IMG/VR virus record: IMGVR_UViG_3300008116_000055
Location: 1-64,000 of that record
Strand: one strand, 5' to 3'
Length of the DNA: 64,000 bases
DNA from: a virus
Position 1 is the first letter of the stretch; each line of letters starts with the position of its first letter. The notes below the pieces were generated by a model, which saw only the letters and a program-made list of their open reading frames with translations, had not been told where the DNA came from and made no database searches. The translations under genes were made by a program, and so were the position numbers. Positions 1 to 64,000 of this stretch are shown one piece after another.

Positions 1-205
1 AACTTGTTTAATCACCACAAGAGACAAAAAGTACAATCAAACCACAGACGAATATTATATTACCCACCAATTCACAGAATCACAAACCGCAAGAATTGGT
101 AAGTATGAAGGTAAAGTTACAGTTCAATTTTTAGATACCAACTTAAATCCAACCACAAAACTGATTCTTCCTGTAAAGGAAAAATTATTTATCACCATAT
201 TTTGA
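1..205 (+). CDS. C-terminal end of an unidentified protein (5' truncated by window)
   Basis: The frame starting at base 2 is open from the window edge to a TGA at 203-205, giving 67 residues that end in FITIF. The stretch is polar and beta-rich (for example IGKYEGKVTVQFLDTN), as in phage structural or fibre proteins, but I do not recognise a family. It lies upstream of the DNA polymerase gene in the same direction, with an 87-nt gap that holds a promoter-like sequence. The start is outside the window. Confidence 0.6.
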   Translation, partial: TCLITTRDKKYNQTTDEYYITHQFTESQTARIGKYEGKVTVQFLDTNLNPTTKLILPVKEKLFITIF

Positions 206-229
206 TATGTGATGATTATTTCGTATAAT
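202..229 (+). promoter_or_regulatory. sigma70-like promoter candidate for DNA polymerase
   Basis: TTGATA (202-207), a 16-nt spacer and a perfect TATAAT (224-229) lie about 65 nt upstream of the polymerase ATG. The -35 box overlaps the stop codon of the preceding gene. This differs from the TATTTAT element in front of structural genes, as expected for an early or middle gene. It is a sequence match only. If the host is a Bacteroidota, its housekeeping promoters would look different. Confidence 0.4.
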
Positions 230-246
230 TGTTAGCAAGACAAACT

Positions 247-261
247 ACAACACGGTGTTGT
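247..261. promoter_or_regulatory. 15-bp palindrome in polymerase leader
   Basis: ACAACACGGTGTTGT is an inverted repeat with 7-bp arms around one central base. In RNA it could form a 6-bp stem with a CGG loop. It lies between the putative -10 box and the polymerase ATG, 31 nt before the start codon. T4 gp43 represses its own translation at a leader hairpin, so an operator role is plausible but inferred. A binding site for a DNA-binding protein is equally possible. Confidence 0.35.
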
Positions 262-292
262 AAGCAAATGTGTCAAAACAAAAATATACGAT

Positions 293-3190
293 ATGTCAGA
301 AGTTATTTCTCAAGAGGTAATCGAAAGTTTTTTAAATGGTTGGGACCCTGAAGAATACATTGTAGGGGTTGAATACGATTACCAAACCAACAAAATTTAC
401 AAAATTATTCAAGACCCTGTAAGGGGTAAGGTAGTAAAACCCGACACTTTAACTCCATTTCTATGGGTTGGTGATTTAAGTTCTTGTAATTTCTATCAAG
501 GAAGTAAATCCATACAAAAGAAAAAAATGGGGGAATACGGTATTATTATTGATAAACTTGAGACCCAAGGTAATGATAGACTTGAAAATGGACAAAATTT
601 TTTAGTAAAAAGTCTAAAGGGTTATCGTGAATTAATTAGTTTTTTCAAACAAGGCGGTATTGACCCGTGGGGTGATAATTTTAAACACTTATTTACTATT
701 TTATCACCTGTAGAACAATATCTTATTCAAAAGAAAAAAAGATTATTTAAAGGTATTGATGATTATTCAGGTGTTCATCGATTTGTATTCGATATCGAGA
801 CCACGGGCCTTGAACCTGAGACTAATGAGATAATTCTTATTGGAGTAAAGGACAACCGTGGTTTACAAAAAACCATACCCGCTTTTGGTCCTGATGGTGA
901 GAAAAAATGTATCGAAGAATTTTTTGAAATAATAAAAGAATTAAAACCAACAATTATTGGTGGGTATAATTCAGCGTCATTTGACTTTCCATTCATATTA
1001 AAAAGAGCCGAAATTTTAGGTGTTGATATTGTTGAGTGTACATCAATACTCACATCGGATGGGATTAAACAAAAAGAAGGTGTATTAAAGTTAGCAAATG
1101 AAATTGAACCTTACACTCAACATATCATTTGGGGTCATAATATTGTTGATATCGCTCACGCAGTAAGAAGGGCACAAGCAATTAATTCGGAAATTAAATC
1201 TTGGGGATTGAAATACATTACCCAATATTTGGAAAAAGAAAAACCAAATCGGGTATATGTCGATGGTGCTTTTATTTCAAAAATATATTTGGAAAATGAT
1301 AGTTATTACGTTAACCCTAAAACAGGTAAATACAAAAAGATTGGTGAACCCGGTACTGAAAATTTATTAGACAAATACCCTAATAAATACGAAATATGGC
1401 CAGGTCAAAGAATTGTAGAACAGTATCTTGATGATGACTTGTACGAAACAATGATTGTGGATGATTCGTTCTCTCAATCTACGTTCTTACTTTCTAAATT
1501 GGTACCAACAACTTATGAAAGAATTGCAACGATGGGAACTGCAACACTTTGGAAAATTATCATGTTAGCTTGGTCATATGAAAACGGTTTGGCAATACCC
1601 ACCAAAGATGAAAAAAGAGCAATTACAGGAGGTCTTTCAAGATTATTAAATGTCGGATACTCCAAGAATATTGTAAAATTTGACTACGCATCTCTTTACC
1701 CATCAATCCAATTGGTTTATGATGTATTTCCTGAATGTGATGTTATGGGTGTTCAGAAGTCTATGTTAAAGTACTTTAGAAACATTCGTATCAAATATAA
1801 AAGACTTGCTGGTGAACTTAAAGATAGTGACCCCGTACAAGCAGAAATGTACGACCGTAAACAATTACCAATCAAGATTTTTATCAACGCTTATTTTGGT
1901 TCCTTGTCCGCACCACAGGTATTTCCATGGGGTGATATGAACATGGGTGAAACCATCACATGTACTGGTCGTCAGTGTCTTCGTATGATGATTATGTTCT
2001 TTGAGAAAAAAGGATATAAACCTCTTGTAATGGATACGGACGGTGTTAACTTTTCTACTCCCGATGATATTGATACCCACATATACATTGGTAAAGGTTT
2101 GAATGAATTAGTAGAAGAAGGGAAAGAATACGTTGGTATCGAAGCAGATACCGCGGAATTCAATGACACTTTTATGAGAAATGAAATGGGTCTTGATATT
2201 GATTACACCGCACCTGCGTGTATCAACGTTTCAAGAAAAAATTACATCATTAAACTTCTTAAAAAAGGTAAAGAAAAAATCAAACTTACGGGGAATACTA
2301 TTAAATCAAAAAAACTTCAACAATATGTTGTAGAATTTTTAGATGAAGGATTAAAACACCTATTAAATGGCGATGGATTATCTTTTGTTGAGCTTTATTA
2401 CAGATATGTCCAACAAATTTATGATAAGAAAATCCCATTGTCTAAAATGGCTAATAAGTCTCGTGTAAAACAATCGGTCGAGGATTACAAAAAACATATT
2501 AAAAAAACCACGAAAGCTGGTTCTTTGATGTCTCGACAAGCACATATGGAGTTGGTTATTCAGAATAACTATCCCGCCAGTCTTGGTGAGACCATTTACT
2601 ATATTAATAATGGTGAAAAAAAATCAGACGGTGATGTTCAGAAAATAACAAAACCAACCAAAAAACAACAAGAGGAGTTTACTAAATTACACGGTAAACC
2701 AATGCCAGATAATTACATACAGATTAATTGTTACATGATTTCTGAAAAGGAGTTAACAAACAATCCCGACATGACTGGTGATTATAACGTGGCGAGATAC
2801 TTGACTAATTTTAATAAGAGAATAGAACCATTGTTAGTTGTTTTCAACCCTGAAATACGTCACGATATTTTGGTTGAAAAACCCGAAGACAGACAATATT
2901 TTACAAGAGCTCAATGTGAATTAGTAAGTGGGTTTCCTCTTAAGGAAGATGGTCAAGATAAGTACGATGAGGTAATGACACTATCTGATAGTGAAGTACT
3001 ATTTTGGAATAGAGTAAAAAGAGACCCTTTCTTTATGTATGTGGAGGACAGTTTGAAGTTAGCAGACCCTTATTGGGTGGATTTGAATAGAAAAGTGGTA
3101 TCTCTACAAGCTGAAAGTATCAAGAGTAATGAGGATGAGATTATTCAGACCAACGGTAATGATTACGCTTATCACGCAACCAATATCTAA
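293..3190 (+). CDS. 43: Family B DNA polymerase (T4 gp43-like), replicative
   Basis: This is the replicative DNA polymerase with 3'-5' proofreading. The product has 965 residues (T4 gp43 has 898). The exonuclease domain shows Exo I FDIETTG (D167, E169) and Exo II GGYNSASFDFP (N226, D231). The polymerase domain shows motif A DYASLYPS (464-471), motif B with NAYFG (532-536) and motif C DTDG (581-584), where the usual DTDS serine is replaced by Gly. The catalytic aspartates D464, D581 and D583 are present. I see no intein or intron. The ATG follows an A-rich leader without a Shine-Dalgarno sequence. The stop codon abuts the stop codon of the convergent gene on the other strand. The rest of the replisome is encoded near 30-35 kb. 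Confidence 0.97.
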   Translation: MSEVISQEVIESFLNGWDPEEYIVGVEYDYQTNKIYKIIQDPVRGKVVKPDTLTPFLWVGDLSSCNFYQGSKSIQKKKMGEYGIIIDKLETQGNDRLENGQNFLVKSLKGYRELISFFKQGGIDPWGDNFKHLFTILSPVEQYLIQKKKRLFKGIDDYSGVHRFVFDIETTGLEPETNEIILIGVKDNRGLQKTIPAFGPDGEKKCIEEFFEIIKELKPTIIGGYNSASFDFPFILKRAEILGVDIVECTSILTSDGIKQKEGVLKLANEIEPYTQHIIWGHNIVDIAHAVRRAQAINSEIKSWGLKYITQYLEKEKPNRVYVDGAFISKIYLENDSYYVNPKTGKYKKIGEPGTENLLDKYPNKYEIWPGQRIVEQYLDDDLYETMIVDDSFSQSTFLLSKLVPTTYERIATMGTATLWKIIMLAWSYENGLAIPTKDEKRAITGGLSRLLNVGYSKNIVKFDYASLYPSIQLVYDVFPECDVMGVQKSMLKYFRNIRIKYKRLAGELKDSDPVQAEMYDRKQLPIKIFINAYFGSLSAPQVFPWGDMNMGETITCTGRQCLRMMIMFFEKKGYKPLVMDTDGVNFSTPDDIDTHIYIGKGLNELVEEGKEYVGIEADTAEFNDTFMRNEMGLDIDYTAPACINVSRKNYIIKLLKKGKEKIKLTGNTIKSKKLQQYVVEFLDEGLKHLLNGDGLSFVELYYRYVQQIYDKKIPLSKMANKSRVKQSVEDYKKHIKKTTKAGSLMSRQAHMELVIQNNYPASLGETIYYINNGEKKSDGDVQKITKPTKKQQEEFTKLHGKPMPDNYIQINCYMISEKELTNNPDMTGDYNVARYLTNFNKRIEPLLVVFNPEIRHDILVEKPEDRQYFTRAQCELVSGFPLKEDGQDKYDEVMTLSDSEVLFWNRVKRDPFFMYVEDSLKLADPYWVDLNRKVVSLQAESIKSNEDEIIQTNGNDYAYHATNI

Positions 3191-4309
3191 TTAGATTACG
3201 TTAAATGGTGATTGGAAAGGTCTGTACTTAAGTGCTTTGTTTAGGTTTTCCGCTTCCGCTCCTTTTCTTTCCATTAACTTATCGGGTCTTAATCTTTCTA
3301 AACGATTCATTAATTCCTCAATAAGTTTTAATTTTTCATCTTTACCTTCTTGTAACAATGTTGAATAATCTAACTTAACAGAACTATCAGGTACTTGTAA
3401 ATCACCTGAGAATTTACCCCATATTCTACCTAAACCTTCTTTTGAATATGCGATAAGATATTTCCTAACCCAGTTTTGTGCTGGTTTATTTAACATGTCC
3501 CAAGTAAGTTCTTCGGTTTCAACATCAGAAGGTAATTTTACAATACCACTATTTTTGTCTAAACAAGTATCGGGGTCTGTGGTATCATAATACCAATACC
3601 ACACTTTTTGTCTATTGTTTTGAATCGAACCAAAATCAAATCTACCACCTGGTACATTGTATAGGTGAACTATTTTTGTTCCGTTTGGTCCTGCCGTAAT
3701 TCTATATGTTAAGTCACCACCAATTAATCGGTTTTTAATATTTCTATCGCCCATTCTTAATAATAAATCATAAGCTGGTAATAAGAAATAAGAACCCGAA
3801 GCTCCTTGTTGTGCAAATCCACCGACACCACCAAAAGCAACACCCCCAAGACCACCAAAACCGCCTAAAAATGGGTCAACAATTGAGTCTGTTAATTCCG
3901 CTCTTGAGAACCACAATAATTCATTAATCTCTCTACCAGCAGGAATCACATAAGTTTGTGTGTTCGCAGATAATGAAATATAATCTTTTTTTAATTCACT
4001 ATTACCACCCGTCTGTAGACCTACAATCTTAGAGTAAGAATGGGTGTATTGTGTCTCGTAATCTAAACTCCTTGTGGTAAACGCTCTTGTTAATGATTGT
4101 GTATCCACATTAAGACCAGCGAGTGCTGACCACTGTGATTCAATCAACCAATCACTTACATATTGTTCATATTCAGATACTGACAACTCTAAAAAGGTGT
4201 CCATTTGTTCTTCTGTGAGTTCAACTCCCCTAACGGGTAAACCCAATAAATGAAACACTTGGGTGTACAATTTTTGTTTTTCAGTATTTGAAATGACAGT
4301 TGTTGACAT
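3191..4309 (-). CDS. Putative virion structural protein (neck or tail region)
   Basis: The product has 372 residues if it starts at the ATG at 4309 (MSTTVISNTEKQ). An upstream in-frame ATG at 4438 would add 43 residues of non-coding appearance, including the promoter-like element at 4325-4332, so I prefer 4309. The centre is a Gly/Phe-rich flexible segment (GGFGGLGGVAFGGVGGFAQQ), followed by a beta-rich region and a charged helical C-terminus. I recognise no enzyme motif. The TATTTATT element shared with tail genes suggests late expression and a structural role. The precise role is unknown. It is convergent with the DNA polymerase gene and divergent from the next gene. Confidence 0.65.
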   Translation of the reverse strand: MSTTVISNTEKQKLYTQVFHLLGLPVRGVELTEEQMDTFLELSVSEYEQYVSDWLIESQWSALAGLNVDTQSLTRAFTTRSLDYETQYTHSYSKIVGLQTGGNSELKKDYISLSANTQTYVIPAGREINELLWFSRAELTDSIVDPFLGGFGGLGGVAFGGVGGFAQQGASGSYFLLPAYDLLLRMGDRNIKNRLIGGDLTYRITAGPNGTKIVHLYNVPGGRFDFGSIQNNRQKVWYWYYDTTDPDTCLDKNSGIVKLPSDVETEELTWDMLNKPAQNWVRKYLIAYSKEGLGRIWGKFSGDLQVPDSSVKLDYSTLLQEGKDEKLKLIEELMNRLERLRPDKLMERKGAEAENLNKALKYRPFQSPFNVI

Positions 4310-4324
4310 TAACTTTGATTTATC

Positions 4325-4332
4325 AATAAATA
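4325..4332 (-). promoter_or_regulatory. Late-type element TATTTATT
   Basis: On the reverse strand TATTTATT lies 15 nt before the ATG at 4309. It matches the element found before most structural genes in this window and supports both the start choice and late expression. Confidence 0.4.
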
Positions 4333-4364
4333 TCTGTATATTTGTTTTAATATTCCAAATATTA

Positions 4365-5519
4365 ATGTATTCCACCGGAAACTTAAGAAACATAGAAAAC
4401 CACGTAAAAAAGATTTGCACAATAAAGGGACCTATCAAGGACCTTTTTTTGAGTGAATGGAGAGAGGTTTTTAAGGAATGCTACTTGAGTAAAAACCAAT
4501 ATGGTTTTTGTCAAAAAAATGGGACATATGGTGTTTTAACCCCAAGGGGGTCGTGGTCTCCTGTAAATCAGTTTAATACGAACTATATTGTCAACATAAA
4601 AATTGTTGAGAAATTAAACGAATGGATTTTTCAAGATTATTTTCTTAAGGGAATAAACAATCTAAATGGCGTACCATTAAAAGAAATTACTTTTGATGGT
4701 AATAGTTCAAGTTATATTGAAGAAGAAATAAAAAACTATTTTAAATGGTTTCGAGTATACAAAGACAAAATATTGATAGACCATAGGACTGTTGGTCCTA
4801 GCGATTTTTTATATGAACTTTTTCATATTGCATCCAAAACGATTGGTACGGGTACATATGGTGAATTGTGTATTGAACATTATTTTAAAAAAAATGTAAA
4901 AACAGCTAAGATTTACAGGACATCATTGGTGAGGGGTTCTTCGATTGACATGGTTAACGGTTGTGATTTATTCACGGTCAACAACGATGATAATACAAAA
5001 GTTAAAAGAATCCAAAGCAAGGTTGTTAAATTTCAAGGTGATAGTTTTAAAAATATTATAGATGTAAGGGATTACATTGGTAAAAATATTGATTATTTAG
5101 TTTTGGTATCATTGAACTATGATTTTAGATTTCATACTGTGAACCCAACGAGAATGATTTTTTTACATCTTAAAGAAGATACCATTATAACCGAATTAAA
5201 TGGTTGGTATACATATAACAAAAATAATATACTAATGGAAGAAAAAATTGATGATATTTTTAACTCAAAAATTTTCTTTGAGTTTTTCATGTATTGTTCA
5301 AAAAACGATGTAGAGTTTTCTCTTGAAGTTTCTGAAGACACAAACTTAAATTTTATAAAAGAAGAAAGAAAAGTTTGTGTGAGTTTGCCTTCAAGTAGTG
5401 AAAATTTTGATATTGATAAAATCCACGATGTGTGGGTTGAAATAATTCAGAGTATTTCTCAAAAACAAGAGGACATTGATTTCATGATGAATATCTTAAA
5501 GAATCTCTTTAAGAATTGA
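4365..5519 (+). CDS. Unknown protein, candidate PD-(D/E)XK-type nuclease
   Basis: The product has 384 residues from the ATG at 4365 (MYSTGNLRN). The frame is open further upstream, but that part overlaps the divergent gene's leader and is hydrophobic and non-coding in appearance. I do not recognise a family by name. The middle shows GTYGELCIEHYF (E167, E171), then GCDLF (D201), then IQSKVVKF (Q217-x-K219). That order, E then D then QxK about 16 residues later, is the usual arrangement of PD-(D/E)XK restriction-like nucleases. If correct, it could be a free-standing mobile endonuclease or a host-DNA nuclease. The gene is more AT-rich than its neighbours, and its last 24 nt overlap the convergent helicase gene. 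Confidence 0.55.
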   Translation: MYSTGNLRNIENHVKKICTIKGPIKDLFLSEWREVFKECYLSKNQYGFCQKNGTYGVLTPRGSWSPVNQFNTNYIVNIKIVEKLNEWIFQDYFLKGINNLNGVPLKEITFDGNSSSYIEEEIKNYFKWFRVYKDKILIDHRTVGPSDFLYELFHIASKTIGTGTYGELCIEHYFKKNVKTAKIYRTSLVRGSSIDMVNGCDLFTVNNDDNTKVKRIQSKVVKFQGDSFKNIIDVRDYIGKNIDYLVLVSLNYDFRFHTVNPTRMIFLHLKEDTIITELNGWYTYNKNNILMEEKIDDIFNSKIFFEFFMYCSKNDVEFSLEVSEDTNLNFIKEERKVCVSLPSSSENFDIDKIHDVWVEIIQSISQKQEDIDFMMNILKNLFKN

Positions 5520-7250
5520 TTGTGCAAAACTTTCTGAGAAATCTCCATCACCCATTACTTGGTCGATAATATTCTTTTTCTTTTGAAGCATATTATACAC
5601 TATCTTTTCAATAGTATTTTCGAAAATCGGATAATACACTAATACATTTTTCTTTTGTCCGTATCTAAACGCTCTGTCTTCTGCTTGACTGTGATGTGCA
5701 GGAACAAATGATAAGTCATTCATAATCACACATTCCGCAGCGGTTAAGGTGATACCAACTCCACCTGCAATAATATTTGAAATAAACACTTTTACTTTGT
5801 CTTCATTTTGAAAACGGTCAACAGATTGTTGTCTTTTTTCTTTAGACATTCTACCATCTAAAACCACCGAGTTCTTTTTGTATTTCTCATGTAACATATC
5901 TAAAGACATGGTGAAGTTCGTAAACACAATAACCTTTTTACCTTGTTCTAAACATCTATCAATAATCTCACAAGTATAATCAATTTTTTCCTGAGAGATA
6001 ATTTGTCTAACTTTCATTAAACGATTAATAGTAACAGATAATGATTCTTTGTTTTTAGATTCACTTGTAATTCTTAAAAAGTCCTCAAGTTCTTCATCAT
6101 AGTATGTACTCTTTAAATCTAAGAATATTGGTGTGATAATTTTATCGGGAAGGTCTAATATGTCAGTTTTCATTCTTCTTAAAACAAGATTTTTAGTTCT
6201 CATTCTAAGTTCATCTAAATTTGTTGCACCGTTAGTATTCCATATTTTCTTTTTGTTTACCGTGAATTGATAACCACCACAATACCTTTTAACATAACCT
6301 TGCCAATTTAACGTAACATTTGAATTTACGATTCTTAATAGATTATAATAATTGATTGGTTTTGAGGTCATGGGTGTACCTGTAAGTAACCAAACTTTTG
6401 GTATATTTTTTAATATATCATTTATTAATTTAGTTCTTTGAGCGGTAGTATTTGATATGTAATGAGCTTCATCTACTATTGCCAAATCAAATTTTTCATT
6501 GGCAATTAAATTAGTATTTTCTTGACCAATTTCAGGTGTTTCAGTTGAGTGATAGTTTTTTACAATATCATAATTTATAATATAGTAATTAAATGTTGAA
6601 CCCCACTTACGACCTTCAACAATTAAAGTTTTCTTATCTGAGTAATTTTCAATTTCTCTCTGCCAATTAATCTTTAGAGATGCTGGGCATATTATTAAAA
6701 TCTTTTTTGCTCCACTTTCTAAAGAGGCAATAATCGCTGATGTGGTTTTACCCAGTCCCATATCATCAGCGAGAATATATTTGTCGTTGGCCAATAATTT
6801 CTCAATAGCTTCTTTTTGGTGAGGTAATGGAGGTCGGTTATCGTAAGATGAATAATCAATCTCTCTGTTTAATTTTTTTTCCTCTTGGATGATTGCGGAT
6901 TTAGGAACCCACATAGCTGAATTTTTTTCAGTTTCAAAAATTTTACCCCATATGTGATATGCCATATCACTTTCACATAATAACTTTTCACACCATATTT
7001 TTTCGGGTGGTTTTGTTAGATGTTTAGATTCCATTAACTTGTCTGCAAATCCATCAACAATACTGATATATTTTTTTGCAACCCGAGGAACTACCTCATG
7101 GTATTTTAAAACATACTCAGCTTGGGGTCTTGTTAACTGAAAACCTTTAACTTCAGATAACTTTCTTTTCCACTCAATTAGTTGGTTGTTAAAACCTTCG
7201 TAAGTGGACAAAATTTCCCTTGCTTCTATCTCAGGAATCTTACTCTGCAT
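5496..7250 (-). CDS. SNF2-family DNA helicase/translocase
   Basis: This 584-residue superfamily 2 ATPase probably remodels recombination or replication forks, a role UvsW fills in T4. Motifs: Walker A DDMGLGKT (162-169), DEAH box (260-263), TGTPM (290-294), a helicase C domain with VFTNFTMSLDML (442-453), and motif VI QAEDRAFRYGQ (522-532). The last is the SNF2 signature (RxxRxGQ-like), so it is closer to SNF2/SMARCAL1-type proteins than to UvsW. The first 140 residues are a helical region I cannot assign. The gene begins MQSKIPEIEA, divergent from the structural gene at 7304 across 53 bp, and its end overlaps the convergent upstream gene by 24 nt. Confidence 0.93.
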   Translation of the reverse strand: MQSKIPEIEAREILSTYEGFNNQLIEWKRKLSEVKGFQLTRPQAEYVLKYHEVVPRVAKKYISIVDGFADKLMESKHLTKPPEKIWCEKLLCESDMAYHIWGKIFETEKNSAMWVPKSAIIQEEKKLNREIDYSSYDNRPPLPHQKEAIEKLLANDKYILADDMGLGKTTSAIIASLESGAKKILIICPASLKINWQREIENYSDKKTLIVEGRKWGSTFNYYIINYDIVKNYHSTETPEIGQENTNLIANEKFDLAIVDEAHYISNTTAQRTKLINDILKNIPKVWLLTGTPMTSKPINYYNLLRIVNSNVTLNWQGYVKRYCGGYQFTVNKKKIWNTNGATNLDELRMRTKNLVLRRMKTDILDLPDKIITPIFLDLKSTYYDEELEDFLRITSESKNKESLSVTINRLMKVRQIISQEKIDYTCEIIDRCLEQGKKVIVFTNFTMSLDMLHEKYKKNSVVLDGRMSKEKRQQSVDRFQNEDKVKVFISNIIAGGVGITLTAAECVIMNDLSFVPAHHSQAEDRAFRYGQKKNVLVYYPIFENTIEKIVYNMLQKKKNIIDQVMGDGDFSESFAQSILKEIL

Positions 7251-7291
7251 ACAATAAGTTAAATATAGTAAAATAGAATCAATAAATGAAC

Positions 7292-7299
7292 TATTTATA
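7292..7299 (+). promoter_or_regulatory. Late-type element TATTTATA
   Basis: TATTTATA lies 4 nt before the ATG at 7304, in the 53-bp divergent gap with the helicase gene. Read on the other strand it is TATAAATA, identical to the T4 late promoter core, but all other copies are oriented TATTTAT towards the gene. Confidence 0.4.
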
Positions 7300-7303
7300 G
7301 TAA

Positions 7304-7816
7304 ATGAAGAATAAACTACCGATAACCAGATTAAGTAAATTTTTTTCTCAAACTGATTTTGATTTAAATGTTCAGTTAGGGGAAGAATACTTGCATGGTG
7401 ATTTAGGTATGAAATTAGTTTTATTTAGAGTAGATAGACAAAAAACCGACACTGATGATGTATACGGTGAAGTTGGTAAAGACCAAATTAAATTTTTACC
7501 ACCTACCGAATTTTTCGGATTGGTTAAAATTGAAGAACCTAAAAACAATTCATATACTAAAGGTGTAAATAGATATTTGGAACCCGGTAATATGACCATT
7601 TCAGTTTATATAAAACACTTAGAAGAAATGGGTATTGATATTAGATATGGTGATTTTATTGGGTACCCCGAATCGGAAGAAAGAATTAGATACTATACGG
7701 TGGTAAACGATGGAAAAGTTACTTCCGATAATAAACATAATATGTTTGGTTTTAGACCTCATTATAGAACTATCACCTGTGCAATTGCACAAGAATCTGA
7801 ATTTAGAGGAATTTAA
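7304..7816 (+). CDS. Putative virion structural protein (head-tail or neck)
   Basis: The product has 170 residues. Recognisable phrases are [36 protein letters not shown] and HYRTITCAI, which read like a small beta-barrel joining or completion protein of tailed phages. I cannot assign a family firmly. It sits two bases upstream of the next structural gene and behind the TATTTATA element, so the two are probably co-transcribed late. No signal peptide or membrane segment is visible. Confidence 0.65.
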
Positions 7817-7818
7817 TT

Positions 7819-10353
7819 ATGGGATTACCAAAAAGAAAAAAAGATATTAAAGTATACGGTGTAAACCAAAACGCGGATGGTCCTGCAATTACCGGTAGAA
7901 GAAAAGAATTATTAGAAGAAATAATTAAATCTGATACTTTTCTTCCTGATTCGATATTGCACGACGACCTTGATTTGGGTATGTTAGAATTTGTAAAAGA
8001 AAATTTTAAAGTAATATCTGACGGGGACCAAATACCAATGATTCCAAAAATTCTCACAATTCAAAGATGGGGTGAGTATACCAACAATTGGTCTTTTAGT
8101 GATGAAGATGGAAATATTAAGTTACCATTTATTGCTGTTGTAAGAAAACCTGAAGTTCAGTTAGGTACAAACCCATCTATTCAAAGAACTATTCCTGATA
8201 GAAGAGACTTTTTTTATGCATCGGTTCCGACTTGGGATGGAAATCAAATGGGTGCGGACATATACAAAATACCTCAACCAATTGCGGTTGATATTAGTTT
8301 TGATGTAACTATTGTTTGTACAAAATTTAGAGATATAAATAAGTTCAATCAAAAGGTTTTACAAAAGTTTTCATCTCGTCAAGCATACACTCGAGTAAAA
8401 GGTCATTATATCCCAATTGTATTAGATAGAATCGAAGATAATACTCCGATGGATACTTTAGATGGTAGAAGATTCTACATTCAAAATTACGGGTTTACAA
8501 TGTTAGGATTCTTAATTGATGATGAAGAATTTGAAGTTTCTCCTGCAATTAACAGAAGTATTACCATGGTGGAACCCGATTTAAGGTCAATTCCATCTAT
8601 AAAAAAAATTGAAAACTCAATAACAATATCATCAAATTATAGTAGTGGTTCAATCGTTGCGGACTACACCGCAACCGCAACAAATAAGGTAGATAAGACG
8701 GTTGAAATTTCATTTACTGACACTTTATTAACTGTGACTGGTAGTTCAATATCAATTCCTGTTAAAATTTTTATTGAACCAAATCAATTAAGTGGTACTA
8801 CACAATATACTGTCGATGGTACGTTTAGTAATTTAACTTTGGTTAATAATTTTAGTTCGGTAGATATTAATACGTCGTCTAAAACAAAATTTAGATATGA
8901 TTTTACAACACAATCAACTTTTACAATACCAATAACACCGACCCCAACACCTTCAATAACACCATCTTCATCTGTAACACCATCAATAACCCCAACATCA
9001 ACACCTACGGTTACCCCTACTTTAACCTCAACCTCTATTATCACCCCAACCATAACTGTAACACCTTCAGTTACCCCCTCAGTAACACCGTCAATTACTC
9101 CGTCACTTACATCATCGGTTACACCAACCCCTACTTTAACCTCAACACCCACAGTTACCCCTTCGGTAACAATTGAGTCTTCACCGACACCATCACCAAC
9201 TCAATCAGTAACACCATCCATTACTCCCAATAGTTCTGTCACACCATCGGCCACCCCAACACCATCATTGATGGTGGATGATAAACTATTAATTTCTGGT
9301 GGATTCTCATTATACAATGGCACATTATATAATGACATAATTAAATTAAACTCAAATGGTTCAGTTGATAGTTCATTTAGCGGTGGAACCGGATTTGATA
9401 ATTTCTTAGAAAATCACATAATATATAATAACAAAATTTACGGTGCGGGTTATTTTACAACATACAGTGGTGTATCGTCCAATTATATAATTAGATTAAA
9501 CTTAGACGGTTCAATCGATAATACATTCAGTATCGGAACGGGATTCAATAGTATCACAAAATTTGTTGTACCCCAATCTGATGGAAAACTATTAATCGGT
9601 GGATATTTTACATCATATAATGGCACGTCGGCGAATAAAATTATTAGGTTAAATTCTGACGGAACAATTGATAATACATTTAGTGGTTCAACGTCTACTA
9701 CTTATGATGCAAACTCAACTGTTCAAGATGTTTCTTTACAATCAGATGGTAAAATGATTCTTTGTGGTAGTATGACCACAAGAAGAATTGAGAGACTTAA
9801 TTCCGATAAGAGTCACGATTCTAGTTTTACAACTACAGTCGGTACGGGATTTAATGCCTACACATACATGTCATCGGTACAATCAGATGGTAAGATTGTC
9901 GTTGGTGGAGATTTTACATCATATAGTGGAGTGACATCTAATAGAATAATTAGATTAAATTCCGGAGGAACTATCGATGATACATTTATTATTGGAACCG
10001 GATTTAATAATAGTGTTTATTTTGTCTCGACTCTTTCAAGTGGTAAAATAATGGTCGGGGGAGCTTTCACATCGTATAGTGGTGTAACATCTAATAGGAT
10101 AGTTAGACTAAATTCTGATGGAACTATTGATAATACATTTAGTATTGGAACCGGATTTAATAATCATGTACTCAGTATTGTTGTTCAAACAAATGGTAAA
10201 ATACTAATTAGTGGTAATTTTACATCATATAACGGCACATCGGTAGGAAACATTGTACGTTTATTTTCAGATGGAACTTTAGACACGACACTTAATACCG
10301 GTACAGGATTTGGTTCTGGAGCAACAATCACAACAGTAACCCCAATAAATTAA
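7819..10353 (+). CDS. Virion protein with Thr/Pro linker and Delta-60-type beta-propeller
   Basis: The product has 844 residues in three parts. Residues 1-260 form a compact domain ([34 protein letters not shown]) that looks like a phage structural module, followed by a beta-rich segment to about 370. Residues about 371-485 are a Thr/Pro/Ser linker ([16 protein letters not shown]). Residues about 488-844 contain seven copies of a unit built around [18 protein letters not shown] and SDGKIxVGGxFTSYxG. This matches the Delta-60 repeat known from large bacterial surface proteins and is expected to form a seven-bladed propeller. I infer a virion-anchored fibre or decoration whose propeller contacts the host or a glycan. 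The linker resembles the giant protein at 53.9 kb. Confidence 0.8.
8929..9273 (+). repeat. Thr/Pro/Ser low-complexity linker
   Basis: About 115 codons are dominated by ACN and CCN with TCN, encoding repeated VTPS, ITPS and TPTP units. The linker separates the virion domain from the propeller. Its codons vary freely, so it is conserved as protein and not as DNA. Confidence 0.8.
9280..10350 (+). repeat. Seven Delta-60-type repeats
   Basis: There are seven units of 45-55 residues. Each has an I(I/V)[12 protein letters not shown] half and a QSDGKIxxGGxFTSY half. Units 2, 5 and 6 are the most alike; unit 4 is diverged ([14 protein letters not shown]). Seven units fit one closed propeller. Confidence 0.75.
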
Positions 10354-10358
10354 ACAAC

Positions 10359-10586
10359 ATGACAATACAAGAATTTTTATACGAAAAAACATTATCTCAT
10401 ATTGAAATATATGAAAATTTAATAATCAATTTGGTTGTTGATAATGACATCTATGGTCTTAGTGTTGATACTAGTCATCTTGAATCATTATTGGTTTTAG
10501 AAAGAACTGACAATTTTATAATTGATGGTAATTTATTAATTTGTAATAACATTACCGTTGATATGACGGAGATTAGTATGTTATAA
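10359..10586 (+). CDS. Small hypothetical protein
   Basis: The product has 75 residues starting MTIQEFLYEKTL, acidic and rich in I, L and N. The gene begins 5 nt after the propeller protein and is presumably in the same transcript. I recognise no domain. Possible roles are a chaperone or accessory factor for the preceding fibre protein, inferred only from position. Confidence 0.5.
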   Translation: MTIQEFLYEKTLSHIEIYENLIINLVVDNDIYGLSVDTSHLESLLVLERTDNFIIDGNLLICNNITVDMTEISML

Positions 10587-10590
10587 AAAA

Positions 10591-10767
10591 TTAATCTCCA
10601 TAGATATCTTTTTTCTTAGGTGAATCATTCACCTTTCCTGTTTTACAAACTTCATCAATCCATTTCTGAACAACCTTATAAATTTTTAATCCATTTTTGT
10701 CGCAATATTCTTTTAACATTTGGTGGTGATTTTCACTAACCTTTATGTTTTTTAGGGTGTTTTTCAT
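10591..10767 (-). CDS. Short ribbon-helix-helix-like protein
   Basis: This is a 58-residue reverse-strand gene. It starts MKNTLKNIKVSENHHQML and continues with a helix pair (EYCDKNGLKIYKVVQKWIDE) and a Lys/Asp-rich tail. A short beta strand followed by two helices and a basic tail fits the Arc/MetJ ribbon-helix-helix fold, so a DNA-binding regulator is a reasonable inference. It fills most of the 318-nt gap between the fibre operon and the tail sheath. A TATTTATC element lies 6 nt before its ATG. Its stop codon is four bases beyond the end of the forward gene. Confidence 0.65.
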   Translation of the reverse strand: MKNTLKNIKVSENHHQMLKEYCDKNGLKIYKVVQKWIDEVCKTGKVNDSPKKKDIYGD

Positions 10768-10773
10768 GATAAA

Positions 10774-10781
10774 GATAAATA
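10774..10781 (-). promoter_or_regulatory. Late-type element TATTTATC
   Basis: On the reverse strand TATTTATC lies 6 nt before the ATG of the small regulator-like gene. It is a one-base variant of the element before structural genes. Confidence 0.3.
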
Positions 10782-10858
10782 TAGATACTAAAGGATAAAT
10801 TAGTATCCATAAGTGCCATTTTTAAAAAAATCAAGGGAATCTTTGCTAAAAACAAAGA

Positions 10859-10866
10859 TATTTATT
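10859..10866 (+). promoter_or_regulatory. Late-type element TATTTATT upstream of tail sheath
   Basis: TATTTATT lies 38 nt before the sheath ATG. The leader that follows is almost free of G and rich in A. The tube gene has the same longer spacing, so these two very abundant proteins may share a leader design. Confidence 0.45.
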
Positions 10867-10904
10867 GATAAAGAAATAAAATTAATTAACCAAACAAATT
10901 AAAA

Positions 10905-13760
10905 ATGGCAAATTCAAATAGAGTTTTTGTATCTCCGGGTGTATATACATCTGAAAAAGACTTAACATTCGTAGCACAAAGTGTTGGTGTGAGCACATTA
11001 GGTTTGGTGGGTGAAACCTTAAAAGGTCCCGCTTTTGAACCTGTATTAATAACTAATTTTGACGAATTCAAGTCATATTTTGGGGGAACAAGTCCGTTAA
11101 AAGACAACAATAACAATCCAAAATATGAATTACCTTATTTCGCAAAATCTTATTTAGAAGAATCTAACCAAATGTTTGTAACAAGAATATTAGGTTTAAC
11201 GGGTTATTTACCTGTCAAAACTTATGGTGTTAAAACAATTGGTGGGGTTACATTGGGGGCTCTTAGTGGAACAACCACAAGTTTAACAATGTCAGCATCG
11301 ACCACAACAATTACAGCAAGTACGATTTATAGTGAACTATCAGATAAAATATCTGTAGATGGAAATTATATTACAGAATATATTGTAGCAAACTTTAGTG
11401 GTAACACATCATCTAACCATGGACAATGGTTTGTGATGGGTGAAGTACCAACTTCAGGAACAAGTGGTCAAACATCATCACTTGAAGAAGTTTCTCCTTT
11501 AACAGGTTTGAATAACGCAAGTAATTACAACAATAAGGAATGGTTCAATAAACTTTGTAACACCACAGGTTCTGAAGTATATTCTTACTTATTTGTTTAT
11601 AACAGCGGTGCGAGTAGATTTGATGTGACTAAGTACACATACTATGGAACATTGAACACGGCGTATGATGGACAAGTGGTTTTAGCGTTCAGACCAAGAG
11701 GTTCTTACAATGGACAAACATTAAACTTGGAAACTACCGCAGATGTAAATTTTGTGGTTACAGGTTCAGGAATCACTACAAATCCATTAGCTGAATTTAC
11801 AGTTAATGTTACAGGTTCAACAAGTGGACCAAAATCATTCACTTGTAGTATGGACTCTTCGTCATCAAAATATGTAACAAAAGTTTTTGGTACCGATGTT
11901 TATGACAAATTAAAAAGTGATGTACCTGTGTATGTTTTTGAATCTTATCCAAATTACTTACAAAGAGCATATGAACAAGGTTTAATTAGAGGTTTAAGTT
12001 TAACAGAAGTTTTCGAACATGTTGGTAACGACTTTAAAACATCTTGGGATACCCCAATGACACCAACTGTTGTATCAGAGGTTAGAGGTGGTGAAGTTGA
12101 TGATTTATTTGATGTAATCACAGTATCAGATGGTGATTCTGCAAACTACGAAGTAAAAGTTTCAATTATTAATATTGATGTAAACACTGGTGACTTTGAC
12201 TTAATCGTTAGAGACTTTAATGATACAGACGATAATTTAGTTGTACTTGAAAAATTTGGTAGATGTAATATGAATCCAGATTTACCAGGATATGTTGCTA
12301 AAAAAGTTGGTACATCTGATGGTGAATATGAATTACGTTCAAGATACATTATGTTGTCAATGGCTGATAATCACCCAACCGACGCATATCCTGCAGGATT
12401 TAAAGGATTTACAAACAACACATCTTTTGGTTCAAGTACTTTAGGTTCGGTGATGTACAAGACTACATTCTATAACGCTGGTGATACTACATCTTATCAA
12501 GCCGATGGAACACCTGTTTTATCTTCAGGTGACAAAGTAAGAAGAACATACTTTGGTTTATCAAGTCCAACAAACGCAGTAACATACGATAGAGACTTGT
12601 TTAAATTCAAAGGAACATCAGCAGCTGGAACAACTAAGGGTTTCCACTTATCAACAAACGCATCTACAATCACAGGAACAACCTTCTTAACCACGTCGTA
12701 TGATTTAGAGGGTCAAACAGGTGGAGCGAATAACGTATTAACAAATATCAATTATCGTAAATTCACATTCGCAGCGGCTGGTGGATTTGACGGTTGGGAT
12801 ATCTACAGAAATGTGAGAACCTACGGTGATGGATACATCTTTGGTAAAAATACTTACACAAGTGGTAACACTAATAATGGTGGTGTATTTAGTACAGTAT
12901 CAGGAAACTCTGACTACTACGCTTACACTCAAGGTATTGATACCTTCGCAAACCCTGAAGCTGTTGATGTAAACATCTTCGCAACACCAGGTATCAACTT
13001 CTATGACCACAGTTCATTAACATCTTACGCAATTGATATGATTGAAGAAGATAGAGCGGATTCACTTTATGTGATTTCATCACCAAACTACGGTACAGCG
13101 GATGAAGTAATAGACGCTTTGGACGGCGTAGCAATTGATAGTAACTACTCAGCGGTTTACTGGCCTTGGATTCAAGTTAGAGACGCAGACAACGCTACAC
13201 AATTATACTTACCACCAACAGGTGAAGTATTGAGAAATATAGCATTAACAGATAACGTATCTTTCCCTTGGTTCGCGGTAGCGGGTTATTCAAGAGGTTT
13301 AGTAAACTCAATCAAAGCTTATAAGAAATTAACTTTGGATGAGAGAGATGACCTTTACAAAGCGAGAATTAACCCTATCGCAACATTTGCGGATACCGGT
13401 ACAATCATTTGGGGTAATAAAACACTTCAAGTACGTGAATCAGCTTTGGATAGAATTAACGTAAGAAGATTACTGTTAAGAGCAAGAAAATTAATTTCAG
13501 CAGTAGCGGTAAGATTGTTATTTGAACAAAACGACGAACAAGTTCGTAATGAGTTTTTGAGATTGGTTAACCCGATATTAGACGCAATTAAGAGAGAAAG
13601 AGGTTTGTATGAATTCCGTGTAACGGTTTCCAACGACCCTGAAGATATTGACGCTAATACTTTGAGAGGTAAAATTTACATTAAACCAACAAGAGCTCTT
13701 GAATTTATCGATGTTGAATTCATAATCACACCAACAGGAGCATCATTTGATAATATCTAA
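10905..13760 (+). CDS. 18: Contractile tail sheath protein (gp18-like)
   Basis: This is the tail sheath subunit that surrounds the tube and contracts on infection. The N-terminus VFVSPGVYTSEKDLTF is the typical sheath start. The C-terminal part carries the conserved core: FPWFAVAGYSRGLVNSIKAY, NVRRLLLRARKLISAVAVRL, then a final domain with DANTLRGKIYIKPTRALEF. At 951 residues it is much longer than T4 gp18 (659). The extra length lies in the middle (about 90-620), a Thr/Ser/Gly-rich beta region that is probably one or more surface-exposed inserted domains. A terminator follows directly, so the gene is probably transcribed alone from its own late element. Confidence 0.93.
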   Translation: MANSNRVFVSPGVYTSEKDLTFVAQSVGVSTLGLVGETLKGPAFEPVLITNFDEFKSYFGGTSPLKDNNNNPKYELPYFAKSYLEESNQMFVTRILGLTGYLPVKTYGVKTIGGVTLGALSGTTTSLTMSASTTTITASTIYSELSDKISVDGNYITEYIVANFSGNTSSNHGQWFVMGEVPTSGTSGQTSSLEEVSPLTGLNNASNYNNKEWFNKLCNTTGSEVYSYLFVYNSGASRFDVTKYTYYGTLNTAYDGQVVLAFRPRGSYNGQTLNLETTADVNFVVTGSGITTNPLAEFTVNVTGSTSGPKSFTCSMDSSSSKYVTKVFGTDVYDKLKSDVPVYVFESYPNYLQRAYEQGLIRGLSLTEVFEHVGNDFKTSWDTPMTPTVVSEVRGGEVDDLFDVITVSDGDSANYEVKVSIINIDVNTGDFDLIVRDFNDTDDNLVVLEKFGRCNMNPDLPGYVAKKVGTSDGEYELRSRYIMLSMADNHPTDAYPAGFKGFTNNTSFGSSTLGSVMYKTTFYNAGDTTSYQADGTPVLSSGDKVRRTYFGLSSPTNAVTYDRDLFKFKGTSAAGTTKGFHLSTNASTITGTTFLTTSYDLEGQTGGANNVLTNINYRKFTFAAAGGFDGWDIYRNVRTYGDGYIFGKNTYTSGNTNNGGVFSTVSGNSDYYAYTQGIDTFANPEAVDVNIFATPGINFYDHSSLTSYAIDMIEEDRADSLYVISSPNYGTADEVIDALDGVAIDSNYSAVYWPWIQVRDADNATQLYLPPTGEVLRNIALTDNVSFPWFAVAGYSRGLVNSIKAYKKLTLDERDDLYKARINPIATFADTGTIIWGNKTLQVRESALDRINVRRLLLRARKLISAVAVRLLFEQNDEQVRNEFLRLVNPILDAIKRERGLYEFRVTVSNDPEDIDANTLRGKIYIKPTRALEFIDVEFIITPTGASFDNI

Positions 13761-13767
13761 TAAAAAG

Positions 13768-13791
13768 GGGAGGGGAAACCCTCCCTATTTT
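13768..13791 (+). terminator. Rho-independent terminator after tail sheath
   Basis: GGGAGGG (13768-13774), a GAAA tetraloop and CCCTCCC (13779-13785) form a very stable 7-bp stem, followed by TATTTTAT. It starts 8 nt after the sheath stop codon. Confidence 0.8.
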
Positions 13792-13809
13792 ATGTTCCAC
13801 GTGGAACAT
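13792..13809. promoter_or_regulatory. parS: Perfect parS-type palindrome (ParB-binding site)
   Basis: ATGTTCCACGTGGAACAT is an 18-bp perfect palindrome. Its core TGTTCCACGTGGAACA fits the bacterial chromosomal parS consensus (GTTYCACGTGRAAC) at every position. It lies outside any gene, just after the sheath terminator. The match is what I see; binding by a host or phage ParB is inferred. I saw no parA or parB gene in this window. Confidence 0.7.
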
Positions 13810-13888
13810 TATAATATAGTGTGACCTACGGAATTACCAAATATAAAAAAAATAAAATTATAAATTACCCAGTATATGCACCAGTATT

Positions 13889-13985
13889 CTAGTTCTAGTT
13901 CTAGTTTATTTTTATCTAGTTTATTTCTTTATAGTTATTCTAGTTTCTTTAATCTAGTTCTTAATTTACTAGCATCTAGTACTAG
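13889..13985. repeat. CTAG-rich degenerate tandem array in sheath/tube gap
   Basis: Nine CTAG tetranucleotides occur within 97 bp, at 13889, 13895, 13901, 13916, 13940, 13954, 13969, 13976 and 13982. Units run from 6 bp (TTCTAG) to about 15 bp (TTTATTTTTATCTAG) and nearly all end in TAG. No gene is visible in the 348-nt gap 13761-14108. Apart from this array it holds the sheath terminator, the parS-type palindrome and the tube promoter element. Confidence 0.7.
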
Positions 13986-14059
13986 TATGGAAAAAATACG
14001 AAATAATTTTCACAAAATCAAGTATTGAGAAGATTTTTTTTGTTTTTTCATATACAACA

Positions 14060-14067
14060 TATTTATA
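14060..14067 (+). promoter_or_regulatory. Late-type element TATTTATA upstream of tail tube
   Basis: TATTTATA lies 41 nt before the tube ATG and is followed by a leader composed almost entirely of A and T, matching the arrangement at the sheath gene. Confidence 0.45.
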
Positions 14068-14108
14068 AGAAAGATTAAAAATAAAAAAATTAAAAAACAA
14101 ATATTGAC

Positions 14109-14597
14109 ATGGCAGATTTATTAATGAAAATGCCGGTTCCTTACGAACCGAAGAGAGTTAACCGATTCATACTTAGATTCCCATCATCATTGGGTATTAA
14201 CGAGTGGTACGTAACCTCAAGTGCAAGACCTAGTGCAAAAATTAACTCAGTTGCAATTCCTTTCATCAACACATCAACATACGTAGCTGGTAGATTTGAA
14301 TGGAATGAAATAAGAGTAACCTTCAAAGACCCTATTGGTCCTTCAGCGGCACAAGCATTGATGGAGTGGTTCCGTCTACACGCTGAATCAGTTACAGGTC
14401 GTATGGGTTACGCAGCTGGTTACAAAAAAGATATTGAATTAGAAATGTTAGACCCAACGGGGGTTGTGGTTGAAAAATGGATACTTCAAGGTTCTTTCAT
14501 AACCGACTTAAACTTTAACGAACTTGATTATTCAAGAGATGATATTGCATCTATCACATGTTCGTTAAGAATGGATAGATGTATATTAGTTTACTAA
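14109..14597 (+). CDS. 19: Tail tube protein (gp19-like)
   Basis: This is the subunit of the inner tail tube. Its 162 residues are almost exactly the length of T4 gp19 (163). It begins MADLLMKMPVPYEPKRVNRF and shows the tube-type pattern NRFILRFPSSLGINEWYV, then FKDPIGPSAAQALMEWFRLH and a C-terminal strand SRDDIASITCSLRMDRC. It follows the sheath gene, as in other contractile-tailed phages, but has its own late-type element and its own terminator. This fits a need for large amounts of protein. Confidence 0.93.
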   Translation: MADLLMKMPVPYEPKRVNRFILRFPSSLGINEWYVTSSARPSAKINSVAIPFINTSTYVAGRFEWNEIRVTFKDPIGPSAAQALMEWFRLHAESVTGRMGYAAGYKKDIELEMLDPTGVVVEKWILQGSFITDLNFNELDYSRDDIASITCSLRMDRCILVY

Positions 14598-14622
14598 TCA
14601 AATAATAAAAAATCTGTCAATA

Positions 14623-14656
14623 AAAGGTCTCTCAAAAGGAGACCTTTACTTTTTTT
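14623..14656 (+). terminator. Rho-independent terminator after tail tube
   Basis: AAAGGTCTC (14623-14631) pairs with GAGACCTTT (14639-14647) in a perfect 9-bp stem with a 7-nt loop, followed by a T-rich run at 14650-14656. It stands directly upstream of the chaperone reading frame that lacks a start codon. Confidence 0.85.
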
Positions 14657-14660
14657 ATAA

Positions 14661-15365
14661 GTTTTTGTAAATTATACTAGTCACTATCAAAATAAAAAGA
14701 AATCACTTAAAGTTGCATACTTAACGGCTGCGGATGAAAATATTTTATCCGCGCAAAATTTAATTGCGACAAATGGTGTAATTGATGAATTACTTAGAAG
14801 AAAAATATTAGATAGAGATATTCAAATTGAAGACATTGTTGAAGAAGATAGACAAGCAGTGTTAATATTTTTAAGAAACACCGCTTTTGGTCCCGAATAT
14901 AAATTTTATTTAACTGACCCAAAAACTGAAAAGGATTTTGAGATTTCTGTTGATATGAGTGAATTAAAATTCAAAGATTTTAATTTAGAATCAGATTCAA
15001 ACGGTGAATATCCATATTTTATGGAAAAATCAAAAGTTCAAATCACATTTAAATTTTTAACACCAAAACAAGAGAAAGAACTTGATGATTTAAGAAAGAG
15101 TTGGAATGGTCAAGGTGTTGCACCTGTTGTCACCAAACAATTAGAAATGATGATTAAGTCTGTTGCCGGCAATAGAGATATGATGAACATACATAATTTT
15201 GTTGAGAGATTACCAATTAAAGACTCTCAAGATTTCAGAAAATTTCTAAAAGAAAATAAACCAGGATTAGATTTAACAAAAACAGTAAAAACCCCGTCAG
15301 GAGAAGACACCCAAGTTGAAATTGGGTTCGGGGTTGAGTTTTTTCGCCCTTTCTATGGCTTATAA
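14661..15365 (+). CDS. Tail-assembly chaperone / T4 baseplate-protein family, no recognisable start codon
   Basis: The frame is open from 14661 to the stop at 15363-15365. The conserved part starts near 14691: KKSLKVAYLTAADENIL, then RRKILDRDIQIEDIVEEDR, FLRNTAFGPEYKF and a C-terminus VEFFRPFYGL. This matches the T4 baseplate-protein family (gp26/gp51-like), which lies between tube and tape measure and acts as a tail-assembly chaperone. Between the preceding stop (14658) and the conserved region there is no ATG, GTG, TTG, CTG or ATT in frame. The first is a GTG at 14859, which would remove about 55 conserved residues. Typical relatives have about 20-30 more N-terminal residues. So the 5' end seems lost, is elsewhere, or uses an unusual start. 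Confidence 0.75.
   Translation, partial: VFVNYTSHYQNKKKSLKVAYLTAADENILSAQNLIATNGVIDELLRRKILDRDIQIEDIVEEDRQAVLIFLRNTAFGPEYKFYLTDPKTEKDFEISVDMSELKFKDFNLESDSNGEYPYFMEKSKVQITFKFLTPKQEKELDDLRKSWNGQGVAPVVTKQLEMMIKSVAGNRDMMNIHNFVERLPIKDSQDFRKFLKENKPGLDLTKTVKTPSGEDTQVEIGFGVEFFRPFYGL
15339..15344 (+). other. T6 run, candidate programmed frameshift site
   Basis: GAG TTT TTT CGC near the end of the chaperone frame contains six T. A +1 or -2 slip here moves ribosomes into the overlapping frame (FFALSMAYKKGQ), giving a chaperone extended by about 53 residues. Tail-assembly chaperones upstream of tape measures commonly use such shifts (lambda G/GT, Mu). The shift itself is inferred. Confidence 0.4.
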
Positions 15366-15498
15366 GAAAGGACAGTTAGACGAAATTTTATTTTTAATCA
15401 AAAGAGGTTTTAGTTATGGTGACATTATCACCATGCCAGTTTTCATACGTAGATATTACGTGGAGTACATTATTGAATTAGAAAACACTCCTAAATAA
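15355..15498 (+). CDS. Small overlapping frame between chaperone and tape measure
   Basis: The frame is open upstream to 15316. The first ATG, at 15355, gives 47 residues: MAYKKGQLDEILFLIKRG, then YGDIITMPVFIRRYYVEYI. Helical content and position between chaperone and tape measure fit the second part of a frameshifted tail-assembly chaperone (T in lambda G/GT). It overlaps the end of the upstream frame by 11 nt, so translational coupling from its own ATG is the alternative. Confidence 0.65.
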   Translation: MAYKKGQLDEILFLIKRGFSYGDIITMPVFIRRYYVEYIIELENTPK

Positions 15499-15506
15499 TA
15501 TTTATT
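15499..15506 (+). promoter_or_regulatory. Late-type element TATTTATT upstream of tape measure
   Basis: TATTTATT lies 3 nt before the ATG at 15510. If it is a -10-like element the transcript would begin at or beside the start codon, implying leaderless or near-leaderless mRNA. Confidence 0.35.
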
Positions 15507-15509
15507 GAT

Positions 15510-17465
15510 ATGACAATTAACGAAGAAGTATCCAAATTAAGAGCAGGTTTAAATTATACTCAATTCAAAAACGAGTTCTTGAAATTTGAATCCGTGAAGA
15601 ATAACAGTTCTTTAATGGGTCAAGTAGATACTTATTGGTCATTTTATAATCAAAAAGAACCATCAAGTGGAGGAAATACAGGAAGTGGTGGTAGTAAAAC
15701 AGCCGCTTTTGCTACAGACCTACTTAAAACTCAAAATATTGCGGACTTAGGGTATTCAAACCCCGTTTCATCATTATCATTATCAAAAGATACTGTATTC
15801 CAATTTAGTACCATATCTGAAACAATAGGTAAAATTGCAAGAGAATCAAAAAATCTACCTGATTTTATGGTTCAATTAGGTGTTAAAGGCGCCAAAGAGA
15901 TGGTATCTTTTCTTGGTGATGAATTAATAAAAATACAAACACAAGAAGTAGAGTTAAGAAATAAAATTAATTCTGAACTTGGATTAACAGGTGAATTATC
16001 AAGAGAATTTAGAAACAATATATTTGAAACATTACCAGCCGCTACCGCTATGGGATTTGGATTTGAGGATGTAAAAGATTATGCGGTACAAATGGTTGAA
16101 CAAACAGGTAAGATGACAACATTTGGTAGTGATGTTTTACAAGAATCACAAAAAACCGCTAGAGCTTTTTACGGTGATTTATCTAAATTGGGAGCTGCAC
16201 TGGATTCGTTTGAAAAAGTAGGTATTGGAGCAAAAGACGCAATCAAAGAAATTGACAGGGCGGGTAAAAGTTCATTAACTCTTGGTTTAAACGCGAGAAA
16301 GGTGGTAGCAGATGTTGGTGCTAATATGGACAAATTAAACACTATTGGATTTAAAAATGGTGTTGAGGGATTAACCAGAATGGTTCAGAAGTCTATTGAA
16401 TTTAACATGAACATTGAAAAGGTTAAATCAATGGCGGAGAAACTTTTTGACCCCGACCAAGCAATTGCGTTGTCCGCAGAATTACAAGCTATAGGTGGAG
16501 CGATTGGAGATTTCAACGACCCATTGAAACTAATGTATATGGCAACAAATGATGCCGGTGGTCTACAAGATGCGATGATAGGTGTTGCGGGTTCATTAGC
16601 GACATATAATTCCGAATTAGGTAGATTTGAAATTACAGGTGCAAACTTAAGAAAATCTAAAGCTTTAGCTGACCAAATGGGTATGAGTATGGAGGAAATG
16701 TCCAAAACCGCAATTAAAGCTGCGGAAAGGTCATCGGCGGCTACCGCGTTATTATCCTCAGGTTTACAAATAGATGAAAAAGAAAAAGAATTCTTAACCA
16801 ATATCTCCAAAATGGAAGGTGGTAGAATGGTTATAGATATTCCTCAATCTTTAGCAGATAAGATGGGATTAAAAGATACCAAAGTCGCTTTGGATGAACT
16901 AAATCCTACGATTGCAAAAGGGTTATTGGAGAATCAAAAAGCGTTTGAAGAAATGTCTGTTGAGGATATTGCGAGAGACCAATACACGGTAACTCAAAAT
17001 ATGCAAAAAGACATAAGTGCGTTATTGACGGTTGCTAAAGTACAAGCCGCCGCAGAAATAAGAAAACCTCTGGCTGAGTTTGACAAATACATTGAAGGTT
17101 TAGAATTATCTAGAAATTTAAAAGAAAAGACAAGTTTAGGTGGTTTACAAAAAACAGACGAAGGTTTATTTTCCAAAATGGTTAGCGAAGCGGTTGCACC
17201 TGCTAAAGCTTTAGTTGCTAAAAGTATGGGTGTGAGTGAATCTGATTTAGAGAACAGATTAAAAGGAAAAGAATCATCTACCACACCAACAACTTCAACA
17301 GTAAATGTTAACCATACACATACTGTTAAATCAGACGGAGCCGTTGTTGATAATGTTGTTAGGGCGATTAATAATAGTCCATCATTGGCTAATGATATGT
17401 CTCAAAGTTTTATACCATCGGATTTAGATTACACATCTTTTACCTTACCACCTCAATTTAATTAA
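15510..17465 (+). CDS. Tail tape measure / tail tube scaffold protein (gp29-like)
   Basis: The product has 651 residues. It is mostly alpha-helical with alternating charged and Ala-rich helices, a Gly/Ser-rich spacer near residues 50-65 (SSGGNTGSGGSKT) and a long central helical region (NMDKLNTIGFKNGVEGL, MAEKLFDPDQAIALSAELQ). The C-terminus is Thr/Ser-rich, then VNVNHTHTVKSDGAVVDNVV. Position directly after tube and chaperone genes is the standard place for the tape measure. The length is close to T4 gp29 (590), which implies a tail of ordinary T4-like length. The identification rests on composition and synteny more than on motifs. Confidence 0.8.
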   Translation: MTINEEVSKLRAGLNYTQFKNEFLKFESVKNNSSLMGQVDTYWSFYNQKEPSSGGNTGSGGSKTAAFATDLLKTQNIADLGYSNPVSSLSLSKDTVFQFSTISETIGKIARESKNLPDFMVQLGVKGAKEMVSFLGDELIKIQTQEVELRNKINSELGLTGELSREFRNNIFETLPAATAMGFGFEDVKDYAVQMVEQTGKMTTFGSDVLQESQKTARAFYGDLSKLGAALDSFEKVGIGAKDAIKEIDRAGKSSLTLGLNARKVVADVGANMDKLNTIGFKNGVEGLTRMVQKSIEFNMNIEKVKSMAEKLFDPDQAIALSAELQAIGGAIGDFNDPLKLMYMATNDAGGLQDAMIGVAGSLATYNSELGRFEITGANLRKSKALADQMGMSMEEMSKTAIKAAERSSAATALLSSGLQIDEKEKEFLTNISKMEGGRMVIDIPQSLADKMGLKDTKVALDELNPTIAKGLLENQKAFEEMSVEDIARDQYTVTQNMQKDISALLTVAKVQAAAEIRKPLAEFDKYIEGLELSRNLKEKTSLGGLQKTDEGLFSKMVSEAVAPAKALVAKSMGVSESDLENRLKGKESSTTPTTSTVNVNHTHTVKSDGAVVDNVVRAINNSPSLANDMSQSFIPSDLDYTSFTLPPQFN

Positions 17466-17479
17466 AATTAAAAAGTTTC

Positions 17480-17487
17480 TATTTATA
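17480..17487 (+). promoter_or_regulatory. Late-type element TATTTATA
   Basis: TATTTATA lies 6 nt before the ATG at 17494, in the 28-nt gap after the tape measure gene. Confidence 0.4.
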
Positions 17488-17493
17488 ATATAA

Positions 17494-20400
17494 ATGCCAA
17501 CATATTTAGATTTTAATAACACCAAAACTTTCAGGGACTTTTTAATTTCAAAAACTCTGAATAGACCGAATGGACCTCAAACGTTCACGGATGCGAATTA
17601 TAGTGTTCAGAATCTAAATAATTTTGCTAATGTCGACCCCGGTGACGTTAAAACAAATTGGGCGGTTTATTTTGGACAAAATTTTATCAATTTATATGTT
17701 CCACCCAATAACACAATTGAAGAATATACTGACACATCTTTACCGTCTTTAGCTTTATTATTAGGTGGTATAAATCCAGCTGGATATGTAAATTCATTCG
17801 AACCCCAAACAACAAATTTAATTAGTATTATGGCGGGCCAAAACTTCGATAGTGATTCGAGGTTAATGAAATTCGCCACACAAAACATTAGAGAAAACAA
17901 ACAAGGACCTGTCTTTGCTAGATTACAACAAAATTTGGAATCCGCAACATTAGGTAGGGTTAGGGCGTTAGATGCGTTAGGTGGAAATACCGCGACTGCA
18001 ATTAATATTGTTACAGGTAGAGAACCTTTAGTTGAAAAAAATTATAAGATTACCGTTGCTAAAAGTTTATTAGGAAAGGGTGTTGATTTTCTTCAAACAG
18101 TTGCAGGTATTGAATTCCCTTTTAGTGAAATACCTGGCGATTATTTAACCAACCCAAGAAACCCTATTGAAAATAGACCAACACCAAAAACAGAAGCCGG
18201 CGCTATTTTACAAGACGTTACTGGTGTTTTAGGAAGTTTAGTTGGTATTCAAAGAAGACCTAAACTCGGAAGAAAACCTTCCGATTTAATGATTGAATAC
18301 ATGGGAGAGGGTCAGAAACAAATATTATTTGACCAATTAACATATTCAACATATGCTCCAAATTATACAACAACAGCGAGGTCACAACAGTCATCAAAAA
18401 TTTTCAATTTTGCGAATAGTTTTGCTCAAGGGGTAAAAACTGTTTTAGGATTAGAAGCACCAAAAGGTGTCGCATATATTGGAGACGATAGAAGTGAAGA
18501 CGTGAAATATACCATGTCAGACTTTAATGACAACATGGTTAAAAGTAGTTACTTCTTAAGTTTAATGTTTGACCCGGTACAAGCCGCGTTATTCGAGAGA
18601 CAAAGAAATATTTCCCAAGGTGGACCAATTAGTGGTAAACTGACGTGGATTAGTAAGAACTCACAAAACAAAATTGGATTATGGAACGAGGAATTCCAAT
18701 CAAGAGAAAGTGATACGTACAACAATTCAATTTCAACAAAATACGGATTTAGAGAAGATTCAATTTTGGGTAAAACTCAAGAAATCTTGGATTCAATGCC
18801 TAAAGATGGTCAAGCCACAAGAACACACGTTGGTAATGTTATTGACCAAACAAGTAGAATTTTTAAAGAAGGTGACAGTATGTTGTCTCGAGGTTCCGCA
18901 ATTAAATTTGTTGACAAGTATAAACAAGAAACAGGTGCTGAATATTGTAGGGTGTGGACCAAAGATAGGTCTTATATGAACTATTCAGACACAATGAAAA
19001 GAACCGCTAATATCAGAAAATTTGATGATAGTGTAATGGGTGGTGAGAGCAGACCTTGGAATATTAATATCGCACCAATGTCAAGCGGAAACTATGATGC
19101 AAAAAATAGTTTTAAAAACTCATTTGGTGCAAAGAATTCAACAAACATATTTGAATCACCCACAGGTGATGGATTTTACGCTAAAAAATATATGTTCTCA
19201 ATTGAGAACTTAGCATGGAGAACATCTAATACACCTGGTTTCACATACAATGATTTACCATTCTGTGAGAGAGGTAATAATGGAGGTAGGGTTATGTGGT
19301 TTCCTCCGTATGATTTGAAAGTTAGCGAGAACAACCAAGCTAGATGGCAAGACAATACGTTTTTAGGTAGACCTGAACCAATATATACTTATCAAGATAC
19401 TTCTAGAAGCGGTCAATTATCATTTAAGGTTGTAGTGGACCACCCAAGTATTTTAAATTTATTGGTTAGAGAATACTTTAAAGGAATGTCCGATGAAGAA
19501 TCGGAAAATTATATCAACGCATTTTTTGCGGGGTGTGAGGAATTAGATTTCTACGCATTAATCAGAAGATTCGCTCAATTAGATACAAACGATATAAAAC
19601 TAATTCAAAGTTTCTTAAATCAAGGACAAGACCCCGAAACTATCAAACAATATAAGGTAACCACTGAGTATCCAACAGAAACAACACCAACAAACACAAC
19701 AACACAAGGTAACGAAGCAGATTCTAAAGCTGTTGATGAGGTTATAATTAAATTAAAGTATGAAAACGATATACCGGGACCAAGAGATAAAGTTGATACC
19801 ACACAAAATTATACACAATTATACAAAGCTTACAAAGACCAAAAACAAGCTTATATTAATGAATTAGGTGCCGCGTTAAATACTTTAACTGGTTTGTCTC
19901 AAACAGACACTCAAGTAAAAACAGAAAAATCTTTTATTTTTGGTGATGCTAATCACGTTATAACACAATCCGACATTGATGCTCAAAAAACAAAAATCGG
20001 TGATTATTTTGATGAAGCCGATGTGTCATTTAATAAATATGAATCTAGTTTAAATAGTTTAATATCAGACATATCTGGTAAAACAGCGGAAACAATTAGA
20101 TTTCAAATTTTATCTTCATGTTCATCAGTTGCAACCAATGATTACAACGAAAGATTATCACTAAGAAGAAGTCACTCCGTAATTCAAGATATTTTTGATA
20201 GATTATCGGCTGTCGGAGGAAAAAAAGAATGGCAAATAAAATGGCCAACAAATTTAAATTTAGTAAATAAAAATAATTCTGATAACGACAAAGAAATAAT
20301 TCAAAAAGGAGAACCTATTGTAATTGTAAAAGAATATAGTACAAAAGATTTTGGTTTTGAACATGATACTAAAATTATTGTAGAATCGGTCAATTATGGT

Positions 20401-22329
20401 GAAACATTAACTGGAACCCAACCTGATAAAGATTGTGTTAATAAAGATTTCGTTAGAGTACCAAAATTAAAACAATACTCACCAATTGCGTTCTATTGTA
20501 GACAAACTGCAATGTCTTTAAAGTACAATAATAAATCAGAGAAGAAACAACCCGAAACACCCGCACCACAACCACCCATAACAAAAATTGAGGAAAATGG
20601 ACAAGTTGTTGTAAATCCACCAACAAGGAAACCGGCAATTGACCCATTAAAAAGAATCATTGCAAAAACACTATCTGAATGTTTTTACTTTAAAAAATTA
20701 GAAGATAGTGACCCTGTTGTTTTTTCATCACTTAAAGAAAAATTAAAATATTTTCATCCCGCGTTTCACTCAACAACACCTGAAGGTTTAAATGCGAGAC
20801 TTACATTTTTACAACAATGTATAAGACCGGGTGATACCATACCAATTAAAGGTATATCAGAAGATTCGGATGTTAGAGCAAGAAATACCTCTTTTGGTCC
20901 ACCACCTGTTTGTGTATTAAGAATCGGTGATTTTTACCATTCAAAAATAGTCATTAGAGATGTGAACATATCTTTTGATGACGGAGGTCAAATATTGTGG
21001 GATTTAAACCCTGAAGGTATTGGTGTACAACCAATGATTGCTTCGGTCACACTATCGATAAACTTTATTGGTGGTCAAGGTCTTTCAAAACCTGTTGAAC
21101 GACTTCAAAACGCTCTATCATCTAATTTTTATGCCAACACCGAAATGTACGATGAAAGGTCAATTGCAACAAATGAAACAATCGGTGGTAAGAAGGCCGA
21201 AGAATTTACTCGTGAATTTTTAGAAGATTTGAACAAAACTTATGGTAATGCCATTAACAAAACCAATCAATCTCAAAATACTAAAAATGTAAAAGGTGGA
21301 AATTATATGGGAGCCCTTGATGGTAACAGTATAAAATATACGGACATAATTAAATCCGTCTTCGCCTCAACAGAAAGTTATTTTGATAAGTACCAAGACA
21401 CGTATAACAAAGTTTATACAAAATACGGTAAAGATATTACCGCTCTTTTATTTAAGGGTGAATATAGACCAATAAATCAATACGACATTTACACCTCAAC
21501 ATCACCAACACCGGGTAAAACATTATCATTACTTGGTTTATATAAAAAGACACAAGAATTAACAGTTTACACAACTGGATTAAAAACAGGATTAGCTAAT
21601 TTTCTTAACAATTCATCATCAACTTATTTAGTTGATATGGTTGGTTTTAATAAAGAAATGACCGGCTCAATACTTACAGATACGAATGTTAAATTAAAAG
21701 ATTTTATAACTAAAGAGATAATTGAAAATAAAATAAATGAACTTACCGTTTCCACTCAAATATTAGATGAACTTGAAAAATCAAGAAACCAACTAATATC
21801 TGATTTAGATAGAGTTAATTTCGTTATTAAAAATGGTAAGGATTCAACAGTACAAGACAGTGTTGTTAAATCTGTGGCAATTAGTGGATTTACTTCTGAT
21901 TTATTATATAATGAATATAGTACCTGTATTGATTATATTGAGACAAATGCACCGAAATTAGTTGATGGTCTATCTACCAATATTACATTTTTAAATCCAA
22001 CAATACAATCGGCGGATTTTGAATTTATGATGAAACAATTGTTATACGATAAAGTAGATGCATTTATATCAGAGCTAAAAGACCCTTCGTTATATAAAGA
22101 CCCTCTAAAAAATCAATTGAAAAAGAGATTAAATAAATTTGTTGAAAAACCAGAAGAAAAGAAATTTAAATTAACCAAATTCAAAAAAAGGAAAAGTGAT
22201 AAAGAAATTAAGTTTGGAATTTCATCCACAACAGATGAAACAAACCAAACAATAATAGATGAAGCGAACCAAATCTTTTCAACATCAAACGAAGTAAAAG
22301 ATAAATTAAATTATTATAGACCACAATAA
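17494..22329 (+). CDS. Very large tail/baseplate protein with OmpA-like module
   Basis: The product has 1,611 residues. A conserved-looking block reads GRVMWFPPYDLKVSE (about 599-613), then GRPEPIYTYQDTSRSGQLSF and VVDHPSILN. It resembles large baseplate proteins of other T4-like phages. Around residues 865-900, ILSSCSSVATNDYNERLSLR followed by RSHSV matches the OmpA/MotB peptidoglycan-binding signature (N..LS.RR...V), so a cell-wall contact is plausible. Near residue 1170, DLNPEGIGVQPMIASVTLS is another phrase typical of tail proteins. The last 200 residues are helical and charged. It overlaps the next start by one base (TAATG), so the proteins are co-translated and probably assemble together. 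Confidence 0.75.
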   Translation: MPTYLDFNNTKTFRDFLISKTLNRPNGPQTFTDANYSVQNLNNFANVDPGDVKTNWAVYFGQNFINLYVPPNNTIEEYTDTSLPSLALLLGGINPAGYVNSFEPQTTNLISIMAGQNFDSDSRLMKFATQNIRENKQGPVFARLQQNLESATLGRVRALDALGGNTATAINIVTGREPLVEKNYKITVAKSLLGKGVDFLQTVAGIEFPFSEIPGDYLTNPRNPIENRPTPKTEAGAILQDVTGVLGSLVGIQRRPKLGRKPSDLMIEYMGEGQKQILFDQLTYSTYAPNYTTTARSQQSSKIFNFANSFAQGVKTVLGLEAPKGVAYIGDDRSEDVKYTMSDFNDNMVKSSYFLSLMFDPVQAALFERQRNISQGGPISGKLTWISKNSQNKIGLWNEEFQSRESDTYNNSISTKYGFREDSILGKTQEILDSMPKDGQATRTHVGNVIDQTSRIFKEGDSMLSRGSAIKFVDKYKQETGAEYCRVWTKDRSYMNYSDTMKRTANIRKFDDSVMGGESRPWNINIAPMSSGNYDAKNSFKNSFGAKNSTNIFESPTGDGFYAKKYMFSIENLAWRTSNTPGFTYNDLPFCERGNNGGRVMWFPPYDLKVSENNQARWQDNTFLGRPEPIYTYQDTSRSGQLSFKVVVDHPSILNLLVREYFKGMSDEESENYINAFFAGCEELDFYALIRRFAQLDTNDIKLIQSFLNQGQDPETIKQYKVTTEYPTETTPTNTTTQGNEADSKAVDEVIIKLKYENDIPGPRDKVDTTQNYTQLYKAYKDQKQAYINELGAALNTLTGLSQTDTQVKTEKSFIFGDANHVITQSDIDAQKTKIGDYFDEADVSFNKYESSLNSLISDISGKTAETIRFQILSSCSSVATNDYNERLSLRRSHSVIQDIFDRLSAVGGKKEWQIKWPTNLNLVNKNNSDNDKEIIQKGEPIVIVKEYSTKDFGFEHDTKIIVESVNYGETLTGTQPDKDCVNKDFVRVPKLKQYSPIAFYCRQTAMSLKYNNKSEKKQPETPAPQPPITKIEENGQVVVNPPTRKPAIDPLKRIIAKTLSECFYFKKLEDSDPVVFSSLKEKLKYFHPAFHSTTPEGLNARLTFLQQCIRPGDTIPIKGISEDSDVRARNTSFGPPPVCVLRIGDFYHSKIVIRDVNISFDDGGQILWDLNPEGIGVQPMIASVTLSINFIGGQGLSKPVERLQNALSSNFYANTEMYDERSIATNETIGGKKAEEFTREFLEDLNKTYGNAINKTNQSQNTKNVKGGNYMGALDGNSIKYTDIIKSVFASTESYFDKYQDTYNKVYTKYGKDITALLFKGEYRPINQYDIYTSTSPTPGKTLSLLGLYKKTQELTVYTTGLKTGLANFLNNSSSTYLVDMVGFNKEMTGSILTDTNVKLKDFITKEIIENKINELTVSTQILDELEKSRNQLISDLDRVNFVIKNGKDSTVQDSVVKSVAISGFTSDLLYNEYSTCIDYIETNAPKLVDGLSTNITFLNPTIQSADFEFMMKQLLYDKVDAFISELKDPSLYKDPLKNQLKKRLNKFVEKPEEKKFKLTKFKKRKSDKEIKFGISSTTDETNQTIIDEANQIFSTSNEVKDKLNYYRPQ

Positions 22330-22655
22330 TGAGTAGACAGTATTTTGATAGATATCAGTTTTTTGTTGAAGATGGTAAATTTAGGATTGTACCAGGTATT
22401 GAAATCCCAATAAAACCTTCTGACAGATATATGTTTTATAAAAAAGGTAGAGATAGATTCGATAAGATATCTCAAGATTATTATGGTTCACCAGTATTTG
22501 GTTGGTTAATATTACAAGCAAATCCAACCGCTGGTAGTGTTGAATTTCAGATACCTGATAATTTTGTTATTAGAATACCTTTTCCTCTCACAACGTCTTT
22601 ACAAGATTATAAAAGAAGTGTAGAATTGTATAACCTATATTATGGCGAGCAATAA
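22329..22655 (+). CDS. 53: LysM-like baseplate wedge protein (gp53-like)
   Basis: The product has 108 residues: MSRQYFDRYQFFVED, then YKKGRDRFDKISQDYYGSPV, FGWLILQANP and IPDNFVIRIPFPL. The pattern (start, Asp-Tyr-Tyr-Gly, Leu-Ala/Asn-Pro, hydrophobic Ile-Pro end) is the LysM-like fold used by tail protein X and the gp53 family of wedge subunits. T4 gp53 is longer (196). It is coupled by a 1-nt overlap upstream and a 14-nt overlap downstream to two giant tail proteins, which places it in the hub or inner baseplate. The exact gp53 equivalence is inferred. Confidence 0.7.
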   Translation: MSRQYFDRYQFFVEDGKFRIVPGIEIPIKPSDRYMFYKKGRDRFDKISQDYYGSPVFGWLILQANPTAGSVEFQIPDNFVIRIPFPLTTSLQDYKRSVELYNLYYGEQ

Positions 22656-25600
22656 TGATTACCCAAATAATGAAAACATACTTGTAAAAGTTGACCAAAA
22701 CAATCTTATTTATGTTGACCCAAATAGTGTTGTTGATGCAAACGGAGAAGTTCAACCAAGAGGACATAAACAAGAAAACTTAGTCATGTATGTGAACTTG
22801 GAAGCTGATTTGATTCCAAGAACGACTCTTATTGCTGACGATAACGTAGGAAATACACTAACTCAAGTTGCAAAAGGTAATCTCAATTTTTTAAGAAACG
22901 CAAGTGGTGATGGGAACTTTGATGCCACATGGACTGACGCTTTTGTTCCCAAACCAATTCAGGGTCAAGAATCTACATATAAAGATGGATATGACGTAAC
23001 ATTCGGTGAGGACCAATTCAAAGACCCAACAGGACAATCTTTTGGTATTGATTCAATTAATATTGACGTAAAAGGTGCCAACTTTGTTCCACAAATCACT
23101 ATAAACTTTGTTGACGTAAGAGGTAAAACTCTTTTCGAATCTTCTGAAAACTCACCTTATCGAGCTTTCTTCCATTTACCGTGGCCAATTTTTTATTTAA
23201 CAGTTAAAGGTTACTACGGTAAAGCCATTCGTTATAGATTACATATGACCGATTTTAAATCGAGATTTAATGAATCTAATGGTAATTTTGAAATAACAAC
23301 AAAGTTTGTTGGTTCAACTTTTGCATGGTTAAACGATATCCCATTGTCTGCAATTATCAACTGCCCTTATATGTTTTTGGTCGAAGAAAAAGACAATACA
23401 AAATTTAATGAAAGTACAGGATTATATGAAAAAAGAGTAAAACAATCATCAAGAGGTTATACGATATTAAAATCGGTGTATAGACAATACGAACAAAAAG
23501 GTTTAATCCCAAAAGGTTTTCCTGTTCGTACCCTAAAAGAAATTGGTTACATCGCTGAAACTCTTGATAAAATACTTGAACAACAAATTTTTAGTAAAGT
23601 CAGTATGGATGTCTTTTCTGGTATAAAAGAAATGGACACCCTTCTCAATGATTTTGAAAATTCAATTAAGGCTTGGGGTAAACAATATCTATCACAAGAA
23701 TATACATCATTTACTAAAACTGCAACCAATAATGAAACAATTAGTGATTTATGGTTTTATTTGAACGCGAAAGATAAGACAGAGACAAAACATATATTAG
23801 GTAACGGAGCGGGTGCTCTTGAACTCCTTTTATCTAGTTTCAATGCCGCTATGGGTAAAACCAAACTTTTAACTCAAGAACTATTAAATCAAACAAGTGG
23901 AGACTTCAAAAGGATTTCAATTAGGAATGTTAAAAACGTAAGTTCATATTATAAAGTTCTTAATGATAAAAAAGTAGTTGTACATATTGATGGAATTTTT
24001 GAAGACATTTTTCAAATAAGAAAATCATTTGAGGAACAAAGAAAAAAAGTCGAAGATGATGTTGAATCAGAAATGAATAAGGTCATCAAAAGTAAAGAAT
24101 ATGGATTTGGATTCGAACCAACCGTAAGAAATATGTTTGCGGTTTTATTAGCTAATGCTGAGGTTTTTATTAGGTTAATGAAAGATGTTCATAACAAGGC
24201 TTTTGATGCTGCTAATAATAGAAAAAAGACTTTAACAAATTTATCAAAAGAATCAAAAGGTGAAAACATATATCCATGGCCTGAAGTAAAAAAACCCCAA
24301 GGTGGTGGTAAACAAAATGTAATTGCGTATCCCGGTGATGAAGAATTAGTTCACAAATTAAAATCTTATGACAAAACCCTTTGGCCTGAAATTGACTTTA
24401 TTGAAGAGTATATTAAAATTGTAACCAATAGGGTAGAAACAAACGTAAATGGGGAACCCACAAGAAATGATGTAAATTATGTTTTTGATTCAAATACTGA
24501 AAATCAAAAAATTGAAGACTTATCAGGTATTGACGTTATAAATGAATCTATACCATTTATTGATAAAAGTTACGCGGGATTTGTTTACGAATTGTACGAA
24601 AGAGCACTGTATTCAACATTGTTTGATTCTTTTAATGACCAAATGATTAGACAGTTGGCCAATGAAGAATTTAAAAATATTCAAGAATTAATAAAAGACG
24701 ATAACGATATTATTGAGTTAGCAAAAAAAATAACCAATAAAGACCAATTAATTGCTCCTGTTACAAAAACAGAATTAAGAGAAAACGGTGTTATTCAAAA
24801 AAATGAAGATGGGACACCTAAGACCACTACGGTTTATGATGGATATCTACCTGGATTATCACCATATGAAAGATTCAATTATTTTAAAGACCATCTACCA
24901 ACAACCAATTATATATCTTCAGTCATTGACGAACCATTTAAATTTGAAAAATATGACGAGACAGCAACTAACCCTACGGGTGATTTAAAAGAAGATGATT
25001 TAAATAAAATTTTAATTGATTACGAACCTGAAACATACAGGACAGACATATACCCCTTCAATTCAACAACATATTTGAATTATTTAGGTAAAACAAATTT
25101 CACAAGAGATAATTTTAAATTTAATGGCATTTTAAAAGTTAACAGTTCTCAAGGTTTTATATGTTCACCAATAGAATCTAAATCATGGGTTAAACCATCA
25201 GCAGACAGCACTGACTTTTTTAAAAATACGATTAATGTTACAGGAAACACAACCTCAATATTAAACACACCATATTTTCATAATCAATTATTTAATGATT
25301 TTAATAAATCAACTTTACGAGGTAAGTACGCTGGTTCATCGTATTTGTTATTAAACTCATTACCTTTCATTGATTTAGATGAACAAATAACATTTGGAGG
25401 TCAGTCAATATTAACATCTTCTTTATTTAGAGAAGTATCGTCTACACATTTTATACCATATCATTTAATGTTAAAATGGGGTTCAATTTATCATAGATAT
25501 AAAACACACTTAATAGATGGTTACGATATTTTGAATGGATGTGTAAATTCAAGCTATGTTACAAAACCATTAACAGGTAAAACCCTATTTGATAATAATG

Positions 25601-28600
25601 GTGCACTAATAACATACACATCAACAAACGCAAGTAGTAGTGGTACTACGATTAATGTACCAAGTACAATAGGACTACAAACAGGAATGACCGTTACGGT
25701 TATTGCTGGTACAGGACAAACAGCGCCGAATACGTACATTACAAATATTACAAGTACTACAGGATTTACAATTTCACAAACTCCACTTACAGGACTAACA
25801 GGTGCCACAGTATTTGCTGTTTATGATGAATATGTGACCTTTGATATAGTACCAAAAATTTCCACATCATCAGGTTCAACTTCAGGTGTTACATATACTG
25901 GTTACACTAATGCAGGTATTAGACCGTTCTATCAAACTGTGTACAGTCAAATAGTAAATGACTATGCAACTTATGATATAACTTTAGGTAATGTTTCATA
26001 TTCTTCCACAAGTACATCGGGTAAATTATTACATAGGGTTACACAAAAAAGCGGTATGAATTATTGGGACGTGGTTATGGATAATTCCAAATACATAACC
26101 TCAGACAAAAACTACACTTTATTACCATCTCTTGGGGGACATAAAAATAGTGACATATCCAATAGTAACACATTCACAGTAGCTGAGGAGTTGACATTTA
26201 AAACACTTTGGTACCTAAACGACACTCTTTCAACTAGTTTTAGTGGACAAACGTTCCCAAGTCCGTACGATTATTTTAGGACAACAGGTAACACATATTC
26301 AATATCAACTAATTACAAAAAGGCGTTAGATTTAATCGGTACATTTAGCCCTCAAATACTTGAGTATTTTGAAAGTTTCTTTCTTGATTTTGCTAGTGAA
26401 AAAATAAATGAAGAAATACCGTATAACATTTTTAGGAATATTAGTTATCCTAAATTCCAAGATATGTTAAAGAAATTATCCGTTGTTGAAAAGAAAGACG
26501 ATGATAGTAATGATATTGATTTATTAATTGGTAACACATTAAAAGAAAGACAAAAAAGAAACGCTGAATCTATCACTACAGATATATTAAGTGCTAACAA
26601 CTTAATAAAATTTACGTTAGCAAACCCAAAAGAAATTGATGCCAATTCTTTATATGGTTTGACAGCGGTTCAACCTTATAAGTCTTTGACAACTTATAAA
26701 CCACAACCTTTCAGTGCTTCAGATTTAACAACCCCAAATCTTAATTTTATTAAATTATATATTGGTGAAGATATTGATAGTTACTATGTTAATTTCTTTA
26801 GTTTATTGGACGTTAAATTAACTGAAGATAACATAAAAAAACATAGGCCGTTGGCTCAAATATATGGTGGATATCGAAAAGCGGGAGGAACCAACACCAA
26901 AGCCGCGTTTTTAACTTATTTACAAGATTCAATAATACTTAAAAATACAGGTGGAACAAATGTTCCAAAAGGGGCTGAAGCTAGACTTGCTTTGTATTTG
27001 AATACACTTTTACCATTATTAGGTAATTTAACGAGTAACGCCACGGGTAATCCTGCTGCTAGTATTGATATGTTTAGAGGTTACAATTCAACTCAAACAA
27101 AGTTAGAATTGTATAACACTTTCAAATCATTTAACGATAAATGGACCGCCGGTAATTCAATTGGTCAACGTTTGTTACTTGAGGAATTTTTATTCTTAGA
27201 CAAAGCCAATAGAGACATTGGTGATAAATTTTATTTAAACATAGATAAGTTTACACCTTTATTGGACCCAAACAACTCTAAACTTCCTTTGTACAACGCC
27301 ATTTCTATGATAATACAAGGTACTGGATTAGATATGAGAGCGTTACCTGCCTATATAAATTTTTATGGTAATAACTTGACAAATAAGAATAAAATAACAC
27401 CATCAAAAAAAGTGGCATCAACTTTATTTGGTACATTCTTAGAGGTTGATTATCAAGAGGCGACACCAAAAGTTATCATACAATTAGTTGGACAAACATC
27501 GAAAAGAATTGATATGTCCAATAGTAAGGCGTATAAGTTTGTTGACGATAGTTTTTATATTGGTGGACAAACTCCAAACCCATTATTAATAACATCATTA
27601 GAAGGTTTCTCACAAAACGATTTATCAAAATCTAATAGGGTAGTTGCGTTTGAGGTGAGTTTTGGTGACCAAAATCAAGGTATATTCAAAGGAGTTACAT
27701 TAGACCAAAGTACACTAAAAAATACATCAGAGTCTTTTCAAGTTTTAGAAAATCTATCAAGGTCGGCTTCAGGTGCTGGTGTTCATAATGTAGACACAAG
27801 TTTATTCGATTATTATAAACAAGCATCATATAAATGTGGTGTAACTGCCATGGGTAACGTTATGATTCAACCAACAATGTTCTTTTACTTAAAAAACATA
27901 CCTATGTTTAGGGGTTCATATTGGATTACTGAGGTTTCTCATCAAATCAAGGGTAATAACATCTCAACAAGTTTTTCAGGAACACGAATACCATATACTT
28001 CATTACCTGACCCTAAAGACTCATTTGTTGCAAGTTATCGAATTCTATTTGATAAAATTCAAGCAAAAGCTATTGCTAAAATCAAACAGAGAGCCGCTAA
28101 CGATACCGACACCGACCAAGAAGTTATATACCAAGGAATACCATATGTTACGGACAGACAAGGTAAAAATATACAGGGTGAAACGGTTATTCAAGAAGTT
28201 GGTATTAACAGATTTGGTGTACCATATAATGGATATAATGAAACTCGTCTAATACAAAAAGTTAGAAACGGTAATGAGGAATGGTTTAGAACTATTGTAT
28301 ATAAAATGGGTGGAGAAAAATACCCAATAGATGACGCACAAGGATTTAATCTCACAAACGGAATTACATGGTCTGACGTTAAGGATTCAAGTTATAAATT
28401 CTATAATGTGGATTTTCAATTGTCAAGAACCATTACTAATGATGTTATAAAAACTGCTAAAACAACATTTAAGAACCCTAAAAACAATACTCAATTAACA
28501 GTAAATCCTAATTACCAATTAGACAAAACTGTTGGTTCAATAGTGGTTGAAGGTCCAATTAGTAGAGGACCGAAGTCTACCGAGATTGGTATGGGTATGT

Positions 28601-28665
28601 CACCGAAACTTATGTCCGAATTAGGACTATACGATGGAGACGTTGTATACTTTAAAATGGATTAA
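22642..28665 (+). CDS. Giant baseplate hub-type protein
   Basis: The product has 2,007 residues. The N-terminal region has INIDVKGANFVPQITINFVD, then HLPWPIFYLTVKGYYG and a Phe/Tyr-rich block. This looks like a structural domain where a conserved phage virion family is placed in a long protein. The C-terminal 350 residues read like a tail hub: YKCGVTAMGNVMIQPTMFF, GSYWITEVSHQIKGNNIST, ending MSPKLMSELGLYDGDVVYF. Residues about 990-1055 are a Thr/Gly beta-rich insertion (GLQTGMTVTVIAGTGQ). The gene starts inside the end of the wedge gene and is followed by a TATTTATT element, so it ends its operon. I see no lysozyme or peptidase motif. Confidence 0.75.
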   Translation: MASNNDYPNNENILVKVDQNNLIYVDPNSVVDANGEVQPRGHKQENLVMYVNLEADLIPRTTLIADDNVGNTLTQVAKGNLNFLRNASGDGNFDATWTDAFVPKPIQGQESTYKDGYDVTFGEDQFKDPTGQSFGIDSINIDVKGANFVPQITINFVDVRGKTLFESSENSPYRAFFHLPWPIFYLTVKGYYGKAIRYRLHMTDFKSRFNESNGNFEITTKFVGSTFAWLNDIPLSAIINCPYMFLVEEKDNTKFNESTGLYEKRVKQSSRGYTILKSVYRQYEQKGLIPKGFPVRTLKEIGYIAETLDKILEQQIFSKVSMDVFSGIKEMDTLLNDFENSIKAWGKQYLSQEYTSFTKTATNNETISDLWFYLNAKDKTETKHILGNGAGALELLLSSFNAAMGKTKLLTQELLNQTSGDFKRISIRNVKNVSSYYKVLNDKKVVVHIDGIFEDIFQIRKSFEEQRKKVEDDVESEMNKVIKSKEYGFGFEPTVRNMFAVLLANAEVFIRLMKDVHNKAFDAANNRKKTLTNLSKESKGENIYPWPEVKKPQGGGKQNVIAYPGDEELVHKLKSYDKTLWPEIDFIEEYIKIVTNRVETNVNGEPTRNDVNYVFDSNTENQKIEDLSGIDVINESIPFIDKSYAGFVYELYERALYSTLFDSFNDQMIRQLANEEFKNIQELIKDDNDIIELAKKITNKDQLIAPVTKTELRENGVIQKNEDGTPKTTTVYDGYLPGLSPYERFNYFKDHLPTTNYISSVIDEPFKFEKYDETATNPTGDLKEDDLNKILIDYEPETYRTDIYPFNSTTYLNYLGKTNFTRDNFKFNGILKVNSSQGFICSPIESKSWVKPSADSTDFFKNTINVTGNTTSILNTPYFHNQLFNDFNKSTLRGKYAGSSYLLLNSLPFIDLDEQITFGGQSILTSSLFREVSSTHFIPYHLMLKWGSIYHRYKTHLIDGYDILNGCVNSSYVTKPLTGKTLFDNNGALITYTSTNASSSGTTINVPSTIGLQTGMTVTVIAGTGQTAPNTYITNITSTTGFTISQTPLTGLTGATVFAVYDEYVTFDIVPKISTSSGSTSGVTYTGYTNAGIRPFYQTVYSQIVNDYATYDITLGNVSYSSTSTSGKLLHRVTQKSGMNYWDVVMDNSKYITSDKNYTLLPSLGGHKNSDISNSNTFTVAEELTFKTLWYLNDTLSTSFSGQTFPSPYDYFRTTGNTYSISTNYKKALDLIGTFSPQILEYFESFFLDFASEKINEEIPYNIFRNISYPKFQDMLKKLSVVEKKDDDSNDIDLLIGNTLKERQKRNAESITTDILSANNLIKFTLANPKEIDANSLYGLTAVQPYKSLTTYKPQPFSASDLTTPNLNFIKLYIGEDIDSYYVNFFSLLDVKLTEDNIKKHRPLAQIYGGYRKAGGTNTKAAFLTYLQDSIILKNTGGTNVPKGAEARLALYLNTLLPLLGNLTSNATGNPAASIDMFRGYNSTQTKLELYNTFKSFNDKWTAGNSIGQRLLLEEFLFLDKANRDIGDKFYLNIDKFTPLLDPNNSKLPLYNAISMIIQGTGLDMRALPAYINFYGNNLTNKNKITPSKKVASTLFGTFLEVDYQEATPKVIIQLVGQTSKRIDMSNSKAYKFVDDSFYIGGQTPNPLLITSLEGFSQNDLSKSNRVVAFEVSFGDQNQGIFKGVTLDQSTLKNTSESFQVLENLSRSASGAGVHNVDTSLFDYYKQASYKCGVTAMGNVMIQPTMFFYLKNIPMFRGSYWITEVSHQIKGNNISTSFSGTRIPYTSLPDPKDSFVASYRILFDKIQAKAIAKIKQRAANDTDTDQEVIYQGIPYVTDRQGKNIQGETVIQEVGINRFGVPYNGYNETRLIQKVRNGNEEWFRTIVYKMGGEKYPIDDAQGFNLTNGITWSDVKDSSYKFYNVDFQLSRTITNDVIKTAKTTFKNPKNNTQLTVNPNYQLDKTVGSIVVEGPISRGPKSTEIGMGMSPKLMSELGLYDGDVVYFKMD

Positions 28666-28690
28666 TTTTTAAGTTTTCCACTTTTTTAGA

Positions 28691-28698
28691 TATTTATT
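28691..28698 (+). promoter_or_regulatory. Late-type element TATTTATT
   Basis: TATTTATT lies 12 nt before the ATG at 28711 and 25 nt after the stop of the giant hub gene. Confidence 0.4.
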
Positions 28699-28710
28699 AA
28701 AGAAAATACC

Positions 28711-28917
28711 ATGAACAACGAAAAATTGAATAATACTTTGGATAACTACATGAAAAATCCAAAACAAGTAAAATCCGTTTCAAAAGACGGAATGGAAACA
28801 GAAGAATGCGACCTTCAAACCGGTGAATGTTATGTTATCAGGTCTAAGGATGGTATAGTAGAAAGAATAAACAAAAAATTTATAACCGAAGACGGTAGAC
28901 AACTTTTACAAGACTAA
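28711..28917 (+). CDS. Small hypothetical protein
   Basis: The product has 68 residues: MNNEKLNNTLDNYMKNPKQV, then a beta-rich middle with two cysteines (EECDLQTGECYVIRSKDG) and a charged end. The CxxxxxxC spacing could bind metal or form a disulfide, but there is no clear family. It is the first gene of a three-gene unit behind a late-type element and ends 2 nt before the next start. Confidence 0.6.
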   Translation: MNNEKLNNTLDNYMKNPKQVKSVSKDGMETEECDLQTGECYVIRSKDGIVERINKKFITEDGRQLLQD

Positions 28918-28919
28918 CT

Positions 28920-29549
28920 ATGAAAAAATTAGAAAAATCACTTATGGAAGAACTCGCGAGATACAACGCGATTAACAAATATGCAAAAACCTTAATGGAA
29001 CAAGGTGAAGTACCACCTCCTGTTGGAGATGTACCACCCCCACCACCTGGTGATGTACCACCTATGGACCCAGCAGCACCGATGCCCGCTGAAGTCCCAC
29101 CAGCACCGGCAGCACCCGTGGAAGATACCGAAGAAATCGATATCACAGATTTAGTTAATATGACTAAATCAATTAAAAAGGATTTGGATGATAGCAAATC
29201 TAATAACAATGATGTTGTTGGTAAAATGGAAACAGTATTTACTAAACTGACAGATTTGGAACAAAAATTATCTCAGATGGATGCGGTAATGAACAAAATT
29301 GATGAATTAGGTAGCAAGGTTGAAACCATGAAAGAAAAATCACCACAAGAAAAGTTGGAGTTACGTTCTTTGGATTCATACCCTTTCAATCTAAATCCCC
29401 AAGAGTTTTTTGCTCAAAAACAAGGTGAGATGCAACAAACAGGTAAAAACGAATACGTCCTCACCAAGCAAGATATTGAAGATTATTCAAACGACACAAT
29501 AAAAGATAGTTTTAACGCAGAAACAGAGGAAGATGAATTTAAGTTCTAA
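28920..29549 (+). CDS. Pro-rich, coiled-coil virion-associated protein
   Basis: The product has 209 residues. A helical N-terminus (MKKLEKSLMEELARYNAIN) is followed by a Pro/Ala-rich stretch at about 32-68 (VPPPPPGDVPPMDPAAPMPA). A coiled coil follows at about 72-145 (DLVNMTKSIKKDLDDSK and VFTKLTDLEQKLSQMDAV), then an acidic C-terminus. Helix-Pro-coiled-coil architecture suggests an oligomeric structural or scaffolding protein; the function is unknown. Its last 17 nt overlap the start of the next gene. Confidence 0.6.
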   Translation: MKKLEKSLMEELARYNAINKYAKTLMEQGEVPPPVGDVPPPPPGDVPPMDPAAPMPAEVPPAPAAPVEDTEEIDITDLVNMTKSIKKDLDDSKSNNNDVVGKMETVFTKLTDLEQKLSQMDAVMNKIDELGSKVETMKEKSPQEKLELRSLDSYPFNLNPQEFFAQKQGEMQQTGKNEYVLTKQDIEDYSNDTIKDSFNAETEEDEFKF

Positions 29550-29907
29550 AGTAAACTTCTTATTAGGTTTACAATTACAAATGAAAATAAACCATTGGCA
29601 AACAAAAGGTATTGCCAGGCACGACGCTTTTGGTAAAACCTATGATGGTTTATCAGACCTTATTGACGAATTTGTTGAGGTTGCCATGGGTAAATATGGT
29701 AGATTTACACTTGAAGAGGATACAAATACTATTCAGTTAGTAAACCTTTCAGAGGTCAATCCCGTTGACATGGTCAAAGTTTGTACTGAAGCTCTTGTTG
29801 AGTTCTCAGATGACTTAGATGATAGATTAGACACTGATTTGTTAAATTTAAGAGATGAGATGCTTGGTTTATTGAATAAATTACTGTATCTTTTAACTCT
29901 TGAGTAA
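29533..29907 (+). CDS. Ferritin/Dps-like small helical protein (DUF5856-like)
   Basis: The product has 124 residues. The segment LQMKINHWQTKGIARHDAFG, then YDGLSDLIDEFVEV, is the Dps/ferritin-like pattern: a helix with His-Trp-x-Thr, then His and a downstream Asp-x-x-(D/E). It matches the phage family I know as DUF5856. The rest is helical (EALVEFSDDLDDRLDTD). A full four-helix ferritin would be longer, so this may be a minimal or oligomerising variant. Metal binding or DNA protection is inferred from family resemblance. The start overlaps the upstream gene by 17 nt, and a strong terminator follows. Confidence 0.65.
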   Translation: MNLSSKVNFLLGLQLQMKINHWQTKGIARHDAFGKTYDGLSDLIDEFVEVAMGKYGRFTLEEDTNTIQLVNLSEVNPVDMVKVCTEALVEFSDDLDDRLDTDLLNLRDEMLGLLNKLLYLLTLE

Positions 29908-29940
29908 CCCCTTCCCAAAACAATTTTAAAAAAAAAGAGA

Positions 29941-29967
29941 GTCAGATTTTGTAATCTGACTTTTTTT
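29941..29967 (+). terminator. Rho-independent terminator
   Basis: GTCAGATT and AATCTGAC form a perfect 8-bp stem around a TTGT loop, followed by seven T (29961-29967). It separates the late structural genes from the replication gene block starting at 30016. Confidence 0.9.
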
Positions 29968-30015
29968 GTCTATACTTTACATAGAAACATTTTCTAACTT
30001 TTAAAAAACAAACAT

Positions 30016-30873
30016 ATGATGTCAACAACAGAGTCAGTACTGGCACAGTACGAAAAAGACAAACAGGTCGCAAGCGGCAACACAAACAAGGTATCCCAAG
30101 AGGATAGAATGAAGAAGTATTTTACCACACTCCTACCAAAAGGTGAAAGAAGTGGTGAAAGAAGAATTAGAATCCTACCTATGAAAGATGGTAGTAGCCC
30201 ATTTGTTCCCGTGTATTTCCACGAGGTACAGGTTGATGGTAATTGGGTTAAACTGTATGACCCAAATCAAGAAGGTAAACGTTCACCATTGAACGAAGTA
30301 CATGAAGGATTAAAAATGACAGGTGACGAACAAGATGCTATTTTAGCTCGTCAGTATAAATCTAAAATGTTCTATATCGTAAAAGTTATTGATAGAGATA
30401 GAGAACAAGATGGTGTTAAATTTTGGAGATTTAAAAGAAACACTAAAAGTGAAGGTGTTTTGGATAAAATTGCACCTCTTTTCAGAAATAAAGGTGATAT
30501 TACCGACCCACAGAAAGGAAGGGATTTGATTCTTAATCTTAACCTAACTAAGGCGGGTAACGGTAGAGAATACACAACAATTACATCTATCATCCCTGAA
30601 GACCAATCACCACTACACTCTGATTCAGTTATTGCAGATACTTGGATTAATGATGAATTGGTTTGGTCTGATGTATATTCTAAAAAACCTGAAGAGTATT
30701 TAGAAATGATTGCTAAAGGTGAAGTCCCAAGATGGGATACAACAACTGGTAAATATGTTTCAAATTCCACTCAAGAAATTGAAATGTCTAAACCATCTTC
30801 ACCAACAAAAACATCAGTTCCTCAAGTTGACCCACAAGAAGACATGGAGGGGGATGACGACCTACCATTCTAA
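30016..30873 (+). CDS. 32: Single-stranded DNA-binding protein (gp32-like)
   Basis: This protein coats ssDNA at forks and recruits replication and recombination factors. The product has 285 residues (T4 gp32 has 301). The core has ERRIRILPMKDGSSPFVPV, then VKFWRFKRNTKSEGVLDKI, as in the gp32 OB fold. The C-terminus ends in an acidic tip (EDMEGDDDLPF) typical of SSBs that bind partners. The start is ATGATG (MMSTTESV), so the first or second ATG could be used. The leader lacks the TATTTAT element. It is a single-gene unit bracketed by two strong terminators, which fits independent high early expression. Confidence 0.88.
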   Translation: MMSTTESVLAQYEKDKQVASGNTNKVSQEDRMKKYFTTLLPKGERSGERRIRILPMKDGSSPFVPVYFHEVQVDGNWVKLYDPNQEGKRSPLNEVHEGLKMTGDEQDAILARQYKSKMFYIVKVIDRDREQDGVKFWRFKRNTKSEGVLDKIAPLFRNKGDITDPQKGRDLILNLNLTKAGNGREYTTITSIIPEDQSPLHSDSVIADTWINDELVWSDVYSKKPEEYLEMIAKGEVPRWDTTTGKYVSNSTQEIEMSKPSSPTKTSVPQVDPQEDMEGDDDLPF

Positions 30874-30880
30874 TTAAAAT

Positions 30881-30926
30881 GAACTTGGACACATACTTAG
30901 ACATTGTGTCCAAGTTCTTCTTTTTT
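30881..30926 (+). terminator. Rho-independent terminator after SSB
   Basis: GAACTTGGACACA (30881-30893) pairs with TGTGTCCAAGTTC (30905-30917) in a perfect 13-bp stem with an 11-nt loop, followed by TTCTTTTTT ending at 30926. Confidence 0.9.
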
Positions 30927-30951
30927 AATTAAAAACAATAGAAAATATACA

Positions 30952-31950
30952 ATGGCAATCAAGAAAAAAGAATTCGATTATATATCCAAATTCTCATCAA
31001 AAACAAAATATAAGGATGAAAACTTTTATTATTGTGGTGAGGCGTTTAACAACGCATGTGGATTACCAGGACCCGTGATGGGAGGTATTAATATGTTCTT
31101 AGGACATACAAACTCATCAAAAACAACCGCAATGATTTTAGCTGCGGTTGATGCACAAAAGAAAGGCCATTTACCCGTACTTATTATCACTGAAAGAAAA
31201 TGGAAATGGGAACACGCAATTGAACTTGGTTTCCAAGCTGAAAAAGATGCGAATGGCGAGTGGACAGGTGATTTTATTTTCAATGATTCATTTGACTATA
31301 TTGAACAAGCAACCGATTTTATAAATGACATCATTGATGCTCATGAAAAAGGTGAAATCCCAAGACACATTTTATTTTGTTGGGATTCAATTGGTTCAAT
31401 ACCATGTAAGATGACTTTTGATGGTAAAGGTGGTAAACAACACAACGCAAGTGCATTATCCGATAAAATTGGTATGGGTATTCACTCAAGAATTACCAAA
31501 TCAAAAAAAGAAGATTACCCATCTAAAGACTCGTCATATTATTTGACAATGGTTGTGGTGAATCAACCATGGGTAGAATTACCTGACAATCCAATGGGTC
31601 AACCTGAAATCAAACCAAAAGGTGGTGAAGCATTAAAATTAGCGTCTTCACTTATCTTCTTATTTGGTAATCAGAAAAAATCAGGTATCAACCACATTGA
31701 TGCAACCAAAGACGGTAGAAAAATTGTTTACGCTGTTAGAACCAAAATTTCAATCCTTAAAAACCACGTTAATGGATTAGGTTACAAAGACGGTAAAGTT
31801 ATCGTTGTCCATAATGGATATATTGCCGACACCAAAGAAGCTTTGGAGTCGTATAAAAAAGAATATTCAAGTTTTTGGAAAGAAAAATTAGGGTCTAGCG
31901 ACTTTGATTTAGCGGAATCAACAACTTACGATTTCGAAGAAGAAGATTAA
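30952..31950 (+). CDS. uvsX: UvsX-like recombinase (RecA family)
   Basis: This is a strand-exchange ATPase for recombination-dependent replication. The product has 332 residues from the ATG at 30952 (MAIKKKEFDYISKFS); an upstream in-frame TTG at 30904 lies within the terminator and is unlikely. Walker A is GHTNSSKTT (51-59), a UvsX-type variant with S before K. Walker B lies at ILFCWDSIGSI (D145). Loop and core phrases follow (KPKGGEALKLASSLIFLFG), with an acidic C-terminus (TTYDFEEED). T4 UvsX has 391 residues. It heads a run of genes encoding RNase H, a small protein, the helicase and NrdBA. Confidence 0.9.
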   Translation: MAIKKKEFDYISKFSSKTKYKDENFYYCGEAFNNACGLPGPVMGGINMFLGHTNSSKTTAMILAAVDAQKKGHLPVLIITERKWKWEHAIELGFQAEKDANGEWTGDFIFNDSFDYIEQATDFINDIIDAHEKGEIPRHILFCWDSIGSIPCKMTFDGKGGKQHNASALSDKIGMGIHSRITKSKKEDYPSKDSSYYLTMVVVNQPWVELPDNPMGQPEIKPKGGEALKLASSLIFLFGNQKKSGINHIDATKDGRKIVYAVRTKISILKNHVNGLGYKDGKVIVVHNGYIADTKEALESYKKEYSSFWKEKLGSSDFDLAESTTYDFEEED

Positions 31951-31981
31951 TTTTTGTTTAACCCTATAAGAGTGATGATTA

Positions 31982-33004
31982 ATGTCTAATGTATTATTGG
32001 TAGATGGTGACAATTTACTTACTATTGGTTTTTTTGGATTAAAAAATCACTTTTATAAGGGGGAACATATTGGTGGGATATATCATTTTATAAACACCTT
32101 AAGACGAACAATTGAAATCCATCATTTGGATAAGATTGTCGTTTTTTGGGATGGACAAGATGGTTCTATAACAAGAAAAAGGTTCTACCATCAATACAAA
32201 GAGAATAGAAAATCTCGTATCAGGTCTGAAGAAGAATTACATTCTTACGGAAAACAAAGAAACAGAATTAAACAATATCTTGAAGAACTATTTGTTAGAC
32301 AAGGTGAATATGAATTCTGTGAGTCAGACGATTCAATCGCATATTATGTTCAAAACTCACCAAAAGAAAACAAAATAATTTTTTCTTCAGATGGTGATTT
32401 GACTCAATTAGTTTCAGAAAATACCAAACTCTTTAATCCCTCACACAGTAAAATATACCAACCAAATGATATGTTCGTTTATGACCATGAACAAATTCTT
32501 ATACAGAATATAAAATTGGTCAAGATGATTTGTGGTGACCCATCGGATAATATTGCGGGCATCAAAAATTTAGGTGTCAGGAGATTAATTTCATTAGTTC
32601 CTGAAATTAAAACCGAAGAGATTACCGTTGAATTTATTCTTGAAAGATTTAACAATTTATTTGAGGAAGACAACGATAATCGTCTTGTAAAGAATCTTCT
32701 GACAGGTGTTACCAAATATGGGATATTAGGTGAGGAATTTTTTGATGTCAATAGTCGTATTGTAAGTCTTGATAATCCTTTCTTAACTGATGAAGCAAGG
32801 GAATCTATAACTTCATTAATAAACGATTTGATTGACCCTGAAGGTCGGTCATATAAAAACACCATGAAGATGATGATGGAAGATGGTATATTTTTATTAC
32901 TTCCAAAATCGGATGATGCGTGGATAAACTTCCTCAATCCATTTTTAAGATTAACAAGAAAAGAAAAGAATAAAAAATTAATTAAAATCAAAAACAATGA
33001 GTAA
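31982..33004 (+). CDS. rnh: RNase H / FEN-type 5'-3' exonuclease
   Basis: This enzyme removes RNA primers and 5' flaps during lagging-strand synthesis. The product has 340 residues (T4 RNase H has 305). FEN/PIN-domain motifs: VLLVDGDNLL at the start (D8, D10), VFWDGQDGSITRKRFYHQYK, the acidic patch ESDDSIA (around 116), IIFSSDGDLTQL, and the helix-hairpin-helix-like GDPSDNIAGIKNLG. The Asp ligands for two metals are visible in the expected order. The end overlaps the next start by 8 nt, indicating coupled translation with the small protein between it and the helicase. Confidence 0.9.
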   Translation: MSNVLLVDGDNLLTIGFFGLKNHFYKGEHIGGIYHFINTLRRTIEIHHLDKIVVFWDGQDGSITRKRFYHQYKENRKSRIRSEEELHSYGKQRNRIKQYLEELFVRQGEYEFCESDDSIAYYVQNSPKENKIIFSSDGDLTQLVSENTKLFNPSHSKIYQPNDMFVYDHEQILIQNIKLVKMICGDPSDNIAGIKNLGVRRLISLVPEIKTEEITVEFILERFNNLFEEDNDNRLVKNLLTGVTKYGILGEEFFDVNSRIVSLDNPFLTDEARESITSLINDLIDPEGRSYKNTMKMMMEDGIFLLLPKSDDAWINFLNPFLRLTRKEKNKKLIKIKNNE

Positions 33005-33440
33005 TCAAGAAGTAACAAAGTTCGAGTTCCTTTTGACATTAGAAGGAAACATTATCTGTCAGCGCTTCTTCAATGTAAGAGAGCATAACCCAAAGTCGAG
33101 ACGTTCTATGGATTTACACTATTACGTTAAAAATATTTGTGACGATATTGGTGTAGATTTGAAAACAAAAACATTGGATTATCTACATGAAAATCGTGAT
33201 TATTTTTACGGTTTGGATAGTGCAGAAACCGATGAACAAAATGAAAAAGAGTACTTTTTGCTCGAGATTAAGATGGGTGACGATGTATTTATTCAAAGGA
33301 TGTTTTCCGCTAAAGTCTATCACCCAAAGGTTAGATATACGGTAGACATTCGTCCTTATTTAAAGAGATATTTGTCAGATTTAACCGACATTTTATCATC
33401 TAGAGATTTGGAAACAACTTATTTAAACTATCAATTATAA
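32997..33440 (+). CDS. Small protein with an internal duplication, unknown function
   Basis: The product has 147 residues. Two halves resemble each other: FEFLLTLEGNIICQRFFNVR, with MDLHYYVK after it, and FLLEIKMGDDVFIQRMFSAK, with VDIRPYLKRYL after it. The alternating pattern suggests two copies of a small alpha/beta unit of about 40 residues. I do not recognise a family. It lies between RNase H and the replicative helicase, overlapping the former by 8 nt, the place where T4-like phages often carry replication accessory proteins. A role in helicase loading or fork function is only inferred from position. Confidence 0.7.
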   Translation: MSNQEVTKFEFLLTLEGNIICQRFFNVREHNPKSRRSMDLHYYVKNICDDIGVDLKTKTLDYLHENRDYFYGLDSAETDEQNEKEYFLLEIKMGDDVFIQRMFSAKVYHPKVRYTVDIRPYLKRYLSDLTDILSSRDLETTYLNYQL

Positions 33441-33454
33441 AAAAATAAAAAACT

Positions 33455-34831
33455 ATGTCAGAAAAAAATTTTGGTTTTCTCGGAGCGTCATTTCAACAAA
33501 CGTTAATTAAATCAATTGTAGAGGATAAAAAGTACGGTGAACAGATTATTGATGTAATCGAGAGCAAATATTTTGATAATAGTTCTTTTAGATTTATTAC
33601 CTCCCATATCAAAGAGTACTATCAGAAATATGGGAAAATTCCTGATTATCAAAGTTTGTGTCAAACTATAATTCTTGAAATGGGTTCACAAGAAACCGCG
33701 AGAATACATTTAGATACAATTCACGACATCAAAGAAAATACCGTAGATGACCCAATGGTCAGAGAAGAGGCTTTGAATTTTTGTAAACAACAAAATTTAA
33801 AGAAGGAACTTAAAATGGTAACAACCATTATTGAAAATGGTAAATTCCAAGAGTATCATAAGATTGAAGGTATTATTCAAAAGGCACTACAAGTCGGATT
33901 ACCACCTGAAGAATGTATGGATGTTTTTCACAATATCGACGCCGCTTTAGAAAAAGATAATAGACAACCAATACCAACAGGTATAGAGGGTCTTGACACC
34001 GCTTTAAAAGGTGGTTTGGGTATTGGGGAACTTGGTGTTGTATTAGCACCAACAGGTACGGGTAAAACGACCATATTATCATTATTTGCAAATACTGCTT
34101 ACTTACATGGGTACAATGTTCTTCAAATATTTTTTGAAGACAATCCCGATAACATCAAAAAGAAACATTACACAATTTGGTCAGGAATTGCACCCGATGA
34201 ACAACCTGAAAATAAAGATTTTGTAAAAGAAAAGATAAACGAGGTTCAAACTCAAAGTAAAGGAACCTTGGATATTTTAAAGTTACCAAGTGATTCAGTT
34301 TCAATATCTGAGATTAAATCTCGATTGAGAAAAAGAATTTCAGAAGGTAAAAAGATTGACCTTTTAGTTATTGATTATGTCGACTGTATCAGTCCCGAAA
34401 AATCTAATTTCGGTGAAGAATGGAAAGGTGAAGGTTCAGTAATGAGAAGTTTAGAAGCGATGACAAGTGAATTTGGAATTGTTATATGGACGGCTACTCA
34501 GGGTAACAGAGAATCTATTTCATCTGAAGTTGTAAACAGTGACCAAATGGGTGGGTCAATTAAAAAAGCGCAAATTGCCCACGTAATTTTATCAATAGGT
34601 AAAACCATAGAACAAAAAGAACATAACTTAGCAACCATGACTTTACTTAAGTCAAGAATTGGTCGTGACGGAATTATTTGGCAGAATTGTAAATTTGACA
34701 ATAGACTGTTAGTCATTGATACTGAGTCTCAAACAACACTCCTTGGTCATAAAGAGGAGAAACAAAAAAACGCTGCTGACAGGGTGAGAGAAGCTTTCAC
34801 CAAAAGACAGGAAACTTTAAACAGAAATTAA
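33455..34831 (+). CDS. 41: Replicative DNA helicase (DnaB/gp41-like)
   Basis: This is a hexameric 5'-3' helicase. The product has 458 residues (T4 gp41 has 475). Walker [10 protein letters not shown] begins at residue 198, inside [20 protein letters not shown]. Walker B LLVIDYVD has D307. The DnaB-type motif H4 region follows ([12 protein letters not shown]). The N-terminal helical domain of about 150 residues is typical of gp41. The gene starts 14 nt after the small upstream protein and precedes nrdB. A helicase-primase equivalent (gp61-like) was not seen in this window. Confidence 0.92.
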
Positions 34832-34845
34832 TAATTATTATCACC

Positions 34846-35823
34846 ATGACAGAGAAGATTTTGAAAGAAAATCCAGGACGTTTTGTCCTTTTTCCAATCG
34901 AACACCACGACATTTGGAAACTTTACAAACAACAAGAAGCATGTTTTTGGACTGCTGAAGAAATTGATTTAGCTCAAGACATTTATGATTGGGAAAACAA
35001 ACTAAATGAAGATGAACAACATTTTGTTAAAAACGTATTAGCATTTTTCGCCGCTTCGGATGGTATTGTAAATGAAAACATTGCAATGAATTTTGTGAAT
35101 GCGGTACAATATACGGAAGCTAAAATGTTTTATGGTTTCCAAATCATGATGGAAAATATTCACAGTGAAACTTATTCTTTGTTGATTGATACATATATCA
35201 AGGATAAACAAGAACAAGGTAGATTATTTAATGCAATTGACACAATCCCTGCTGTTAAGAAAAAGGCGGAATGGGCGTTAAAGTATATTGAAAAGGGTAC
35301 CTTCGTTGAAAGACTTATTGCCTTTGCTGCTGTTGAGGGTATTTTCTTTTCTGGCTCATTCTGTTCTATTTTCTGGCTCAAAAAACGTGGTTTAATGCCG
35401 GGTTTAACCTTTTCAAATGAGCTTATTTCAAGAGATGAAGGAATGCACTGTGACTTTGCTTGTCATTTGTTTAATCACCATATTGAAAATAAATTAAGTG
35501 AGAAGAGAATTAAAGACATTATCTGTGGAGCTTTAGAGATTGAAAAAGAATTTATTTTAGAGGCACTACCTGTTAAACTAATTGGTATGAATTCAGATTT
35601 GATGTCTCAATATTTGGAATTTGTGACCGATAGACTATTAATGTCATTAAATTGTTCAAAGGTCTACAATGTTGAAAATCCATTTGATTTCATGCAAAAT
35701 ATTGCTCTTCAAGGTAAGACTAATTTCTTTGAAAAAAGAGTTGCTGAATATCAAAAAGCTGGTGTGAATAATAACGTTTCCATTGAAGATATGGATACAT
35801 CATTTGAAGATATAGATTTTTAA
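34846..35823 (+). CDS. nrdB: Ribonucleotide reductase class Ia, beta subunit (NrdB)
   Basis: This subunit carries the diiron-tyrosyl radical that drives dNTP production with NrdA. The product has 325 residues. All metal ligands and the radical Tyr align with mammalian R2: D72 (ASDG), E103 and H106 (ENIH), Y110 (ETYSLLID), E164 (VEGIFF), E198 and H201 (RDEGMHCDF). The sequence is strikingly eukaryote-like, for example [20 protein letters not shown] and [19 protein letters not shown], as in Bacteroidota, rather than the E. coli type. It is followed 7 nt later by nrdA. Confidence 0.97.
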
Positions 35824-35830
35824 TTAGATT

Positions 35831-38263
35831 ATGAAAGTAAAAAAGAGAGATGGCTCATTGGAAGAAATGAGATATGACAAAATCACCAGAAGAATACAAT
35901 ATTTCTGTGATGATTTGAATTTAGAATACATTGACCCAACATTAGTGACTCTTAAAGTTACTCAAGGGATTTACGATGGTATATCTACAACTGAGTTGGA
36001 CACATTAGCAGCCGAGACGGCTGCGTCTATGGTAACAACACATTCAGACTATGCTAAATTAGCTGGAAGATTGGCGGTGTCAAATCTACATAAAACGACA
36101 CCAAAAAAGTTTTCCCAATGTATTAAAGAACTTCACTCATTTATTGAACCAAGAACAGGAAAAGATTCATCTTTAATATCAGATGAGGTTTATCAATTTG
36201 TGATTCAAAACAAAGAATCTTTAGATGGTGCGATTGTTCAAGAGAGAGATTTTGATTTTGATTATTTTGGATTTAAAACTCTTGAACGTTCTTACCTTTT
36301 GAAAATCGGAAGAAGAATCGTTGAAAGACCTCAATATATGTACATGAGAGTTGCTGTTGGTATTTGTAATGGTGACTTAGAAACTGCTTTGAGAATTTAT
36401 GACGATTTATCACAACATTTTTACACTCACGCAACTCCAACTTTGTTTAATGCCGGTACTCGTAGACCACAAATGTCTTCTTGTTTCTTAATTGGTAATA
36501 AAGGTGATGACATTGATGGTTTGTTTGACACAATTAAAGATGTTGCTAAAATTTCAAAATGGGCTGGTGGTATCGGACTACATGTTCATGATGTTAGAGC
36601 CAAGGGTTCATATATTAAAGGAACAGGTGGTGAATCAGACGGACTACTCCCGATGATGAAAACATACAATGAAGTCGCTCGTTGGATTAATCAGGGTGGT
36701 AAAAGAAAAGGTTCTTTCGCGATTTATCTTGAGCCATGGCACGCAGATGTTTTTGAATTTATTGATTTGAGAAAAAATCACGGTAAAGAAGAATTAAGGG
36801 CTCGTGATTTATTCTTAGCGATGTGGACACCCAATCTTTTTATGAAAAGAGTTGAGGAAGACGGGGAGTGGTCACTATTTTCACCTGATGAAGCTCCTGG
36901 TTTGTCAGACGCTTATGATGACCCATTTTCTTTTACTCAAGAATTCACAGAATTGTACGAAAGGTATGAGAAAGAGGGTCGAGCAAGAAAAGTTGTTAAA
37001 GCGAGAAAATTAATGGACGCAATTTTAACGGCACAAATTGAGACCGGTACCCCATACATGTTGTACAAGGATGCTGCTAATTACAAATCAAACCAAAAGA
37101 ACTTAGGTACAATTAAATCATCTAATTTGTGTACCGAGATTATTGAGTACTCAAGCCCAACAGAACAAGCGGTTTGTAATTTAGCGTCAATCGCATTACC
37201 AAAATACATCATTAATAAAGAATTTAATCATGAACTACTTTATGATAATGTATATCAAGTTGTGAAAAACCTAAACAACGTTATTGATTTGAATTTTTAC
37301 CCTACTGAGGAAACAAAACTTTCAAACATGAAACATAGACCAGTTGGTTTAGGTGTACAAGGATTGGCGGATGTGTTTTGTATGTTAAAATTACCTTTTG
37401 AAAGTGAGGATTCGGACAAATTACAAGTAGAAATATTTGAAACAATTTATTTCGCGGCTCTCACATCGTCTAAAGACTTGGCTGTTGAAAACGGGGCGTA
37501 CTCTTCATTTGAAGGTTCTCCGTTATCTAAAGGTCAATTTCAATACGAGTTATGGGGTAAAACAGACAAGGACACAAGTGGAAGATGGGATTGGAAGTCA
37601 CTAAGAAAAGATGTTGTTAAACATGGTGTAAGAAACTCTCTATTAGTTGCTCCTATGCCAACAGCATCTACCGCACAAATTCTTGGTAATAATGAAGCAT
37701 TTGAACCATTTACATCTAACCTTTACTCAAGAAGAACATTAGGAGGTGAATTTATTGTAATCAATAAACATCTCGTAAATGAATTACTTGAAAGAGGATT
37801 GTGGTCTGACGAATTAAAGAAAAAACTAATCATGGAAAATGGTTCTGTTCAAAACATTCCTGAGGTACCTGTTGATGTGAAAGAAGTTTACAAAACAGTT
37901 TGGGAAATGTCTCAAAAAAGAATCTTAACCATGGCGGCAAACAGGTCAATTTACATTGACCAATCACAGTCTTTAAATTTATTTATTGACAACGCAAACA
38001 AAACCAAAGTTTTAGCCGCACATCTTTATGGATGGAAACTTGGTTTAAAAACGGGTATGTATTATTTACGAACCAGAGCTGCTGTTGACCCATTAAAGGG
38101 TTTAGGAATCGACACCTCAACAGCAAAACCCACAGTTGAAGCTAAAGAAGTACAAAATACTTCATACAACCAAAATAATCAAAAAGAAGAAGAAGTCGTG
38201 GAGATGTCAATACCATCAAGACCAACAGATTCTCCTTTTGAATGTGAAGGTTGTGGCTCGTAA
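35831..38263 (+). CDS. nrdA: Ribonucleotide reductase class Ia, alpha subunit (NrdA)
   Basis: This is the catalytic subunit that reduces NDPs to dNDPs. The product has 810 residues. The N-terminal ATP-cone is present (MKVKKRDGSLEEMRYDKITR). Active-site features: C218 in MSSCFL, N432-L-C434-T-E436, and the partner C449 in AVCNLAS. The loop MPTASTAQILGNNEAFEP and YSRRTLGGEF follow. The tail ends in CEGCGS, the redox CxxC used for re-reduction. Like NrdB it is the eukaryote-like type. A strong terminator lies about 90 nt after the stop, so uvsX to nrdA probably form one unit. Confidence 0.97.
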   Translation: MKVKKRDGSLEEMRYDKITRRIQYFCDDLNLEYIDPTLVTLKVTQGIYDGISTTELDTLAAETAASMVTTHSDYAKLAGRLAVSNLHKTTPKKFSQCIKELHSFIEPRTGKDSSLISDEVYQFVIQNKESLDGAIVQERDFDFDYFGFKTLERSYLLKIGRRIVERPQYMYMRVAVGICNGDLETALRIYDDLSQHFYTHATPTLFNAGTRRPQMSSCFLIGNKGDDIDGLFDTIKDVAKISKWAGGIGLHVHDVRAKGSYIKGTGGESDGLLPMMKTYNEVARWINQGGKRKGSFAIYLEPWHADVFEFIDLRKNHGKEELRARDLFLAMWTPNLFMKRVEEDGEWSLFSPDEAPGLSDAYDDPFSFTQEFTELYERYEKEGRARKVVKARKLMDAILTAQIETGTPYMLYKDAANYKSNQKNLGTIKSSNLCTEIIEYSSPTEQAVCNLASIALPKYIINKEFNHELLYDNVYQVVKNLNNVIDLNFYPTEETKLSNMKHRPVGLGVQGLADVFCMLKLPFESEDSDKLQVEIFETIYFAALTSSKDLAVENGAYSSFEGSPLSKGQFQYELWGKTDKDTSGRWDWKSLRKDVVKHGVRNSLLVAPMPTASTAQILGNNEAFEPFTSNLYSRRTLGGEFIVINKHLVNELLERGLWSDELKKKLIMENGSVQNIPEVPVDVKEVYKTVWEMSQKRILTMAANRSIYIDQSQSLNLFIDNANKTKVLAAHLYGWKLGLKTGMYYLRTRAAVDPLKGLGIDTSTAKPTVEAKEVQNTSYNQNNQKEEEVVEMSIPSRPTDSPFECEGCGS

Positions 38264-38350
38264 CTGTAGGTGGCTCCATTGATATTTTATAATTAACCAT
38301 ACATCTACTTTGTTTGATTATACAGGAGCAAAAAAATCAAACAATATATA

Positions 38351-38376
38351 ATCCCAACTTCGGTTGGGATTTTTTT
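38351..38376 (+). terminator. Rho-independent terminator with UUCG loop
   Basis: ATCCCAAC (38351-38358), a TTCG tetraloop and GTTGGGAT (38363-38370) are followed by T6. It ends the recombination/replication/RNR block before the baseplate operon. The rest of the 150-nt gap 38264-38413 shows no gene. Confidence 0.92.
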
Positions 38377-38402
38377 ATTTATTAGTATTTGTTCTTTAGT
38401 TA

Positions 38403-38410
38403 TATTTATT
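38403..38410 (+). promoter_or_regulatory. Late-type element TATTTATT upstream of gp25
   Basis: TATTTATT lies 3 nt before the gp25-like ATG at 38414. A second copy (38376-38383) overlaps the end of the terminator T-run. Confidence 0.4.
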
Positions 38411-38413
38411 AGT

Positions 38414-38866
38414 ATGGCGATTACATATGGTATAGATTTTCCATTCAGAATTAGTCCTAAGGGTGATTTTTTGGTTATGACCGAAACCCCTGAGAGAGAG
38501 ATTCGTGCAAACTTGATTCACTTGTTATTAACAAGAAAGGGTTCAAGATATTATTTACCTGATTTTGGGACTAGATTATATGAATTTATTTTTGAACCAA
38601 ATGACGCTGTAACATGGGGTCAGATAGAAGATGAAATAAGAACTGCGGTGAAATTATACATACCTAATTTAGAAATAAAATCAATTAGAGTTACACCCGC
38701 TGACCAAGACCCTGAAGAATCTATGAGCCCACAAGAAGATGAGGACTCAAGATTGTTTAGAGTTTCTGATTATTCAACCAAACCATATACCGCAAAAGTT
38801 CGAATTGACTATGACATAAATAACGAACCTTTTGTTTCGTCCGATTTTATAATTATTAACATATAA
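38414..38866 (+). CDS. 25: Baseplate wedge protein gp25-like
   Basis: This wedge subunit links baseplate to sheath. The product has 150 residues (T4 gp25 has 132). The gpW/gp25 family pattern is clear: IDFPFRISPKGDF, then REIRANLIHLLLTRKGSRYY, LPDFGTRLYEFIFEPND and a C-terminal strand (VRIDYDINNEPF). An acidic insert (DQDPEESMSPQEDEDS) accounts for the extra length. It begins a baseplate operon and is followed one base later by the gp6-like gene, the order found in many contractile-tailed phages. Confidence 0.93.
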   Translation: MAITYGIDFPFRISPKGDFLVMTETPEREIRANLIHLLLTRKGSRYYLPDFGTRLYEFIFEPNDAVTWGQIEDEIRTAVKLYIPNLEIKSIRVTPADQDPEESMSPQEDEDSRLFRVSDYSTKPYTAKVRIDYDINNEPFVSSDFIIINI

Positions 38867-38867
38867 T

Positions 38868-40700
38868 ATGGCTAAAAAAATATCATACGCCGTCAGAGAC
38901 TTTGCGAGTTTAAGACAGGAACTAGTTAATCTCACAAGGGAATATTATCCCGATTTGATTAAGAATACAAATGACGCATCAATTTATTCTGTTTTATTGG
39001 ATTTAAATGCCGCTGTGACAGACAATTTACATTTTCACATTGATAGGGTTTGGCAAGAGACAATGCTAGATTTTGCACAACAAAGACAATCATTGTATCA
39101 TATTGCCAAAACATATGGTATGAGAATACCAGGTAATAGACCATCGGTTTCTTTGTGTGATTTTACAATACAAGTACCTGTTAGAGGAGATAAAGAAGAT
39201 GAGCGTTATTTGGGGACTATAAAATCAGGTGCACAAGTATCGGGTGGGGGACAAGTTTTTGAAACCATCGACGATATTGATTTCTCAAATCCCTTCAATA
39301 AAAGAGGTGAACCAAACAGATTAAAAATCCCAAATTTTGATGGTAATAATAGACTCATATCATACTCAATTGTAAAAAGAGAAGCTGTTGTAAATGGTGT
39401 AACAAGAATATATAGAAAAGTTATAACAGAAGTTGACCAAAAACCTTTCTTAAAAATATTCTTACCTGAACAAAACATATTAGGGGTGAGTGGAGTAATT
39501 CATAAAGAGGGAACAAACTTTGTAAATAATCCAACTAACTCTGAATTTTTAAGTTCTGAAAATAAATGGTACGAAGTAAAATCATTAATACAAGATAAAG
39601 TATTTGTGCCCGACCCAACATCGGCATCTGATAGTGATAATTTCATATCGGGAACATACGTTCCAGTTACAAATAAATTTATTACAGAATATACTCCCGA
39701 AAATTATTTTTCGGTAACATTTGGTTCTGGTAATGTTAATCCATTGGATAATTTGGACAACTATAACCAAGGTACTTTAAGAGTAAGTCTTGGAACGTAT
39801 TTGAATAACCTATCATTAGGTGCTTTACCGAAATCAAATACAACGTTATTCATAAAATATAGAATTGGAGGAGGTAAGGATAGTAATCTCGGTATTGATA
39901 TTATTACAAGTGTAGATAATGTTGAATTTTCTATTAATGGACCTAACTCATCAACGAACACTCAAGTACAAAATTCTTTAACCGTAACCAACGTAACACC
40001 AGCTGTTGGAGGTGCGGACCAACCCACAATTGAAGAAGTTAGAAACATGATAGCATATAACTTCTCTGCACAAAATAGGGCGGTAACTCTTAATGATTAT
40101 AAATCTTTAATTGAGACAATGCCATCAACATATGGGGCTCCCGCTAAGGTAAACGTGATGGAAGAAGACAATAAAATAAAAATTAAATTATTGTCATATG
40201 ATGAGAATGGTAATCTTATTGATACTGTTTCAAACACATTAAAAAACAACATTTTATCTTACTTAGCCGAGTACCGAATGGTTAATGACTTTTTAGAAGT
40301 TCAAAGCGGTGAAGTGGTTGATTTCACACTAGAGATTGACGTTGTTATTGATAAAAATGGTAACCAAACAGAGATTGTTAAAACTATTATCGAGGATACT
40401 GTTAGTTATTTTTCAATTGAAAAAAGAAAAATGGGTGACCCATTATTTGTTGGTGATTTATATAAAACAATAGGTGAAGTAAATGGAGTGGTAAACGCTG
40501 TCGATATAAGAGTTTTCAATAACGTAGGTGGAGAATATTCATCTTCTGAAGTGTTACAATCATATATTGACCCAACCACAAAAGAAATTGCTCAATCCGA
40601 TATGACTATCTATATGAAATCTAACCAAATATATCAAATAAGATTTCCTCAGAAAGATATAAAAGTTAGAGTAAAAACATTAGGAACGACTACATTCTAA
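38868..40700 (+). CDS. 6: Baseplate wedge protein gp6-like (baseplate J family)
   Basis: This is a core wedge protein. The product has 610 residues (T4 gp6 has 660). The N-terminal DFASLRQELVNLTREYYPD and the segment DLNAAVTDNLHFHIDRV are typical of gp6/baseplate J. The C-terminal half has TIEEVRNMIAYNFSAQNRAV, then LNDYKSLIETMPSTYG, the conserved J-family core, and ends with short beta repeats. It follows gp25 with one base between them. The next gene starts 52 nt later with its own TATTTATA element. Confidence 0.93.
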   Translation: MAKKISYAVRDFASLRQELVNLTREYYPDLIKNTNDASIYSVLLDLNAAVTDNLHFHIDRVWQETMLDFAQQRQSLYHIAKTYGMRIPGNRPSVSLCDFTIQVPVRGDKEDERYLGTIKSGAQVSGGGQVFETIDDIDFSNPFNKRGEPNRLKIPNFDGNNRLISYSIVKREAVVNGVTRIYRKVITEVDQKPFLKIFLPEQNILGVSGVIHKEGTNFVNNPTNSEFLSSENKWYEVKSLIQDKVFVPDPTSASDSDNFISGTYVPVTNKFITEYTPENYFSVTFGSGNVNPLDNLDNYNQGTLRVSLGTYLNNLSLGALPKSNTTLFIKYRIGGGKDSNLGIDIITSVDNVEFSINGPNSSTNTQVQNSLTVTNVTPAVGGADQPTIEEVRNMIAYNFSAQNRAVTLNDYKSLIETMPSTYGAPAKVNVMEEDNKIKIKLLSYDENGNLIDTVSNTLKNNILSYLAEYRMVNDFLEVQSGEVVDFTLEIDVVIDKNGNQTEIVKTIIEDTVSYFSIEKRKMGDPLFVGDLYKTIGEVNGVVNAVDIRVFNNVGGEYSSSEVLQSYIDPTTKEIAQSDMTIYMKSNQIYQIRFPQKDIKVRVKTLGTTTF

Positions 40701-40739
40701 TTTAATTTTTATTTATTTTTCTGGAAATCCATAATTTTC

Positions 40740-40747
40740 TATTTATA
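40740..40747 (+). promoter_or_regulatory. Late-type element TATTTATA
   Basis: TATTTATA lies 5 nt before the ATG at 40753, in the 52-nt gap after gp6. Confidence 0.4.
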
Positions 40748-40752
40748 GAATA

Positions 40753-43700
40753 ATGCAGAAACACAGAATTTCCACAAATATAGGTAAAGACCAAAAAGTT
40801 GTTGTCGAATTAAAAAACGACTTTGACTTATTGGAAATATTATCCCTTAAATTCACACAGACGGAGGTATACTCCTCAATGTGTGCGGACTATGGTGTTG
40901 TTTGTGGAAGAATCTTTGTAAACAATGGATTCGGTGTTCCAAATGCTAGAGTTTCTATTTTCATTCCAATATCCGAAGAAGATTCAAACGACCCCGTAAT
41001 TTCTGAGTTATATCCATTTACCACGGTAGATAGTAAAAATGATGAAGGATATAGATATAATCTTTTACCAAGTCGAAAACAACACGGTGGACACGAACCA
41101 ACCGGTACATTCCCTGACCAAAAAGATATTTTAACGAGAGAAGAGGTTCTTGAGGTTTATGAAAAATATTACAAATACACTGTAAAAACAAACGATGCTG
41201 GTGACTTCATGATTTGGGGTGTTCCTGTAGGGACACAAACAATTCATGTTGATGTAGATTTATCTGATATTGGGTGTTTTTCACTTAGACCTGACGATTT
41301 TATTAGACAAGGTTTAGGTGTTGACAAATTCAAAAATACATATTCGTACAAAGCGTCAAATGATTTAGACACTTTACCTCAAATAGTTTCTTTTAATCAA
41401 ACTATAGAAGTTTATCCTTTTTGGGGTAACGAAGATTTATGTGAAATTGGATTAACCAGAACTGATTTTGATTTATCAAGTAAAGGGGTTAAAGTAGAGC
41501 CAAAAGCGTATCTATTAGGTTCAATATATTCGGATAAAGGTAAAAATACAATAAATAAAAATTGTAGACCAAGAGGTGAGATGGGTCGAAAATGTGATTT
41601 AACCACATTTGATGCTGTTATTGAAATAATAAGGTTTACACCAAATAAAGACAGTAGTGGTCGACCAATACTTGAGAGATACGAAATACAAGAAGATATC
41701 GAGGACGATGGTTCATTTGTGGTCCCATTACCCATGAACATGGATTTTGTGTACACAAATGAATTTGGTGAAAATGAAACAACAAATGACCCTAACAAAG
41801 GAATACCAACATCGGCTTGTTATAGATTCAGAATATCAGGTAAAAATGAAACTTTAGGTAGGGTTAGATATGTTGCTAGTTATTTGATACCAAACATTAG
41901 GGAGTACAATTCCGACGTTGATGGTTCATATGCGTTTTCATTAAATTGGGACGACTACCCAACTTCAGCCACAAGTTCATCAGTAATATTCAATCAGACT
42001 TATGGAAGTTATTATCCTGAGGATTATTTCTATAGATTTACATATAACAAAGTCTACACTGTAACATCTTACATGGGTGGGCATTTTAAAGGTGGTAAAG
42101 ACAACTTTTTAGGTATAAAAGATATTGCACCAAAAGCGGAAGAAGATTGCGAATCAAGTGTTGTCACCCCACCAATAAATTATGCGTGGAGAAAGTTTAG
42201 TTTTGCAATTCTTTTGGCGATTATTATTAATGCGTTCGAAAGAGTCATATATACCGCCTTTGTTGGTGCTGTTCAAATTATCATTGCTCCATTTCAATTA
42301 ATTTATGAAAAAGTTAGAATTGGTCCTTGGAATATTTTAGGATGGACTTTTTATTGGGCACCTTTTGACGGGTGGGATGAATCAATTATTGAACCATTAC
42401 AAGCATTGGGAACAGTAAGATTAAGTTTAACAATATATCCCGAATGTGAATCTTGTGATGAAATTCAAGTTTTTACGGAAGATTCGTCGACTGACACCGA
42501 CCCTTCTAACATATATCAAAAAGTCGCTAGTGGTACCGCGGTTCGAGACAAACTTACTTTTTTGGTTAATTGTACAACATACACTTTACCACCACCAACT
42601 ACTGGCACAACCACCTATACTTGGAGAGATTGTACTAATAACTCAATTCAATCCCAATCAATACCATTTAGTGGGTCATCAGTTACAGGTGTTTGCGCTA
42701 GAGATGGTTCTATGTCCTACGCTGGTGGAGATGGTGTACCCGTGGTAACAGGAACCTGTGATTCCACGGTGACAGATATTTTTATATGTGACTATGACCC
42801 AACTGAAAGAGAATATTTTTTAAGTGAATCACCCTCAAGTGGTTTAACATCTTATTATTATACGGGTTACACGTATGGACAATCATTATCAACAATTATA
42901 AACAATATAATAGTAAATCCTAATAGAAATTATTACATAAGGGTTACTTCTTATCTAGCTCATTCAGGTGCACAAACGGCCGATATTACAGCATTAAGTG
43001 GATTAACAACAGGAAATAGTTATACTTTTCTTTACAGAAACTATACTTGTGGTTCAACAACAGGTGTTTTAGGTAGAGATTTAGCGTCCGCAAATTCGTG
43101 GTTACAATGGAACGACCCAACAATCCCAAAAGATTATGTTTGGTCGGGATTCACTTACGAAATATACGATTCAAATTACCCGATAACCGGTTCAACAACA
43201 AGCTCGTTTGATTCCACATCTTTACCCGAAGGGTGTTTATCTCAAAATACAATATATGACGATAGTGGTATTGTAAAAATAAGTTACTGTGCAAGCGGTA
43301 CTACTGCCGATTATAGTGGAACAACGGCAAACCCTGGTACAAATTGTAATAATTTAAACTTAATGGTAGTTGGACAAGCAGCAGCTAATGACTTGTCCAA
43401 AAACCCTTGTTCGATAAAATGTGACACGAGAAGTGGTTTTTCTGAATTTAGATTTGGTGTTTACACAGTAATTCCCGCGGCTCATACAGACAATAGAGAT
43501 GTACAATTTAAATTAATCAGAGAATATGCAAGAAGAAAATTGGTAAATAAAGTTTTCTGCGAAGGTATTGCTAATTATTCCTTTTTTGACAACTGGTTAG
43601 CGGGTTCTCTTTATATGTTCCCTTTCAAAGCTAGAGTGAGATGGGACAATGAAGAAACTTTAGATTTGAACGTCAGAGGGACCAATTACTGTCAAAATTT

Positions 43701-44877
43701 ACTATATTATAAAGTTTCAGAAAAAACATCAAATGACGCAGTAAAAAAATTTTATTACAGGTCCACAAAATGGAACGGCTCGATTTTCCAAAAAACGGCA
43801 TCAGGTTCTGAATTCAGTACCCTAAGACACCCAACAACAATAATGGATTTAGGTCCAAGAGATGAATTTATTAAAGAAATTTGTGTAGACCCAACATTAG
43901 ACCCAAATTGCTCTATTGTTAGAAGTATAGGTTCAACATCGTATCAAAATTTTAAAGAAATGTTGGGTCTTTACATTAATTACAGACTTGACACAAACGC
44001 CAATTATAATTATAAAGATTTTTTCTCTAATAATGGATACACTTCATACTACCCGTTTAACACTAATAAAGAAATATTAAATGGTGACGTTTTACAATTA
44101 ATATCAATTAACAATGAAGCCGGTATTGAGGAATTTGATTTACAAAATAGATATTATGGTCAATACAGTCCTGTAATTCTTGACCCTGATGATTATGTTC
44201 AATTATTTAAATCACAATCCGGAACAACGAATGGACCAATGCCGATAAATTTTGTTTTAGACGATGACGGTTATAGGGTTAGAGTTTGTCTAAATGAACC
44301 AGGTAGGTTAACAGAATCGTCACAAATTGTTCCATTTTTTTATTGGGATAAGGACGGACAAGGTTTTGGTGAAGGATATGGACAATCTTGGGATTATGCC
44401 ACTGTTGTTTCTCAGAGATTACAAGGAATGACGTATAATTATGCGTTTACGGGTGATTCAACATATAATTATGTTTTATTTCCGATGACAAAAACATATT
44501 CGGGAGATACATTCACAATCGCAGGTGCTGATGTTAACGATGGTTCGTTTGATGTTGAAGATACAAACGACGTGCATCTAAACTACAACAATCAAGAGGA
44601 AGGGTTTACTGTTTTACATATAACATCAGGAACCACTTTATCACCGGATGCAGGTACTTTGTGGATTAGAGTTGGAGAGGTGGGGGGATGGGCTTCAAAA
44701 CCGTGGAATAATGATGTTGATTTTATATTAAAACCAACACAAGTAAATTATACTGGTAATAAACAAATATTATCAACACCATTCTTATTTTATTTTGGAT
44801 TAAGACCAGGCGCAACTGCGGTTGATAAATTTATAAAATTATTTGGACCAAAAGGTGCGTTCCCATCTCAAGAATAA
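40753..44877 (+). CDS. Large baseplate/tail-fibre protein (gp7 position) with hydrophobic hairpin
   Basis: The product has 1,374 residues. Near residues 50-70 (GRIFVNNGFGVPNARVSIFI) and 140-155 (DAGDFMIWGVPVGTQTIHVD) it shows the carboxypeptidase-regulatory-like beta fold. Residues 482-515 (FAILLAIIINAF, then IYTAFVGAVQIIIAPF) are two hydrophobic stretches that look like a membrane hairpin, unusual for a virion protein. The middle has Cys-rich and Thr-rich parts. The C-terminal third has YFGLRPGATAVDKFIKLFG. It occupies the position of T4 gp7 after gp6, but I cannot prove that identity. It ends with a 1-nt overlap with the next start. Confidence 0.7.
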   Translation: MQKHRISTNIGKDQKVVVELKNDFDLLEILSLKFTQTEVYSSMCADYGVVCGRIFVNNGFGVPNARVSIFIPISEEDSNDPVISELYPFTTVDSKNDEGYRYNLLPSRKQHGGHEPTGTFPDQKDILTREEVLEVYEKYYKYTVKTNDAGDFMIWGVPVGTQTIHVDVDLSDIGCFSLRPDDFIRQGLGVDKFKNTYSYKASNDLDTLPQIVSFNQTIEVYPFWGNEDLCEIGLTRTDFDLSSKGVKVEPKAYLLGSIYSDKGKNTINKNCRPRGEMGRKCDLTTFDAVIEIIRFTPNKDSSGRPILERYEIQEDIEDDGSFVVPLPMNMDFVYTNEFGENETTNDPNKGIPTSACYRFRISGKNETLGRVRYVASYLIPNIREYNSDVDGSYAFSLNWDDYPTSATSSSVIFNQTYGSYYPEDYFYRFTYNKVYTVTSYMGGHFKGGKDNFLGIKDIAPKAEEDCESSVVTPPINYAWRKFSFAILLAIIINAFERVIYTAFVGAVQIIIAPFQLIYEKVRIGPWNILGWTFYWAPFDGWDESIIEPLQALGTVRLSLTIYPECESCDEIQVFTEDSSTDTDPSNIYQKVASGTAVRDKLTFLVNCTTYTLPPPTTGTTTYTWRDCTNNSIQSQSIPFSGSSVTGVCARDGSMSYAGGDGVPVVTGTCDSTVTDIFICDYDPTEREYFLSESPSSGLTSYYYTGYTYGQSLSTIINNIIVNPNRNYYIRVTSYLAHSGAQTADITALSGLTTGNSYTFLYRNYTCGSTTGVLGRDLASANSWLQWNDPTIPKDYVWSGFTYEIYDSNYPITGSTTSSFDSTSLPEGCLSQNTIYDDSGIVKISYCASGTTADYSGTTANPGTNCNNLNLMVVGQAAANDLSKNPCSIKCDTRSGFSEFRFGVYTVIPAAHTDNRDVQFKLIREYARRKLVNKVFCEGIANYSFFDNWLAGSLYMFPFKARVRWDNEETLDLNVRGTNYCQNLLYYKVSEKTSNDAVKKFYYRSTKWNGSIFQKTASGSEFSTLRHPTTIMDLGPRDEFIKEICVDPTLDPNCSIVRSIGSTSYQNFKEMLGLYINYRLDTNANYNYKDFFSNNGYTSYYPFNTNKEILNGDVLQLISINNEAGIEEFDLQNRYYGQYSPVILDPDDYVQLFKSQSGTTNGPMPINFVLDDDGYRVRVCLNEPGRLTESSQIVPFFYWDKDGQGFGEGYGQSWDYATVVSQRLQGMTYNYAFTGDSTYNYVLFPMTKTYSGDTFTIAGADVNDGSFDVEDTNDVHLNYNNQEEGFTVLHITSGTTLSPDAGTLWIRVGEVGGWASKPWNNDVDFILKPTQVNYTGNKQILSTPFLFYFGLRPGATAVDKFIKLFGPKGAFPSQE

Positions 44878-46637
44878 TGGATAAAAAAAGGATTATATTA
44901 CCATCTAAAAAATTTTTTGGTTCAATCAATGAAGACCAAACAATTCGTGTTGGGTTAGAGGAAACTGAGAATCTTTTAAGAGAAGGTGACAGAACAATTA
45001 TTCTAAGTAACGCGGAGCTCTTTAATAAAGAAAGGAACGAAAGTAATAGCTATAAAATTCATGGTAAACTAAAAATGGTTTTTAGAAATCTTTATAGTGG
45101 TTCATCTGAATATAATCCATTATTAAAAAGACTGTATTTGGTTGGTGACGGTGGTAATAATGATTTTACAGGTTTCATACCCTACCAAGAATTTGCTTTT
45201 TTAAGAAAAGATGTGGTAAGACAAATAAACACTATACAAACTATTTCATCATTAACAACGTACAGTCCCATTTTTGCTTATTCAGGAGAAACTGAACACA
45301 CCTCAATATCGTCCATACAAGCACCATATCACAATTGGAACATATACCTTTCATATGTTTATGGTCAAGACAGTGCTTATCCGATGAAATATTCATTAAG
45401 TGGTGGAACTTATTTTAGTTTTACATCAGGCGATGGAATACCTTTTAGGGTTGAAAGCAATGGTAACACATACAAGTTAACAAGTCCTGTAGAACACGGA
45501 ATGTTATCGGGTGAATTTATTACACTAAGCGGAGGTAGTTTTAATAACGCGGTAAATGTCACGGGTAAAACATTCACAATTATAAGTGTTGGTGACTCAA
45601 TATATAATTCTGAAAAATATGTTTTAGAAATATCTAAATCCGAATTACCCTCTGGTTCAACACTTTCAACAGTTGTTTTTGGTAAACGATGTCTTGACAG
45701 AAATGACATAACAGGTTCCACATCTAATTATTACGTTCACAAACACAAAACACTAACAGAAAGGGAAGATTATATATTAGACAAAATTGGATTTGAGTCA
45801 TCTATTTGGGAAAACGAAAGAAAATTACTTTTAGAAAATAGTGCTGGTGTTTCTGATGTTTTGGTTGAAAGGAATATGATGGAATCATTAATTTATGATT
45901 TCAAAGAACCATTTGTTCTTACGGGATTAACTAATAATTTAGGTTATTTACCAACTGAAGTTTATGTAAGTACCATTTTGGCCAATAGAAACGGTTATTT
46001 TGAATACCCACCTAAAGTTGGTTGGAAATTCAATTTTCATGATACATGGGTTGACGAACATTTTAATGGTACAGGAACTACTGAAACGTCCATATTAACA
46101 AGTGGTTTCTCGAGAACGATTAGTGCAACAACCTATAATTTTACAACAGGTGTAGATTTACCTGTTGGTACAGTTTTACATGGTGCCTTTGTTGAATACA
46201 ATCGTTCAGAATTAAAAGAAAGAATTATAAGTGAATCATATCACAGATTCTCTAATCCTTTATTTGTTTTTGATTATGGACAAACGGGTACAACTGTAAC
46301 CTTTTCAGGTGGTTCAATGACAAACATGTATGGTCTTTATTATCAACCACACCATAGAGTAAAACTAAGACAATTGTCACCATATATTGAAACTTCAACA
46401 ACAAATCAAGTATACGGATTACCACAGAATTCAAAATATTTTGAAGACGAGGCGTTATGGAAATGGAGAGATTTATACGACCATGGATTTATTGACCCTG
46501 ATGGTTTCGGTACCAACTTTCCTTTTATTAATAATATACATTATGTAAAAAGTGATATTGATTTTTATTTACGAAACGAAAATATCTACAGGAATAAACA
46601 AGATAAAGTTAAGAACGTAAACAAGTTTAAATGTTAA
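44877..46637 (+). CDS. Putative baseplate or fibre structural protein
   Basis: The product has 586 residues. It begins MDKKRIILPSKKFFGSINED, then KLMVFRNLYSG-like beta segments (precisely GKLKMVFRNLYSG). It is beta-rich, with Thr/Ser/Gly loops and a charged helical segment near 290-330 (LTEREDYILDKIGFE). No recognised domain. The start overlaps the upstream stop by one base, so it is co-translated with the large protein. The next gene begins with a similar N-terminal phrase (TIIIPSNQMF), suggesting that these proteins share a capping or attachment element. Confidence 0.65.
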   Translation: MDKKRIILPSKKFFGSINEDQTIRVGLEETENLLREGDRTIILSNAELFNKERNESNSYKIHGKLKMVFRNLYSGSSEYNPLLKRLYLVGDGGNNDFTGFIPYQEFAFLRKDVVRQINTIQTISSLTTYSPIFAYSGETEHTSISSIQAPYHNWNIYLSYVYGQDSAYPMKYSLSGGTYFSFTSGDGIPFRVESNGNTYKLTSPVEHGMLSGEFITLSGGSFNNAVNVTGKTFTIISVGDSIYNSEKYVLEISKSELPSGSTLSTVVFGKRCLDRNDITGSTSNYYVHKHKTLTEREDYILDKIGFESSIWENERKLLLENSAGVSDVLVERNMMESLIYDFKEPFVLTGLTNNLGYLPTEVYVSTILANRNGYFEYPPKVGWKFNFHDTWVDEHFNGTGTTETSILTSGFSRTISATTYNFTTGVDLPVGTVLHGAFVEYNRSELKERIISESYHRFSNPLFVFDYGQTGTTVTFSGGSMTNMYGLYYQPHHRVKLRQLSPYIETSTTNQVYGLPQNSKYFEDEALWKWRDLYDHGFIDPDGFGTNFPFINNIHYVKSDIDFYLRNENIYRNKQDKVKNVNKFKC

Positions 46638-46638
46638 T

Positions 46639-47472
46639 ATGAAAATTCTTGCTAAAAATAATGACCAAACAATTATAATTCCATCAAACCAAATGTTTAA
46701 AACAGATTTGGGTTGGACTGATAATGCTGAGCAGATGGAGCAAGAGATTTTATATGAAATCATCAACCCAACTGAAAATTATGAAACTGTAAGATACATA
46801 CATACCGCATATGACCAAGTTTCACCGGTAACTGATAATACTTTTAACCAAACGGACATATGGTATAATTTTTATTTTTTGAATAGTTTTGGTAATTACT
46901 CACAAAATTATGAAGACGTTGGAATAACAATGGAAGAAAATTCTAAAATGTTAAAACAGTCAACAGAAAGTTTTTTCAGATTAGAGTTTTACAAAACTAA
47001 TAATGACGCATCACCAAATCAAACGAATAGAAGATTGGTTTTTGCAAAGAATTTATCACTCCCTCTTGGTGAAAGAATATATTATACAGGCACACCGTCG
47101 GGAGCTACGTTACCTCTAAACGATTTTGTTTATGTCCCTGTTTTCACTGGTTCAAACTACAGAAATACGGAAAATATGTACTTTTTTTGGTTTGCGGATG
47201 ATTCACCATTTGATGAAACAAATATTACGGGAAATACATTTTATATGACCGCCAAGTACTATAATGCAAAAGACGGAAGTGTTATTGATTTTGTAAATAA
47301 ATCAAAAAATGTAAATGCAACAACACCGTATGCTGAAGAAGAAGATGTCTACTATAAAGTAATTATAGATAGAACAAATTATTCATACATAGTTTATGCG
47401 TATAATGGTTCATTAGGTACAAGAAAAGGAATAGTAACCGCACCAATAAATTTTTATGAAAGAAAACAATAA
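46639..47472 (+). CDS. Putative baseplate or fibre structural protein
   Basis: The product has 277 residues starting MKILAKNNDQTIIIPSNQMF. It contains aromatic and Asn-rich beta segments (TDIWYNFYFLNSFGNYSQN, YMTAKYYNAKDGSV). No enzyme motif or known family. It begins one base after the preceding stop and overlaps the next start by one base, as part of the same translational relay. Confidence 0.65.
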   Translation: MKILAKNNDQTIIIPSNQMFKTDLGWTDNAEQMEQEILYEIINPTENYETVRYIHTAYDQVSPVTDNTFNQTDIWYNFYFLNSFGNYSQNYEDVGITMEENSKMLKQSTESFFRLEFYKTNNDASPNQTNRRLVFAKNLSLPLGERIYYTGTPSGATLPLNDFVYVPVFTGSNYRNTENMYFFWFADDSPFDETNITGNTFYMTAKYYNAKDGSVIDFVNKSKNVNATTPYAEEEDVYYKVIIDRTNYSYIVYAYNGSLGTRKGIVTAPINFYERKQ

Positions 47473-48638
47473 TGGATATTAAATCACCAACAAAATACGA
47501 AATACTTAGGAAAAATATTCCTAATGTTAAATTGTATTCAAACGATGGTCCATATTGGTACAATAGTTTGGGTAGTTTAATATCGTGGTCGGAGTCTCAA
47601 TATCTTGACCCTTTAGATGGTTTTATAGTGTATAACGTCACTGGTGGTACTGTTAGTAATGGATACTACATGTGGACGGGAACCACCATACCAACCAACT
47701 CTTACGGAGACGCTGGTTGTGATTTAACTTTAGAACTATATGGTTGGAACAATATTACAAAAGGGGAGGCGTATGGTGAACACATGTTACCGATATTTTT
47801 AGAAACACACGTTGACGAAATGGGTGTAATGGTTGGTTTTGATGGGGAACTTGAACAAGTTGAACAAATTTGTAACTTTTCTTATACTCAGACCGGTAAC
47901 ACAGTTCAGGTTTACAATACGGTGGACACGAGTAAAGTTTCTGAAATACATTTTATCGATTTTACTGTCAGTTGGGGAGACGGGACTACAAGTATTCTAT
48001 CAACAACTGGAATTACCGCAACAAAAACATATTCATCCACCGGCGAAACAACCATATCAATTTCAATCAACACACCATGGAGTCAGTTTGAAACTAAAAA
48101 GAAAGTACAAGTACCTTCAAATACCACTGTCTCTAACCCATTAGGGACATTCTCCGGGTTCACAATACCATACACCAACATATCGGGTCAAAGTCAAAAT
48201 TATCTAAACGATTTAGACTATAATGGAACCAACACAGGTTATACCACATTTACATATGCTGCAATTGGTAAAAGTAAAATTAGCGAATTAAAATTATACG
48301 GTTCAAATACATACTCAGGTGTAACTACAGGAGTAACAAATGGTGTGGCTTACAGTGCATACACAATTGATAATTTGTATTATCAAGATTTTGAGGATGG
48401 AATCACTACAATTACTGGTACAACATCAGGATTTACAAAAGAAGAAGTCATCAATAAGGTTATTACAAGAAATGAACATTTCTTAGGATTTATTGATGAA
48501 CCAGTAATCTATTCTGACATTTTTGTTGAAAGAGGAAAACAAGGTGTAATGGAAAAAACATTACGATTATCTGAAATTGACAACACAGGTGAATTATCAA
48601 TTTATGGAAACGGATATTTTAATATTAGAAAACAATAA
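47472..48638 (+). CDS. Structural protein with PKD-like domain
   Basis: The product has 388 residues. Around residue 168, VSWGDGTTSILSTTGITAT and the strand KTYSSTGETTISISI form a PKD-type Ig fold (WGDG, then a x-Y-xxxG-x-x-T-hydrophobic strand). Such domains mediate protein or carbohydrate contact in surface proteins. The N-terminal part is Tyr/Gly-rich (NGYYMWTGTTIPTNSYG) and the C-terminal part is helical with charged ends. It is probably part of the tail fibre or baseplate periphery. Confidence 0.65.
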   Translation: MDIKSPTKYEILRKNIPNVKLYSNDGPYWYNSLGSLISWSESQYLDPLDGFIVYNVTGGTVSNGYYMWTGTTIPTNSYGDAGCDLTLELYGWNNITKGEAYGEHMLPIFLETHVDEMGVMVGFDGELEQVEQICNFSYTQTGNTVQVYNTVDTSKVSEIHFIDFTVSWGDGTTSILSTTGITATKTYSSTGETTISISINTPWSQFETKKKVQVPSNTTVSNPLGTFSGFTIPYTNISGQSQNYLNDLDYNGTNTGYTTFTYAAIGKSKISELKLYGSNTYSGVTTGVTNGVAYSAYTIDNLYYQDFEDGITTITGTTSGFTKEEVINKVITRNEHFLGFIDEPVIYSDIFVERGKQGVMEKTLRLSEIDNTGELSIYGNGYFNIRKQ

Positions 48639-48644
48639 TTTTCA

Positions 48645-48652
48645 TATTTATT
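48645..48652 (+). promoter_or_regulatory. Late-type element TATTTATT
   Basis: TATTTATT lies 10 nt before the ATG at 48663, in the 24-nt gap between two structural genes. Confidence 0.4.
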
Positions 48653-48662
48653 ATAAAAAAAC

Positions 48663-49580
48663 ATGGCAGTAGGTAGTTACGGTATAATTAGACCATCAGA
48701 TGTGTCACCCGAAGACGTTGAAATTTATTTTCATTACGTTGCGGATAGAAATAGCACTTCGACTGTTACTCTTAAGAAATTAAGTTCAGCTGAAGTATTA
48801 ACCCCTGTTTATCATAATTCGAACACCACGGATGATACTTCAGCACCTAATGTTGAAATCTTAGGTGGATTGTACAACTTAAAATTAACCGCATCCGATT
48901 TTGCGGATTTAGGTGTATACACACTCCATATAAGACCAAAACAAATAAGAACTTCAATTACTGATTGTGGAATTTTAGCGTCTCTACCTTCAGTTAGAGG
49001 ATTGGTCATTGACTTATCCAATGTTCCTGCTGATGATAGAAATAAATTTACACCACAAGGACTTGTTGGATATAGAATTGAGTACATTAATTCATCTGAC
49101 AATAAAAAAATTCCAAATTTTTATAGAATCGTAACATCTTCGTTCTACTGTACACCAATTGTTTCAAATTTAACAAGTACATCACAAAAAGCTATCAGAT
49201 ATCAGTATAGTGAACAGGCAACCAATTTGATGTTTTTAACAGTAACACCATCTTCAGCACCAACAAATAAACCAAATACGGTTCCATTTATTGGTGTACC
49301 ATCACAAAAAATCATATTAACAAACACATATTTAAATCCCACCACAATTGAGGTAGAAATGGTTGAACATGATGCTTCAACATTGGCACATGCTCTTTAT
49401 GGTAATCAAAGTAAAGCGGTTTCACAAGGTATCTATACCATCTATGACAATAATAATAACATCTATAGACAATACAATCTTTACGAAGTTAAAGACGAAT
49501 TTAATGAAACATTATATGAGATTCGTGAAGAAAGAAATGACGTAGACGAAACCTTAAACTTTGATACTATAACAGAATAA
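48663..49580 (+). CDS. Putative tail/baseplate structural protein
   Basis: The product has 305 residues starting MAVGSYGIIRPSDVSPEDVE. The first half is beta-rich (VEIYFHYVADRNSTSTVTL, LGVYTLHIRPKQIRTSI), the second half has VPFIGVPSQKIILTNTY and an acidic helical end (EIREERNDVDETL). No known domain. It overlaps the next, very large gene by one base. Confidence 0.65.
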   Translation: MAVGSYGIIRPSDVSPEDVEIYFHYVADRNSTSTVTLKKLSSAEVLTPVYHNSNTTDDTSAPNVEILGGLYNLKLTASDFADLGVYTLHIRPKQIRTSITDCGILASLPSVRGLVIDLSNVPADDRNKFTPQGLVGYRIEYINSSDNKKIPNFYRIVTSSFYCTPIVSNLTSTSQKAIRYQYSEQATNLMFLTVTPSSAPTNKPNTVPFIGVPSQKIILTNTYLNPTTIEVEMVEHDASTLAHALYGNQSKAVSQGIYTIYDNNNNIYRQYNLYEVKDEFNETLYEIREERNDVDETLNFDTITE

Positions 49581-52500
49581 TGGCAAGGAGAAAAGTACCG
49601 AGTCAAGCGTCAAGCGGAGCGGAAACATTTAATGATTTCTTAGTTGGTAGACAGATAACTGATGGTTCATCTGCACTAACCAACACCGTATTTGCGCTTG
49701 ATAAGTCTATCCCTGACAAAGATTCTAAAAATTTTACGAGTAACCCATTCTCTCAATTTTTAACATTAGATACGTTAAAAGAGGTTGAGGGTATTCAAAC
49801 AACATCAGCAACACCAAGAAAAAAGAGAACTGACGAAGTAAGGTTTAAGGGCAACAAAAAATATGCCGATAAATCTTTATTTGGTTCGTTAACAAGTAGA
49901 ATTTTAGTTTCATTAACTAGAATTATAAACAAGTTTCCGGGTGGAATTTCAATCTTATCGGACAGTCCTATAGGTGTTTCTAATTACAGTGCTAGTGGAA
50001 TAACATATAACGATAGCACCAATACCACAACTTTTTACATCGAAAGAAGTAAAATATTCAATCCTTTTGATTTAGTTTTTGTTGAGCCTAATTCAGTAGT
50101 TAAACCAGAAACTGAAAACGAATTAAGAAATTTTTATTCGTCTTATACAAAATATGTTGTTGTTACAAATAACACACCATATCCAATTTTAGAATACAGC
50201 GAACCGAATACAAACAATAGAATTTACTTAAAGGTATATGGACAACCATTTACTGGTTCAACATATTCAGAAAATTTATTGATAAGACCAAACGATGGTT
50301 TAGTTGAAGAATTTTTCGAAGGGTTAGACGATTTAGAGGAATCACTTTTAAATAGAGAAACAAATCCAATTTATACTTCATCATTTAAAGTACCGAGAGA
50401 TGTTCAAGACAATTCAAAAACATCTTTGGTTGATGTTGTAATAACTTGGCCAATATCTAATGATGGTTATAACATACAAATAACCGGTTTTGATTACGAT
50501 TTATATGTTGGTAAATTAAAAGATATTGCTGATGAGATAGATGTGTATAAATCTAATCTAATGGTTAGATTTTTAGCCGCACCACAGTTATTTGAATTTG
50601 ACACCGAAGATAAAAGAGCTGAAAGTGTATTTCAATTATATGGTCAAAGCTTTGATAGTGTAAAGAAATACATAGACAACATAGCTTATATGAGAAACGT
50701 AAGTTATGATGGAATTAATAATTTACCTGATGTACTTTTAAAAAACTTAGCAGAAAATTTAGGTTTATCAACATTAAATTTATTCGATGAAAATAGTCTA
50801 AATGATGTTTTATATTCAAGATTACAATCAAATTATGACGGAGTATCAACCGGTACGAATTTAATTGAAGCTGAGTATGAGTTTTATCGAAGATTACTTA
50901 TAAATCTTGCTCACATTTATAAATCAAAAGGAACAAAATCCTCTATTGATTTCTTTTTAAAATTTTTGGGGGCACCCGAGCCTTTGATTAGGATTGATGA
51001 ATACATTTATAAAGTAACGTCAATTCCATCTAGTTTTAATTTACAACAAGACATATACGATGCGATTCAAGGTAACAAAAGATATTCTTACGCCACCTTT
51101 GATAGTACAGGTTTCACATATTCTAAAGTTTACTACTCAGCGTCAACAACATTTGACAGAGAGGGTTACCCTGTAGACGAAAAAACTGGACTACCAAGAA
51201 GAGCATATAACGAAACTGAAAACATATTCTTTGGTAAAGGTTCAGGATGGTACGATATTACATTATCACACCGTACTCCACTCGTTTTAGACAGTAGTAA
51301 CTCAATACTAACGGGTAACACCAAAACAATTAAAACAAAGAATAAAAACTACACATACGGAGAAGAATACTTTGATTTATATAGAACATTACCAGGTTTA
51401 GATACCGGTTATGAATTGGTTTCCGCGGTCGATAATAAAGACGGAAAACCAATTGAGGATGATTATTTATTAATTTTAAATAGAAAAAACATTGGAATTT
51501 ATATCTCACCATCACGAGGTATAGATTATGATATCTTTAGACAAAGTAGAGAATTATTAATAAGTTTTGGTACAAATACTTTATTACCCCAAACAGGTAA
51601 AACTTTTGCTGAATTTTTAGACACCTTTATTCATGGACTTGTAACAAATTCTAACAAAATTCGTTACAAAAAAAATTATATTCAATTAGAAGATGTCTAT
51701 AGAGATTATATATCACAAACAACAGGTTTTACACCATATAATCAAATAAATGTTATTGAATTTGTTAATAAATTATCACCTTATTGGCCACAATTAGTTG
51801 AACAATTAGTACCATCAACCACTCAATGGACCGGCGGTAATTTAATAGAAAATAACGTGTTTGGTAGACCAAAATATCAATATAGATATGATTGTCAACC
51901 ATTAGAATTTATTGAGGAACTATACCCTGATTTTGAAAATGTAATTGAGGAAGATTTAGAAAATATTTTAGGTGAAGAAAATAATTTTAGAGGTTTAATA
52001 AACCTTACAGGTGTTACTTACTATCCTGTAATTGAAATTGATGGAACAGTTTATGGTGGGGCCGACTACACGGGTCTAACATCCTCTATGTATGTGATTG
52101 TTAGTGGAACAAGTAACACTTCAAACAGTGCAAAATTATTTGATGCACAACCATTTACAGGATGTACAAGTGGGGTCACCAGTGGTGATACGGTAAATCT
52201 TTCCTTAATATGTGATTATAAAGATTATCTTGAACCTGATGTTACTAAAATTAAAGAACTATGGTTATCGGCGTTATCTGTATTGATTGATGACGTAACT
52301 ATTACAAGAAATAGTGCAGGGTATGAACCCTATTCTGCTTTCACGGGAACCACAGGCCAAACATATTTTTCAGAAACAATACCATTAATAAAATACACAA
52401 CATACACTGATGAAAATGGTGTTGAAAAAGTTAAGTTTTCATCCGTAAAATTAGGTCCAAACGAATGTTCAGTGGTCGACTATTTTGATTATCGATTTGA

Positions 52501-53824
52501 TGCCGATTACAAAATCACAAAAAATACAAATGGAATCAGTGTTAAAGTTTATACTGATAATACCGTTTATTGCGACTCAAACAGTGGATGTACATTAGTG
52601 AGTGATGTGTTTTTTGAAGTAATTGGATACAAAACAGGTATCCAACAAGGTTCAACATGGCCATTTAACATTTATGCTAATTGTGTAAGTGGAACAAATG
52701 AAAATGCGGATGTTTACATTCAAAAAGTTAGTGATTGTGTATATAAATTAACTGGTTTTTCAGAAAATGATGTAATAGATTTTAATATTGTAGATGCAGC
52801 AAATAAAGAAGTAAAATTCAAAATTGAAGGTCTACAACCCAAAATTGAACATGACCCATGTCCAACACCATCAGGAAAAAGTCACGTAGAATTATTTAGT
52901 ATTGTTGGTTACCAAGGAACAATATCATCCCCAATTTCAGTTGTTTCAGGTGCAACATATTGTGACAATTACACAGGTTACACAATACAACCAAAAGTTG
53001 AATACAAATCAAACTTTAACTATGGTTTAAAATGTGACTCTATAGTTTTAGTAGTTGATAGCGGATTAACCATTGACAACCAAACTACAGATGACAATAT
53101 TGAAAGTTATATTAGTGGTGGTACGATAAGTGGTAAAAGTGTTTGTGATTTAAATGTTGGGGAATATGTTTTATCTGCATCTTACAAACAATGTACAGAA
53201 TATAGTCACCAACAAATTGTGAATGGACCTGTATCAGGGTATTCATTTACGTACAACTATCAAAAACTTGAAATTACAGACATTGAATGTTTAGCATCAA
53301 TCAAGAAAAGTATCATTACAGGATTAACCCAAAATAATACTTATGAAGTTTTTGAAGTTTTACCAACAACACAACTAAGAGTTTATACAAATAGAATCAT
53401 TGAAAATTTTGGAACACCTACAAATAGTGTTTACTTTTTTGACGATAGGTTCCCAGAGGAATTACAAAAAAAACCAACAGATTTTATTGAACCTTGTTGT
53501 GACCATCCGAAAGAATTATATAACCATGGGGATTATTTAATAAACAAATATGGTAAAACCATAGAAGTAATTGATGTCGACTTAAATTATTGCGATACAG
53601 GATTATACTTCAATCTAAATTTTGAATTAGACAATACACCACTAACTGATGAATTTGTTGTTGTTTTCAATGGAAATAACAGCGACCAAATTCTGATGAA
53701 ACACAAATACGATAAACATCCAAATATTGGATTCAACCTCGGTCAATATTATATCGATGCCAACCATTGTCCTACAGAACCAACTAATGAGGAATTAAGT
53801 AGTTCCATTTTTGATTGTCCATGA
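49580..53824 (+). CDS. Large tail protein with gpI/tail-protein-I-like N-terminus
   Basis: The product has 1,414 residues. In the first 500 residues, LLKNLAENLGLSTLNLF and FYRRLLINLAHIYKSKGTKS followed by SIDFFLKFLGAPEPL resemble the P2 gpI-type tail protein (a rigid helical baseplate-to-fibre connector). Residues after about 800 are beta-rich, with Cys and Thr/Gly loops (CTSGVTSGDTVNLSLICDYK, SNSGCTLVSDVFFEV) and look like fibre domains. I infer a connector that bears receptor-binding or fibre-attachment domains. The end lies 90 nt before the giant repeat gene. Confidence 0.7.
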   Translation: MARRKVPSQASSGAETFNDFLVGRQITDGSSALTNTVFALDKSIPDKDSKNFTSNPFSQFLTLDTLKEVEGIQTTSATPRKKRTDEVRFKGNKKYADKSLFGSLTSRILVSLTRIINKFPGGISILSDSPIGVSNYSASGITYNDSTNTTTFYIERSKIFNPFDLVFVEPNSVVKPETENELRNFYSSYTKYVVVTNNTPYPILEYSEPNTNNRIYLKVYGQPFTGSTYSENLLIRPNDGLVEEFFEGLDDLEESLLNRETNPIYTSSFKVPRDVQDNSKTSLVDVVITWPISNDGYNIQITGFDYDLYVGKLKDIADEIDVYKSNLMVRFLAAPQLFEFDTEDKRAESVFQLYGQSFDSVKKYIDNIAYMRNVSYDGINNLPDVLLKNLAENLGLSTLNLFDENSLNDVLYSRLQSNYDGVSTGTNLIEAEYEFYRRLLINLAHIYKSKGTKSSIDFFLKFLGAPEPLIRIDEYIYKVTSIPSSFNLQQDIYDAIQGNKRYSYATFDSTGFTYSKVYYSASTTFDREGYPVDEKTGLPRRAYNETENIFFGKGSGWYDITLSHRTPLVLDSSNSILTGNTKTIKTKNKNYTYGEEYFDLYRTLPGLDTGYELVSAVDNKDGKPIEDDYLLILNRKNIGIYISPSRGIDYDIFRQSRELLISFGTNTLLPQTGKTFAEFLDTFIHGLVTNSNKIRYKKNYIQLEDVYRDYISQTTGFTPYNQINVIEFVNKLSPYWPQLVEQLVPSTTQWTGGNLIENNVFGRPKYQYRYDCQPLEFIEELYPDFENVIEEDLENILGEENNFRGLINLTGVTYYPVIEIDGTVYGGADYTGLTSSMYVIVSGTSNTSNSAKLFDAQPFTGCTSGVTSGDTVNLSLICDYKDYLEPDVTKIKELWLSALSVLIDDVTITRNSAGYEPYSAFTGTTGQTYFSETIPLIKYTTYTDENGVEKVKFSSVKLGPNECSVVDYFDYRFDADYKITKNTNGISVKVYTDNTVYCDSNSGCTLVSDVFFEVIGYKTGIQQGSTWPFNIYANCVSGTNENADVYIQKVSDCVYKLTGFSENDVIDFNIVDAANKEVKFKIEGLQPKIEHDPCPTPSGKSHVELFSIVGYQGTISSPISVVSGATYCDNYTGYTIQPKVEYKSNFNYGLKCDSIVLVVDSGLTIDNQTTDDNIESYISGGTISGKSVCDLNVGEYVLSASYKQCTEYSHQQIVNGPVSGYSFTYNYQKLEITDIECLASIKKSIITGLTQNNTYEVFEVLPTTQLRVYTNRIIENFGTPTNSVYFFDDRFPEELQKKPTDFIEPCCDHPKELYNHGDYLINKYGKTIEVIDVDLNYCDTGLYFNLNFELDNTPLTDEFVVVFNGNNSDQILMKHKYDKHPNIGFNLGQYYIDANHCPTEPTNEELSSSIFDCP

Positions 53825-53914
53825 TAAAAACTGTAAAAATAGACGTTGACAATACCCGAATAAATGAGTATATTTTTATAATAAAAATAGATATAGATAA
53901 GACTGTAGATTTAA

Positions 53915-56900
53915 ATGGCATTAATAAAAATAAACACAGGTAATTTTGATGGTGAAATTGGTGTTATCACATTTTATCCTTGTACTGGCGGTACCTTGAA
54001 TTTAGGTACTGTCGTGATGCCATATTATTACGACACAAACTACTACTTAGGTACTTACTCAGTTTATTTTCCGTCACTTGATAAAACTTGTGTGGCTGAG
54101 ATTCCTTGCCCTACACCTTCACCTACACCTTCACCAACACTTACACCATCATTAACACCAACACCAACAACCTTTACTTCAAATACCCCAACCCCAACAG
54201 TTACCAAAACCCCTACTGTTACACCTACGGTTACAAAAACACCTACTGTTACCCCAACCAATACTATCACTCCAACAAATACTCCTACGAATACCGTAAC
54301 TCCGACTAATACTCCAACAAACGAGCCTACAGTTACCCCAACTGAAACTCCTACAGTTACTCCAACTAACACAGTAACTCCAACCAATACCCCAACAAAT
54401 ACCCCAACGGTTACCCCAACTGAAACTCCTACAGTTACCCCAACTAACACAGTAACTCCAACCGAATCACCAGCCAACACACCTACTGTAACTCCTACGA
54501 ATACAGTTACACCAACCGAGACACCAACTGTTACTCCGACCGAAACTCCAACTGTAACCCCAACAAATACGGTAACCCCAACCAATACACCAACTGAAAC
54601 ACCTACCAACACCCCAACAAATACAGTTACCCCTACCGAAACTCCAACTGTAACTCCAACAAATACGGTAACCCCTACCGAAACACCTACCAATACACCA
54701 ACTCATACAGTAACCCCTACCGAAACACCAACCAATACCCCAACTAATACACCGACTGAAACACCCACTAACACCCCAACAAATACTGTTACCCCAACTA
54801 ATACACCAACCGAAACACCAACCGAAACACCAACCAATACCCCAACCAACACCGTAACTCCAACTGTTACCCCAACTGTTACCCCAACTGTAACTCCAAC
54901 CAATACTGTTACCCCAACTAATACACCAACCGAAACACCAACCGAAACACCAACCAATACTCCAACCAACACCGTAACCCTAACCGTTACCCCTACCGAA
55001 ACACCAACCAACACCCCAACTAATACTCCGACTAACACAGTAACACCAACACTGAGTCCAACCGTTACCCCTACCGAAACACCTACCAATACCCCAACCA
55101 ACACCATAACACCAACTAACACTCCGACTAATACCTCAACTGTAACTCCAACCAATACTGTAACTCCAACCAATACACCCACTGTAACACAAACTGAAAC
55201 ACCTACCCTAACACCAACAAATACTGCAACCGTTACACCAACTCAAACCCCAACCAATACTCCTACCAATACTGTTACACCAACGGTTACCCCAACTAAC
55301 ACTCCAACTGTAACTCCAACAAATACGGTAGCTCCAACTAATACACCTACAAATACACCAACCGAAACACCAACAAATACCCCCACCAACACACCAACAA
55401 ATACTCCCACAGAAACACCAACACTTACACCAACCAACACCGTAACCCCTACCAATACAGTCACACCAACCAATACTGTTACAGTGACTCCAACAGAAAC
55501 TGTGACACCAACTAATACACCTACAAACACCCCAACTAATACACCAACAAATACGGTTACACCTACGAATACTCCAACCAACACAGTAACTCCAACAAAT
55601 ACTCCAACTAACACTCCAACATTAAGTCCTACCAATACCGTAACTCCTACCAACACCCCAACAAACACACCGACGAATACAGTAACTCCAACTCAGACAC
55701 CTACAAATACTCCTACAAATACCGTTACACCAACCAATACCCCAACCAATACCCCAACCAACACCGTAACTCCAACAAACACTCCTACCAACACTCCTAC
55801 AAACACTCCCACAAATACCGTAACTCCAACCAACACCGTAACTCCGACTAATACACCTACAAACACACCAACGAATACTGTGACTCCTACATTGAGTCCT
55901 ACGGTAACACCAACTAACACCGTAACACCAACCAATACTCCAACCAATACACCTACCAATACTGTGACTCCTACATTGAGTCCTACGGTAACACCAACTA
56001 ACACCGTAACACCAACCAATACTCCAACTAACACGCCGACCAACACTCCTACTAACACTGTAACACCAACATTGAGTCCAACAGTGACTCCAACCAATAC
56101 AGTTACCCCCACAAACACCCCGACAAATACTGTAACTCCAACCAATACTGTAACTCCAACAAATACACCAAGTGTAACTGTGACGGTTTCACCAACACCA
56201 GCACCTTCTTGTGACATTGATTATACAATGTTACCCTCACCAACTCCAACGAGCACCCCAACACCCACCAATACTCCAACGGTAACACCAACCAACACTG
56301 TAACACCATCCGTTACATTAACCAATACTCCCACAAACACACCAACCAATACAGTAACTCCTACTAACACCCCAACTAATACACCAACAAAAACTGTTAC
56401 ACCAACTTTAACTCCAACAAATACTCCAACTAATACTGTAACACCAACCAATACACCAACAAACACTCCTACCAATACAGTTACTCCTACATTGAGTCCA
56501 ACAGTTACTCCTACCAATACTGTTACCCCAACCAATACTCCTACCAATACCCCAACCAATACAGTTACACCTACATTGACTCCAACAGCGACCCCAACCA
56601 ACACCGTAACCCCTACAAATACCCCAACATTAAGCCCCACCAATACTCCAACCAACACCGTAACCCCTACAAATACTGTAACACCAACGAATACCCCAAC
56701 CAACACTCCGACAAACACCCCAACAAACACTGTAACACCAACCAACACTCCAACAAACACTGTAACACCGACCAATACTCCAACAAATACCCCTACTAAT
56801 ACTGCTACTCCTACAAATACACCAACTAATACTCCTACCAATACGGTAACCCCTACAAATACACCAACTAACACTCCTACCAATACGGTATCCCCAACAC

Positions 56901-59900
56901 TGACACCTACTAACACCCCTACGAACACCGTAACACCAACAAACACACCAACTAACACACCAACTAATACTGTAACACCAACTAACACTCCTACCAACAC
57001 CCCAACCAACACAGTTACTCCTACCAATACGCCAACTAATACTCCTACCAATACGGTAACGCCAACATTGAGTCCAACAGTGACTCCAACCAATACCGTT
57101 ACACCAACTCAAACCCCTACAAATACCCCAACTAACACCGTAACACCAACCAATACACCTACGAATACCCCCACTAATACTCCAACAAATACCGTAACCC
57201 CAACAAACACGCCTACGAATACACCAACAGTAACCCCTACCAATACCGTAACCCCAACAAATACACCGACGGTAACTCCGACCAATACAGTCACACCAAC
57301 TAATACACCAACCAACACTCCTACCAATACGGCTACCAATACAGTTACTCCTACCAATACACCCACAAATACACCAACAAATACGGTTACACCAACTAAC
57401 ACTCCTACTAATACTCCAACAAATACCGTAACACCGACACTGACACCTACAAATACCCCGACAAACACTCCAACCAATACAGTTACTCCAACCAATACTG
57501 TAACTCCTACCAACACCCCTACCAACACCCCAACAAATACTCCAACAAATACAGTCACCCCAACTAATACTCCAACCAATACTGTCACCCCTACCAATAC
57601 TCCTACAAACACCCCCACCAATACTGTCACCCCTACCAATACTCCTACCAATACTCCTACAAATACAGTAACTCCAACTAACACCCCAACAAATACTCCA
57701 ACAAATACAGTCACCCCAACCAATACTCCTACCAATACGCCCACCAATACTGTCACCCCTACCAATACTCCTACCAATACTTCTACAAATACAGTAACTC
57801 CAACTAATACTCCTACCAATACGCCTACTAATACTGTAACTCCAACCAACACCCCAACTGTAACTCCTACCAATACTGTTACACCAACAAACACTCCTAC
57901 TAACACACCAACCAATACTGTTACACCAACAAACACTCCTACTAACACACCAACCAATACGGTAACTCCTACCAACACCCCAACTAACACACCAACCAAT
58001 ACGGTAACTCCTACCAACACCCCAACTAACACCCCAACAAATACTGTTACACCAACAAATACTCCCACCAATACCCCAACAAACACGGTGACTCCAACAA
58101 ACACTCCTACTAACACCCCAACAAATACAGTAACACCAACATTGAGTCCTACAGTAACTCCTACGAACACAGTAACTCCTACAAATACTCCCACAAACAC
58201 TCCGACCAACACCGTTACACCAACAAATACCCCAACCAATACCCCGACAAATACAGTAACCCCAACTAACACACCTACCAACACTCCAACTAATACAGTA
58301 ACTCCCACATTAAGTCCAACTGTGACTCCTACTAATACTGTGACTCCTACAAACACTCCTACCAACACACCAACAAATACAGTTACACCTACATTGAGTC
58401 CAACAGTGACTCCAACCAGCACCGTAACCCCAACTAATACGCCAACATTAAGTCCTACCAATACTCCAACCAACACTGTTACTCCTACAAATACCGTTAC
58501 ACCAACCAATACACCTACCAATACCCCAACAAACACCGTAACCCCAACACTAACCCCAACTAACACTCCAACCAATACTCCTACAAATACGGTATCTCCA
58601 ACCAACACCGTAACCCCAACAAATACACCAACTAACACTCCAACCAATACTCCCACCAACACTGTTACTCCAACCAACACCCCGACCAACACTCCGACTA
58701 ATACAGTAACTCCTACCAATACCCCAACAAATACCCCAACAAATACAGTTACACCTACATTGAGTCCAACGGTGACTCCTACTAATACTGTAACTCCTAC
58801 CAACACTCCGACCAACACACCAACCAATACTGTTACACCTACATTGAGTCCAACGGTGACTCCTACTAATACTGTTACACCCACTAACACGCCAACTAAC
58901 ACTCCTACTAACACTGTAACACCAACTCAGACTCCCACGAACACGCCTACAAATACAGTAACACCTACTAACACACCTACTAATACACCAACAAATACGG
59001 TAACACCAACCAACACCCCTACGAACACGCCGACTAACACCCCAACCAATACAGTCACACCAACTAATACCGTAACTCCAACAAATACGCCAACCAATAC
59101 TCCTACCAATACGCCAACCAATACCGTAACACCAACTCAGACACCGACAAATACCCCAACAAAAACTGTTACACCAACATTGAGTCCGACTGTGACACCA
59201 ACAAATACTGTTACTCCAACCAATACCCCCACCAATACTCCAACTAACACAGTAACCCCAACCAATACTCCAACTGTAACACCTACGAATACTGTTACAC
59301 CTACAAATACACCGACGAATACACCAACCAATACGGTAACTCCAACCAACACCCCAACCAATACCCCAACTAGTACTGTTACACCAACATTAAGCCCGAC
59401 ACTAACACCAACCAATACAGTAACTCCAACATTGAGTCCGACTGTAACTCCAACAAGAACGGTTACACCTACTTTAACACCAACCAATACACCGACAAAT
59501 ACGGTAACCCCTACAAATACTCCCACCAACACCCCAACAAACACTCCAACCAATACAGTCACCCCAACAAACACCGTAACACCAACCAACACCCCCACAA
59601 ACACTCCAACCAATACTCCAACAAACACCGTAACACCAACCAACACACCAACCAAGACTGTAACTCCAACCAATACCCCAACCAATACTCCAACTAATAC
59701 AGTAACCCCAACTAATACACCAACCAATACTCCAACGAACACCGTAACTCCAACCAACACCCCAACCAACACTGTAACTCCAACAAATACACCTACAGTT
59801 ACCCCGACTAACACAGTAACACCTACACTGAGTCCGACTGTAACCCCTACGAATACAGTTACACCAACTCAGACACCTACAAATACTCCAACTAACACCG

Positions 59901-62900
59901 TAACTCCTACCAACACACCAACTAACACACCAACTAACACTGTTACACCCACAAATACACCAACCAATACAGTTACTCCTACCAATACACCTACTAACAC
60001 TCCAACTAACACAGTAACCCCTACCAATACCCCTACGAACACTCCTACTAATACAGTAACTCCTACAAACACCGTAACACCAACCAACACACCAACCAAT
60101 ACTCCAACCAACACTGTCACCCCTACATTGAGTCCTACGGTAACTCCTACGAACACAGTTACCCCTACTAACACACCGACTAAGACCGTGACTCCCACAT
60201 TGAGTCCGACTGTGACTCCTACAAATACTGTTACACCAACTCAAACCCCTACGAATACACCAACTAATACAGTTACACCAACTAATACACCTACAAACAC
60301 CCCAACAAATACAGTTACACCTACAAATACCCCAACTAACACTCCAACCAATACAGTAACCCCTACACTGAGTCCAACCGTAACACCAACTAATACTGTC
60401 ACACCCACGAATACACCAACCAATACCCCTACGAATACTGTAACCCCTACCAACACCCCTACTAATACTCCTACAAATACGGTTACACCAACTAACACTC
60501 CAACAAGAACGGTTACACCTACTTTAACACCAACCAATACACCGACAAATACGGTAACCCCTACAAATACTCCCACCAATACCCCAACAAACACGGTGAC
60601 TCCTACATTAACACCAACTGTAACTCCTACAAATACCGTAACACCAACCAATACTCCTACAAATACTCCTACTAACACAGTAACACCTACCAATACCCCT
60701 ACAAACACACCAACAAACACTGTAACTCCAACTAACACCCCTACTAATACTCCGACGAATACGGTAACTCCAACCAATACCCCAACAAACACACCTACCA
60801 ACACCGTAACACCTACAAATACTCCTACTAAAACTGTGACTCCCACATTGAGTCCAACAGTTACACCTACCAACACCGTAACACCTACAAATACTCCCAC
60901 AAATACCCCTACTAACACAGTAACACCAACAAATACACCAACCAACACTCCAACTAATACCGTTACCCCAACTAACACACCTACAAATACACCAACAAAT
61001 ACTGTGACTCCTACATTGAGTCCAACAGTTACACCTACCAACACCGTAACACCTACAAATACCCCTACCAACACCCCAACAAATACAGTAACACCTACAT
61101 TGAGTCCGACTGTGACTCCAACTAACACCGTTACGCCAACTAACACACCTACCAACACTCCAACTAACACCGTAACCCCTACCAGCACCCCCACAAGAAC
61201 CGTTACACCTACATTAACTCCAACCAATACCCCTACTAATACCGTAACCCCAACAAATACCCCAACCAATACCCCTACTAATACCGTAACCCCAACAAAT
61301 ACCCCAACAAACACTCCAACTAATACCGTAACCCCAACAAATACCCCAACAAACACTCCAACTAATACCGTAACCCCTACCAACACCCCCACAAGAACCG
61401 TTACACCTACATTAACTCCAACCAACACACCAACTAATACTGTAACCCCAACCAACACTCCTACAAACACTCCAACGAATACAGTTACACCAACCAATAC
61501 ACCAACTAACACCCCAACCAACACTGTAACTCCAACATTGAGCCCTACAGTGACTCCCACTAATACAGTTACACCAACTAACACACCAACCAATACCCCA
61601 ACCAACACCGTAACTCCAACAAACACCCCTACTAAAACTGTAACTCCCACATTGAGCCCTACGGTAACCCCAACAAACACTGTTACTCCAACCAACACCC
61701 CAACTAATACTCCAACTAATACTGTTACTCCAACCAACACCCCAACCAACACCCCAACTAATACTGTTACACCGACCAACACACCAACGAATACTATAAC
61801 TCCTACTAATACTCCTACCAAAACTGTTACACCAACTCTAACCCCAACGAATACACCGACCAATACTCCTACAAACACAGTAACCCCAACCAATACCGTA
61901 ACACCAACTAACACTCCAACCAACACTGTAACTCCAACTAATACACCAACCAACACCCCAACTAATACTCCGACAAACACTGTTACGCCAACCAATACAC
62001 CAACAAAAACTGTCACACCAACTTTAACCCCAACCAACACCGTAACACCAACCAATACCCCGACTAATACACCTACAAATACTGTTACTCCAACTAATAC
62101 ACCTACAAACACTCCAACCAACACCGTAACCCCAACCAATACACCAACTAATACGGTGACTCCCACATTGAGTCCTACGGTAACTCCTACAAATACTGTA
62201 ACCCCTACTAATACTCCTACCAAAACTGTTACACCAACTCTAACCCCAACGAATACTCCTACCAATACTGTAACCCCTACCAATACTCCTACCAATACTG
62301 TAACCCCTACCAATACTCCTACCAATACTCCAACAAATACTGTTACCCCAACTCAGACACCTACTAACACTCCAACGAATACAGTCACACCAACCAACAC
62401 ACCAACTAATACTGTAACTCCTACATTGAGTCCTACGGTAACTCCGACCAATACGGTAACCCCAACAAACACACCAACTAACACACCAACTAATACTGTA
62501 ACGCCAACTAATACACCAACAAAAACTGTTACACCAACTTTAACTCCAACCAATACCCCAACTAATACTGTAACACCTACCAATACACCAACAAACACTG
62601 TTACGCCAACTTTAACTCCAACCAATACCCCGACCAATACCCCAACAAATACCGTTACTCCAACCAACACAGTTACCCCGACCAATACCCCAACTAAGAC
62701 AGTCACCCCAACTCAGACTCCCACCAATACTCCAACCAATACCCCCACAAACACTGTAACTCCAACAAACACTGTTACGCCAACAAATACTCCAACTAAT
62801 ACGGTAACACCGACTAACACTGTAACGCCGACCAATACCGTAACCCCCACTAACACTGTAACTCCAACGAATACAGTTACACCGACCAATACTCCAACAA

Positions 62901-64000
62901 GAACTGTTACGCCTACCTTAACCCCTACAAATACTCCAACAAATACGGTAACTCCGACCAACACACCAACTAACACACCAACTAACACAGTTACCCCGAC
63001 TAACACCCCAACCAATACGGTAACCCCTACTAACACACCTACTAATACACCAACCAAGACTGTTACTCCTACATTAACTCCTACCGTTACTCCAACGAAT
63101 ACAGTTACACCGACCAATACCCCGACTAATACTAATACCCCTACTAATACACCTACAAACACTCCTACTAACACAGTAACCCCAACCAATACACCAACAA
63201 AAACTGTCACACCAACTTTAACCCCAACAAATACACCGACCAACACACCAACTAATACAGTGACTCCAACCAATACTGTTACCCCAACAAACACTCCAAC
63301 CAAGACTGTTACTCCTACATTAACACCAACCAACACTCCGACCAATACGGTAACCCCTACAAATACCCCAACTAACACCCCAACAAACACTGTTACGCCA
63401 ACTAATACACCAACCAAGACTGTTACTCCTACATTAACTCCAACCAATACCCCTACTAATACCGTAACCCCAACAAATACCCCAACAAACACTCCAACCA
63501 ATACTGTAACACCAACGAATACTGTTACCCCAACATTGAGTCCTACTAATACCCCAACTAATACTGTAACACCCACCAACACACCCACCAACACACCAAC
63601 AAATACTGTTACACCAACCAATACACCAACAAAAACCGTAACACCTACATTAACACCAACAAACACTCCTACAAACACCCCAACAAATACCGTTACTCCA
63701 ACCAACACCGTAACCCCAACTAACACACCAACTAATACGGTGACTCCCACCAATACCGTTACACCTACAAACACTGTTACACCTACTAATACTGTTACAC
63801 CTACTAATACTGTAACACCAACTAATACACCAACCAAGACTGTAACACCTACATTAACTCCAACCAATACTCCAACAAACACCGTAACACCAACTCAGAC
63901 ACCGACTAATACTCCTACAAATACCGTAACTCCTACCAATACACCAACAAAAACTGTCACACCAACTTTAACTCCAACAAATACCCCAACCAATACTGTT
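53915..64000 (+). CDS. Giant Thr-alternating repeat protein (3' truncated by window)
   Basis: The frame from ATG 53915 is open to the last base of the window, at least 3,362 codons. Spot checks at many positions show the same phase throughout. The N-terminal 64 residues are unique ([20 protein letters not shown], with Cys near 23 and 59). Then almost every second residue is Thr, with P, N, V, L, E, Q, K or R between: [16 protein letters not shown]-type units of 4 residues. Codons for the same residue vary freely. One break near 56210 reads CDIDYTML. I infer a very long extended, possibly O-glycosylated fibre or stalk. It follows the tail-fibre genes and resembles the shorter Thr/Pro linker at 8.9 kb. 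The true end and any C-terminal domain are outside the window. Confidence 0.9.
59447..59529 (+). repeat. 83-bp exact direct repeat, copy 1
   Basis: Begins ACTCCAACAAGAACGGTTAC and is identical to 60497-60579, 1,050 bp downstream (350 codons, in frame). In this codon-scrambled region such a long exact match indicates a fairly recent in-frame duplication or gene conversion. Confidence 0.75.
60497..60579 (+). repeat. 83-bp exact direct repeat, copy 2
   Basis: Second copy of the 59447-59529 segment, encoding [16 protein letters not shown] and the following units. The sequences diverge again immediately after CCCACCA. Confidence 0.75.

Follow-up and report, generated by a model that had tools for sequence, protein, structure and literature searches.

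Does the right-hand end of this stretch of viral DNA encode a single protein of several thousand residues, and what would such a protein do for a phage? The window, that is, the whole stretch analysed here (64,000 bases), is the first part of a virus record of 232,626 bases, referred to below as the parent contig, and coordinates above 64000 follow the numbering of that record, which is continuous with that of the window. A preliminary description, made from the window, had pointed to a plus-strand frame of extreme length with Thr at nearly every second position, placed it in a tail-fibre operon, and called the product possibly glycosylated.

Reading frame and composition of the giant gene

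The frame that starts at ATG 53915 was said never to close in the window, and the frame check bore this out: all 3,362 codons from 53915 to 64000 (plus strand) are free of stops. They form the 5' part of a giant gene for a chain of alternating X and Thr or Ser residues (X-[ST]), which runs on to 70080 in the parent contig. Extension beyond 64 kb, as had been proposed, yielded three Cys-rich C-terminal blocks (68098-70077, plus strand) and the stop at 70080, but the frame breaks before it gets there. In the parent contig it stops at 66718 after 4,267 residues, the tail of which looks frame-shifted; from the break at about 66650 (66.65 kb) a second frame with the same repeat is open to the stop at 70080. 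An exact 35-bp tandem duplication (66620-66654/66655-66689) lies at the break. Six IMG/VR contigs (G004, G005, G006, G009, G012, and G013) carry the gene as a single intact ORF of 5,472 codons for amino acids, byte-identical over 16,419 nt, and in three further contigs the chain gene is broken, each at different repeat positions. Because six contigs are unbroken and three are broken elsewhere, we regard the 66.65-kb break as an assembly error; a programmed frameshift at this point is ruled out on the same evidence. The flanks of the six intact contigs are likewise identical, so these contigs represent the same phage population and are maybe not fully independent samples; some of them may derive from repeated assembly of a single sample. 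The longest exact repeat within the array is 83 bp, and short-read assembly across it is therefore plausible. The claim of extreme length thus holds, with a product of 5,472 aa and a predicted mass of 564 kDa. The chain repeat accounts for the breaks that many assemblies of this group show in the tail operon, and for the wrong strand that gene callers may pick.

Parity and codon-position tests place the X-Thr chain at 54176-64000 (plus strand), from where it continues to about 68.1 kb and appears again between the C-terminal domains. Between residues 89 and 4800, one parity comprises 2,356 slots, of which 2,287 hold Thr and 53 Ser, and Thr at the other parity is zero. The X slots are filled by Pro (991/2,356, about 42%), Asn (745), Val (418), and also Leu; Pro almost never occupies adjacent X slots, and a common unit of the chain has a period of seven X slots, or 14 residues. 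Within the codons of the Thr slots, base entropy rises from 0.10 bits at the first position and 0.15 bits at the second to 1.81 bits at the third, and all four Thr codons are used. Since this entropy is high only at codon position 3, the alternation is kept at the protein level and reflects neither chance nor DNA-level repeat drift. The forward protein is under selection, and the long reverse ORFs, which the preliminary description had suspected of masking it, are its shadow. As genes, the reverse-strand ORFs are ruled out by the codon-position test and by the stops that interrupt their frames. Over its full 5,472 residues the protein contains 45% Thr and 20% Pro, with the Thr/Ser- and Pro-rich tandem repeats of mucin-like (PTS) glycoproteins; it has 42 Cys, mostly in the C-terminal blocks and the head, which corresponds to the Cys-rich flanks of such glycoproteins, and only 21 Asp.

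Terminal domains, orthologues, and position in the tail region

The chain is preceded by an N-terminal head module of 65 residues (53915-54109, plus strand; consensus ending in GTY) that recurs in other chain proteins. A search for this head in other phages had been suggested at the outset, and it located relatives at 25 loci, or 31 when the alignment was used as query. Codon differences between orthologous heads amount to 9 to 25 synonymous versus 3 to 17 non-synonymous changes. Four orthologues, L044 (2,737 aa), L045 (2,940 aa), L047 (4,989 aa), and L046 (at least 4,688 aa, broken), keep the head, a chain, and the Cys-rich C-terminal domains, and in all of them the chain is rewritten: PTNT/NTVT in the phage of the window, PSVT/PTSS in L045, PTIT/STSV in L044, and PTNT/LTPT in L047. 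The X-[Ser/Thr] alternation is kept in all sampled orthologues with chain sequence. The originally described X-Thr rule therefore stands for the chain of the window, but the wider family alternates X with Ser or Thr and not with Thr alone. The heads of L033 and L034 are 98% identical in DNA and yet their chain types differ, from which it follows that chains turn over fast while the spacing of hydroxyls is held. Inside the rewritten chain, a punctuating module of 18 residues (56198-56251, plus strand) is conserved in five orthologues; a form of it that ends in (M/R)(L/I)PSPTPT is nearly invariant in the window, L033, L044, L046, and L047, where it lies within residues 612-1255. This module is possibly a disulphide staple or a processing site.

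Neither the head nor the C-terminal domain found a match in INPHARED or in PHROG. The C-terminal domain gave no convincing Pfam match (one weak hit, E 0.044), the head gave no significant PDB match by sequence, and the head and C-terminal searches in PHROG, Pfam, and PDB revealed no homology of the giant protein to a known fibre family. The AlphaFold2 model of the head was poor (pLDDT 52); that of the C-terminal domain was better defined (pLDDT 76) and beta-rich, and a fold search with it returned nothing in PDB below E 0.3. The earlier remark that no described phage protein resembles this one is thus upheld in INPHARED for the head and C-terminal domain, although other phages do contain similar, much shorter X-[ST] stretches.

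A gp6-like baseplate wedge gene with a J-like domain (38868-40700, plus strand) lies upstream of the giant gene, and a tail sheath gene (PHROG 23) is found at 10905-13760 (plus strand). Several hundred contigs carry a homologue of the gp6-like gene. In Flavobacterium phage immuto (MW353175), which has a gp6 homologue (26%), genes follow one another in the same order between the baseplate wedge and primase/exonuclease, and those annotated as tail fiber and tail spike lie in that interval; immuto differs in having neither GT60 nor an X-[ST] chain. The giant gene consequently sits where a tail fibre or whisker gene is expected, within the baseplate/tail-fibre interval, and the proposed tail-fibre operon position is supported by the wedge gene and by the annotation of the syntenic interval in immuto. 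Three further X-[ST]-chain genes (70125-72689, 72756-73601, and 73981-76902 in the parent contig) share this interval. A second chain protein, of 844 aa with an 82-residue X-[ST] stretch, is encoded just upstream of the sheath gene (7819-10353, plus strand); its gene contains a 153-bp repeat. The plus strand of the parent record showed no further chain of at least 30 residues. A 2,007-aa ORF at 22642-28665 of the window had no Pfam match at E 0.01.

The phage lineage resembles the moraphages (PMC12619734), a recently described lineage of freshwater jumbo phages of 200-307 kb with gp6/gp25/T4-like genes, predicted Bacteroidota hosts, and four core glycosyltransferase groups. Membership in this lineage is uncertain, and one frequent marker is missing: lysine-tRNA ligase is present in 24 of the 28 tabulated moraphage genomes (PMC12619734), and PF00152 had no match in G000, G009, and G021. 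The word 'threonine' is absent from the main text of the moraphage paper (PMC12619734).

Glycosyltransferase genes and their co-occurrence with the chain

The parent contig holds two glycan clusters and five GT2 matches over the cut-off. Cluster one (99.3-111.4 kb) encodes several GT2-type proteins, FkbM methyltransferases, a sugar epimerase, and a UDP-GlcNAc 2-epimerase. Cluster two, from 210.8 kb, begins with tandem genes that match the PF11397 profile (210764-212020 and 212031-213296), a family that we take to be CAZy GT60, followed by nucleotidyl- and methyltransferases. The best PF11397 match had E 3.1e-72 and 244 bits against a cut-off of 21, the second copy also exceeded the cut-off, and both matched PHROG 24687 'glycosyltransferase' over their full length. 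No PF11397 match was found in 14 control cellular genomes. Both copies contain an LDSH motif, and LDSH or IDSH is present in all GT60 homologues inspected; going by GT27/GT60 enzymes generally, we assume this to be the DxH metal-binding motif. In this lineage the pair lies about 157 kb from the giant chain gene. The same cluster of glycan and methyltransferase genes includes a RuBisCO-family protein (218356-219585 in the parent contig, L055:5357-6586; PF00016 E 1e-31), for which the best NCBIfam model was type III at 153 bits, far below its cut-off; a RuBisCO-like enzyme is unusual in a phage.

Other routes to glycosylation of the chain were considered. General O-glycosylation in Bacteroidota uses a D-S/T motif, and with only the few Asp noted above in the whole protein this route seems unlikely. 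Enzymes of the GT60 family start mucin-type O-glycosylation in protists such as T. cruzi and Dictyostelium (PMC8724618), and one characterised subgroup acts on a hydroxyproline of Skp1 (PMC6939170), so that family membership does not set acceptor specificity. A Skp1-like pathway with a prolyl hydroxylase was rejected, as a search of the phage's own genome did not find the 2OG-oxygenase PF13640.

The association between GT60 and the chain was assessed across phages, with the chain defined by an alternation pattern of about 58 residues. Twenty large contigs were picked solely for GT60, and 15 other contigs solely for an X-Thr stretch. Among the GT60-selected contigs, 17/20 matched the pattern. 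The WSNNNN pattern also picks up collagen-like Gly repeats (P-SSM2, G044, and G060), all of which were removed, and 15/20 remained after G044 and G060 were dropped; five of these 15 (G042, G043, G050, G051, and G058) were also checked by direct reading. The other 5/20 have no chain of at least 58 residues, two of them carrying a shorter one (G049, 52 aa; G054, 38 aa). G044 (L532) and G060 (L548) are GT60-positive with no X-[ST] chain and with Ser/Thr-rich, collagen-like Gly-X-Y repeats (GSSGTSG...), which could be an alternative acceptor. In the reciprocal selection, GT60 was found in 10/15 chain-selected contigs, many of which are fragments. An X-[ST] chain was present in none of 11 GT60-negative reference phages, including GAP32, presumably a Rak2-like relative of XacN1. 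INPHARED yielded a GT60 homologue in three records only, XacN1, CM1, and RAS14, and the two GT60 isolates tested, XacN1 and RAS14, each contain X-[ST] stretches (in RAS14 judged from matched DNA alone). Fisher's test on 17/22 versus 0/11 gave P ~2e-5, uncorrected for kinship, and phylogeny could account for part of the association, since the reference set is small (11 phages) and consists mostly of unrelated phages. A control set drawn with the baseplate gene of LR756508 consisted of three short contigs only and was left out.

Gene order adds to this association. In six of the ten GT60-bearing, chain-selected contigs (L505-L508, L513, and L514) a chain gene is followed directly by GT60, on the same strand and at a distance of 52-165 bp; in the remaining four the gene upstream of GT60 encodes a different protein that looks tail-like from its context. 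L506, L512, and L514 also carry heads homologous to that of the window. The chain protein directly upstream of GT60 in L506 (3352-16230, contig G074) is itself a giant, of 4,292 aa with 89 Cys. Two observations weigh against such a link: around the closest relatives of the phage's GT60, a chain lies within 5 kb at only 6 of 80 loci, and in the lineage of the window the pair is 157 kb distant from the chain gene.

The cultured Xanthomonas jumbo phage XacN1 offers the nearest comparison. Its GT60-type transferase, ORF334, is 47.8% identical to that of our phage, and X-[ST] chains are found in ORF174, ORF369, ORF370, and ORF384. The XacN1 virion contains at least two glycoproteins, and its authors proposed two phage glycosyltransferases, ORF328 and ORF334, as the enzymes responsible (PMC5852040). 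XacN1 differs in its host group and in its chain stretches, which are at most about 80 residues long; the authors saw no tail fibres and, in the text drawn on here, do not mention chains (PMC5852040). ORF369 and ORF370 lie close to the sheath gene, as does the 7819-10353 protein here, and ORF384 (AP018399, 272200-280671), of 2,823 aa and annotated as a glycerophosphoryl diester phosphodiesterase, contains several X-[ST] stretches.

A proposed glycosylated fibre and its rivals

From the co-occurrence of chain and GT60, these phages would seem to make giant fibres with a sugar coat. The best explanation of the locus, which we hold with moderate confidence, is a giant virion fibre whose mucin-like chain is densely O-glycosylated by phage enzymes. 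From the genes we infer the virion location of the protein, the attachment and identity of the sugar, and the conformation and function of the chain. The product would be a tail-fibre or whisker protein in the virion of a freshwater jumbo myophage, with a small, beta-rich head that probably anchors the fibre and Cys-rich domains near the C-terminus that probably touch the cell. Between them would extend a chain of about 4,700 residues, every second one Thr (Ser in some relatives). In the host cytoplasm, the GT60-type polypeptide glycosyltransferases of the phage would add O-linked HexNAc to many of the chain hydroxyls, and other phage glycosyltransferases and methyltransferases would lengthen and decorate this sugar. 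The predicted outcome is a mucin-like bristle, stiff and hydrated, which at full extension (4,700 x 0.31 nm) would measure up to about 1.5 micrometres, would keep the binding domains at a great distance from the baseplate, and may also protect the virion as a shield. The initial 'possibly glycosylated' was a guess; it gains genomic evidence from two GT60-type transferases, two glycan clusters, and the association and adjacency of GT60 and chain genes, but the sugar itself is a prediction from sequence.

The probabilities that we attach to this explanation and to its rivals overlap and do not sum to one. The chain could instead be an unmodified, disordered tether, a flexible spacer with Thr/Ser for solubility in a phage that uses its glycosyltransferases for another purpose. 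Bacterial and phage proteins commonly have short TP-rich stretches as linkers, and lengths from 2,737 to 5,472 aa fit a spacer without a ruler function. A soluble spacer needs no exact X-[ST] parity over thousands of residues, however, and here the parity persists across lineages in which the rest is rewritten; with the association and adjacency of GT60 and chain genes also against it, we consider the tether doubtful, though the strongest of the rivals. The TP-rich linkers of secreted bacterial proteins (Anaerolineae, Ruminiclostridium) share a TPTNTPTPT-like composition, but their longest X-[Thr] total is at least about 1,000 aa in the loci examined, versus about 4,700 here. An ordered, unglycosylated fibre, such as a beta solenoid, a cross-beta structure, or a Thr ladder with Thr on one side, would suit both a strict alternation that presumably turns every Thr side chain of an extended strand to the same face and the 14-residue internal period. 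Pro disfavours beta strands, however, and fills some 42% of the X slots (991/2,356), and in the relatives Ser and Thr are freely intermixed and the X residues differ; we judge this structure improbable.

The glycosyltransferases could also act on DNA, host surface polymers, or other virion proteins instead of the fibre. If the glycan clusters targeted DNA or the host envelope, the link to the chain would reflect shared ancestry within one group of aquatic jumbo phages. Phage glycosyltransferases often modify DNA (PMC12619734), and a quarter of the GT60-selected contigs (5/20) are without a chain of at least 58 residues. Against this, the characterised PF11397/GT60 members act on proteins (PMC8724618, PMC6939170), GT60 adjoins chain genes in six contigs, and the co-occurrence extends to XacN1 and RAS14, on Xanthomonas and Stenotrophomonas, which leaves such a target unlikely, somewhat less so than an ordered fibre. 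That the array arose as a repeat-expansion artefact or as selfish DNA and has no functional product, or that the reverse-strand ORFs are the genes, is hardly credible: reverse ORFs do reach 694 aa and several assemblies break in the chain, but the codon-position entropy contradicts both versions, stops interrupt the reverse frames, six intact ORFs are identical, and the ends and the mid-chain module are conserved.

The proposed densely glycosylated fibre invites comparison with protist and other eukaryotic mucins, whose O-glycans are initiated by GT60/GT27 enzymes (PMC8724618). The likeness lies in a very long, Thr/Ser/Pro-rich tandem-repeat chain, in Cys-rich terminal domains, and in a genome with a gene from the enzyme family by which mucin glycans are initiated. 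Unlike mucins, the phage protein would be made in the bacterial cytoplasm with no secretion pathway; its chain has a strict two-residue alternation, and there is no homology. Virion glycosylation and TP-rich linkers are already known; no description was found in the literature searched or in INPHARED for a chain of this scale, for the strict X-[ST] rule, or for the paired GT60, and a literature search for Thr-rich phage tail proteins returned nothing relevant.

If the explanation is true, it predicts a substrate for PHROG 24687, a widespread family of phage glycosyltransferases filed in PHROGs only under auxiliary genes, and the prediction is directly testable in cultured phage XacN1, for which virion proteomics has been deposited. 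It would also mean that environmental phages of unknown surface chemistry possess a bacterial-virus mucin in the form of a giant low-complexity virion protein, together with the enzymes that glycosylate it. In our estimation the chances are evenly balanced that phages evolved their own mucin-type O-glycosylation, with a dedicated cytoplasmic GT60 that is encoded beside or with its giant X-[ST] fibre substrate and modifies Thr/Ser residues of that fibre by the thousand. Many aquatic jumbo phages, as well as phages that infect Xanthomonas and Stenotrophomonas, would then possess a counterpart of mucins that arose by convergence in viruses of prokaryotes.
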